NCBI GenBank assembly: GCA_003024785.1
Contig: PUQB01000050.1
Location: forward strand, 62,001-126,000
Direction of reading: 5' to 3'
Source of the DNA: Selaginella tamariscina
Lineage: Eukaryota; Streptophyta; Lycopodiopsida; Selaginellales; Selaginellaceae
DNA: 64,000 bases
This document shows, piece by piece, positions 1 to 64,000 of the stretch (the first letter of the stretch is position 1; every line of letters begins with the position of its first letter). Under the pieces are notes generated by a model, which was not told the origin of the DNA, did not search any database, and saw only the letters and a list, made by a program, of their open reading frames with translations. Made by a program: the position numbers and the translations under genes.

Positions 1-2350
1 TACCTTTAAATCAATTTTAATATATATATATATATATATTTGATCTCATATAATTATTATTTTTTATTTGAAGTTTTATACACATTAAAACTTCAAATGG
101 TAAAGCGTAACTTAATTCGATATTGAAAGCACACATATGTTATATTTTAAAAAATATTATATATACATTTCATTTATTAATTACATAGACGAAATCTATA
201 GTATAACTTTAACACATTATTTAAATTAATATACATATTCATATTCATCCACAGGATTAATGCATTCATATTAGCTTATATACACATAAAATATTATTAA
301 TATATTTTAATTCTTTTATAATATAAATTATAATAAAATTTAAAGGACATATCTTATTTGCGTATCATCAAATTTATTTTTACTATTAAATTTTCTTAAA
401 CAAGATACATAAAAATTTAAATTATTCAGAGTTTAAAGATATTTTATCAATATTCCTAGATATTTTGATTATTTTACTATATCTATCTAGTATATTCTTA
501 GGTATACTTTAGTATAATTAATAATTTTTACTGATAAAGTTTTTTTATTGTAAAAAATTTGATAAAATCAGTATACTCTGTGACAATATTTTGTTTTGAT
601 TTCAGTAAATCAATATATTTTATGACCAAATATTAAGTATGTTACGATAATAATTGTCTAACTAATGAATAGTAATAATAATAAAAATGGATAACAATCT
701 TGGGGATTAACATTTTAAAATTGTTAAATATAGTATAGAAAATATAAGTAAAAGGTGAAAGTGTCAGAAATAAAAAGATAATATAATATAAAAATTGGAA
801 AGTGAAAATGAAGATGAATGAAAGTAAACAAAAATAAAACATTAGTTTATGATTTTATTTATTTAAAGATGGATTTGGTTAAAGAATTAAATATTAAAAT
901 AATATTGAAAGAGATGTTGTTAATTTTGTTTTCTAAGCTAAAATTTTATTTTCGATATATATAGAAATTAAAAGAAAGAAAAAACAGAGTAGAAGTAAAG
1001 AATTAAAGGAAGAATATAGAATTTAATAGTGATATAAAGAAAATCAATGGATTACATATGAATGCATTTAATATTTACATTCTTATATTAAGATAAAGTA
1101 TTCATTTATGTTTCTTTGTTCATATCACATACACTTATAAATTTATATTTGCATTTTTTTCTTTGTTATTTTTGTTTTTATTGAACACTTAATCTATGGC
1201 AATTAAAACCATGGAATATCATATAAGTATTTTATGTGTCTATTGCATATGAAATACTTCTTAATATAAATATCTTTCTTTACCTTATTATTATTTTATA
1301 TATACACAATTATGGTATTAGTGGGAATTTTAGTGATATATCCTCACTACATAATAACATATCTTTAACATTTAATTAAATAATGAAAATTACGATGTTC
1401 ATATTTAAAATGAACAAGTTCCATAATAATTCTCTTTTTTACTATGTTTCAATTGTTTAAGAAATTAATTTTATTTAAATGTGCAAATAAATTTTTTCAA
1501 TTGTCCCTTATTTTCCTTTTCAACAATGACACAAGTTCATTTATTTTTTCCATAATAATATATATAACAACTTTGTGAGAATATGCAACTCTTTAATATT
1601 TATTAAAGATAAATTTAATGAAATATGTTACAAATGTGGACCATTGTGGACTATTGAACATGCAAATGCGATTAATTAGTCGTAACTTTAATTTTAAGGC
1701 TAGGTTATAATGTCAATGCAACCAAGAATGGCATCGATTATGGCAATTGCATTCACTATTTTATATTGATTCTTTTATATAAGACTTATAAAAAAATTTA
1801 TTTTCCGTATGATCGTCTTCTTCATTTTTAATTAAGACTTTATACTAAGTTAGTTACGTGAGATTGCTTTATTAATAATGAGGCTTGATGATCGCTAATA
1901 TGTTGTCACTAACATCCAAATCTTAAAGGTTTGGGGAATCCGCTTAAAGATATGCAAGGTGCCTTGTGTGGAGATGTCCCTTACTTAAACACTATCTTTT
2001 TATATATAATTTTTATTTATTATATAAGGAAAAAAATCATTTATAGTAAAAGACATTTTCTATTATTGTTACAACATAAATAAGTGTTAAGGTTTATTTA
2101 TGGATTTTTTATCACTATATCTTTTATGTTTTAGTCATTCTTTAAGGTATCATTTGTAACTGAAATATTTTCATTGTTTGTTAAATAAGTATCAATATTA
2201 TCATTAAATCTTTGTTCCTTATCAAAATTCAACACTTCACATCATCATTATATGAATAATAACACCGTCTGTCATAGTTTTTACTATGACTTCCCTTTAC
2301 TTTGGACGTTACTTATTGTACTATGTTGATGGACCCTAGATGTAATAAGA
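1..2350. other. AT-rich intergenic DNA, no gene seen
   Basis: Very AT-rich sequence with (TA)n near the start and no reading frame that resembles a protein. The only long frames are low-complexity Phe/Tyr-rich translations of AT tracts. No RNA gene or element boundary was recognised. Confidence 0.7.
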
Positions 2351-3930
2351 AATAGGCCTACTTAATGCACTTGGGTATCTGGTGATAGTCCGGCTGAGTG
2401 TCATTACATATTTGTAGAAAACTTTAGGCGAAGCTAGAACTTATTTTTTAAAAAACTCACCCTTGGTTTTGATGTCCTAATTAGGCTAATTGGTTAATGC
2501 AAATGAGGGTTGGGAACACCTCTAGGGTTGACCTAACCCATGCTCTAAAAACCCCCACCCCCTTGGATATGGTTTAAGAGTAGGAGTTAGGTTAAATATA
2601 AACTCATCTCCATAATTTAACTAAGGGGTTGAAATTCCGTGCTAACCCAATTACACATATAAGGGGGCTCTTCATCACATAATAAGGTAGAGTAAGTAGT
2701 AGGAGAACTCATGGGTTCATGACTAAGTTTGTTGCTCTTTTACCGGTGCAAGTTTAATCTTGTGTCATTAAGGTACAACCCTATGTTATGCCGCCCTAGC
2801 TTCCAGATAACATGGGTACATCCCACTTTCGGGGTAACTCACCCTTAACGTTGACAAGCCCATGCCTCACGTTTCAAGAGGCACAGGTTAAGGTTTGTCT
2901 CCAGCCTCCTCCATGTCAAGTTAGGTGTAGCACTCATGGTCAAGCAAGGTACATCCGTGTCCTTATTCAACTATGGGCGTGGGATCTTATTTGATATGTT
3001 TACTAAGGGGTTCTAGAGTTGACATAGGAGCCACGTTTGGCACTTGATGCAACTCTTGAATCTAAAGGGTTATGAAATAATAGCCCACATCGTGGAAGGC
3101 AGTGACACATGAAAATGTGACATTGGGCTAAACGTCACATGATACAATACCCAAGGCATGCCCTTTAGGGTTGTATCATGGGTTTGTCGCCAAAGGGTTA
3201 GATACTCTAGCCAAATAGCTATGCTTGTGCTCGCACTAGGGTGCTAAGCCTTGGGCATCCGTTCAATGGAGGTTAGGTCTCGTAACTAGCTGTGCTTTGG
3301 GACACTTGGTTAGGGGAGTGTTTTCCTTGGAATATAGGGGTTTAACAACCTAAACTTGTTAGTAGGAGCCCTTTCATAAAGCACTCGCAAGGTCATGTAC
3401 TTAGAATTATCCAAACCTAGCCTTAAGGAGTTTGCTTAGCAAAACACTCGTGTCCGCCTATGGCACACATTAGTGTCCTCACTAAGTACTAGCCTAGGTC
3501 TAGGGTATGACTTGGTCACTCAAACCCTTAGGGGTTAGTTGTGGTTCAGGGTACCCTTGTCGCCCTAAAGGGGTTGTACTCCCGAATGGGGGTGATTCCT
3601 TAAGGGATAAGTGATAATGCTTTAACTTTGTCATGGGGGTATGTGTGAGACACATCTCCTCTGTGAGGTTAGGGTATGAGCCTGTCTAGATATACTGGGA
3701 TAGGATCCTAAAGTCTACTCAGGTTATTATTTAGGGTTAAAGGGATGGTCATTTTAGGGAGACTCTAAGTCTTCTACATAATTAAGCCTTTAAGTCAGAT
3801 TCTTAAGGTTATCTTAAAAGACTTAGCGTTGTTCACACAAAGTGATGATGCTGGATGGCCACTTGGCAACCATGTGTTAGCCCTTTGGGTTAAAACTTTG
3901 ACACCGTCTCTCTTTTATAATGCAAGTTAA
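2351..3930. other. GC-richer island, unrecognised
   Basis: A compositional island less AT-rich than both flanks, with many short words such as CCCTAAGG, GGGTTAGG and TTAGGGGTT on both strands. No protein similarity was recognised in any frame and no clear inverted or direct terminal repeats were found. It may be a decayed retroelement whose coding potential is lost; that is inference from composition only. Confidence 0.4.
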
Positions 3931-4899
3931 GTCCATTCTTAGTCAATATATAATTGTAGTATAATCATCTTTGTACACATCAAAGTGCATTATTCTAAAT
4001 TACTTAGACATTATATATTAAATCATTAAATCATTAAATCATGTTATGATAATAATACATTTTATAAAATCATTATTACAAAACAACACAATTAGAGTGC
4101 AAACATGGCTTTGTAGTATATTTGAATTTAAAACTTGTGCAAAGATTAAAATGCCAAAATCACATTGCGGTTGGACATTATTTAATCAATATTTTAAAAT
4201 AAATTGACCTCATTAGTCTTAAGATGTATGCAATGAATATCTTATAACCAATGTCTTTATATCATGACATAAATCATTATTTAATATAAAGAATACATTT
4301 GATTAGTGACACTTTGAATCTTTTTACACCCTAATTTTGTTATTTTGTGAAGTGTGCACATCCCCATAATAAATTTAAATAAACTTCACTCCAACCATAT
4401 TTATTAAGAGTTGATTTATTAAAAACATCAAATCAAATTAAAATAGCCACTTGCCTTTTTTAAATCAAGTACATATGCCCTCAAGATACCCTATACATTC
4501 TTGCTATGTTGTTGTTTTGTAACCTTTAAAAATCATACATTGAACCCATTGCACTATTCAATATTGTCATGGCTAAGGCCAATAACAAAATATGAATAAA
4601 ATCTTTTAATGAAAAAAAAATACATATTAATTGATTTGTATTATAAGAGATCCGCTAACAACTGGTGTTAAATCGAAATGCTAAAACCCTAACCCTAGTC
4701 TCCTTTATATACTAAGACTTAACGTCCTTAAACCATCAGTATAAATTTGAATTTGAACCATTAGTTCCTTATTCTAAAATTTTTAAAGAATATTTAGTGT
4801 TAGCATATATCAACATCAACATCAACTTAGAATATTTTAAAGGAATATTTTAATGTTGATGTATACCAACAATAGTATTAACTTGATATACTTTGGTGA
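3931..4899. other. AT-rich intergenic DNA, no gene seen
   Basis: AT-rich stretch leading into the chromovirus remnant. It contains short runs such as AAACCCTAACCCTAG near 4,685 but no gene or repeat array that I could support. Confidence 0.6.
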
Positions 4900-5890
4900 T
4901 TCGTGACACCATCTCCCTCTTTGGCAACGAGTTCCATGAGACAAACTAGAGTTCAATTTAGGCTTGTCTGGGTATCGAACATGGAATGTAGTAATGACTT
5001 GTTGGGCATTACCCAAGTTTTTCATAGGCTCCATGAGAGTAACCGATCTAATCAATAAGGTAATAAAGCTTATCCTGAAGAAGTTTAAAATCCAAAATAA
5101 TATAAATTTCATACTCATGTTCACCATCAAGTTCGATAGGTGGTGGCGGTGATACAATATGATTGAAACTGGTACTATGTGTGTATGGCTTAAGAACGAA
5201 CACATGAAAAGCGAAATGGATCTTTATTTTAAGAGAAAGTTAAAGACAAAACGCAACTTTATTGACTTTATTGATAATTGAAAACAAGCCAAGGTAGTCC
5301 TTAAACTATGTTGAAAGACCCAAACTTGGTCACCAACTTGGAAAGTAGGGGCAATTTAATGATGTTGATTATGAGCTACCTTGTGAGAGGCTTGAGGCCG
5401 GTGGAGGTGATGAGCCAACTCTCCATGAATAGCTTGGAGGTGGTTAAGGCAATCTTTTGCTAATAGGTTAACCGAAAGATCAACACGAGCGTGCAACAAC
5501 CAACAGGGATGTTGACTATGGATTACAAAGAATGGTGATTGATTTATATAAGCATGCACTGAGTTGTTATACAGAAAGTTTGTAAGGGGTAAGAGTTCGA
5601 CCCAATTGTCATACTAGTAGTTGCTAAAGCACTGAAAATATTGCTCCAAGGTCTAAATGGTCTGTTCAAATTGACTGTCGATTTATGAATGATACCCCGA
5701 AGATAATTTGTACTCAATCTGAAGTAGTTGCTTCCAAAACTTAGCAGCAAATTGAGGTCCATAGCCAGTGACAATATCGTTTGATAGCCCATACAACCAG
5801 AAAACCTAGGCAGTCCATTTCTGGAGAATCTTCTCTTCTTCATTTAAAGTATGTTGATAATAAACACAAACATCAAGGTATATCTCTATT
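4900..5890 (-). mobile_element. Decayed Ty3/gypsy chromovirus: end of integrase plus chromodomain
   Basis: Read on the minus strand, several frames together give the 3' end of a chromovirus polyprotein. First comes the end of the integrase core, with an LPLTNFLYNNS stretch followed by AYINQSPFFVIHSQHP (about 5,500-5,850). Then comes a chromodomain with PPPIELDGEHEYE, a degenerate YLID-WIGYSH core and a tail ending HVRYPDKPKL (about 4,940-5,160). This order matches plant chromoviruses. Several stops and frame changes break it, so it is a dead fragment. The reverse transcriptase and the LTRs were not found nearby. Confidence 0.7.
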
Positions 5891-7235
5891 TCTGCATTGA
5901 CTTTTTTGCGTTGTCAAACAACCAATCTTTTAGTTGTTTAAGTGCGAGAACCTTATGTTCATAAGTAAGTTTGACTTTGACAATGTTGTAGATAACCTTC
6001 TCACTTTGTCTCTCTTGTCCATCTCTACAAGAGCACAAATACCTTATTGTTTGTTGGTTGTCCCATTGTTGGTTGGTGTTGCCAATAGGTTCCTCTGAAG
6101 GTGGGGAGAACCTTCACCAATTTGGTTTTTTCTGCTGGCTGTCACGTTGCTGATCGATGTTCCCAATAGGTTCCTCTAAAATTGGTGAGTGATGGCTAGG
6201 TTGCGATTCTTCAAAATGCGTAGGGGAAGGCATGTGTATCTAGGGTAAAAGCATTTTCGAGACAATATAATTGAATGACAAAAGTAGAGGCAAATTGGTG
6301 AATGTTTGATCTAGTGTGGTCACAAGATCTCCCTTGTTTGTATGTTAACATTTATCTTCCAATAAATCCACCACTTCACTTTTGCATACTAGTCAATCAT
6401 GTGCCTCTATCTCTATTGATGTGGATTGTGGGGTTTTCTTTCTTTTGCTTACAAAACTGAGTTGAACAAGCATGTTATTTATATCTCTACCCCAAAGCGT
6501 GCAATTAAGTGCATTACCGAAATTTCTTTCTTTATTGTGCATATCCTCTTATTAACCTAAGAAAGCACAATTATAAACTTCAATATAAAATTCGCTTAAA
6601 TTGAATTACAAACACACAATAACAAGACACACCAAACAATGATATAATAATATTGTTGAGGTTCACTAACAAACCCCACCAAAAACAATAGTAAAATGCT
6701 ACACTCATAACTTATAAAATTAAAATACCACGTCCCAACTACGATTTACATGTTACGCAAGAACTATACAAACAGAAATTCTGTAGATTGTGGAATTTGC
6801 TGGCAAACCCCACATATTAAAAATTAATATAATGAAATGCCATAAATAATTGAATGTGAACTCATGACTTAAACAAAAAAGATAACCATAAGATTGTGAG
6901 GTTCGCTGGAAAACCCCACAATAACAAAATTAGCCCTCCAATATGAATACGTCAATGGAGAAAACATAAATTCCTCAAAAATAAAAAAAAAAGTTAATTC
7001 TTAGAAAACTCCATAATATAATAATATTCTTTAGAATACTTTATGTTTCAAGAAAGAATGACATAATTAATTATTAAGAATCCTTAATTAAAATATAAAT
7101 TCTAAGAAATATACTACATTTTTATTAATTTCATCATCAAAATTCATGTATTTTATTGTAACCTTCATGAATTTAATGTTAGAATTACTTCTTGATTCAA
7201 ATAAATTTGAAACATCAATAATTTGACCTAACTAT
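5891..7235. other. AT-rich DNA, possible retroelement debris
   Basis: No recognisable gene. The stretch 5,900-6,330 adjoins the chromovirus remnant and may be more of it, beyond recognition. A near-repeat of the phrase GGTTCGCTGGAAAACCCCACA occurs three times in variant form (about 6,655, 6,785 and 6,900), which suggests old local duplication. Confidence 0.4.
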
Positions 7236-7460
7236 ACAAGTTAAATAGTCACCAAATCTGGTGAAAAATAAATAATTAATAGCCCTAACCTAAATTAAAT
7301 TATTAATAAAAATAAAAAATAAAAAATTAGGGTTCTGAAATGTTAGGTATAGCGGGGTCGCTTTGAACATGGAAGTCAATTTTGAAGATGCAGTTCCTCC
7401 TAAAAGAAAATTAGGTAGACCAAGGAAAAATAGCAATGTAAGTAGGTGGAAATAGAAACA
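7236..7460 (+). mobile_element. 5' fragment of the HUH-Rep element also found at 47.7-49.0 kb
   Basis: This stretch matches, in opposite orientation, the end of the element at 47,666-49,010. It begins with the same hairpin (TCACCA, 4-nt loop, TGGTGA at 7,249-7,264). It continues through matching AT-rich leader sequence with TTAGGGTT and reaches a start codon at about 7,371 whose product begins MEVNFEDAVPPKRK and contains an AT-hook-like LGRPRK. After about 7,450 the similarity fades. It is a truncated copy with only the N-terminal tail of the protein and no catalytic part. Confidence 0.6.
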
Positions 7461-7970
7461 TTTACATCGAAAGATGAAGTTGACAAAACTGGACCGTCAA
7501 ATACATGTCTAAGCAAAAGCATTTTTATTTGATTCCATAATTTCTAAAACTCAAGTCAAACTAATTCATAACTTTTTTTTTAATTTCATATGTTGAATTA
7601 ATTTTAAAGTCCGAAGAGGTCAAAAATAACTAAAGTAACATAATAGAGATCTATATATTCAATAATATATCTTTTAATATTTAATATATAATTTTTCATC
7701 ACAAATCTCATCTTGATTTTACAATTATTATTCCAAGTATTTCAAAATGATTTTTTTGACTTTCTAATCCTCATTATATTTTTTTGTGCATTTATTTCTC
7801 GTATAACCTTAGTGTAGGCCATCATGCATAAGAATCTCCTTATGTTCTCAATATTGTTATTTCATTGGAAAGACAAATCTATGATAATGAATTCCCAACC
7901 TTAAAAGCCAACGTTGTGCTTTTCTAACTCAATTGTGAATAAAACTTCAAATCTTTGAGTTTATTGTTTT
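7461..7970. other. AT-rich DNA, no gene seen
   Basis: AT-rich stretch between the truncated Rep-element fragment and the PIF-like element. Nothing recognisable in either strand. Confidence 0.6.
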
Positions 7971-9302
7971 AGGCCCACTTTCCACTAGTGAGTGATTAAT
8001 TACCTCGATCAATCAAGTTTTAATAGATTATTTATTCTACAAGCAATTTTTTTTTTCCACTGCTGCTTATTAAAATTCAACATTTATATGGCACCTATGT
8101 GGCACCTATATGGCTTTTTCGATGGTAGCCAAATAACCGGGCAATTTTGCCTGGTTATATACATAAAATAGCAACACATGTATAATTTAACATGCAGGTT
8201 ATTATTAGGTTTTCTTTTGTTTACTTGAATCATCATAATGGATCCAACATTTACAGAGGTGCACAAGCCCATAAAAAACTTCTTCAGGATGACATGCAGC
8301 AAGGCGCCATGGCTTGTGGCAGTTGCTAATTGATCTCTTTACGCTTATTATTAATGAATTTGATGTGCAAGTGATCTCTTTTTTATTTTGATTACTTTTT
8401 CTTTTTTAATTTATATAACATGAGATCCAAATTAGGAAAAAACGCAATAAGCTTCCCAATGTTGAAGGAGGGTTGAACAAGGCAAAGAAGGATCATGATG
8501 AGATAGTCATGCATCTTTAATCTCATAAATATATACATATAACATATACTATGTAATTATGCATGTATGTATTAACCCATATATACTCTCATTTTTACAT
8601 TATGAAGAAAAAAGCTTGGATATTAGAATTATAAAAATATTTATATGTATGAGTGTATGCAATTATGCATGTAATCTCTCTTTCTCTCTCCATATGTGCG
8701 TGTAATATCTCTCTCTTTCTCCATGCATAATACTTGCTCCATATGTATGAGTGCTTGTAATTACGTATGTAACCAATTTCTCTCTCTCTGCATATATATA
8801 TATATGTGTGTGGTGTGTGTGTGTATTGATATGTTTTATGTATGTAGATGCATTTGTTTGATATGTACGCACAACTAAGAACGCTTGGAAAATATATAAC
8901 TTTATATATATAAAAGAGAATGTTGACTTTAGCTGAAAAATTATGATTTATATTTATAAGTTAATATTTAATATACACAGGAATCATTGTACCATTTGAT
9001 ACAATTAATACATGAATATACATTGATTTATATATTGACAAAGGCTACTCATTAATATATTTATATTTTTATCTCTCTCATGTAATTTATTCTCAGGTCT
9101 TTGCAATAGATGGCACACACATATTCATATCTTCAAGCTCCTAATTAATTAATAATCATGGTTAAATGGAAAACTGCTCATTAGTAATTTAATTTTTGAT
9201 TCAACTAACCACTTTAGTGTAAAACCGCAGTGGTTAATGATGTGGTATTTTTTAATTTACCAGGGGCCAAATAACCAGTCGCTAGTGAAAAGTGGGCCTT
9301 AA
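7971..9302. mobile_element. Non-autonomous TIR element, PIF/Tourist-like
   Basis: The ends are inverted repeats: GGCCCACTTTCCACTAGTGA on the left (from about 7,971) and the complement of GTGGGCC-ending sequence on the right (to about 9,302), about 18 of 20 matching. Both ends are flanked by TTA, which fits the 3-bp TWA target duplication of PIF/Harbinger and Tourist elements; the GG-starting termini fit too. Inside are (CT)n and (GT)n tracts at 8,670-8,830 and short gene-like scraps near 8,230-8,330, but no transposase. Superfamily assignment is inference from the ends only. Confidence 0.5.
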
Positions 9303-11240
9303 AAGTGCATATGCAACCTTATGAAATAAAAAAGCATTTAGGTAGAGCAAGCAAGGTGAATCTTCCCTACATAATTTATGTTGACGGAGACCAAATGTTC
9401 AAATAACATACTAATGCATTTATTTTATCGATTCTTTTGGATGGGTCAAAGGTGATTGGGTGTATAACTACTATAATTTGATTAAACATTACCTTTTGAA
9501 AAGTATCATCAATTAAAAGAATTTAAAGATTGTTTTCATAAACATTTTGTAAATGTTTGGCCTTTTAAGAATGTATTCACTTATTTTGAAAAAGACCGAT
9601 TTGTTCTTCTTAAGTATTAGTTGAAAGTGATTTAGAAATGCATTCCTACAACATTATTAATCCAAGATTAAGTCCTTGTCAGTCATCTCGGACACTATTG
9701 TAGCTTTTGAAAAAGCATTAAATGTTGTAATGCATAGTCATTATTAAATGCCCATATAATTACTAAAAGTTTTATAAAACCAAGATGTAAAACAATTATC
9801 TTCATGGAAGTTAATACTACGAGGCAACATGATTCCTTGCTTGATATATATGTGTCTTTTTTCACATTTGTGTTAGTGGAGAAGCACGTTGTTGATATCA
9901 AGAAAAACTAGGTGGCGATTAGTAACTTATGGTGAGAAGGTTTCTAGTGAGTCTGGAGATGTGTAGGTTCAACTTGAAAGACTGTTAGGAACAAATTCAA
10001 CTCCCTCATTTAATGTTTAATGTCACACTTCAACTTGTTGAGTAATAATCATTTCATCATTGACTGTATATGCAACTTTTTTGTTTCATCATTGGCTTTC
10101 TTTGAAAACATTACCATGCATTGGTCTTACACACTCTCAACAATATCCTTCATGTTTCTATGCTCTATTGTGCTTGTTAACATGACCTTCTCAATGTTAG
10201 TTTGAATATCTAGTTGAACCCAATGGCTGGAATCCTTTTTAATAAGACACTAGTCAAGTGCATTTATTGTACCTTCTTTTGGTATTACCATTGCTAAATG
10301 CTTAATTTGAAAAGGCTCATTTAAACTTAGATTGTTATTGCATTTTCAAATATTGACTTGTTATTCCTTTTGGACTTTTTAAATATGAAGAAATTGGTAA
10401 TTCTAATGAAAGACAAATGCCTCCAAATGACAATATTTTCCATCTTATTTGTTGAATTAAGAGATTAAGAGAAACTACATTTTCTAGTGGGATGGATAAA
10501 TCTTACAGAGTGTTGAATATGTCAAAACACTCGTCAAAACCCACCTTAGTTATCTCCACATGAACGATGTCTTCAGCAATGTTAATGTGGAAGTCATATA
10601 TAAACTCTATCGTCCTGACATGTGGCATAATAAATTTTTGTCATACCCTTCTCTTACCTCATTCACGTGATAAAAATCCTTGCCATAGTTATGTTATATT
10701 TCAAATATTATCGTGAGTTAAAAAGAAAATTATAAATGTAATATAATGTATATCTTGATAAAGTATGACTCATGTTTGAATTAAATGCTACATTGTCTCT
10801 TAAAAATTATTTTTTATACAAAATATACATGGTAAAAACTGTCTTATGTTACACTCATTTACAACTATGTATGACTCCCTCTTAATAATCTTTCACCTTG
10901 TTACCTTTAGAACGGTTTGGGAATAGTTTTTGCCACTTAAGAAACTATTTGTCAATATTGAATGCTCTTTCTAATGATTTTCTAATCCTTATTGATCATT
11001 CAACATGTTTCTTAATGACTTCCCCTTTGTTAACTTCATCCACTTCATTGGTAGTAAAGGATTATACTTCAAAGTCTATTGTTTTCAATTTTGATTTCAA
11101 TTCGAATTGTTTAGAATTCTCCACAAGATACCTCTTTGTATACTCTTAGATAGGTTTGTTAAAGTAATTATTTAAGAAGCATTATATCCAAATTTGTAAG
11201 TCATTAAATATTTCTCATTTGTATCAATAACAAACACACT
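9303..11240. other. AT-rich DNA, no gene recognised
   Basis: Several short open frames exist on both strands (for example about 9,695-9,901 minus and 10,898-11,149 plus). None shows a motif I recognise, and their Phe/Leu/Ser-rich composition is what AT-rich DNA gives by chance or after long decay. Confidence 0.5.
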
Positions 11241-11249
11241 TGTTCCCAG

Positions 11250-11550
11250 GGCTAGAATGCATAATACCGGCCCGGTAATTATTTGCTAATTTGGGGGCCC
11301 CACCCAAATATGGTGGTTCCCTAGTTCCGTCCAATTGTAGCCAAATGTGTATAATCATTTTTTTAAAATTAAAAGTTCATAATTAATTTCTAAAGTGTAT
11401 GTGCATGTGTGTCTATATATATATATCACATGCAAACATATATACTGTATATCATCTTCACTATACTTAGGGCACTGCCATATTTGGGAGGTGCCCCCAA
11501 AATTAATGGTTAATTAGATGGGGGGATATTATGCAGGTGGCCCATTCCCC
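11250..11550. repeat. MITE-like inverted repeat
   Basis: The left arm contains GCATAATACC, TTTGGGGGCCCCACCC and AAATATGG. The right arm, read in reverse complement, contains GCATAATATCC, TTTGGGGGCACCTCCC and AAATATGG in the same order. The arms are about 65-70 bp of imperfect similarity around an AT-rich, CATATATA-type centre. There is no coding sequence. Target duplications were not resolved. Confidence 0.55.
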
Positions 11551-12714
11551 ATATATAACACTCCTTTAGCACAAACCCTTTAATCAATAATCAAATACCC
11601 AGGCCAGACTCTAAAGGACACGTATAGATAAGACAGCCCGTACGATAATTCTTAGAGACAGAATCACATGGTTTGTGTTTGTGTGTGTGTGCGCGTGCTG
11701 TTACAATTGAGCGTGCGGGTTAGTAAGTAATTGGATTGATTCCTATGGCGTCCCATTGAGCCTGAGAAATGCTTTAATTCGAAACCATGTTATATACTCC
11801 ATTCTGACTTACACATTACACTATGTCCTATATATATAGTCCTTAACATGTATTACATTAAAGCACAAACGAATATACATATATTAATTAACCGTTACAT
11901 ATTTTGCAGGATAACAACCAAGATTGAATAGTGAACATGCCAACTACTCAAAGACAAGAGAAGAATGATCCTCACATGTCAGTTACCAACGTTGATGCAA
12001 AAAATGAGGTAATATATAACATTGTGTTTATATGTAAATGCTAGCCTTAATAAAGATTAGATATTCACATAACCTACTATGTTGTAACATACGAGGTTTA
12101 GAAGTCGTTGAAAACTTTAGATGAAGTGGCTTGCCAAGTGGTAAGAACGTATATAAACCACACACATGACACACACATGCAATGGTGATGTTTTTGGCAT
12201 TGTGTGCGTTGAGAGAGACTTAGTATGTTCATATGAATATATAAATACGTGATTTTAATTATATGAGATTATTTTTTAGGTTTTTACTTTTTATCCATAT
12301 AAAAAGAGATAAAAGTACTACTTCATATATATTCTTATTTTAAACCGTTTTACCATGGAGAAAACGATATTCAAGTGAACCGCCAAATCTGCACGGCAGA
12401 AAAAACTTCCATGATCCTTATTAATTACGAGTTTAATAAGTAAGTATATTCTCAGTTAGTGTTGTCATTAAAGAGCTTATGTAAATGTCTTTTAAATGCT
12501 GAATTATAAAAATGTACACAAAAATAGAAATACGACAAATTAAATGAAAAATCGAAATCGTTACAAATATTCACCTCCTTCCATGTAAAGAACCATGAAA
12601 AGACGAAAGCTAGTTCGAAACTCTTTACGATCGTTATAATTAATATATAAATATAACAAGTATACCTCATAACAGTGATGAACTTGAACTGCTTTTGTTT
12701 ACTCAATACGAAGG

Positions 12715-13275
12715 CTAGTTAGGAACACTTTGATCAGCATGTACTCCAAATACGGTAGACCCCCAGATGCAAAACGCCATGCCACATCGTGGAACAACAC
12801 GATCCTGGCATGCTGCTCTACATAGTCAATGCGTTTGGCACCCAAAGTCACCAACCATGGAGAACTGCTTAAGTTGGGAGCGGTGATCCACTCATGAGCC
12901 GTACAGTTATGTGGCCAATACTCTCATCAACATGTATGCGAAATGCAACAGTCGGAGAGGCTTCAGCGACGTGGTTGTTGGAATGCGATGGTTTTGGGCT
13001 ATGCAGATGGTGGGAGAGTCGGCTTGCACTGGTGCAAATGTAGTTGCAAGGCTGCCCTATGAAACCTTGCACATTTGTAGTGGTGCTGATGACCCGCGAC
13101 GGTACAACAACTCAGTCAGTGTTCGATAGAATGCTGGCTCACAACAATGTGTCTTACGCACCGTTCATGTTGAGAACGGATTCAACGAGCTTGCTTTGGA
13201 AATCTTCGACAAGGTCATGTCGCGAGGAAATACCCGAACGTTTCCTAGCGCATGTGAGAAATTGACATCCAATGA
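12715..13275 (+). pseudogene. Decayed pentatricopeptide-repeat (PPR) protein fragment
   Basis: Different forward frames give typical PPR phrases in order: TLISMYSKYGRPPDAKR (about 12,725-12,775), SWNNTILAC, ANTLINMYAKCNS (about 12,915-12,955), AMVLGYADGG, and NGFNELALEIFDKVMSRGN near 13,175-13,235. PPR proteins bind organellar RNA through repeats of about 35 residues with exactly such sentences. Here the frames are broken by stops and shifts, there is no start, no targeting peptide and no C-terminal DYW domain, and only about five repeat units are represented. This is a dead fragment, probably intron-less in origin. Confidence 0.6.
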
Positions 13276-14284
13276 GCACGGCGCAGTATTTAGAGAAAGG
13301 GATAATACCTTAATTTAGTAAATTTTTATTTTTAATTTCGTGAATTTATTTTTAAGTTAGGATAAATTGAAACCTAATAAATTTATTCTTAAACTAGATC
13401 CTTAATCCACCTCTAGAATAATCGTTGAATATAATTTAAATTAATCATTATATCACATAAACTCATTATATATATATTAATAGTTACATGCACAAATGAA
13501 TATACAAGTATTGTTATACGACACAATAATTAAGTAAAAAATTTGTTTGAAACTTTAATCTTAAACAATCGACATAAAACTGTGTTTGACAGTTAATTAT
13601 CCTCGTATTCTCATGCACACATCTGTATCCATATAAGTAGGCTTGAACGTCTTAATTAGGTATTTTATATACTAATTATGGTTTATTGAAAGGATTTCCC
13701 ATGTGGTGCCAGGCATATAATACATTACCTAATTCTTCTTCCTAATATTAAAATTTATATGTATATAGATATAAGCTATAGACTATCGCTGGGAGTCACT
13801 CCTTAATCACTCGAACACATTATTAGCCACTTAATTCTGACTCGGAATATTCTCACGCATCTCAAGGACGTTAAGAATTCTGAGGCACTTGGAATTGCTG
13901 TTAATAAAGTTCAGACTACAACTCATATGTGTGTGCATACACATGTGCGCGCGTGTTTATGTTATATGTAGCCTTTGAAAGTGAGCTTCTTGTTAAAGCT
14001 TGGACAAAGCAGAAAAATATATCAAGCGTTTAGAAACATAGAAAAGTTAATTATATTATATAATAAGCTATTTATTATATATAAATATATACGTAATTAA
14101 AAACTATATATGTGCTTTCTAGTGAGATCAGTGGTGTTGCTCTATAAGGGGAGTCTAAGGCTCGCTTCAACGAAATTCAACTCTCTCTCTCTCTCTCTCT
14201 ATATATATACTCTCTCTCTATATACATATAGAGAGAGAGAGATACATGTATATACATATAAATCTTAATGAGTGAGTTCTACAG
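13276..14284. other. AT-rich DNA with CT microsatellites
   Basis: No gene recognised beyond the possible short exon at 13,867-13,925. A (CT)n-TA-(CT)n and inverted (GA)n tract lies at 14,180-14,240. Confidence 0.5.
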
Positions 14285-14460
14285 GAGCTGGAAAAGCTGT
14301 TAAACAAGTTTAGCGTAAAAGAATACGAGAGACTTGTTAATGACGCTTTTGAGATTGAAGGCCTTCATTGATCTTCTAACTGCTGCGGCCACCTCTAAGG
14401 TACACACACACACACAATATTGTGTTTGTATGTATACTATGTAAACTGGTTATCACTGTT

Positions 14461-14503
<43 letters not shown>

Positions 14504-14584
14504 ATATATATATTATACATGTAAATATTTTCATAAGGACAATTACACAGGGATATAAAGGAGCAAATGCTGAAAACGATTACG

Positions 14585-15775
14585 CTTGACGATCCCATAT
14601 ACACGTCAGTCCGGTAAACGTGGTGAAGAGTGTATTCTGGGGCTTCAGAAAACTAAACTGTACACTGTTGTGCTCCCTGCTCAAACAAACCATCGTTACA
14701 AGATGAAAATATACATTCACACATACATAGACATTACATATACATAATATGCATATATACAAGTACACGTACCTGCTCGTAAGTCCAGTTAATAAAGCTT
14801 TTCCGTTTAGTTAGTTTGATAATGTCCAAGACTTGTCCACTTAAACCGTCTGGTAGCCTGAGAATGAATTGCTCCGGCTCCGGTGGCTCAAGTACCTGCA
14901 AATAGATTTGCACATGCTTAATCAATTTACCAACACATGTGAAATATGCTTCAACGTATATCTGCCACGAATTTGTTGAAATATAACGTGTGCGTACCTT
15001 GGATGGTTTTATGAACTGGGAGATGTCGAACTTCTGGAGGTCGCTTCTGGCCTTTCCTCCGTAGCGGGTGGCCTTTGCTCGCCGGGGCGGTGGAAGGAGG
15101 AGGCAAAGGGCCAGCAGTACCATTCCTTTCTTCAGCAATTCGTAAGCATGATAAGGATCTGTCGAGTTTAGAAAGTTGAACTTGACATTCTTCTGCTCGT
15201 TCGTCATAATTTTCCTCTTGAAATCGACGCCATTCTTGGCAACGAAGTGGGCAGTCTTATCAATGATGCCTTTGATGTCGGGAGGTGGATGAATCATACC
15301 TGCACAATAATCTGTTAGTACGTAAACATACAAACAAGGAAAAAACTATGAGAAAATGTCCATGGAATTTTTGCATACAAAATATGCGGGAAAAAAACAG
15401 AAAGACAGTTTATTCAGAAAAAATATACAAAAAAAATACAAGGATTTTGTGGTACATATACACGACTTATATAAGATGCAAAAGCTAGCAATGAACAACA
15501 GAAAGAGACTGAGAAAGGGCTTTATGCAGAAAATATGGTGATAAACACGGATTTTACGGTGACAAGCACGGACTTTATGCAAAATACATGGATTTCATGC
15601 TACACCAGTAAAATCCACGCATTCTATGAAATACCTACACTCCTCGTCTGTGAAGCAACAACTGTGGGTTTTACAGGCGCTGGCGCTGGCGGCGGCTGGG
15701 ATTGCACCTGCGCTGCTGACAACGGGCCGGCTGTGGCGCCGGCAAGGGGTGTACCTCCCCTATCCCCGGCATGGC
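14585..15775 (-). pseudogene. SF3A1: 5' part of splicing factor SF3A1 (U2 snRNP, Prp21/SAP114)
   Basis: SF3A1 is a subunit of the SF3a complex of the U2 snRNP, acting in pre-mRNA branch-site recognition. On the minus strand a first exon (about 15,775-15,640) encodes an Ala/Pro/Gln-rich start ending VASQTRSVGI. The next exon (from about 15,303) encodes the first SURP module with HPPPDIKGIIDKTAHFVAKN and KFNFLNSTDPYHAY. A third (about 14,785-14,895) reads VLEPPEPEQFILRLPDGLSG. The last (about 14,585-14,690) holds the second SURP end, VQFSFLKPQNTLFTTFTGLT. These match plant SF3A1 in order. The rest of the usual 750-800-residue protein, including the ubiquitin-like C-terminus, is absent downstream, where (CT)n repeats follow. 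The first exon needs a one-base correction. Either a truncated copy or an assembly break. Confidence 0.7.
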
Positions 15776-15859
15776 TCCTCTGCTCAAGAACCCTAAAAAT
15801 GAATTGCCCTAAACCCGGTACATGTCGGCGTTATAATTTTATATTGATTTTTTAAATGT

Positions 15860-18800
15860 ATATATTAATTTTAAAATAAACTTGAAAACATCGAATAAAA
15901 TTATCATATTAGACTTTATATCATCTTATTTTTCACATATATATAGAATATTATTAGTTTATTTTAACATTAATAAATCAAAGAACCAGTTAAAAACTCC
16001 ATGATTCGAATTATGACATGCATTTCCATATAAAAACGATATCAATATAATACATATAATTAAATTACTATTGATATATCCAATTATATAATTTTTTATT
16101 TAGACCTAAAATAAAATTCAAAGACGTATTTTTCAATATACTTCAGCAAAGACTAAATACCATCGATTAAGATTTAGCAATGAAGGTAGAATATCTTGGA
16201 TTTTTACTATTGTTAATTTCTAAGAATTATTCTTAAGATATACTACTATGATTATTAACAATGCAATATATCTTAATAAAATTTTCTAATTGTGTCACTT
16301 ACATTTTCTTTTAGCTTTAAATTCTAAAATAATAATAAAATATATTACTAATATTTTATTTAATAATATGTTAAAGCTATATCTATATGATTATAATTTT
16401 TGAAGCTTAAAATAATATTCAATTAGGGTATATACTTGTGAATAAAAAAGTTCGGTATAATATATTACCCATTTACAAATAGATTTTATTTACCATAAAT
16501 TTTGATTTGGCACTAAAGGAACACTGTGGTAATATAACATTTGTGGCTATTCTTTTAATAATAAATGCTATGGTTAGCTAGAAATAATTATTAATGTAAT
16601 TAATATATGCTGTAACAATATTCCATTGTTTTATTTAAAATAAAATTTGATAACTTTTATAATACCCATGCACTCTTAACATAAGTATTTATTTCCTCTT
16701 CTATGTTCTTCTTTTTAATAATTTTTCATTTAAAAAAAAAAAAAGTCTCTTATAATTTAAATTCAATTTAATATTAATTTTAATTAATGACCTCTTACTT
16801 ATAACGTGTATGTTGTTTATATTGAATGTAAACAGAGATAACATTTTTATTAATGAGGTAAAAAGTATTTGATAAAATAGTTATGAAATGAGTATCTTAA
16901 AATATAATTTAAAAAGCCTTTCACATTATATTAATGTAAGGATACTTTGGTAATTTATAAGTGGAAGAGTATTTTCAAATTTTATAATAGTAATTTGAAT
17001 AATGCACAATTTTAAAACTTACAAAAAATTTAATATGTGATATTATATATAAGATAATTAAGGTTTAAACTATTCTTCACTTTAATACTTTACAATATTA
17101 ATTAGTTACGGTGCAAACCAAAATTTTATTATATAGAGAGGTTTTTGCTAAGGTTTTATTTTAAATGAAACCAATCATAATATATTATTTTTGAAGGGTT
17201 GAATAAGAGTTTTAATCATTTATATAAAAGAGATTATATATACATATTGTCAAAGTTTATTATACAACAAACATATGTTAAGAACTCTAATTCAAATAAG
17301 AATTTTAATATTAACAAAAGTGTATTTGAGATAAAATTAACATAAATAATACATATACATTGAAAGATGTGAATGCCACAATTACATATAAAAAAGGGTT
17401 TTTATTAACCTTATAACAACGATGCATTAATTTAAAATTCGTCAGTTAATTGTCGGTGCCATCATGTTCCTTATTGTAATTAAAGAGAGACAATACAACG
17501 TTAACAGAGCAAATGATAAACGAAGTGCGATGTTAATATCATTATTTATAAATTACTTAATGATTTTTATTCATTTAGGTATTTTATTATTTATAAATTC
17601 TTGGTTTAGAAAAGTTTAGACTTAATATATTCTCAATTAATATGATTAAGTTTCATCATATGTTTGAACTATTATGAGAAATAAAAATAAAAAAAGAAAA
17701 AGGTTATGTATATTAATGAGAAAATAATAAGAATAAAGTTCTTCATATGAAACATTTTCATTGGTTAATTATAATTTTAATCAAGTTATTATAATACATT
17801 AAATAAAAATAAATGTTATATTAGAAAGGTTTAAAATCATTTTATATTATATATTGGTTTGACTAAATTTAAAATATCTTTTGTGCACTTTAATAATCAT
17901 TCAAGAGTTATAATAGTCATGAAAAAGACATAATTTTCTTAAAATTATTTTATAACGCATTGAGTGTTTAAAAATATATTGTTTTATTTATAACTTGATA
18001 ATTTAAGAATCATTTTTTACTTTAAATTGTATTTACTTAGATAATGTTATTTATTATAAAAAAATTTATTTAGTTTAGATATGACATCTCACACTTTTTA
18101 AGTTTTTCATCTTACCATTAAATAAATGTTCATTAAGAAATATTTCATCATTATATACTCATATATAAAAAATTCTCTTGCATTATAAATATCATTTTCA
18201 CCATCATACACTTTAGTTAACACATGTAAAAAACTTTTACATTATAATTATTTAAGTCTTTTCACTATTTTAATATAGTCATATGACCACATGGATAAAA
18301 ATTAAAAGATATATAAATAATGGATCTAAATAAACATGGACATGTTTAAAACTTTTTTATAAATAGTCTTTGATATATAGATTTTATATTTTTATTTTTG
18401 GGTAAGGAAAGAGAAATCAAAGTAAAATTAAAGAAAAAAGAAAAGTAAAAGAGATTATGCAGCTTTACTTATTATAATGTTCTTGTTCAACGTCGATTTT
18501 TTCTTCAAACATCTTGTTTAAATTAAGCTTTTCAAGTTCATTCCACATTATGGTTTGTGCAAATTGGATCATTATCGAAACTACGTTTTTAATAAAATTA
18601 ACACTGTTTTGCATTATAATTATTACGCCTTTTATATTTTATAAAATAAAAAAATGTCTCTTGTAGTCAACAATCAACTCCACATACAATATTAAATCTA
18701 TTTTTTTGATTATAAATGATTTAGTTTTTAAATATGAATAATTTATTGATGATAATAACAATTCTTATAATAATATTTTAAATTACAAATGATATGATTC

Positions 18801-19430
18801 ATGATAACTACAAAGAAATGTATAGTTAAATAATTGGTATATTAAGATTTTAAACCAAAAAGTTAAATGCTAGTGTGAAAAGGTGCATTATTTATTAAAT
18901 TAAGTTTTCTATATTGGCCTTTAGTATTCAGGCTTAATTTATGTGTATATCCTTATCAAACATGTAATGGCTTATGTATTATATATTAATTTATCAACAT
19001 ATTTATTAGTATTTTTTATATATTGTAACATTGAAATATGCATTTATAATTAATTACAATTTATACGTAAAATATTAATCAAAACCCCTAACCCTAAACC
19101 CTAAGCCACAATAATAACTAAAAATTCTTTTGTGTAATTTTGAATGCGATATATATTATTAAATAAACTTTTTCAAGTTAAATAACAATATTTACATGTT
19201 TAAAAACATATTAACAAAGTTTTTACTTAATAAAATCATTTGTCCCTTTATAAACTTATAATGTGTAAATTTTTTTAAAGTTAATGTTATGCCTTCTCAA
19301 AATGATTGAGATTTACTGTTACAATCCGTATAACAAATTAAAGAATATTCCTCAAAAAGGTATAATTAGAATATTCCTAAAGAGATATACCTAGATTTAA
19401 GAATTAATGTATGGAAGCCTTTTTGGAGAG
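15860..19430. other. Long very AT-rich gene desert
   Basis: About 3.5 kb of AT-rich sequence with A/T runs and no supported gene on either strand. A short plant-telomere-like tract, CCCCTAACCCTAAACCCTAA, lies at about 19,085-19,105. Nothing else was recognised. Confidence 0.6.
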
Positions 19431-19605
19431 TAGCATGTGGAGACTAGAGACATCTCGGGGAGTCGGGTGGTTTTGTGAGGTTTCTAGTTTTACATAGTGG
19501 TGCCTTAACAATTGGCATCGGAGCAAGGTTCGAGATGGCAAGAGGTCTCCTATATATAAGCAAGGTTTTTGTATCTGAATATATCTGACATTTTTGAATA
19601 TATAT
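19431..19605 (+). mobile_element. Retrotransposon junction: PBS-like site and truncated gypsy LTR end
   Basis: Bases about 19,500-19,530 read CAATTGGCATCGGAGCAAGG, close to the plant initiator-Met-tRNA primer-binding phrase TGGTATCAGAGC that follows a 5' LTR. Directly after it, 19,530-19,603 match the last 75 bp or so of the gypsy LTR at 45,202-45,403, from GGTCTCCT through GAATATATAT to CTCTTTCA. Two different elements are therefore joined here, and the LTR end marks the left edge of the segmental duplication. Confidence 0.55.
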
Positions 19606-19869
19606 GCTCTTTCAAGATTAGAATAGCAATTATTTATAAGTAAATTGTTTCATTCGAAATTTAAATTAAAATTTAATAGATTTATATTTTGTTTATAAAG
19701 TTCTCAAAATAAATTTTACGTAGTTCAAATTTATTACTAACGGAAGTTCGTGTGTGTGTGAGAGACAGAGAGAGAGAGAGCCACACACAATGTATATCAT
19801 ATGCAGAACATGTTAATAGGAAAATGATTAATGTGTGTATATATGTGTGTGTGTGTGTGAAATAAAGAC

Positions 19870-20428
19870 AGGATATACACAGAAGCACCCTCACAAGGAG
19901 CAGGACACACTCGACCCGCACAACAAAGTTGTCATACACACACACACACACAGACGTATATGCATACCTGTAAACGCAGGGAATATATTTGTTTTCAAGA
20001 GCCTATCTAGTGCCTCTCTCCACCGGCCTTGATAGACCAACTCATTCCATTCTGGAATCTTGTTTCCAAGTGGGCATCCACTATTATCCTATAGATACCA
20101 ATTAACACATCAGGACATACATATGTGTGTATGCATGTGTGTGCGCACGTCTACTTACCTGGTTACAAAACGGAGTGCCACAATCCATACACCTTGCAGA
20201 CTGTGTCTTGAGCAGAGTATCATTCTTACCATCAGCTAGAACCTCCTTCCAGTCATTTACACGTTCCTCAGCAGGCCTATAAGGAAGAGATTCCCTCTCA
20301 TACATAACAAATCCCCTATGCTTTTCAGCAGTTGATGCCTAGACTCTGGGGTCACAACCTCCTGCAAGGACAATGTTGTAAATACACATTCATATAACAT
20401 ACATATGTTGTAGATATACACATATACA

Positions 20429-20478
<50 letters not shown>

Positions 20479-20635
20479 CACACACACACATATTACATGC
20501 CTGAGGTGCTGCTACTGACGCAGAATCCTTTGGTTCAGCGAGCTTCTTGAGCTCCTCAAAATTATCGACTTTAGAAAGCCGAGATTCTTCATCCCGTGAA
20601 GCTTCTTCTTTGGCCTTCTTTTCTTGAAAAACACG
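19870..20635 (-). pseudogene. GLT1: NADH-glutamate synthase fragment (copy A), linker and start of the GltD-like domain
   Basis: NADH-GOGAT makes two glutamates from glutamine and 2-oxoglutarate in plastids; its C-terminal third is a GltD-like FAD/NADH domain. Minus-strand exons give the acidic linker (20,635-20,497, with EEASRDEESRLSKVDNFEEL) and then [11 protein letters not shown] plus [13 protein letters not shown] (20,338-20,159). The next exon is [19 protein letters not shown] and [13 protein letters not shown] (20,088-19,968), and the last reads [10 protein letters not shown] (about 19,917-19,870). The Cys clusters match the conserved iron-sulfur ligands. The fragment is about 150 residues of a protein usually over 2,000. 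The last exon lacks an AG acceptor (CG instead), the linker exon does not join the next in phase, and everything downstream is missing. Confidence 0.8.
20400..20490. repeat. (TA)n-(CA)n microsatellite in GOGAT intron, copy A
   Basis: A (TA) tract followed by (CA)n between two glutamate synthase exons. The corresponding tract in copy B (46,230-46,318) has a different length. Such compound repeats fill introns throughout the window. Confidence 0.8.
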
Positions 20636-20920
20636 CTTGTAATGATGTGGTGTGTGTGGTGTGTGTAGAGAGAGAGAGAGAGAGAGAGATCATCATGCTC
20701 AAACTGTTACAGATGATGGTGAAGGGGATTCATCAACAGCGAGCTAGCTGCCATACACAGAGACGAGGAAGGAGTTCCCTCAAACTAAGGAGAGTAGAAA
20801 TTAGATTTTACTGCAAAAAATGAAGTTCTTAAACTCACATCTTACATAAATTTAAATATTAGTATTATCTCTTAAACTTTTTTTTCTATTAAAAAACGAA
20901 TTTTAAACACCATTACTTAC

Positions 20921-21024
20921 TGAGGAACATCAATCATAGCTGGTAAAGTGACGTGGATCCACGCGCACCCAACCTCACATGCCCTAATGATAATCAGATA
21001 AGTAAATTGCGGAAAATAATCAGG

Positions 21025-21059
<35 letters not shown>

Positions 21060-21747
21060 AGAGAGAGATGATTCATACATATAAGAGTTTTCTCCAAGCA
21101 TCTGGCTTCGTGCGGGCCATAGTCCTCTCCATAGGAGGTAAAGACCTGTTAAGAAAAAAATCAGTTTCAACACACACACACACACAACACACACACACAC
21201 ACACCTACACCTGGAAACAACCACCACCGGAGGAGTGTATTTCGTTCTGGTGCTGGATAGTAATAGTTCCCAAGATACACAGTCCAGTGTTCTGCCCAAC
21301 CATAAAACTTTTTGCCCAGCGTGTAGAGCTCAAAAAGAAGCTTCATGTCCTCTTCGCAGGGACAGTGTGCAACGATCTTCAAAATTGAATTGCATGATTG
21401 CAGATTAAGAACAGAAAGGAACATTTTTAAGCATTAAAATGCATAAAACAATGAGTTTTTGCATATTCATACACAAAATGCACAGATTCAGTCTCGGAGC
21501 CTTTCCAATGTCAATTTTTGTGAAGATTAAGAACACATTGCATGAATATATGCGATTTTGAAGATTTTGTATTGCGATTTTGAAGATTTTGTATTGCGAT
21601 TTTTCCGATTTCACATCAAAACATGATTTTTGTGTGCACATTGCATGATTATACAGGAAATTGTACCGGATCGTCTGAGCGGGAGCCTTTCGGATTGTCG
21701 GAATCCATCTCCTCGTTGATTGCAGCGGCGATGGACGCAACGTGCAT
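20921..21747 (-). CDS. Unrecognised small multi-exon gene (copy A)
   Basis: I do not recognise this family. Minus-strand exon-like pieces: a possible start exon MHVASIAAAINEEMDSDN followed by a Ser/Asp-rich stretch (about 21,747-21,655). A strongly exon-like block includes AHCPCEEDMKLLFELYTLGK and WAEHWTVYLGNYYYPAPE (about 21,380-21,215). Another lies at about 21,146-21,075 and one with CEVGCAWIHVTLPAMIDVPQ at about 20,985-20,921. It is divergent from LUC7, with starts about 150 bp apart, so the two could share a promoter. The same pieces recur almost unchanged in copy B, which supports real exons. Joining and frame are uncertain. Confidence 0.4.
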
Positions 21748-21896
21748 TCTTTCGTCACTTAAGCCCTCAGCCCTACGTTCGAACCATTTTGAATTTAATG
21801 AGGCGCTTCTTATATTCTTATAACGTATACATTTTTGTCAAATATATATTATTATTAAAATTAGGGCTAGGGTTAGGAGAAACAGGGTAAGAGAAA

Positions 21897-23864
21897 ATGG
21901 ACTCGTCCAGCTGCTTCTGGCCCCTGCCCCAAAATTCACTCCTTGCAGCTCCGCAAAGAGTGAGTTTACTGTGCGTGCGTGCAAAATATACGGTATATGG
22001 GTTATATGTACAATATGCAATTAATGTTTTCCCATGTTGAAATGTAATGCTCCTACTACGCAAAATTCGCCTTTTCATTTGTGTACATGCTTGTCCCATT
22101 GGAAAATGTGCTTTAATATATTATGAGTTAACAGAGTACTGCGTTTGTAGATACAACGAGCAGAAGAAGCATAACTACAGCAGGGATTTGGAGGAATGCT
22201 TGGAGAAGCACGTGTTAGAATGTGACAGGAAGATTCAGCGGGCTCTGAAGCGGCTAGATGAGGAAGATGTTCATGCGGCCACTGCAATTTGCGTCTCTGA
22301 AGTTACACGGGTAATTATAATGCAATACATATATAATGTGTCTGCGTGTGTAGTCTCAACGTTTTAAACTCCTCTGCAGTGTCCTCAAGGAACAGAATAC
22401 TCAAAGCAGATAAAGGAGCTTTTGAAGGCAGCAGACGATTTAGGTGAAGATATATATATATATATATATAGTGTGTGTGTGTGTGTGTTAAGAAGTTCTT
22501 CACAGCTTCCACTTAATCCTATAAGTGTTTGTTTTGTTCAGAGTTGGAAGGCAAGACTGATGAAAAAGCTAGAGCAATGGCAGAAATTGAGGACTTGAGA
22601 GCCAAAAGAGCAGATATACAAGTACGTGCTTTTATATTATCCTAATAAGCTATATATATGCATATATCAATGTAATCTGTGTCATTTTTAAGTGGTGTTA
22701 ATATATATACTATTTTTATTTTCAGGCTGCATTGCTTTTAGAAGCCTTCAACAAAGACAGGGCTTCGCTACAGGCACCTCCATTGGCTCCTATTCCATAT
22801 TTGGGACTTCCTCCTGATGCTGCGAGGACTCAAGAGATGATCAAAGAGAAATTAAGCAGGGCAGAAGTACTCGGTACTCTCTCTCTCTCTCTCTCGTTCG
22901 CACGCAGGCACAGACACAGAGCTAACGTGTTCTTTTCCGTGTTTAAAGGTGAACAAGGTATGATAGATGAAGCTCAAAAAGCGCTGGAGGAAGCAGAAGC
23001 TTTAAGGAAGGTATGAGCATGTAAAGTATAAAATTCGCTAATAAAATGTTAATATAGAATAAGGTACTGCATGATTTAGTGAATATGATTTGACTTGTAT
23101 TTTCAACAGCTTATTCCAAGGCACGAATCGACACTTCAACAAGACGTGCGAGCTGTAATCCCACTCCCTCTCCCTCTCACCATATTTACATAAAGATTTA
23201 ATTATTATGATTATTTGGCTGGCAGACGGATCAGAAGCTGCGTATCTAAGCATCTATGACAGGTAAAACTCATCAACGACCATAACATCAAAACCTATAA
23301 TTCCTTTCATTTACGCTATTGAATAAATATATACTCTACAAACGCACGATATGGAAATAATGTTTTGGGACGATGTTTTTCTTCAGTGATAGAAGGCTTG
23401 CGGACCATTTTGGTGGAAAACTCATCTCGGGTACATGCGGATCCGAGACAAGCTTGATGAACTTCGTGTAACTCTCACTTTCTCTGACCCTCTCTCTCTC
23501 TCTGTCTCTCTCTTATAATTTGATATGTTGAATGCAGGAGGAGAAAGAAAAGGCGAGAATACTCTCGGAAGAGAAGTAAGTCACTGGCTTATGTAGCTTT
23601 CCTGTATTCTAGACGCTATGACTCTGCATTTGTATGTTTTATTAATCTACGCAAATGCAGACATCGTGAAAGAGGTGGACCCACAGATGTGGAGCGAGTG
23701 AATGATCGTGAGAGACGTACACATACGCATACGCGAGAGAAAAGCCGAGAAAGGGATCGAGGTCGAGAAATCCGAGACCAAAGCCAAGAAAAGGATCGAG
23801 ACCGAGATCAGAGCCGAGAAAGGGACCGAGACCGAGTATTCGTGCGGGAACGCAGTCGTAAAAG
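21897..23864 (+). pseudogene. LUC7: LUC7-like U1 snRNP splicing factor, copy A (5'-deleted)
   Basis: LUC7 proteins belong to the U1 snRNP and help select 5' splice sites. Exons follow the family order: HSLQLRKE end of the first zinc finger (to 21,959), YNEQKKHNYSRDLEECLEKH and ECDRKIQRALKRLDEED (22,151-22,310), coiled-coil exons (22,380-22,443, 22,542-22,621), AFNKDRASLQ (22,726-22,873), EQGMIDEAQKALEEAEAL (22,949-23,010), second zinc finger (23,226-23,467) and an Arg/Glu/Asp-rich RE/RD tail (23,661-23,864). The start codon context is fused directly to the end of exon 2, deleting about 200 bp with the first finger's Cys residues. A 16-bp deletion near 23,243 removes DICGA of the second finger, and one base is lost near 23,421. 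The last exon is missing. Probably dead. Confidence 0.85.
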
Positions 23865-23879
23865 GTAATTAATATTCAC

Positions 23880-23916
23880 TTAACGTAATATTTGTGTGTG
23901 TGTGTGTGTGTGAGAG

Positions 23917-23955
<39 letters not shown>

Positions 23956-24150
23956 GTTTTGGTTACACACGGATGTACTGTAAGTATGACAAGATATATA
24001 AGCATTCTCTCTCTCTCTCTCTCTCTCTTTCTAACTCTCGATCTAGAGAGTGAGAGAGAGTTGTTTTGGTTACACACGATGTACTGTAAGTATGACAAGA
24101 TATACAAGCATACTCTCTCTCTCTCTCTCTAACTCTAACTCTCGATCTAC
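23880..24150. repeat. GA/CT microsatellites with a tandemly duplicated about 110-bp unit
   Basis: (GT)n-(GA)n is followed by a unit with GGTTACACAC, GATGTACTGTAAGTATGACA and (CT)n that occurs twice (about 23,957-24,060 and 24,068-24,150). This is where copy A leaves the duplication. Confidence 0.75.
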
Positions 24151-24870
24151 AGGGGGGGAGACTGCCACATGAAGGACCAGTGGAGGATCGCTGTCTTCGT
24201 AGCTTCAGTGCCAACATATTTCTTAGTGATGCTCGTGTTCGTGTTCATGCTAAGAGGGAAGAGGGATCCGATGTTAAACAGGGAGCATCTACACACATGC
24301 GAGTACTCTGTGATGGCACTGCTCATTTACTTGCTCACTGCAGCGACATACTTCACCAAAACTACAGACACATCGAGGGGAGGTGTTACTTGACGTTCTG
24401 TGTGTGCTGCTTGGTGTTCTTCCACTTCTGGGTGAGGATGGGGTGGCCTGTTTACTTGTGCTTGTTTCAACCTGAGAGGGAAATGGATGAGTTTGAGGAC
24501 TCTCTAAGAGAGCGTGAAGCTTCTATCTTCAGGTCTCTCTCCAGAGTACATAGTCTTCCCGATGCACAGTCCTCTGAAGGCGCTCTTACAAGCATTTGCG
24601 GATGCCACTGAGGAAGTCGAGCTCTATAAGGTCTTGTGTGTGTGTGTGTGTGTGTGTGTGGGGGTGGGAGAGAGAGAGAGAGATAGAGAGAGAGAGAGAT
24701 GATATATAAGGTTTTAGTATTACAGAAGAAGGTGAATGATCTGGAGATTCAAAAGCAAGACTTACTACATAGAAGGCACTTGCTTTTGGGACTACTGGGG
24801 CTGCAGATCGATGTTCCCCGGTTAAGTGTAAGGAACTCGGAACAGTTAATTAACTCAGCAAAGATTAAGT
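24151..24870 (+). CDS. Unrecognised exons downstream of LUC7 copy A
   Basis: After a CTACAG acceptor at about 24,151 an open stretch of some 210 bp reads RCLRSFSANIFLSDARVRVH and GTAHLLAHCSDILHQNYRHI; this continues in another frame as EVLLDVLCVLLGVLPLLGED. A further open stretch (about 24,540-24,630) reads LSPEYIVFPMHSPLKALLQA and FADATEEVELYK, ending at a GT-rich intron. After an acceptor near 24,724 it gives KKVNDLEIQKQDLLHRRHLL. The helical, Leu-rich composition and splice signals suggest a real gene, possibly the 3' part of something fused here by the rearrangement. I cannot name it. Confidence 0.35.
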
Positions 24871-25269
24871 AAAGTTTATTTTAAAAATATTTAAAGCTTA
24901 CATAGGTGCATTTTTTTACTGTAAAGTTTATGTAATAATAAAAAGAAAGAAAATAAACATTTAATACTCGTTGCTTCCAGCTTCATTTTAATATTAAAAA
25001 TATCATTTTAATGCATTATTATATAAAACAAAAATTCAACATTAAGGTATTTAATTTTATTGATATTTTATTAGGAAAAATGATACTAAAATAATACAGC
25101 GTTACAAAAATCATTATACTTTCGTTCAAAATAATTAACCGCAGTTTTTCAATTAAAAAATTAAAAAAAATTAATAAAGTTTAGAAAACTTATTAGAAAT
25201 AATTTCAAATTGAAGTGAAAACTAAAGATATGACATAATACTTAAAATAGTTAATATTATGAACACATT
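24871..25269. other. AT-rich DNA, no gene seen
   Basis: AT-rich spacer between the unrecognised exons and a third, diverged copy of the duplication's left edge. Nothing recognised. Confidence 0.6.
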
Positions 25270-25310
25270 TGATGTAAGTTCTTGGTTATTATGGTGTATG
25301 TGTGTGTGTA

Positions 25311-25343
<33 letters not shown>

Positions 25344-25506
25344 CTTCTAACACACACACATGTATATTATATGCACAAAATGTTAATAGAAAAATGATTA
25401 ATGTGTGTAAAGCTGAACCACTAACCGTTCTCTCAATTGCCCATCCATGCTTTCAGTATTATCTAAAGATATATTCACCTGCATTAAGGTCAAATAAAGA
25501 CACGAT
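25270..25506. repeat. Third, diverged copy of the duplication's left-edge sequence
   Basis: The order GTAAGTTCTT, (GT)n-(GA)n, ACACACAC, ATGTATATTATATGCA, ATGTTAATAGAAAAATGATT and AATGTGTG resembles 19,720-19,835 and 45,520-45,650 but with more differences. It is followed on the minus strand by an exon-like frame, MQVNISLDNTESMDGQLRER (about 25,500-25,420), that I do not recognise. It suggests an older duplication event in the same place. Confidence 0.5.
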
Positions 25507-25712
25507 TGTAAGATACTGTATATTATGTAACGTAATGTATATATGCATGTGTATATACACACATGCGTAGTGACACATGGGTGGTGATCTGGCTGCCATT
25601 TGTCAGTGCCACATGTCACATGTGTGCCATGTGGCAGGAGTCTCCTATATAAAGCAGGGGGTTTTTGTAGCTGAATATATATGACATTTCTGAATATATA
25701 TCTGCTCTTTCA
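25507..25712 (+). mobile_element. 5' LTR of the Ty3/gypsy element
   Basis: This 206-bp LTR starts TGTAAGATACT and ends CTCTTTCA, matching the 3' LTR at 45,202-45,403 with scattered substitutions and small indels. It contains ACACATGGGTGGTGATCT and a TATATAA box-like sequence near 25,648. The sequence just after it (TTGGTGAAGTTGGG) is not the usual Met-tRNA primer site. The flanking 5-mers ACGAT and AGATT do not match as a target duplication. Confidence 0.85.
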
Positions 25713-25769
25713 TTGGTGAAGTTGGGTATTCCTTTCTTCTGCCTTTTCCTTTTCTTGTTTTCATAATAA

Positions 25770-27129
25770 TGAACATGGAGACTGCTTTTAGGATTATTAC
25801 TACTGCTATTGATGCACAAACTAAGTTGTTGGAGCGCTTTATTGAGGGTCCGTCCTCCTCTTCCCCACTTGAGCCTCATGCCGGGGGATCTGCTTCTAGT
25901 ACTCCTTCATCTTCTTCACAGGCCACAAATCCGAGGGTTTGACCTCAATCTTTTTGTGGTGATCCAGGAGATGATGTATATCACTGGTTTAATCATTTCT
26001 AAATTATTGTTCGTTACCATGGTTGGGATGAGGCTCGTGCTCTCAGAGAATTCCCTACATGTTTGGAAGGCCCTGCGCTCAAGTGGTATAATGGATTGGC
26101 TACAGAGATTCAAACAAATAATAATCAGTTGACGGAATGTCTTAAACGTACGTTTGGCAAAGTTGAGGATTCAGATGATGCTTTCCAACAACTGCATGCG
26201 ATACGACAACATCCTAGTGAGTCTGTTATGCGGTTCAGTATTAGGTTCGGAGATTTAGTTCGGCGTGCATATCCTAACATGCCTGAGCCCATTAAGCTCG
26301 GTATGTTATGGCCAACTATGTGACCCGAACTTGTTTGATTCTTTTGCATTAACTCAACATTTTGAGTTGGTGCCTGGTGAGGGCCATGGTCCCCTTGGGT
26401 TACCTGCTCCTCTTATTCAGTGTGCTGATCCAATGGAGGTTGACGCTGCTGCATATGTGCTTGCACGGCAAGCCTTTCGTGGTCGACCTCGGGGCTCACC
26501 CCGTGGACCACCTCCACGAAATCGTCCTGCACCTGCTTTAGTTCCTGTCCGTGGTGGTCAAAATCCACGGATTCGTGACAGGAGGAATCGGAACAATGCA
26601 GGTCGACCCAATCAAGTTCATTGTTGGGCCTGTTGGGCACCTGGACATACTTAGCGAGCATGCGATGTGTATCCTGATTGGTGTCCACCACATCCAGGTT
26701 GGCGACCATATGTTCTGGATGGTGTGCCTGTGGCAACCATTATGTCTGATGATGAGCTTCTAGATGACGAAGCCTCTCTTGCAGATGGATCTGTTATGAA
26801 AAACTAGTAATCGAGCGACGGAGGGATCCCGGCGATGGAGACTTCACCTCTATGCTTTTTCTGCTATGCATATCAAGGTTTGCAAGTTCCACTAGATCAT
26901 TCAGTTTTCACATTTTCTGCACGATGAATGATCTTTCAGTCACAGTGCTTGTGGATACAGGATCCAATATGTCTTCCATAACTACTTCTTTAGTGCATCA
27001 ATGCTCATTACCCTTAAGACGTGCAAATAAGGTCTTGCACATTTATATGGTAATGGGCAATCTCGTGCAGTATCACAGTACACCACTTCGACTACGCTGG
27101 TTTTGGGTGACAATCGTAAGTTTCATGCA
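25770..27129 (+). pseudogene. Gypsy gag and start of protease (broken)
   Basis: The gag frame starts MNMETAFRIITTAIDAQTKL, runs through a Ser/Pro-rich stretch and the retrotransposon gag core (EGPALKWYNG, FQQLHAIRQHPSESVMRFSI). A CCHC-type knuckle follows (C-x2-C-x4-H-x4-C near 26,625-26,665, with a stop inside it). A retroviral-type aspartic protease then begins with VLVDTGSNMSSI (about 26,945-26,985), which keeps the DTG catalytic triad. Several stops and shifts interrupt gag. The protease is cut at about 27,129, where the 15-kb DNA element begins, and resumes after 42,141 with a VFDIILG stretch near 42,187. Confidence 0.85.
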
Positions 27130-27130
27130 A

Positions 27131-27151
27131 GTTGTAACTAAAATGGGCATG
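27131..27151 (+). repeat. Left terminal inverted repeat of the 15-kb element
   Basis: This 21-bp repeat matches the complement of 42,120-42,140 at 20 of 21 positions. The sole difference is A versus G at position 13. Just inside lies an AT-rich tract with GAATATTC palindromes at about 27,214-27,270, mirrored near the right end at about 41,950-41,977. Confidence 0.85.
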
Positions 27152-27179
27152 GCTATAGTCCCATTTCCTAATAATTAGC

Positions 27180-27620
27180 AATTTTAGCTATTTAATTAGC
27201 ATTTTCTAATATTAAAGGAATATTCTTTAGAATATATGTTTGAAAAGAGAATATTCTTTAGAATATTCTATTTTGTATTCTACCCTTTAATAAATTATAG
27301 CATTCATTGAACAAAAATTAATAACATTATAAAAGTAGAAGGTATTAAATTATATAATATATTGCCTAATATAACAATTAAGGAAGAGCATAAGAGGTAC
27401 ATTATATAAATATTGATGTTGTTATTAAAATATTAATATTTAAATATAACATTATTAATTAAAAATTTGTAGTAGTAAATATATATAAAATCCTATAATA
27501 ATATAGTCAATCTTCCATATCATTTTTTAAATTTATATAGTTAAGTATACAATTTGGTACTATTATTAAAGAGTTTATAATAATTATGAATATTAAATAT
27601 ATGATATTTTATAATTTTGT
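27180..27620. other. AT-rich left subterminal region of the 15-kb element
   Basis: No gene. Several AGAATATTCTTTAGAATATT words occur near 27,214-27,275, then AT-rich sequence up to the stop codon of the transposase gene. Subterminal GAATATTC motifs also occur near 32,390, 32,720, 34,005, 34,060 and 41,950. Confidence 0.6.
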
Positions 27621-27627
27621 AATTGCT

Positions 27628-30600
27628 TTAAGCTTCAGAAAACATACATTCCCTTGCAGTTTTGTTAATCGTGACTTTATCAACGCTTCTTGACATCCAC
27701 CCATATCGAATGGATTTAACATTTATAAAACATGCTGGGTCTTTTTGATTGGGAGACCATGTTTTCTCTAGGCATCCATTATATCTTTCGCTCTCCTTCT
27801 CGTGTCGCCTTTTTTGTGGTTTGAACCATGCAACCTTAACAATACTATTTTTTGTGATTACTTCAGGTGTGTCGATAATTTGACCCATCCAAATAGGCTG
27901 ATTATATGATGACGCATCTGGAGTAATGAGAACCATCATTAGTTTTTGAAGATCCTTGCAGCAATCAAAGTATGCTTTAGGTTTTTGGTTCCTTTGTCCA
28001 AAAAGTGTGGGGTTTGCACTTCCACATCACTACTGGCTTCTATGTCGTCTATGCTCAGTGATGTCATTTCAATCTCCTCTCGCCACCTTGTTTTAGGCCA
28101 GAAAGGGTGTTGCAATTCTGTACTTGTGACAGTAGGCCCTTCCAACTCTCGAACAACAGTCTCCCAATAGTCGACCACATGCTTATATAGTTCTGAGTAA
28201 CCAGTTGCCTTATCAGAATTCTTTGGCATCGATTTTTGAACCCATGCCACATATTTTTTGATGCCATCAATAATAACCTCTTGTTCCTTGAGCTGGGCAC
28301 TCAATGGAATAGGGTCTGGTTGTCCTTCTGGGAGAAGTGGCTTTCCATCCTCTCCACTTTTGAAGAGCATTAACCCTCTTTCGGTAACCACTCCTGCTCT
28401 GATGGCCGTAACTTGTACTGCATAATAGGTATACCATCTCGTATGGAGAAAAAGAATTGTAGCGGCACAAGGTGACCAACTAAAGAATCACTCCCTTCTT
28501 TTATATACTCCTTGAGAAATTTTTTGAAGTCTGGCACCTCAGTCACAAGCAAAGCACAACTTTTTTTGGAGATGCAATTTTCAAAAAGATTCATCATATG
28601 CGGTAAAGTAAGTGCACTTGTCCTTTTTGTAGAGTTGGAGACCTTGCTGAAGAACGCATCAATATCTTCATGAGTGTGACCAACCATAAGGAAACTGAGC
28701 GTGATTGTTTCAAACACACCTTTGGCAACAAGCATTGACAAGTATGCTAGCACATATCTAGAAAATAAAAGTAAGTATGAGCTTGAGAAACCCTTAAGTA
28801 AAATGATTTACCTATTTTTGTTCTCGCCTGCACAATTATCCATCTGTAAAAGCAAATGACGAGGAAGCTTATTTGATGTTGAGGACACATGTACACTATT
28901 TGAGCTAGATCCCTCCACTGAACCAGAACTCTCAACAGGGCCATCTATTTTCTGTGCAGGCTGTTGACAATGCCTCTCATATTCCCAAGTAGCCTCAAGT
29001 GCAGACGTGTTCATGAGAGCATTATGTAAAGGTTGAAGGTGTTGTTTCTTCACTTTGAGATCACTGATAGGACTTGTCTGTGAGTGGGCTTCAAGGTTTC
29101 TGAAACACATGGCTAATGACCCAATAGTGAAATTGGAGTCGCTAGACCAATGTGGAAGTGAAAAGTGTCCATATGACTCACAACCGTGTCCATGTGTTAG
29201 CACACCTGTCAATGAAATCGGAAGTTTCATGACATTTCCAAGGCACTTTGGTGTTGCAAAGAGCTTTGGAATGCTGGTCTTTGAATGATCCATCTTGTCA
29301 TGGATCAAGCACAGGTACTCTGATGGGCGTGACACAGAAAGCATGCGGTGTGCATAGTACTGAGACCGGCAAGTTTGTTGTGCAATCATGTGGGCCTCCA
29401 TCTTCTTTTGAATGGCAGTGATCTCCACCAAGGTTTTTGCACAAGCCTCTGCAGCCTTCAATGATGTACAAGTGTCACACTTGGAAAAGCTAGAGTGTTT
29501 TGCAATCTCCACATCCTTAAAATGAGTATTCCATATGTTGTTGAAGGTACCAGTGCAGATTGCTTGGAGCCCCATCAAACTGAGGCACTTGTTCACATGT
29601 TCACACAGTTTCAATTGAGTGTAGATTGAAGGCAAAACCTTGAGATTTTCCCTGACCCCTGCATTTGTGGTTCGGCATTTGTGAGGCATCCTGTCTGCAT
29701 TTGCTTCCACAAAAGCCTTGAGTATCTCTATGGCTGCCATGATGTGAGAGCGGGTTTTGACCAAGCGAGTGTTCCCATGAACTGAGGTTCGCGCTCCATC
29801 TAGCCACTCATCCCTCCGACGGTAGAACGTGGTCTTTGGGATCCCGTATATACTGTACCAAGCTTTGAAGCAGATGGCCACCTTATTAAATACCATGGAT
29901 GTACTCTGATAACCTGTGTCCGAGGCCATTCCATCAATACACCCAGTTAGTGCAGCATATACAAACTCATGCCTTTGCTTTTGGGTGAGCATACGAAAGA
30001 CATGTCTACATTGGGTAATTTCATTCCGGTCTGCCATCTGACAACACTTCTTCTTGCAACAGTCAATCGTGGAAATGCTCGTAACACTTTCGGAAGATGT
30101 AGGATCCATCTTTACCCTCTTGCTGAACTTGCAGGGAAGATCTACAAACCCATGAATCGCCTTTTTTCTTACAAAAGGACCAATGCAAGGAACCTCTTCA
30201 AATATGAGTTGTGTTTCTTCCGGGTTGTTATTATTGAAATCCAACCCAGAATATGTTGAACCATCTTGCCGTCTTAATTCAGATGTTCGCCACCTCACGA
30301 GGGATCCAGGATACAATGTGCCATTAGGTGAAACCTCTGTCACAACTACACCCACGAAGTCGGACCCTAGTTTCTCTTCTGACACTGCTTCCATTGGATT
30401 TATAGCTGTGATGATGCCTCTTCCGACTTCAATCTCACGAAGAAAGAGAATCACCTCATCCATCACAGCAGGCAAGCCATCATCTGGTAAACTCGTGCTA
30501 CTATTTGTTTGTGACTCTGCATATTCTGTGTCAGCCTTGACTTCATCCAAATTCCACAATACAGGAGAACCCTCCAAATTCCATTCCCAGAACCTCAACA

Positions 30601-30761
30601 TGCTTGTAAATGGTGTTCACCCATACGTACACACAAGATCCTTGGGCAATATTGTGACATGATGCATTATTATCTCGAACTTCCACAGTTCCAGTGCCAA
30701 CTATCTTGTTGTTCCGAAGAAGACATACTTTATCTCCAGTATTAAACATATTGTCCTGCAC
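27628..30761 (-). CDS. DUF7869-like putative transposase with chromo-like C-terminal domain
   Basis: Probably the transposase moving the 15-kb element. The minus-strand product starts MQDNMFNTGDKVCLLRNNKI, a beta-rich N-terminal region. It has a Cys pair region CCKKKCCQMADRN, a middle helical part with KCDTCTSLKAAE, and an RNase H-like core with LCLIHDKMDHSKT, LLQMDNCAGENKNR and FLMVGHTHEDIDAFF. The conserved acidic residues are candidate metal ligands. This layout fits proteins annotated DUF7869. A 54-bp intron (28,758-28,811) splits the ENKNR/YVLAYL junction. The C-terminus (27,628-27,940) reads IWMGQIIDTPE and VKVAWFKPQ, like BAH/chromo-type barrels. Frame breaks near 30,590, 28,380 and 27,944 interrupt it; the last two are fixed by one base in an A run. 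Total about 970 residues. Confidence 0.7.
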
Positions 30762-30902
30762 ATAAATAATTGTATTATTTATGATATCTGTTTATGCAAT
30801 ATTTCTAAGAAATCTGAATTACGGTTACTTAATAATATGCATATGCAATAATACATAATTATGTTTAGAGATAATATCTCATGTTTGATTAATACAACTG
30901 AT
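30762..30902. promoter_or_regulatory. Presumed transposase promoter region
   Basis: An AT-rich stretch of about 140 bp lies between the transposase start codon (30,761) and the first palindrome of array 1. It is the only non-repetitive sequence upstream of that gene, so its promoter must use this stretch, the palindrome array, or both. No clear TATA box was assigned. Confidence 0.35.
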
Positions 30903-31640
30903 GGGCGGGATTAATCCCGCCCACGAATCCCTCCGACGAGGAACGGTCGGCGGGATTAATCCCGCCGCCGACTCAACCCCTTCGGAGAGAGTCGGCGGGA
31001 TTAATCCCGCCTTGGACTCCCTCCGACAAGGAAGAGCCGGCGGGATTAATCCCGCCGCCTCTTCCTCCTCGGGGGGAGTCCGGCGGGATTAATCCCGCCG
31101 ACTCTCCCCGAGAGAGTCGGCGGGATTAATCCCGCCGGACTCCCTTCCTCGTCGGAGAGAGTCGGCGGGATTAATCCCGCCTTGGACTCTCCGAGGAGGA
31201 AGAGGCGGCGGGATTAATCCCGCCGGCTCTTCCTTGTCGGAGGGAGTCCAAGGCGGGATTAATCCCGCCCACAATTCTTACGACGGGGAATGGGTGGCGG
31301 GATTAAACCCGCACATAACTCTCTCCAAAACTATGATTTCAAAGAGATCTCGGGATAAATCCTGTCCCCAAATCCTTAAAACAGGGATGTGGTGGCGAGA
31401 TTAATCCCGCCACCCCTTCCCTGCCTCCTAAAATGGTTGGCGGGATTAATCCCGCCGACAACTCTTTCTAATAAATTCTGGTAACTCTTCATCAGTTGAG
31501 AAGGTTATCGGCGGGATTAATCCCGCCACTCTTTTTCAGTGGCGGAGAAGCATTGCCCGAGAGATGGTGGCGGGATTAATCCCGCCACCTCTTCGAAGAG
31601 GCGAAAAAGAAATGGCCGGATTAATCCCGCCGCCCCGGTT
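30903..31640. repeat. Palindrome array 1: about 16 units of GGCGGGATTAATCCCGCC
   Basis: The 18-bp perfect palindrome, often extended to 20 bp (CGGCGGGATTAATCCCGCCG), recurs every 30-50 bp. About 13 units are exact; near 31,300, 31,350, 31,393 and 31,616 they are degenerate. Spacers are GC-rich, for example CTTGGACTCCCTCCGACAAG. The spacers are also mirror partners: 31,009-31,045 is the reverse complement of 31,217-31,253, and inside it 31,053-31,085 closely pairs with 31,182-31,215, centred on a hairpin near 31,105-31,120. The block could fold as a large nested cruciform. GC content jumps sharply against the AT-rich element. Confidence 0.95.
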
Positions 31641-32269
31641 AACCTAGAATATTAAGTTAAAAGGATATTTAAACGGGATAAATCCCTAACGAATATATTA
31701 TAATCCTAATGCATTCCTAAACCCCTAAATTGTAATTTTAAGAGAGAATGTAAGAGAGTGAATCTTTATAAGTATTTTTAAATTTGTTATAATACTTACT
31801 TGTAAACAGCACTGAAGGCGCCGTGCTTTCCTATAAAGAATAGCACCCAATTTAATCTCGCTCCTGAGATGATCACTATGAAGAAAAAAGAAGATCTAAA
31901 GAGTGAAAAATACAGAAATGAAGAAACCCTTGCCGGAGAAAGAACCAGATCTGAATTTGAGTGGGAAATTAAATGCATTTTCAAATTTACATGTCAGACC
32001 GACAATACATATGTCAGAAATTCAAATTTTTTAAAAAGAACAGAAAATAAAATTTAAGATGAGTTGACACAAATATCCGACACTCTGACATATATACTCT
32101 CCAGTTCCAATGAGTATTTTAAAATTGCATTTAATGTTATTCAAGTGATTCAAGCTGTTTAATATTACGAAATTTTAGACTATATTCTACATTCTTAGTA
32201 TTCAAGTATATTTATATTATATATATATATAAATATATACTTATACAATAAATAAATTGATATATTATT
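31641..32269. other. AT-rich spacer, no gene seen
   Basis: AT-rich sequence following array 1, with one degenerate palindrome-like word (AAACGGGATAAATCCC near 31,672). A short open frame at 31,869-32,057 is Lys/Glu-rich and unrecognised. Confidence 0.5.
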
Positions 32270-33000
32270 ATGTATCATTTAAAATATATTCATAGTCTGT
32301 TTATTATTATTATTTTCTTAATTACTCGAGTATTTAATTTTCATTTCCTAGTATCAATGGGATATTCTTTATTATTTTATTAATATTTGAAGAATATTCT
32401 AATATTAAACCTGATTATCATAATTAAATTAGTCTTGTTCTTAATTATTGCAGTAATTATTCTACATTTGTATATATTAATGGGATTTTCTCAATTAATT
32501 TGTTATTATTTCAAGAATATTCCTGTGTTAAACCTTATTATCAATATTAAATTAATATATATTATTAAAATATATATGACTATATATTAGATAAAATGAT
32601 GTATTATTATGTATAATTTAAAATATGTTCATAGTGTGTATATTAATATCATTTCCTTAATTACTTGAGTAATTAATCTTCTTTATATTAATGGGATATT
32701 CTTTATTATTTTCTTATTATTCCAAGAATATTCCAATATTAAACATGATTATGATAATTAATTTAGTTAATTATTTGAGTACTTAATTTACATTTGTATA
32801 TATTAATGGGATTTTCTCAATTAATTTCTTATTATTTCAAGAATATTTCAATGTTAAACCTTTTTATCAATATTAAATTAATATATATTATTAAAACTAT
32901 ATATGGCTATATATTAGATAAAATCATATATTATTATGTATAATTTAAAATATGTTCATAGTGTGTTTATTAATATTATTTTCTTAATTATTCGATGTTT
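32270..33000. repeat. Imperfect tandem repeat, period about 330 bp
   Basis: The phrase TATMATTTAAAATATRTTCATAGTSTG occurs at about 32,274, 32,609 and 32,939. Each time it is followed by TTATTANTAT, TTCTTAATTA, and then (before the next copy) ATGGGATATTCTTTATT and AAGAATATTC words. Two full units plus the start of a third are visible, AT-rich throughout. Confidence 0.7.
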
Positions 33001-34150
33001 GTTTTGCACACATATATAAACACAATCATAAATTTACACACGCATTACAAGAACTTACAAAAACACATATGCACACACATGCACAACCCTAAACCAAACT
33101 GAAGAAATTGTTGCTTCTTTATTGAAAACATCATGTTCAACGCATGTATGATATATGTACTCAATCTGTGTGTATGTAACACATTGAATTTACATGTGTA
33201 ATATTTATATTAAGCTTGTTGGGAGCAAACCCTAAACCCTAAACCCTAAACCCTGTGTATACATGTGTGTACAAAAATAATTTTTCAACACTCTCTCTTC
33301 ACACCATGCATGATCCATCCTAAACCCTAAACCCTAAACCCTAATATGTAACACAATGAATTTACTCATGTAATATGTATGTATGTCTGTGTGTATACAC
33401 GTGTGTATGTATATATGTGTACTTGTATGTATATATGTGTACTTTCTGTCTTCTCTCATACATACACACCATGCATGATCCATGTTAATATGTACTGTGT
33501 CTCTTCTCTCAAACATACACACCATGCATGATCTATAATATGTACTCGGTCTCTCAAATATTATGTACTAATATGTATGTATGTCTGTGTGTATAATACA
33601 CACCATGCATGATCCATAATATGTACTGTCTCTCTTCTCTCATATACTATGTATGTATATCTGTGTATAATATGTGTAAGTATATATGTGTACTAATATA
33701 TGCAATGTGTACAAAAATAATTTTTCAACACTCTCTCTTCTCTCATACATACACACCATGCATGATCCATCCTAAATCCAAAACCCTAAACCCATGTAAT
33801 ATGTATGTATGTCTGTGTGTATACACGTGTGTATGTATATATTATGTGTATTAATATATGCAATGTGTATGTATGTATTGATACACATGAAACTTTAACA
33901 CTCTCATGGACACACACATGTTAAATCCCTGCATGATTTATATTTTTGGGGTGTATGTGATACACCCACGCACACGCACGCGCTAATAATATAATGAAAG
34001 AATATTCGTTTAGGGCGAATCTATATTTTATTCTTTTTAGGGTTTAAGTATATTCTCAGAAGGAATATTCTATTAGGGTTAATATATATATTTAATTCCT
34101 TTAGGGTTTAGGTATATTCTTAGGGTTTCAAGAGGCGGCGGCGGCTGTGC
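33001..34150. repeat. Minisatellite region with interstitial plant-telomere tracts
   Basis: Exact CCCTAAA runs occur at 33,228-33,254 and 33,319-33,343, and a near-copy at 33,769-33,792. Between them the motif ACACACCATGCATGATCCAT recurs at about 33,300, 33,463, 33,517, 33,599 and 33,749, with GTATGTATGTCTGTGTGTAT tracts. No coding sequence. Confidence 0.8.
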
Positions 34151-34166
34151 ACACAGGTGAGATCTG

Positions 34167-34203
<37 letters not shown>

Positions 34204-34851
34204 ATATGTATAGGAGTGTGCGTATAATTTTATTTATTAGTTTTATCTCTCGCACACACACGCACACTCCTGTGTATGTATATGTGTGTGTGGGTGTGTG
34301 TTTGTTTATCTGTATGATTTTATTTGTTTCGCTCACACACGCATACACACGATATACATATACACATATATATATATACCTATATACATATATACATACA
34401 TATATTATGTGTACCAGTATCTATAAAAATTTTTATTGATCTATCTCTCCCACACACACGCACACTGCTTTACACACACACACACACATATATATATATC
34501 AATGCATATTAACAAATAGTATACAACACTAGTTTATATATATGCTTATATATTCATATGGGTTATATATATACACACATATATATATGTGTGTGTTTAT
34601 CTGTATAATTTTATTTATTTATTAGTTTTATCTCTCGCACACACACGCACACTCCTGTGTATATATATGTGTGTGTGTGTGTTTGTTTATCTGTATGATT
34701 TTATTTGTTTCGCTCACACACGCATACACACAATATACATATACACATATATATATACCTATATACATATATACATACATATATTATGTGTACCAGTATC
34801 TATATAATTTTTTTTATTGATCTATCTCTCCCACACACACGCACACTGCTT

Positions 34852-34891
<40 letters not shown>

Positions 34892-35233
34892 ATATTAACA
34901 AATAGTATACAACACTAGTTTATATATATGCTTATATATTCACAGACTCTCTATATCTATATACACACATATATATGTGTGTGTTTATCTGTATAATTTT
35001 ATTTATTTATTAGTTTTATCTTTCGCACACACATGCACACTCCTGTGTATATATATGTGTGTGTGTGTTTGTTTATCTGTATGATTTTATTTGTTTCGCT
35101 CACACGCATACACACGATATACATATACACACATATATATACCTATGTACACACATATATTATGTGTACCAGTACTGTATAATTTTATTTATTTATCTAT
35201 CTCTTGCACACACACGTACACTCCTATACATAC

Positions 35234-35264
<31 letters not shown>

Positions 35265-35340
35265 CACACACATATATATATGTGTGTGTTTTTATCTGTA
35301 TAATTTTTTTATTTATTAATTTTATCTCTCGCACACACGC
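34151..35340. repeat. Tandem repeat, period about 330-390 bp, built of microsatellites
   Basis: A unit containing TTAGTTTTATCTCTCGCACA, CACTCCTGTGTATATATATG, TTTGTTTATCTGTATGATTT, GCTCACACACGCATACACAC and ATATTATGTGTACCAGTAT recurs starting near 34,230, 34,618, 35,010 and partly 35,318. All reading frames across it are shadows of the repeat. Confidence 0.8.
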
Positions 35341-35349
35341 TAAGCCCCT

Positions 35350-36970
35350 CGAGCGGCGGGATTAATCCCGCCGCTATAGGTTTATGGCCTCGGCGGCGGG
35401 ATTAATCCCGCCGCTATATGGTTGGGGCCATGGCGGCGGGATTAATCCCGCCGCCGAGGCCCTTCACGCAGGCTATGGGCGGCGGGATTAATCCCGCCGC
35501 TCTAGGACAAACCGAAGAGCGGCGGGATTAATCCCGCCGCCCATGGCCTGCGTGAGGGGCCTCGGCGGCGGATTAATCCCGCCGCTCACCCATGCCCTGC
35601 GCGGAATGCGGCGGGATTTATCTCGCCGGCAATGGCCTGTGTGAAGGCCCTAATGGCGGGATTAATCCCGGCGGATTCCGCGCAGGGCATTTACAGGGGA
35701 TGGGCGGCGGGATTAATCCCGCCGCTCATGAGGCTAACCGAAGAGCCTGCATGAAAGATCCTGCACGGAAGGCTAACCGAAGAGCCTGCATGACATGTCC
35801 TGCGCGTAAGGCGGCGGGATTAATCCCGCCGCCAGGGAATTCACGCAGGACATGAACGGCGGGATTAATCCGCCCCACGCTCATGCCCTTCGCGGAGGGC
35901 GGCGGGATTAATCCCGCCGCTCAGGCACTTCCGCAGGATATAAGCGGCGGGATTAATCCCGCCCCCACCCATCCCTGTTCAAAATGCCGCAGCCAATATA
36001 TATGTGTAGCGCATGATTTACGAGAGGGCGGCGGGATTAGTCTCTCCGAACCTTCATTGCCCGGTGGCGGGATTAATCCCGCCACCCTTCTTTTTTTCCT
36101 CCATTGGTATGTTGAATCAATCCCGACTAACTCTGTCTGAGACGGAGAAGGTTTACAAAATACCAATGGAGGGAACTGAGAAGGGTGGTGGGATTAATTT
36201 CACCATCCCTTACATGGTGGGCGGGATTAATCCCGCCGCGTACGCATGCCCTGCGCGGAATCGGGCGGGATTTATCCCGCCGCCATTGGCCTGCCTGAAG
36301 GGCCTAGGCGGCGGGATTAATCCCGCAAGATTTCGCACAGGGCATTGGCGTTCGGCGGGATTAATCCCGCCGACTAAGGCCCGAGTGAAGGGCCTGGGAG
36401 GCGGGATTAATCCCGCCGGACGCCAATCCCTGCGCGGAATCGGGCGGGATTTATCCCGCCGCCATTGGCCTGCCTGAAGTGCCTAGGCGGCGGGATTAAT
36501 CCCGCCCGATTCCGCGCAGGGAATTGGCGTCCGGCGGGATTAATCCCGCCGCATAGGGACCGAGTGAAGGCCCTGGGCGGCGGGATTAATCCCGCCGAGT
36601 CTTCAATGCCTGTTGGAGGAATGAATCCCGCCACCCTTCCTTTTTTCTCCATTGGTGAGTCGGACCAATCCTAAACGTTTCTGTCTGAGACGTAGAAGGT
36701 TTTCAACATACCAATGGAGAGAATTGGGAAGGGTGGGGAAATTCATTTAACCATCCTTACATGGTGGGCGAGATTAATCCCGCCCCTTTCTGGAGTCACT
36801 GAAGGGGTGTGAGAAATAAATCCTGCCCAGTTCTCTCTGAGACCGAGAAGGGTGGCAAGATTAATTCCGCACTCCCGTTCAAGGCCTCCAGAAAGGTGGC
36901 GAGATTAATCCCGCCCACTCTTTCAGGAGGCATTGAAGGGGTGGCGAGATTAATCCCGCCGCACCTTCCA
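35350..36970. repeat. Palindrome array 2: about 31 units of the same 18-bp palindrome
   Basis: About 20 near-exact and 11 degenerate units of GGCGGGATTAATCCCGCC. Spacers again form inverted partners: 35,450-35,485 (GAGGCCCTTCACGCAGGCTA) pairs with 35,537-35,574, and 36,413-36,446 is the reverse complement of about 36,501-36,537. Others are direct copies, for example CCATTGGCCTGCCTGAAG at about 36,282 and 36,462. Toward 36,600-36,970 units decay to GGCGAGATTAATCCCGCC and similar. A pair of about 100-bp blocks around 36,080-36,200 and 36,630-36,750 (CCTTCTTTTTTTCCTCCATT..CATACCAATGGAG) is also duplicated. Confidence 0.95.
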
Positions 36971-37090
36971 TGTGAATATATATGTGTATTAGTATATATA
37001 AGTTGCATATCTCATTTTATTTACTTTTATCATCTTATTATAATATTTCGAGTAAAAGCTAGGAATCTAGTAAAACTAGAATCTATGTAA

Positions 37091-37177
37091 AACTGTCCAG
37101 AGCTCACATTTGTGGTGGTTCTAAAACGAAATGTTATCTTTCTTTTGCACTAGCACAAATGTGAGCTTCGGACAGTT
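37091..37177. repeat. Short perfect-loop foldback upstream of the ParB-methyltransferase gene
   Basis: AACTGTCCAGAGCTCACATT plus TGTG (37,091-37,114) pairs with 37,154-37,177 as a stem of 24 bp with two mismatches and a loop of about 39 nt. It lies between array 2 and a CAG acceptor at about 37,281. It resembles either a tiny MITE or a pre-miRNA-sized hairpin. Confidence 0.7.
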
Positions 37178-37319
37178 AATTACGTCTACTTCTCTCTGTG
37201 TATTATTTTTGTATATTCGGGTTTATACAAGTGTGTGTGCGTTTTTATATGATTTGTATTCATAGTGTATTATTTTGCAGAAGGACGATTTGATCAAACA
37301 AGGAGATCGAGTCATTAGT

Positions 37320-40300
37320 ATGGAGTCGTCGTCAAATTCTGGGTAAGAATTAAAATAAAATCTGTTATACTCGGATACTTGAACTAATCATTTTTGTATT
37401 CAGATGTGGAATTGAGGTGACATTAAAGACAAGAGCAGGAGAAGAGATGGGCAGGGGGATTCTGGAATCAACTTGGCCATATTTTAAGATAAATGGGAAG
37501 CGCATTGGAGCAACCATGGCTGCTGTCAAATTAACCTCTGTCACATCTCATGGACAAGCAAAACAATGGAAAGTAGATTCGCTAGTCAAGCACCCGAAAG
37601 CAGGCTGCGAACCCAGATTGGACGATTCTCGACACATATGCCTTGTTCCATCCAATGTCACGTTCTCGGATCCAGAGGTCGTCAGTTACAACATTAATTT
37701 CGGGTGGTTTTGTCGACTTGTGGATAATGACGTTCACGTGTTCACTAATGATGTTGACCTTGGAGTTCTTCTTCAACTCAACGAAAGCCCATCTATGGAG
37801 GGGATCCATCTGGATGTCTACTTCGAAAATCTTCAGACTCATCGAGTAGGTGTATTGTCAGGAGATATTGCTTCACAATACAGAAAATCAGCAAGTGAAG
37901 CAATCTTCCCTCTTCACATTGAAGAAGAACACAGCGACATCATAATGGAGATTGAGAGGGTGGCTCGGTCTCAGGTTCTCTACAGATCACGTTCAATTTG
38001 CTTAGGGAGCTTTGGGAGCTGGAAGAGTGTACCGAGAACACTAGAACAGCTGCAGTCGGGGATCACACATGTTGATTCGGATCGCAAAAGAAAATCATCA
38101 ATCGTTTTGTCAGCTGCACCTGTGGCATCTCATGCTGCAATAAGTCACAAGGAAATGATGTTGGATGATAAGATTTATCCTTGTAGGGTTAAATATTGCA
38201 GCGTCAACCCAAACTTCAATTACAGGCCACTCAACCAGGAACGTGTAGCTGAGCTCATGGAGAAGATGAAGGACGACAATTCTTATACCGTTCCACATAA
38301 TGCTGTTTTGTGTCCATACTATGAAAGAAGGAAGGGCGCTGACAAAGTCTGGATCACAACACCAGAACAACTCATGAAGATTCAGACGGAGAATAAAAAT
38401 CTATCAAGTACTACATCATTAGTGGCCAGCACACAATAACGGCAGCCCAACGACTTCTCGAGAACACAACAAAGGAACGATGGCAACAAAACTTTCCGAG
38501 CATACCCGTGAGAAGCTGACAAAAAGATCGGCGTTTTTAGCTAAGCCGAATCTCACAATCGAGCAGTACCATAAGTTATCGGCGGAATGGGACGCTGCAC
38601 ACCAACCACTACAACAGCAAAATATGGGAGAAGTTTAAACACACGCGAGCCGTGTGGGAATCTCTTCAGCGACCACAAAGAGCTACCGCAGGGAATACAC
38701 AATCTGCGGAATACCGGGTAAGCAAATTGTTTGGGCGGGATTTATCTCGCCGGTATATTAATCTGTCTTTTTCCTCAGAGAGTTGAAGAAATTGCAGCAG
38801 TTGATTTTGCCCAGGTGGGCGGGAAGGAAACATCCTTTCTGATGATGTTGATTTCTTGCCCCGAAGATAGGATCTTTGCCAAATGGTTGGGGATTATGGA
38901 ATCCTTTTCAAAAGGAACACTGAAGAAGAAGCAGACAAGTGAAGGGGAGCCCTCAGAAAAGTCTGCAAAGAAACCCAGTAAGACGCCGAAGGCTAAGTCT
39001 GTTCAATCTACAAAGGATGTAGACAACGATTTCAAGCTCACATGGTTGAAGCCTTTAAATGGAACAACGATGGAGGAGATGGAAGTCTTGGCTGATTTGG
39101 TGATCGATGGCAAACTACAAATTAATAACAGCAGCCCAACCTCTCCTTTTCATCTCAAGGCAATGGAGTTGAAGACGGTCAGGCATTTCAAGGAGTGGTT
39201 GGGAATACACTGCCACAAACTGGGTTGGACCTCGACTTCAACATATGAAGAGGTCAGCAAATATTTGCATGTGACGAACGATGATATGCTTGTCGAATGG
39301 GTGAACCAATCGGAAGATCTGGCAAGAATCTATTGCACGCCAACGCCAAAAAGGAGAACATTGGGATGACGCCTTCTCTTATGGCAGTCCTTCAGCAGCG
39401 GAGAACCGAATTGAACCTTATAAAGGAGGATGCTACGAATCACGACAAGCCCTACAGATGTTTGTTGTTAGATTCGGAGACTTTATGGGGTAACATCACT
39501 GCTTGTAGGAAACCGTTTCAATTGTTCGTGATGGATCGGCGGGTGTCAAAAAATCTTTCGACAGATAGGGCACTAGAGGATCTGGTGGAGAAACTTAGCC
39601 GTGCAAGCATATACATAGAAGGTATTTATTATTGAATTCATGCTTGCGCTCTTCACTGATACCTACTTTTTCAGGTATTTATTTCTTGATTCTTGCTCAT
39701 GTCACCGATACTTTTGCCTTCGCCTTCGCCAAGAAGAATAGACATCGTTGGACAGGATTTTATATGAACGATGCTAATCCCAAGTGCATTGATACCGTTG
39801 TTCACTTGGTTGTTAGGAATGCGCCAAACAATTTCAAGCTTCCAAATGACTGGCCAGGCATCTGTTTGCACTCCAACGGCCCTGAACCTCCATCCGATAC
39901 ACCGATAGGTATGAGTGACGTATTCGGCAATGTACGTTATCCAAACATTACAAGTCAAGCGGCACGGAGCATCGTCAACTTGATTAGGGGTCCTCACAGT
40001 GATGCGTGGGTTTTTGACTACTGCACTAGGGGGTCCGTCTTGAAGGAGTGTTACCTTCGGCATACATGTGTGTTTGCCGTTGAAAAGGATAAGACCATGG
40101 TTGAGGACCTGAACAAGTGGATAGATTGGGTCTCAACTGAGTACCCCAACGATCCATAAAGGCGTATTTGAGAAAGTTCCCTCCAGATAAGTGCGATAGC
40201 TCTGAAGGTGAATCTGGTTCAATCTCGGAGTCTGAGAACGAACTTCAATCAGATATTAGACCGGAAGTTATCTCGAGGAGTACAGAACATTCGCACACTC

Positions 40301-40419
40301 CAGGACCCATGGAAACATCAATAGAAGATGCAGAAGATCTTGAACCATCTCACAAGCGGCTTAGACCTTCTTCGCCTCACTCAGAAGGTAATAGCGAAGA
40401 AGAATTGATAATGAATTGA
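37320..40419 (+). CDS. ParB-like nuclease domain fused to DNA N4/N6-methyltransferase-like domain
   Basis: Exon 1 starts MESSSNSG (37,320-37,342); a 61-bp intron follows. Exon 2 encodes an unrecognised N-terminal region of about 250 residues, then a ParB/sulfiredoxin-type domain: RPLNQERVAELMEKM (about 38,223-38,270), then, after a one-base break in an A run at 38,395-38,399, YYIISGQHTITAAQRLLEN, the GxHxxxAA hallmark. Further shifts follow near 38,512 and 38,590. An intron at about 38,709-38,778 contains a palindrome copy. After a Lys/Ser-rich linker and a break at 39,348-39,352, a methyltransferase fold is visible: FVMDRRVS at the DPPY position, GIYFLILAHVTDTFAFAFA after a 53-bp intron (39,622-39,674), and WVFDYCTRGSVLKECYLRH followed by FAVEKD, matching the SAM-binding FxGxG region. 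After a break near 40,156 the tail is acidic and Ser-rich with a basic KRLRPSS. ParB-methylase fusions are known in phages and bacteria. Confidence 0.65.
38709..38778 (+). other. Intron carrying a degenerate palindrome unit
   Basis: Donor CGG|GTAAGC and acceptor TCCTCAG|AGA flank about 70 bp. GGGCGGGATTTATCTCGCCG (38,732-38,752) is a two-mismatch version of the array palindrome, the only unit found within a gene body. Confidence 0.6.
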
Positions 40420-40691
40420 TAGAGTGATGAATAGTTGTAAATGAGTGTAACATAAGGCATTTTTGTATATTTCTTTTATATTTGTACAGAAAATAAATTC
40501 TCAAGGATTAATGAAGCTTTTAGTTCAAACATGGGTCACACATTAACAAGGTAAATAATATACCTTGATAATTTTAAGGTCAGCTAATTATCATTTTGCA
40601 GATGTAATGAAATAATTGAGAACATGGATTTTCAGCATTGGCATGAGGTAAGAGAGGGGTTTGGCGACAATTTCTTGTGCCACATGTCAGA
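40420..40691. other. Spacer with 5' leader and intron of the phosphatase gene
   Basis: Contains a TTTTGCAG acceptor near 40,601, a short exon-like piece with MDFQHWHE (40,624-40,647), and a GAG|GTAAGA donor paired with a GTCAG acceptor at 40,690. The short exon is out of phase with the main frame, so it may be untranslated leader or a further one-base break. Confidence 0.4.
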
Positions 40692-41858
40692 ATGACAGAG
40701 TTCATGCAGGAAATGGATAATAATGCAGCTCAAAACATCGTTACCATGGGGGCCACTTCATCATCATTTTTATTGGCTTCAGTTCCGAAATCAATTTCTT
40801 CAGCGCATGCAATATCTGAATCTTGTAAGGATGATGTACAATTAAATGATGAAGGGATAGGCAACGAGATAGTGGCAACGGATAAATGTGAAAGGGAGCA
40901 AACAAGTGATTTGCAAAGTATTCAAGAGGCAACGCTATCTCATGTTACTCATGGCCATATTGTGTTGTTGGATGTCAATGGTGTTCTGCTTCATCGACAA
41001 AGGCCCCAGGATAGAAAAAAAGAAATCAAACAAGGAGATTTCATTCCTTGTCATGGTAAATTTCGATATGATATTATTTTTCGTCCAGGGTTGGATCGTC
41101 TCTTTCAAAAGCTTAAGGAGATGGGTGCGCTTGTGGGGATTTGGTCATGCATGCAGATTCATAACTTAACACCGCTGTTGAATTTACTTAAGAAACATTG
41201 TAGTGTTGCAGAAGAGGTGATTCGTAAAGATTGGATTTTTGACCAGCGAATGTGTCATAAACCTCTCGAATTTCACAATATAAGAAAGGAAAGCAAGCCA
41301 TACTTCTTCAAGAATGAAAGAATAATTGGGACTCATGGGGAGATCAGTCGCTTAAGGATAACGAAGAATGCACATATCTTAGTAGTAGACGACTCTCCTC
41401 AGAAGGCTATGCTCAACCAAAACATTGCTTGTATTCATCCAATCACTTTCGATCCATATTCTGATACCGATATCATGGATGAGCTAGTGAACTACTTGGA
41501 TACGTGCCTCAGAAAGAAGAATCTCGAAAATTTTTGTGAGCAGTATCCACCGTATCATACATTTCCTGAAGCTTTTCTTTCTCGTGATATTGAATTTTAT
41601 AAAATGAAGGATAGCAACCGGGCGCTTTATAATATTATTCTTAAGGAACGTCAGTTTTTAGATGAGCCTTTATGCAGACCTTCTCTTATCACATCTTATG
41701 TATTAACAAGGATGGCAACTCCCAATTGCATTCGTGAGAGTGTTAAGTGGTGGCAACAACATCAAGATATTGACCAAAATGATTTGATTAATCCGGAGAG
41801 TGATGATTTAGACAAAATGAAAAGATTTCTTTGTATGATAGAAAGAAAGTATTTATAA
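40692..41858 (+). CDS. FCP1/NIF-type HAD phosphatase-like protein
   Basis: An uninterrupted frame of 388 residues starting MTEFMQEMDNNAAQ. The HAD fold is visible: motif I VLLDVNGVLLHRQ (about residues 93-105), motif II-like VGIWSCMQ, a KPLEF region, and motif III/IV HILVVDDSPQKAML followed by the family's closing ...DIMDELVNYLDTCL and ENFCEQYPP. The DxNG form of motif I (Asn in place of the second Asp) and the VDDSPxKA pattern are typical of a plant branch of NLI-interacting-factor-like proteins, so a host gene was probably captured by the element. The first Asp nucleophile is kept; the Asn makes phosphatase activity doubtful. It is the only cargo gene without frame breaks. It lies about 270 bp after the ParB-methyltransferase gene on the same strand. 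Confidence 0.8.
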   Translation: MTEFMQEMDNNAAQNIVTMGATSSSFLLASVPKSISSAHAISESCKDDVQLNDEGIGNEIVATDKCEREQTSDLQSIQEATLSHVTHGHIVLLDVNGVLLHRQRPQDRKKEIKQGDFIPCHGKFRYDIIFRPGLDRLFQKLKEMGALVGIWSCMQIHNLTPLLNLLKKHCSVAEEVIRKDWIFDQRMCHKPLEFHNIRKESKPYFFKNERIIGTHGEISRLRITKNAHILVVDDSPQKAMLNQNIACIHPITFDPYSDTDIMDELVNYLDTCLRKKNLENFCEQYPPYHTFPEAFLSRDIEFYKMKDSNRALYNIILKERQFLDEPLCRPSLITSYVLTRMATPNCIRESVKWWQQHQDIDQNDLINPESDDLDKMKRFLCMIERKYL

Positions 41859-42119
41859 AAAATTAACATGTTGATAAGAAAATGATTTCATTTGTAATTA
41901 TGTTTGATAGTATTTCTTCATTATTGTAAACTATTTTTAGAATAATATGAATATTCTAAGATATTTTAGGAATATTCCTTACTAAGTAAGGTTATTGAAG
42001 GATTAATTAATTAATTAATTAATATTTAAGGCTTAATTACATATTAATTAAATGATTAATTAATAATTAAAACTTAAGTATTAATTAGTAATTTATTTTA
42101 TATTCCCATTTTCACGTAT
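41859..42119. other. AT-rich right subterminal region of the 15-kb element
   Basis: Contains GAATATTCTAAG and GGAATATTCC words (about 41,948-41,978), then (TTAA)n-rich sequence. No gene. It mirrors the GAATATTC-rich left subterminal stretch. Confidence 0.6.
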
Positions 42120-42140
42120 CATGCCCACTTTAGTTACAAC
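42120..42140 (-). repeat. Right terminal inverted repeat of the 15-kb element
   Basis: CATGCCCACTTTAGTTACAAC is the complement of the left repeat with one difference. It is followed by G and then TGCA, the presumed target duplication, and the gypsy sequence resumes. Confidence 0.85.
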
Positions 42141-42141
42141 G

Positions 42142-45100
42142 TGCATTTTCCCTCTGGGTCTCTTAGGGTTGTCCATTCCTAAGTCTTTGACATTATTCTG
42201 GGATGTGATTGTTGAAGCAGTCGAAAGGTATGTGTGATTTTTCACTCTCTCCTCCTGTATTACGCTTGGAGTTTGTGTCTCTGCAGTCTGTTCCTTTACG
42301 TCCAGAGAAGCTTGTTACTGTTTGTATCAACACACAGCTCTCTTGATTCCAGTCTTGGGGTGGTGTTCATTTCAACAGGTTCAAATGTCGGATCCGTCAT
42401 CGGAGTATCGAGCACAATGCATCAAACAACTTAAGTAGCAGTATGTAAGTTTGTTCAAATTTGATCTGTCCCAGGTGCACGTGTGAAGACTTGACATTAT
42501 ATACCCACTGGCAATGCAAAGTCTTTCAAAGTCCCGATTCGACGTAAGTCACCAAAAGAGTTATCAGCCATGCGAACATCTGTTACAGATATGATCGGTA
42601 AGTGGGTGTGTCGTCCATCACGGAGTCATGGGCATGTGAACCTCATTTGGTTCCCAAGCCTGATGGATCTTTACGATTTTGTGTGATTACCGACCTTTCA
42701 ACGATGTTACCATCAAAGATGTTTATCCACTTTCGAACTCTGCCGATCTATTAAATCGTTTGGGTTAGAGTTGATGGTTTACTAAGTTGGATTTGGCATC
42801 AGGATATTGGCAAGTTCCTATGGCTGAGGAGGATATTCCTAAAACGGCATTCCAGACACCATTTTCTTTACGAGTTTTTTGGTTATGCCTTTTGGATTGA
42901 CTTCAGCTCCTGCCACCTTTCAACACATGATGGATGAGCTTCTTTCAGATATGCTTGATATCACTGCCGATTTTATCGATGATGTGTTCATTCATGGGTC
43001 TGGTTTTTGGGAGAATCACATTCGTGATGTACGGCGCGTTCTTGATCGATTTCGAGAAGTTGGCATGAAGTTGAAACTTGAAAAATGTGTGTTTGGTTCG
43101 ACCGACACTACTTACTTGGGTTACCGTATATCTCGAGAGGGTTTACAGGTGGATCCAATGAAGTTGCGAGCTGTTCGAGAGTTCCCATCCCCGTACAGTA
43201 TAGGAAGTCCAGCATTTCTTGGGTAAGGTGCAGTACTTGGGTGGATTCATTAATTATCTCATTGATCGAACTACCCCTCTTCGGGAGTTAATTCGTCCAC
43301 AGGTACCTTTCAGGTGGACTCACAGGTGTCAGCAGGCATTTGACCAGTTAAAAGTGTTCCTAACAACTTCACCATTGCTTCAATACCCAGATTTTACCCG
43401 TCTGTTCATTTTACGAGTAGATGCCTCAGATGTTGGTATTGGTAGTGTGTTGATGCAAACTGATGCTGTGGATCCTTCAATTTGACACTCGGTGGCTTAC
43501 ATTAGTCGAGTACTTGCACCGGCTGAGCAGAATTATTCCATTACTAAAAAGAATGCCTTGCTGCTATTTGGGTTTTGAACGACTTCATGCTTACTTACAT
43601 GGGAGTGAAACACTTTTGGAGTGTAATCATGCTGCTGTCACTTCCTTGTTAAAACAGAAGAATTTAGTAGGTCGTGTAGCCAGATGGGCAGTATATAACT
43701 TTAAGGTGGTGCATAGGCCTGGGCGAACAATGGTGGATGCGGATGCACTTTCTCGAGCACCCCTTTCTGATTCCACTTTGCCTGCTCATGCAGTCACTGT
43801 AGCATTCGGTTTGATACAAGCCTCTCAGGTATTCGATGCCGACTTACCATCCTTGGAACAGTGGCAGGATGCCCAAAAATATGAACCGTGGATGAGCCAA
43901 TTACGGGATGCATTTGCAAATCCTTCTTCCGAACCGTGGTTTTGACAATATCATGCTCAGTTTCGACCTCATGATGGTTTATTGTATTTTATTGGGACAA
44001 ATCTAGAAGACATATGGCGGTTGGTTGTGCCCTCTACATATGTTCCACACCTTCTTTGAGCATATCATGATTCGCCTATTGTTGGAGGTCATCTTGGTCA
44101 CCAACGAGTGTTGGAGAAGTTTCGCAAATCTTTTTATTGGCCCAACATGTGTGGTGATGTGATCAGGTATATTCAACGCTGTCCCATTTGTCAAACTCAG
44201 AATTCCTCTACGACTCGGGCAATGGGGGTGTTAGAGTCCATCAACGTCTCTTGCCCTTTTGAGTTAATTGCAGTGGATTTAATGGACCTTTTCCACGTTC
44301 TTCTCAAGGTAACCAGTATATTATTGTCGTATCTAATTATTTAACTCGTTGGGTGGAGGTTGGTGCTCTTCCGGATGCAACTGCCATGTCAACAGCTTTG
44401 TTTTTATTCCATAATGTAGTTTTGCAGCATTCTTGTCTAGAGCGGATGTTATCAAATAATGGCCCCGCTTTCATTGCCGAGGTATTTCGAGTGTTGTGTG
44501 AGAGGTTAGGGTAAAACACTCATTTGCCTCTCCATATCATCCACAAACTGATGGTTTGGTGGAGCAATTGAATCGGACCTTCAAGGGTATGATCTCGAAG
44601 TATGTGAACTTCAATCACACTGACTGGGATTGGTATTTGTGATGCTTGAGATTTGCTTATGTAATAGGCATTTAGAGTTCAATTGGTATCTTTTTATTCA
44701 AGGCATTGTCTGGATATGATCCTAAATTGCCTAGTGAATTGGGATTATCATCGAATCTGCCACGTGCCGAGGATGCGAAAATGTGGGCTCGACATTTGGA
44801 TGCTGCCTTGCCTCTTCTGTGTGCAGAGTTTGTTGAACATCTTGGTCGAGCTCAAATACGACAACAATCTTTACAATGCACGACATCAAATTCCACCAGA
44901 CTATGCTGACGGTGACTTAGTACTGGTACATTTTCCCAAGCTGACTGCACCTGGGCTTGCAACTGGTTTATTACATAAGTGGCTTGGTCCCTACCGAGTA
45001 CTCCGAAAGGTTGGTCCTTAGGTGTATCAGGTACAATTGGTGGGCTCTTATGAGGTTGAGATAGTTCACGTAGTTCGAATGAAACGGTTTGTCGTTCAAG

Positions 45101-45180
45101 ACTCGTTGACTAAATTCGGTCATACCTTAGATGGCCCAACTCACACGGATTCAGGACCATCAGATCCATCACTATCTACA
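42142..45180 (+). pseudogene. Gypsy pol remainder: protease end, reverse transcriptase, RNase H, integrase (broken)
   Basis: After the insertion the protease continues (VFDIILG near 42,187-42,207). Reverse transcriptase is seen in pieces, with MPFGLTSAPATFQHMMDE (about 42,882-42,935) and the catalytic box degenerate as FIDDVF, where YxDD is usual. RNase H begins RLFILRVDASDVGIGSVLMQ (about 43,398-43,460) and ends near a VDADALSRAP phrase. Integrase has the zinc-binding region (H in GGHLGHQRV, then CPICQ at about 44,180-44,195) and a first catalytic Asp in LIAVDLMDL. The tail resembles the usual C-terminal SH3-like part (KWLGPYRVLRKVGP). Many stops and frame changes show it is inactive. Confidence 0.85.
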
Positions 45181-45184
45181 CAGC

Positions 45185-45200
45185 CGCAGAGGGGAGGATA
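45185..45200 (+). promoter_or_regulatory. Polypurine tract of the gypsy element
   Basis: A purine-rich GCAGAGGGGAGGATAA ends immediately before the 3' LTR, the usual site for plus-strand priming. Confidence 0.7.
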
Positions 45201-45201
45201 A

Positions 45202-45403
45202 TGTAAGATACTATTATTATGTAACGTAATGTATATACGCATGTGTATATACACACATGCATAGTGACACATGGGTGGTGATCTGGGCCGCCATGTGTCA
45301 GTGCCATGTCGCATGTGTGCCACGTGGCAGGAGGTCTCCTGTATATAAGCAGGTTTTTGTAGCTGAATATATATGACATTTTGAATATATATCTGCTCTT
45401 TCA
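45202..45403 (+). mobile_element. 3' LTR of the Ty3/gypsy element
   Basis: 202 bp, starts TGTAAGATACTA and ends CTCTTTCA. It matches the 5' LTR (25,507-25,712) apart from scattered substitutions and 1-3-bp indels. Its last 75 bp also match 19,530-19,603, linking the retrotransposon to the segmental duplication boundary. Confidence 0.85.
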
Positions 45404-45541
45404 AGATTAGAATAGCAATTATTTATAAGTACATTGTTTCATTTGAAATTTAAATTAAAATTTAATAGATTTATATTTTGTTTATAAAGTTCTCAAAATA
45501 AATTTTACGTAGTTCAAATTTATTACTAACGGAAGTTCTTA

Positions 45542-45589
<48 letters not shown>

Positions 45590-45692
45590 CCACACACAAT
45601 GTATATCATATGCAGAACATGTTAATAGGAAAATGATTAATGTGTGTATATATATATGTGTGTGTGTATGTGTGTGTGTGTGTGAAATAAAG

Positions 45693-46247
45693 ACAGGATA
45701 TACACAGAAGCACCCTCACAAGGAGCAGGACACACTCGACCCGCACAACAAAGTTGTCATACACACACACACACACAGACGTATATGCATACCTGTAAAC
45801 GCAGGGAATATATTTGTTTTCAAGAGCCTATCTAGTGCCTCTCTCCACCGGCCTTGATAGACCAACTCATTCCATTCTGGAATCTTGTTTCCAAGTGGGC
45901 ATCCACTATTATCCTATAGATACCAATTAACACATCAGGACATACATATGTGTGTATGCATGTGTGTGCGCACGTCTACTTACCTGGTTACAAAACGGAG
46001 TGCCACAATCCATACACCTTGCAGACTGTGTCTTGAGCAGAGTATCATTCTTACCATCAGCTAGAACCTCCTTCCAGTCATTTACACGTTCCTCAGCAGG
46101 CCTATAAGGAAGAGATTCCCTCTCATACATAACAAATCCCCTATGCTTTTCAGCAGTTGATGCCTAGACTCTGGGGTCACAACCTCCTGCAAGGACAATG
46201 TTGTAAATACACATTCATATAACATACATATGTTATACACATATACA

Positions 46248-46303
<56 letters not shown>

Positions 46304-46460
46304 CACACACACACATATTACATGCCTGAGGTGCTGCTACTGACGCAGAATCCTTTGGTTCAGCGAGCTTCTTGAGCTCCTCAAAATTATCGACTTTAGA
46401 AAGCCGAGATTCTTCATCCCGTGAAGCTTCTTCTTTGGCCTTCTTTTCTTGAAAAACACG
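45693..46460 (-). pseudogene. GLT1: NADH-glutamate synthase fragment (copy B)
   Basis: Same exons as copy A: linker (46,460-46,322), [11 protein letters not shown] with [13 protein letters not shown] (46,163-45,984), [19 protein letters not shown] (45,913-45,793) and [10 protein letters not shown] (about 45,742-45,695). The same missing acceptor dinucleotide and the same truncation occur, so the damage predates the duplication. No upstream glutaminase or downstream FAD/NADH-binding exons are present in the window. Confidence 0.8.
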
Positions 46461-46478
46461 CTTGTAATGATGTGTGTG

Positions 46479-46515
<37 letters not shown>

Positions 46516-46748
46516 ATCATCATGCTCAAACTGTTACAGATGATGGTGAAGGGGATTCATCAACAGCGAAGCTAGCTGCCATACACAGAGACGAGGAAGG
46601 AGTTCCCTCAAACTAAGGAGAGTAGAAATTAGATTTTACTGCAAAAAATGAAGTTCTTAAACTCACATCTTACATAAATTTAAATATTAGTATTATCTCT
46701 TAAACTTTTTTTTCTATTAAAAAACGAATTTTAAACACCATTACTTAC

Positions 46749-46854
46749 TGAGGAACATCAATCATAGCTGGTAAAGTGACGTGGATCCACGCGCACCCAA
46801 CCTCACATGCCCTAAGTGATAATCAGATAAGTAAATTGCGGAAAATAATCAGGG

Positions 46855-46887
<33 letters not shown>

Positions 46888-46993
46888 AGAGAGATGATTC
46901 ATACATATAAGAGTTTTCTCCAAGCATCTGGCTTCGTGCGGGCCATAGTCCTCTCCATAGGAGGTAAAGACCTGTTAAGAAAAAAATCAGTTT

Positions 46994-47035
<42 letters not shown>

Positions 47036-47553
47036 CACCTGGAAACAACCACCACCGGAGGAGTGTATTTTCGTTCTGGTGCTGGATAGTAATAGTTCCC
47101 AAGATACACAGTCCAGTGTTCTGCCCAACCATAAAACTTTTTGCCCAGCGTGTAGAGCTCAAAAAGAAGCTTCATGTCCTCTTCGCAGGGACAGTGTGCA
47201 ACGATCTTCAAAATTGAATTGCATGATTGCAGATTAAGAACAGAAAGGAACATTTTTAAGCATTAAAATGCATAAAACAATGAGTTTTTGCATATTCATA
47301 CACAAAATGCACAGATTCAGTCTCGGAGCTTTCCAATGTCAATTTTTGTGAAGATTAAGAACACATTGCATGAATATATGCGATTTTGAAGATTTTGTAT
47401 TGCGATTTTTCCGATTTCACATCAAAACATGATTTTTGTGTGCACATTGCATGATTATACAGGAAATTGTACCGGATCGTCTGAGCGGGAGCCTTTCGGA
47501 TTGTCGGAATCCATCTCCTCGTTGATTTCAGCGGCGATGGACGCAACGTGCAT
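46749..47553 (-). CDS. Unrecognised small multi-exon gene (copy B)
   Basis: Duplicate of the gene at 20,921-21,747: possible start MHVASIAA at 47,553, then the block with CEEDMKLLFELYTLGKKFYG (about 47,205-47,045), then the smaller exons to 46,749. A 24-bp tandem segment (GATTTTGAAGATTTTGTATT type) present once more in copy A is missing here, and one base differs near 47,087. Function unknown. In copy B the Rep element now separates it from LUC7. Confidence 0.4.
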
Positions 47554-47665
47554 TCTTGCGTTCGTCACTTAAGCCCTCAGCCCTACGTTCGAACCATTTT
47601 GAATTTAATGAGGCGCTTCTTATATTCTTATAACGTATACATTTTTGTCAATATATATTATTATT

Positions 47666-49010
47666 TTTATGGTTAGTTTACATGGTCTATTTGGCCTCTT
47701 CAGACTTTAAAAATTAATAACGTGTCATCCAACCGGTTGAACTAAAAAAAAATTTATGGATTAGTTTGATTTGAGTTTTAGAAAATTATGAAATTAAATA
47801 TAAATGTTTTTACTTACTTTATGTTTGACCTGTATTTAACGGTCCAGCTTCATCAACTTGATGTTTTGACGTAGGTGTTGAATTGGTTGACGTAGAAGAG
47901 CTATAAAGTGAAATAAACTCTTTTCCAAGCTTCGGCTTCTTGTTAGACACTCGTATCTTTTCTCTCTCAAACCCTTGATCTTCTATCTCTTTAAAATCAA
48001 AGTACCTCTTTGTAGAAGTACTAGTAAAGAAGATCTTTCTCACATCAGCTTCAGTCGTGCTTAAAGGATCATCCATTATTCTCCAGACTGCTTCTGCTCT
48101 ATCTAAATCCATTCCTCTTCCTTGATAAGGTGTAACCCAACTTGCTGCAGGATAAAAACTGCCACTCCTCAACATGCAAGTAAGAGTTAAACAAAAGTCC
48201 ACACCAATCTGCTTTTTCATGTGTCTAAGTTTGAAATGTCTCACCCGATCAAAGATGTTGTTTGTAGATACACAAACGCGATTCTTTAAATCTGATGCAC
48301 CGAACTTGATATACTCAACGTTTCCTAGGTCAAAATCTTCGTCGGTAATGTTTTTCTACAAAATTTTCAATGTTAACACAATACAGGAAGGAAAAAAATA
48401 CCTGAACAAACTTGAAGTGTGGTTCATTGCAGTCTTTCATGCAATATCCAATCATTCCATGCCATGAATGAATGCCTTTATTCTTCAACTTTTTAAACAT
48501 TGTAGTTTTCTTGGTATTTGCTCCATCTGTCCATTGTAAATATTGCCTTAAGACTTTTCTAGCTGACTGAACACTTGAAGTTTCTATCTTACAAAGCATT
48601 TGAAAGTGTAAATTCCCAACTGAACCACCTTTCTCTATTGCACATAAACCAGCTTTGCATTGCTCTCTAATAAACCTTTTACATTTTCTAACAATGCTAT
48701 ATCTATATCCTCACCGGGAATACAAATGGTAACACTAAAATCTATTTCTTCAATTTTTAATTTTTTATTTAGAGAATTTCCATTTACATTTCCACCTGTT
48801 GACATGTTACCTACATTGTTATTTTTCCTTGGCCTACTGGTTTTCTTTTTGGAGGAACACATCTTCAAAATTGCTTCCATATTTCAAAGCGACGGTTGCC
48901 ATACCTAATATTTCATAACCCTAATTTTATTTTTTATTATTTAATTTAACTTAGGTTAGGCTTGGTTGACCTAATAATTATTTTTTTTTCACCAGATTTG
49001 GTGACTATTT
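47666..49010 (-). mobile_element. HUH-Rep (Replitron-like) element inserted in copy B only
   Basis: Copy A has ATTTTTGTCAAATATATATT and ATTATT as one uninterrupted site near 21,832. In copy B this site appears on both sides of the insert (47,641-47,665 and 49,007-49,032), a direct repeat of about 25 bp. The insert ends on the right with a hairpin, TCACCAGATTTGGTGA (48,989-49,004), and encodes one Rep-like protein on the minus strand. A truncated relative lies at 7,236-7,460. Terminal hairpins fit single-strand HUH-type transposition. The long flanking duplication is unusual and might reflect a repair-type insertion. Confidence 0.65.
47819..48880 (-). CDS. Rep-like HUH endonuclease protein, Replitron-like
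   Basis: The product begins MEAILKMCSSKKKTSRPRK, a basic AT-hook-like tail, then shows three features of rolling-circle Rep proteins in order. These are a beta strand DFSVTICIPG, a metal-binding-type phrase GNLHFQML (HUQ form, about 48,603-48,610) and a YCMKD phrase (about 48,446-48,432) where the nucleophilic Tyr would sit. A 45-bp intron (48,357-48,401) follows. The C-terminal half contains SGSFYPAASWV and GRGMDLDRAEAVWRIM, as I recall from Replitron proteins. One base-level break lies near 48,659; otherwise the frame is open, so the copy is young. A viral CRESS-type Rep is the alternative, but no helicase domain is present. Confidence 0.55.
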
Positions 49011-49072
49011 TTGTCAAATATATATTATTATTAAAATTAGGGCTAGGGTTAGGAGAAGCAGGGTAAGAGAAA

Positions 49073-51246
49073 ATGGACTCGTTCAGGAAGCAGCTGGACG
49101 CGCTTATGGGCGCCAACAGGAATGGCGATGTGGCGGAGGTGCAGCGTAAATACTACGATCGCGAGGTGTGTAGACTCTTTCTTGCCGGCCTTTGCCCCAC
49201 GATCTCTTTCAGCTAACGGTGAGCTCTCTCTCTGTCTCTCAATTTCTCACGCATCTTTCTTCTCAGAAAATGGACCTTGGCCCTGCCCCAAAATTCACTC
49301 CTTGCAGCTCCGCAAAGAGTGAGTTTACTGTGCGTGCGTGCAAAATATACGGTATATGGGTTATATGTACAATATGCAATTAATGTTTTCCCATGTTGAA
49401 ATGTAATGCTCCTACTACGCAAAATTCGCCTTTTCATTTGTGTACATGCTTGTCCCATTGGAAAATGTGCTTTAATATATTATGAGTTAACAGAGTACTG
49501 CGTTTGTAGATACAACGAGCAGAAGAAGCATAACTACAGCAGGGATTTGGAGGAAGCACGTGTTAGAACGTGTTAGAATGTGACAGGAAGATTCAGCGGG
49601 CTCTGAAGCGGCTAGATGAGGAAGATGTTCATGCGGCCACTGCAATTTGCGTCTCTGAAGTTACACGGGTAATTATAATGCAATACATATATAATGTGTC
49701 TGCGTGTGTAGTCTCAACGTTTTAAACTCCTCTGCAGTGTCCTCAAGGAACAGAATACTCAAAGCAGATAAAGGAGCTTTTGAAGGCAGCAGACGATTTA
49801 GGTGAAGATATATATATATAGTGTGTGTGTGTGTTAAGAAGTTCTTCACAGCTTCCACTTAATCCTATAAGTGTTTGTTTTGTTCAGAGTTGGAAGGCAA
49901 GACTGATGAAAAAGCTAGAGCAATGGCAGAAATTGAGGACTTGAGAGCCAAAAGAGCAGATATACAAGTACGTGCTTTTATATTATCCTAATAAGCTATA
50001 TATATGCATATATCAATGTAATCTGTGCCATTTTTAAGTGGTGTTAATATATACTATTTTTATTTTCAGGCTGCATTGCTTTTAGAAGCCTTCAACAAAG
50101 ACAGGGCTTCGCTACAGGCACCTCCATTGGCTCCTATTCCATATTTGGGACTTCCTCCTGATGCTGCGAGGACTCAAGAGATGATCAAAGAGAAATTAAG
50201 CAGGGCAGAAGTACTCGGTACTCTCTCTCTTCTCTCGTTCGCACGCAGGCACACACACAGAGCTAACGTGTTCTTTTCCGTGTTTAAAGGTGAACAAGGT
50301 ATGATAGATGAAGCTCAAAAAGCGCTGGAGGAAGCAGAAGCTTTAAGGAAGGTATGAGCATGTAAAGTATAAATTCGCTAATAAAATGTTAATATAGAAT
50401 AAGGTACTGCATGATTTAGTGAATATGTTTTGACTTGTATTTTCAACAGCTTATTCCAAGGCACGAATCGACACTTCAACAAGACGTGCGAGCTGTAATC
50501 CCACTCTCCCTCTCCCTCTCACCATATTTACATAAAGATTTAATTATTATGATGGCAGACGGATCAGAAGCTGCGTGATATATGTGGGGCGTATCTAAGC
50601 ATCTATGACAGGTAAAACTCATCAACGACCATAACATCAAACCTATAATTCCTTTCATTTACGCTATTGAATAAACTATATACTCTACAAACGCACGATA
50701 TGGAAATAATGTTTTGGGACGATGTTTTTCTTCAGTGATAGAAGGCTTGCGGACCATTTTGGTGGAAAACTTCATCTCGGGTACATGCGGATCCGAGACA
50801 AGCTTGATGAACTTCGTGTAACTCTCTCTTTCTCTGACCCTCTCTCTCTCTCTCTCTCTTATAATTTGATATGTTGAATGCAGGAGGAGAAAGAAAAGGC
50901 GAGAATACTCTCGGAAGAGAAGTAAGTCACTGGCTTATGTAGCTTTCCTGTATTCTAGACGCTATGACTCTGCATTTGTATGTTTTATTAATCTACGCAA
51001 ATGCAGACATCGTGAAAGAGGTGGACCCACAGATGTGGAGCGAGTGAATGATCGTGAGAGACGTACACATACGCATACGCGAGAGAAAAGCCGAGAAAGG
51101 GATCGAGGTCGAGAAATCCGAGACCAAAGCCGAGAAAAGGATCGAGACCGAGATCAGAGCCGAGAAAGGGACCGAGACCGAGTATTCGTGCGGGAACGCA
51201 GTCGTAAAAGGTAATTAATATTCACTTAACGTAATATTTGTGTGTG

Positions 51247-51295
<49 letters not shown>

Positions 51296-51465
51296 GCAGC
51301 AACCTAGGCTTGTCTATACGTTGTTGACTTAGTACTAACTTCTATATGTATATATATTTGAAAAGTTTAACATAAACTTATTACAGGTCACGGTCACCAT
51401 CTCGTGACCGGATAAGAGATCGGGATATGTCACCACGAGACCGTAGAAGCCATCATCGGTGGTGA
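49073..51465 (+). CDS. LUC7: LUC7-like U1 snRNP splicing factor, copy B (13 exons)
   Basis: Exons: 49,073-49,218 (MDSFRKQLDALMGANRNGD), 49,267-49,318, 49,510-49,668, 49,738-49,801, 49,888-49,967, 50,070-50,217, 50,290-50,351, 50,450-50,494, 50,559-50,611, 50,736-50,817, 50,884-50,921, 51,007-51,210 and 51,387-51,465. The first zinc finger spans exons 1-2, the second (DICGAYLSIYD, then DHFGGKLHLGY) exons 9-10; the tail is RE/RD/RS-rich and ends SPRDRRSHHRW. Splice sites are canonical. Damage: one C short at 49,195-49,198 and one at 49,281-49,283, both homopolymers, and in exon 3 a scramble (about 49,553-49,580: 10 bp lost, GTTAGAACGT gained) that creates a stop. The exon 3 change is not a homopolymer effect and may be real. 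Confidence 0.85.
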
Positions 51466-52048
51466 GTTCATCGGTCGGCCTTTAACTTACACAGGTGAGT
51501 TGCACGCACGCGCACGCACGCACGCATTTAACAGTTTAAATGTCTTATAGATGAAATGAAATGCTGGCAATTTGGTTAAGGATAGCTAGGAGCAAACCTG
51601 TGGACAACATATCTCCCTTAATACTGTGCGTTGGAGTTTTTTTAATTTATTTTCTTTTATTACTTTGTTTTTAGCATCTTGTAAAGAAAGGAGTTTAGTA
51701 GCCAAGCATGTAGCTTGTAGTAGCGTGTGAGAAGCCTGCATTGTTTGTGACTGTGTTCTATTTGCCAGGTCTTGCAAATAATATTTGCACACAAGTTGCA
51801 TTTATTCATGTACTCTCATGGGACATTCTGTAAGTTAAATACAACTTCTATGTATATATAATACATGCCCTCTACTTAAAGCCAGTACACTATATAGTTT
51901 TTATATGTCCTAATTATATATGTACTCTCTCTCTCTCTCACACACCATAAGAATATACCGTTGCTGTTTTAGAGAATATACTCGTTAGGTGACCTCTGTT
52001 TTAGGGTTGTCTTAAGAGTCTAGGGTTCTTGAGAATGCGAGACGCAAA
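51466..52048. other. LUC7 3' region and APH-1 5' leader
   Basis: No further gene. Contains (GCAC)n near 51,502-51,522, a likely 3' untranslated region, (CT)n-CACA near 51,926, and TTTTAGGGTTGTCTTAAGAG upstream of the APH-1 start. Confidence 0.5.
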
Positions 52049-53057
52049 ATGACGGCCGCTAGCGGAATTGGCTATGGGCTCATTGCATTTGGGCCCGGGT
52101 TCAGTCTATTCTTCTTTGCAATCGCTTTCCAAGCCGTTCTTGCTGCTCACACTTCTCACCAGGTATTTCTCACACACACATGCACACGCACACGCACACG
52201 CATTTGTTCATACGGCTGTATTTTTTTCAGTACAATCGCATGGCTTGTTTCCTTTGTAGCAATTGCAGCTGTTTGGAAGGCTTTTCTTCCTGTGGATGGA
52301 TGGGCTCATGTTCTTCTTCTCTTTACTTCTACTAGTGTACAAGAAATATTAAGAGTTTATTTCTGGCGAGGATTCAAGTAAGTAAACAATCTAATCTATG
52401 CACATATGATCATTATGTACATTCGTGTATACTTATATAGATGCAAACACATAAGTAAACATTATAGAACGAATTTTTCAGGAAAGTAGAAGGTTTTTCT
52501 TAATGGTCTCGCTGCCAAAGCATCCAAACCGCCAATTAGTTTATGGAAAAGACACAAATCGCTCTAGGCAAGTTTTTTTATCTCGTGTGTGTGCGTGCGT
52601 GCGTGTTTTGAACTATATATGTTCTTGTAGGAATTGGTTTTGGACATGGATTGGCACATGCTGTGCTGTTCTGCCTTAGTTTGCTTACACCTGCCTCAGG
52701 TCCAGGCACATTTTATCATCCTTCCTGTCCAAATATGCCATTCTTCTCATAATCTGTAAGTATTACTACACGCTTGTGTGTGTGTGTGTGTGTGTGTGTG
52801 TACGTGTCGAAAACGTTTTCGACAGGTTAGCTTCTATTGTAGAGCGTTTTCGTTAATATGCACACAGACACACACACACACACACACGCGCGCACTTCCT
52901 AACTTACAACAGCACTTATGTCGTTGGGGTTCTTTATGATTCACACATTCTCAATGGTTATCGCATTCAAAGGATATGAGAGGAATGACAAGAAGCTTCA
53001 AGTTTTCGTCCCGCTCCTTCACTACGTTGCATCCATCTCGGTATATTATACTTCAGA

Positions 53058-53096
<39 letters not shown>

Positions 53097-53233
53097 AATA
53101 ACGCGTGTGTGTTTTGCTGCAGACTCTTGTGGATTTGGTGCAAGGTGGCTGTTTCATTGGTATACCGCTTGTAATGATTTTGCGCTGGGTTGACACTCTG
53201 CGTGTGTGGAAGAGTAATGTGGCACAAAACTGA
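52049..53233 (+). CDS. APH1: APH-1 homolog, gamma-secretase scaffold subunit
   Basis: APH-1 is a seven-pass membrane scaffold of gamma-secretase, the intramembrane aspartyl protease complex. Exons: 52,049-52,162 ([20 protein letters not shown]), 52,231-52,377 ([33 protein letters not shown]), 52,482-52,567, 52,631-52,755 ([20 protein letters not shown]), 52,913-53,040 ([17 protein letters not shown]) and 53,123-53,233 ([16 protein letters not shown]). The two conserved membrane His residues (GHGxAH and IHTF) are kept. Length about 235 residues is normal. The intron after exon 3 uses a GC donor (G|GCAAGT). Small breaks near 52,497, 52,541 and 52,745 interrupt the frame; given the conservation around them I read these as sequence errors. 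Confidence 0.85.
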
Positions 53234-53428
53234 GTAGGCAATTAACTTCATTAATTAAGTTTACTTAAACTGACATTAACCTGCCTGTAATACAAGTAGA
53301 ATGTTAATAAATGGAGTGTTAAATTATAAGTTATGTTTAACCTTTCCCTTAATAATTTATTGATTAATTCTCAAATGGATTAGAACAGAGCAGGATGAAG
53401 TGCCCTAAAATGTGCAGCATGTGAGGAC

Positions 53429-54111
53429 ATGGCAATGCGGACGATACAAAGGTTGCGCAGTTTGAAATCGACATGGAGGTGGGATCATTTTCTTAAAGCA
53501 GCAGCTGCAGAATTAAGCAGCAATTCAAGCAATAATGCAGTGAATCAGAGCTTCAGAAATGCCCACAGGTGTGTATTTTGTATATGACTATGCATTTTGT
53601 GTACTCAGTATTGGATATATTAGGAGCTATTCAACAGGTGCAGCCCAAGAAGATTTTTCCGTGGCTGTGGATCATGGGCTCAATATTATCAAAGATGAGG
53701 TGGATGTAAACAGTGAGTGTTTTCAGTCTAACAAGAAGGCTATGGAGTCCCTTGTTGCCGAGCTCCGGCAAAATGTCGATAAGGTGTATGTACATTTGTT
53801 TTTTGTGTTTGTGTAGTGTATTGTAACATATCATGTTTGGTTGTAGTATATCAATTATAAAAGACACGTTATATATGTGAAACATGTTTATATTTTATGA
53901 AACAATGTATGGTATAAAGAATAACACACATATACGCTGTGTACCTCACACGAACAACTACACTCAAACCTTTGTTTCTTGAGCAGGTATGCAACGTGAG
54001 GGATCCCAAGACAATAAGCAGGCACAGAACAAGGAACAAACTCCTTCCACGAGAAAGGATTGACGAACTTTTAGATTCTGGCTCACCATTTCTTGAACTT
54101 TCTCAGGTGCG

Positions 54112-54143
<32 letters not shown>

Positions 54144-54476
54144 TATATTATCAACAAAAAAGCAATTAATATGATTATAATTGTAGTTGGCAGGGTTTGA
54201 AATGTACGACGAGCCAATTCCTTCAGGCGGGATAGTTACTGGTATAGGATCAATCCATGGACGGCTATGCATGCTGGTCGCAAACGATCCAACAGTAAAG
54301 GGTGGAACTTATTATCCAATCACAGTTAAGAAGCATCTTCGAGCTCAGGAAATTGCTGCTCAATGTAGGCTTCCCTGCGTATATATTGTGGACAGTGGGG
54401 TGCCAATCTTCCAAGACAAGCAGATGTTTTCCCAGACAGAGACCACTTTGGTAGAATCTTTTACAACCAGGCAAGT

Positions 54477-54510
<34 letters not shown>

Positions 54511-56516
54511 CACACACACACACTTACAGACACACACGTATATATGTACGCATGAGTGTACGTTTGTGTAATATATCTGATCTTTTACCAGGCAAGAATG
54601 TCAGAGGATGGGATACCCCAGATTGCACTTGTTGTGGGTTCGTGTACTGCTGGTGGTGCTTACGTTCCTGCAATGGCAGACGAGAGTGTCATTGTAAAAG
54701 AAAACGGGACAATATTTCTAGCTGGACCTCCCCTTGTCAAGGTTTGTGTTTGCGTGGAAAACCTTACTTATATAGTATAATTATCTATACATAATATTAG
54801 TAGATCATTCATGAAAGCTTATCTCTCATTATCAGTTATACTAAATAGTTTATTGTGACACAATCTTAGGCTGCTACGGGAGAAGTGGTGTCTGCAGAAG
54901 ATTTAGGAGGTGCTGACCTTCATTGTAGAACTTCAGGAGTAGCTGACCACTTTGCAAATGGTGAGAGTTTATTATACCTCATCAGTATGTATACAATACA
55001 GCATATTAATATATGTGTTATATAATTAATATATTACCTTATGTGTAGATGAAATTCATGCTCTTGGGATTGGTAGAAAAGCAGTTCAGAATTTGGGTGT
55101 GACAACAAACATAAAAATGGACGAGAACACTGTTGTTAAGGAGCCAATGTATGATCCTTCTGAGCTTCATGGAATCATTCCCTCGGACCTTAGACAGTCG
55201 TACGATATCCGCTCTGTGATTGCTCGGATTGTCGATGGAAGTGAGTTTCACGAGTTCAAACGACTCTATGGAAGCGTAAGTGTGTATGTGTGTGTGTGTG
55301 TAAGTCAGTGGGTTTGTTAGTGTGAAACACAAATGCACGCAGACATGTGTTTTTCATCTCTCTCTCTCATACATAGACATGGTTTTATGCAGACTTTGGT
55401 GACTGGGTTTGCAAAGATACACGGACAGACTGTTGGTATTCTGGGGAACAATGGAATACTTTTCACAGAGTCGGCCTTGAAGGGAGCACATTTCATTCAA
55501 CTATGTGCTCAGCGCCATATTCCGCTGATCTTTTTGCAAAATATTACCGGCTTCATGGTTCGTATAAAGTTACAAAACTTGTGTGCGTGTGGGTGTACTC
55601 ACACAGACATATATAATAGAGGGTGGGTGGGGGTGGGGTTTCTGACTTGAACATGTTACAGGTTGGTTCAAAATCTGAAGCCAGTGGTATTGCAAAAGCT
55701 GGAGCAAAAATGGTTATGGCAGTTGCCTGTGCTAAGGTTTCTTTTTCTAGAATATAGTGTTTGTATGTGGTGTGATGTGTGTGTGTGTGATATGCATACA
55801 TACATACATATATATAATGTGCTTAGGTGCCTAAAATCACTGTGATTGTTTGGGGGAGCTACGGAGCTGGAAACTATGGAATGTGTGGACGTGCTTATAG
55901 TCCGGACTTTCTCTTCTTATGGCCCAATGCAAGGATCTCTGTTATGGGAGGAACGCAGGTAACTACTTACATACTTAAAAGTTCCATTTTCACATATAAG
56001 GTATATGCGTAGGCTTTCAGTTAGAGATTTTTCTGGGATATCTGGAGTTCCAGATATTCCACTATCTATTTTATCGAAGTAAAACAGAATGTAATGTTTA
56101 TTAATCATGTGTGCTTTCGACAACTTTTCAAAACAATTCTTTTTCATATATATATAATATTTATATAAATATATTCTTCACTTGCAGGCAGCGGGGTTCT
56201 TGCACAAATTGAGAAAGAGCAACGGGCTAGAAAGGGCAATCCTGTAAGTGACTGTGTGTGCGTGCGTGTGTGTGTATGTGAGAGATTATAACGTAATAAT
56301 GGCTGTGTGCAGTGGAGTGAGCAAGAAGAGGAGCAGTTCAAGGCCAAGATGGTTGATACATATGAGAAGCAAGCCAATCCATACTATGCAACAGCTAGGC
56401 TTTGGGACGATGGCATTATCGATCCTGTGGATACTAGGCAAGTCTTGTCTCTCTGTCTTAAAGCTGCTTCACAGAGGTCCCCTCAAACTTCTAAGTATGG
56501 AGTCTTCAGAATGTAA
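53429..56516 (+). CDS. MCCB: Methylcrotonoyl-CoA carboxylase beta subunit
   Basis: Carboxyltransferase subunit of mitochondrial 3-methylcrotonyl-CoA carboxylase, in leucine breakdown. Exons: 53,429-53,568 (Arg/Ser-rich mitochondrial presequence [17 protein letters not shown]), 53,624-53,783, 53,987-54,106 ([15 protein letters not shown]), 54,187-54,470, 54,592-54,741 ([19 protein letters not shown]), 54,870-54,960, 55,049-55,275, 55,393-55,557 ([19 protein letters not shown]), 55,662-55,736, 55,827-55,958 ([16 protein letters not shown]), 56,188-56,243 and 56,313-56,516, ending KYGVFRM. Intron 4 (54,471-54,591) has a GC donor, CAG|GCAAGT. Two one-base breaks, in G runs at 54,397-54,400 and 56,193-56,196, disrupt otherwise conserved frames. 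The gene is about 3.1 kb from APH-1's end to the transportin end, tail to tail with transportin. Confidence 0.93.
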
Positions 56517-56917
56517 TTCAAAATTAAATATATATAAATGGCCCTTAATTTATAACAATTGTTTTATTAAAACTACACTCACGTAAAACTATGTAATTAA
56601 ATTAGAAAATGGAAAGAAAATACAACATATAACATGTAACTGTTTTGTTTTCACAAGTAAAAAACTTAATCTCTCTCTCTCTCTCCTCTCCCTCCCTCCC
56701 TCTCTCTCTCCCTCTCCCTCCCTCCCTCTCTCTCTCTCTCTCTCAAAAATAAATATCCCGTCTCTTCTTATTGCCTCTCAAAAGCATTGTCGTCTCACAG
56801 TGAACTCTACTCGCCGCAAAAACGCTATAGATAATCCACAGTACATATCGCTCGCAATCCAAATCAGCAACCATAGATACAGTAGTGTATACATAGATCG
56901 TACGTACTCACTACACT
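56517..56917. other. Convergent 3' region with CT microsatellite
   Basis: The 3' ends of MCCB (+) and transportin (-) face each other across about 400 bp. A (CT)n/(CCCT)n tract fills 56,669-56,745. No further gene. Confidence 0.7.
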
Positions 56918-62879
<5,962 letters not shown>

Positions 62880-62951
62880 GGCGATCGATCCATAATGGAA
62901 GAAGACGCTCCTTCTCTCTTGTGCCCTGCTTCTACCTAGATTTGTTCTCAT

Positions 62952-63138
62952 AGAAAAGGAAAAACAACTATGGGGTTAAGTAGTGTATAAACCCTACTCT
63001 CTCGTAAAGTCCCTTGCCCATGTCATAATTTTGCAGGTCAACAAATCTCTTTAACCACGTCATATCCACGTCATCATATAAATAAAAAGGTGTGCTGTAT
63101 ACGTGTCAAGTAGTATATAAAAGTGTATGTGGTAAAAC
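62952..63138. other. Spacer between transportin and the protease fragment
   Basis: Putative transportin promoter side. Nothing recognisable besides AT-rich sequence with CACGTCAT words (about 63,056-63,075). Confidence 0.4.
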
Positions 63139-63650
63139 CTAATACGTCAGAGAGCGCGAGCAAAGACACCGTGGAATTTCCAAGGTCATACAGCACATGA
63201 AATCCAACTGCATTGACGTCAACGTCCTCACTTGACTGCGTACATGCTCGTACAGAAGACCAGTTGTCGAAGAGAGCCTCATCTCCACGTGTCCGTCAAA
63301 CACCAGCCTCATCTCCGATAACTCGTAGCCGGTCTCATTGGACAAGTCGTAACACAGGTCGGGTCCGTCGCAGTAATAGTAACTGTAATCCGACGGCATC
63401 TTGGACTCCGTCAGGGGCACCAGAGCGCCTCTCCGTACACAGACACCGCCAAGTATGTAAGCATGTTACCTGTATTAATCCTCACGCCTCCGAACTGGTC
63501 CGAGGCGACATGTATACGGTGGCTGCTGACGTAAACATCCGTCAGGTTTACGTAGTAGTGTGTCCGGTTTGGGAGAAAACTTGTGGTTTTCATATCTTGC
63601 TGCTGGACATCCGCTGAGCTCCCTATGAAGAGCGGGCTCACACTGTAACA
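63139..63650 (-). CDS. Pepsin-like (A1) aspartic protease, C-terminal lobe, partial
   Basis: Minus-strand frames give, in order, LPNRTHYYVNLTDVYVSSHR (about 63,580-63,520), GGVRINTGNMLTYLAVSVYG (about 63,490-63,435), then after a one-base break near 63,422, PLTESKMPSDYSYYYCDGPD, LCYDLSNETGYELSEMRLVF and VEMRL. Plant A1 proteases have YYVNLxGVxV, then the second active-site VDSG/VDTG, then LCYDLS and a beta-rich end, so the assignment is good. The active-site Asp is replaced by Asn (INTG), which would abolish catalysis if real. The N-terminal lobe is not in the window, or lies beyond 63,700 in unrecognised exons. The final stop is at 63,139. Confidence 0.6.
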
Positions 63651-64000
63651 TTTCCACTATTACATATAAAAACAATGGGATATTCCCTAGTTCGATATAT
63701 TTATACATTTATTCTTAAATTCCTTTTTAAATTTAATTTTCATTTGTATCCACCTGAATAACATACGTATATGCCACACACACGCACGCACGCACGTACT
63801 GGAGCCGTGGCGGTGACAAGCAACACGAGAATCTACAAGGTTGGCGATAACCCTGGAGAAGGCAGCTGAAGAAATCCCCTTTTAGATGCACTTATCTCAC
63901 GTAGTGCGTCTGTACTCATGGTCTCCCTACACACCTTGAAGCTGTACAAAACGTATATAAAGATATATACGTATGTCTATTGTATCTTTAAATGTTTATC
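63651..64000. other. End of window, no gene assigned
   Basis: AT-rich sequence with a (CACG)n tract at 63,778-63,798 and an exon-like GC-richer stretch to 63,870. It might contain upstream exons of the protease but I could not establish a frame. Confidence 0.35.

Follow-up and report, generated by a model that had tools for sequence, protein, structure and literature searches.

The DNA that we analysed, a stretch of 64,000 nucleotides from Selaginella tamariscina (referred to below as the window), contains a DNA transposon of about 15 kb at positions 27,130-42,141. Its left terminal inverted repeat lies at 27,130-27,151 on the plus strand, and its right one, placed by its sequence match to the left repeat and by the ends of other copies, at 42,120-42,141 on the minus strand; the stretch 27,131-27,151 agrees at 20 of 21 bases with the reverse complement of 42,120-42,140. 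Exactly two occurrences of GTTGTAACTAAA without mismatch are present in the window, i.e., the two element ends in inverted orientation; when up to two mismatches were allowed there were 18 matches, against 11.8 expected. The target-site duplication, TGCA, occupies 27,126-27,129 and 42,142-42,145, with one unmatched base between it and the matching repeat on each side of the window copy.

TGCA was present at all of the ends that were read in the genome, i.e., at 19 of 19 left ends in other copies (20 other places having been tried), at 20 of 20 right ends (the window included) and on both sides of all 17 further copies for which both ends were read, as well as of the window copy. An A preceded the left TGCA in 18 of the 19 ends and a T followed the right TGCA in 19 of the 20, so that the usual target would be the palindrome ATGCAT. 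Element lengths, computed for 19 copies, ranged from 13.1 to 15.5 kb. A preliminary description of this locus had proposed an element with matching terminal inverted repeats and 4-bp TGCA duplications that encodes a transposase of its own along with two other genes, and had named the boundaries of other copies as the way to check it; the family proved to have many copies, and these shared the same ends. In the parts available of the open-licence literature on TGCA target-site duplications and DNA transposons, we found no TGCA-specific DNA transposon family.

The element is inserted within the pol region of a gypsy retrotransposon, as had been suggested. The gypsy long terminal repeats, which are about 96% identical, flank it at about 19,536-23,947 and 45,325-51,295. 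An aspartyl protease frame lies upstream of the element (Pfam, E = 1e-5 to 3e-5), and downstream there are an RNase H-like frame, with a weak profile match just below the cut-off, and RT-like and integrase-like frames spotted by eye only. The right long terminal repeat carries an insert of its own at 47,665-49,281, whose minus strand encodes a Replitron C-terminal domain (Pfam, E = 1.6e-10). One other copy of the element (L017, contig C1390) has a right flank identical to that of the window copy, and may be a duplicate assembly stretch of it or a copied gypsy element. Elsewhere in the window, a Surp-domain frame at 14,734-15,345 on the minus strand (Pfam, E = 3.7e-17) presumably resembles the splicing factor SF3A1, and AT-rich stretches of about 20% G+C are found at 16,001-19,000 and 1-2,000.

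The transposase gene, identified by a Pfam profile, by protein matches and by an intact copy elsewhere, has two exons and occupies 27,628-30,749 on the minus strand. Pieces of the two exons matched DUF7869 (PF25273) with E values of 5e-12 and 1.2e-27, and their scores of 46.2 and 97.2 bits, against a curated cut-off of 26, place the protein in that family. The Pfam entry bears no superfamily name, and the word DUF7869 was not found in the open-licence literature searched. A protein search yielded six matches, with E values of about 3e-83 or lower for five and 4e-7 for the sixth. Most of the matching proteins had the motifs HDKMD, DNC and GHTHED as well as the cysteine clusters; in the element's transposase GHTHED is encoded in exon 2. 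The candidate DDE residues are a D in HDKMD, the D in MDNC and the E or D in GHTHED, and the first D of HDKMD was invariant in seven aligned rows. In a predicted model of one transposase relative (P0002; seven rows), the succession of strands and helices is compatible with an RNase H-like core, at a low-confidence mean pLDDT of 44.

The second gene, which resembles ParB and methyltransferases in short motifs, runs on the plus strand from 37,281 to 40,419, and was delimited by splice signals and by comparison of copies. Its exons lie at about 37,281-37,342, 37,404-38,717, 38,779-39,621 and 39,675-40,419, from splice signals and with any upstream first exon or exons left aside. The majority reading of 11 copies is a single frame of 989 amino acids. 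The encoded protein is like ParB in one motif and like amino-methyltransferases in motif I, with key residues changed in these stretches. The conserved motif of ParB carries an arginine, and the corresponding stretch here, SGQHTITAAQRL, has a T at that position. Searches of Pfam, PHROGs, NCBIfam, PDB, phage and IMG/VR collections returned only chance-level hits in support of either a ParB or a methyltransferase identity, and no homologues were found among 5.8 billion proteins at a limit of E = 1e-3. The designation of a ParB-methyltransferase-like gene in the preliminary description therefore stands at the level of motifs, but no profile or sequence search supports it. There is only a hint that the transposase and the ParB-like protein share an N-terminal domain: with a combined profile the real sequence came first of 1,000 (E = 0.005), but with the two single-domain profiles it came second and ninth.

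The third gene, at 40,677-41,858 on the plus strand, encodes a NIF-type HAD phosphatase-like protein of 393 amino acids (start codon provisional), and is open in the window copy and in 10 of 11 copies overall. The match to the NIF profile (PF03031; E = 2.4e-12, 47.3 bits against a cut-off of 21.8) makes it a member of that family, in agreement with the HAD phosphatase reported earlier. NIF/SCP-type HAD phosphatases have the catalytic motif DxDx(T/V); the element's protein reads DVNGV at this point, the second Asp being replaced by Asn. No homologues were found among 5.8 billion proteins at a limit of E = 1e-5, a single-sequence search of PDB with the protein found no NIF relative, and a structure prediction from the lone sequence had a pLDDT of 34. 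The gene had been taken for a captured host phosphatase; it is cargo of the whole family, and a degraded relative of the ParB-like/phosphatase pair is present elsewhere in the window (about 9.4-11.6 kb), but its capture from the host is putative. On the minus strand at 9,397-11,640, a decayed counterpart of the phosphatase gene is accompanied by a faint match (E = 0.26) to part of the ParB-like gene; their order is that of the element, and a 288-nt stretch around the phosphatase start is 71% alike. Host chromatin or RNA polymerase II might be the target of the NIF protein; alternatively, the protein might be passenger cargo.

We searched the same genome assembly (300.7 Mb, 1,391 contigs) for further copies. 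The left end preceded by TGCA gave 941 exact matches, a count of TGCA-bearing ends alone since the query contained those four bases; marks within the methyltransferase-like and phosphatase genes gave 1,516 and 1,691 exact matches respectively, and the reversed control of each query gave none. The family thus has many hundreds of copies in this genome. If all were full-length, which is a generous assumption, 941 to 1,516 copies would amount to 4.7-7.5% of the assembly. The parts of the element also occur together. The phosphatase mark was found 9-20 kb downstream on the same strand in 32 of the 53 left ends compared (opposite-strand control, 1 of 53); the other 21 had no such mark at the expected distance, and some of these were near contig ends. 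For 83 of the 100 phosphatase marks listed, a methyltransferase-gene mark lay upstream in the same orientation, in 82 cases at 0.9-1.1 kb; the other 17 had none there. With the phosphatase gene as a DNA query, 40 of the 41 best matches scored (of 2,121 candidates) were full-length at 99-100% identity, and with transposase exon 1 all 73 best matches scored (of 7,377 candidates) were 97-100% identical and had no internal stops. These identities describe the best-scoring matches only, so that older copies are invisible in them, and they point to recent amplification.

The element also contains a feature that was not part of the preliminary description, i.e., arrays of the 18-bp palindrome GGCGGGATTAATCCCGCC. 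At up to four mismatches there are 46 sites in the element: 15 in a first array at 30,904-31,631, just upstream of the transposase gene; 30 in a second array at 35,355-36,960, just upstream of the ParB-like gene; and a single imperfect site at 38,734-38,751, in an intron of the ParB-like gene, which was seen in all ten of the other copies read. The transposase and ParB-like genes are divergent, each is preceded by one of the arrays, and an AT-rich, microsatellite-like spacer (32,200-35,320) separates the two. The 12-bp core, at no more than one mismatch, occurs 41 times, against 0.055 expected in shuffled array sequence. Spacing is mostly about 45 bp, 27 of the 43 within-array intervals being 43-46 bp. 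The cores are 92% identical between sites, whereas 23 spacers of like length have a mean identity of 34% (26% when shuffled). Because the core is conserved and the spacers are mostly free, a bound protein is a better explanation than a passive minisatellite, and the palindromes look like candidate docking sites for a DNA-binding protein, perhaps the element's own. Some array spacers are nearly identical (96% for the best pair), so local duplication has also shaped the arrays.

The palindrome appears to be specific to the family. The assembly contains 27,128 exact copies of GGCGGGATTAATCCCGCC, against about 0.0002 expected and none for the reversed control, a genome-wide average of about 16 exact sites per phosphatase mark; in the window no site with two or fewer mismatches lies outside the element. 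Ten other copies, in which each array was fetched in part, had 8-11 sites in the array before the transposase gene and 3-6 in that before the ParB-like gene. On contig C1, among the first 100 palindrome places listed, all eight phosphatase marks had an array 3-11 kb upstream, and six of the eight had two. Of the 17 site clusters listed on this contig, 14 were matched to phosphatase marks and three had none in reach; for two of these three, an exact left end lay some 3-5 kb away.

The reading that we favor, with a probability of roughly 0.55, is that the element in the window belongs to a large family of terminal-inverted-repeat elements of ~15 kb that was recently amplified, and that its palindromes bind a regulatory or anti-silencing protein encoded by the element, most likely the ParB-like one. 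On this model the transposase would be a DDE enzyme that cuts at the terminal inverted repeats, and insertion at ATGCAT would duplicate the central TGCA. The palindromes would serve as binding sites for an element-encoded protein, probably the product of the ParB-like gene, which by analogy might load on the arrays and control the two promoters and/or prevent silencing of the element. The anti-silencing step would have a precedent in the VANC proteins, which act on motif arrays of VANDAL elements, although here the protein is unrelated and the sites are palindromic. VANDAL21 is a MULE-type element with proteins unrelated to those of the present element, and VANDAL/MULE elements have a 9-bp duplication and a MULE transposase, as opposed to the 4-bp TGCA and the DUF7869 transposase found here. 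In Arabidopsis, VANC21 binds a motif that is dense in the non-coding parts of its own VANDAL21 family, at a density unique to that family (PMC5735166), and VANDAL elements lose DNA methylation throughout when their VANC proteins act on them (PMC10398659). The resemblance lies in a short motif present at high density in the non-coding parts of one transposable element family; however, the VANDAL21 motif is 9 bp, non-palindromic and of experimentally shown function, whereas here it is a palindrome whose function we infer (PMC5735166).

A competing account is that either the transposase or some host transcription factor binds the palindromes, which would be ordinary promoter elements only, the role of the ParB-like gene being elsewhere. 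Both arrays adjoin gene starts, and repeats within other elements are bound by a transposase or an accessory protein, as by TNPA in En/Spm. However, end-recognition repeats are usually subterminal, and the two arrays here lie 3.8 kb and 5.2 kb inward of the ends; they also look family-specific, as judged from the number of exact sites per phosphatase mark and from their restriction to the element in the window. We consider this account unlikely, although it deserves to be kept in mind.

It is also rather improbable, in our estimate, that the frame breaks are real and that many copies, including that in the window, are dead passengers mobilized in trans. The preliminary description had called the element autonomous, which does not apply cleanly to the window copy, with at least three frame breaks in the transposase gene and several small ones in the ParB-like gene, each of the latter being absent from 6 to 10 of 10 other copies. 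In another natural copy, L047, the transposase gene is intact, its two exons encoding a stop-free protein of 1,021 amino acids. Broken frames affect at least one gene of several other copies as well (of 11 copies, exon 2 of the ParB-like gene was open in none, exon 3 in four and exon 4 in seven), and the breaks showed no strong homopolymer bias. On the other hand, some long-read sequencing errors are mostly deletions, and single-base events against the majority in 11 copies comprised 51 deletions as opposed to 11 insertions. Moreover, a 660-amino-acid open frame was kept in 59 of the 73 best transposase exon 1 matches scored.

Selection was assessed from changes common to at least two of 11 copies, singletons being omitted as the likeliest sequencing errors, and the 21% synonymous share expected of random changes was derived from the codon make-up of the transposase and applied to all three genes. 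Treating sites as independent despite the shared ancestry of the copies, which makes the P values optimistic, we found 8 synonymous and 7 other shared changes in the transposase (8/15, P = 0.006), 14 and 16 in the ParB-like gene (14/30, P = 0.002) and 1 and 10 in the phosphatase (1/11, P = 0.93). Singletons comprised 15 synonymous changes, 49 non-synonymous changes and 5 stops in the transposase; 5, 20 and 1, respectively, in the ParB-like gene; and 3, 0 and 0 in the phosphatase. When singletons were added, the synonymous excess in the transposase vanished (23/84, near the 21% expected). In all pairwise comparisons pN/pS was 0.39 in the ParB-like gene, as against 0.99 in the phosphatase. The ParB-like gene thus shows signs, in these comparisons of copies, of having been maintained by selection, and in the 11 copies there was no sign of selection on the phosphatase.

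A synonymous excess of this kind is also in keeping with the idea that the product of the second gene is a functional DNA methyltransferase of the N6-adenine or N4-cytosine type and modifies the DNA of the element itself, which has been proposed for algal relatives. In addition, the protein has a motif-I-like stretch, VFDYCTRGSVLKECYLRHTCVFAVEKD, and the strand layout is like that of the algal element Sola1-1_Ec32, in so far as the available account describes it. However, N6/N4 amino-methyltransferases have a DPPY-type catalytic motif and a SAM-binding FxGxG. In the spliced reading of the gene we saw neither a DPPY/NPPY-type motif nor FxGxG, the glycine loop of VFDYCTRGSVLKECYLRHTCVFAVEKD is degenerate, and there was no profile match. 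An active enzyme is decidedly unlikely, and the earlier suggestion that the element brings its own DNA-modification-type enzyme is not supported by profiles or by recognisable catalytic motifs; it is less likely that the methyltransferase-like half modifies DNA than that it is a degenerate or structural fold. Finally, it is very improbable that the arrays are a neutral minisatellite grown by slippage: array positions and element lengths vary among copies and some spacers are almost the same, but slippage should leave spacers matching as well as cores do, and the same core recurs in two separate arrays and at the isolated intron site.

ParB proteins load on palindromic sites; a difference from ParB-parS is that the Selaginella element places dozens of such sites before two promoters. 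A bacterial-style system, in which a ParB-like clamp would load on the dozens of palindromes before the two main genes, spread and counter host silencing, allowing growth to perhaps 5-7% of the genome, is a tentative and somewhat doubtful proposal. Elements of the Sola1 superfamily make 4-bp target-site duplications; a 4-bp duplication and terminal inverted repeats are both found here, the likeness resting on structure and gene layout. In phages and bacteria, a ParB-like domain is fused to methyltransferase-type domains; the pairing of domains is similar, but canonical residues and profile similarity are missing in the Selaginella element (PMC12704722). Sola2-Fanzor elements have 4-bp, AT-rich duplications and some Mariner elements carry a methyltransferase, and these are alike in duplication length or in methyltransferase cargo, respectively, with other cargo and other transposases (PMC3627910).

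Giant transposons with ParB-methyltransferase cargo are already known in algae. The closest in layout is Sola1-1_Ec32 of the brown alga Ectocarpus, a giant DNA transposon of 21.5 kb in which a gene on the strand opposite to the transposase specifies a 1,104-amino-acid protein that combines ParB-like with DNA methyltransferase domains, the same arrangement of the two genes as here (PMC12477816). The statement in the preliminary description that no described family has this gene set therefore fails for the main pair of genes, although neither palindrome arrays nor a NIF phosphatase, both of which we found in Selaginella, are mentioned in the available parts of the Sola1-1_Ec32 description (PMC12477816). 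The ParB-methyltransferase proteins of the giant algal transposons were suggested to bind their own element, the site being unnamed in the available text (PMC12477816). In the Selaginella family a candidate site is visible, i.e., a family-specific 18-bp palindrome with a conserved core and free spacers, placed before the two main genes, so that a single protein and a single oligonucleotide would suffice for a direct test of the proposed self-recognition. With its ATGCAT target and an intact, high-copy transposase, the family is also a fair candidate for a transposition assay.
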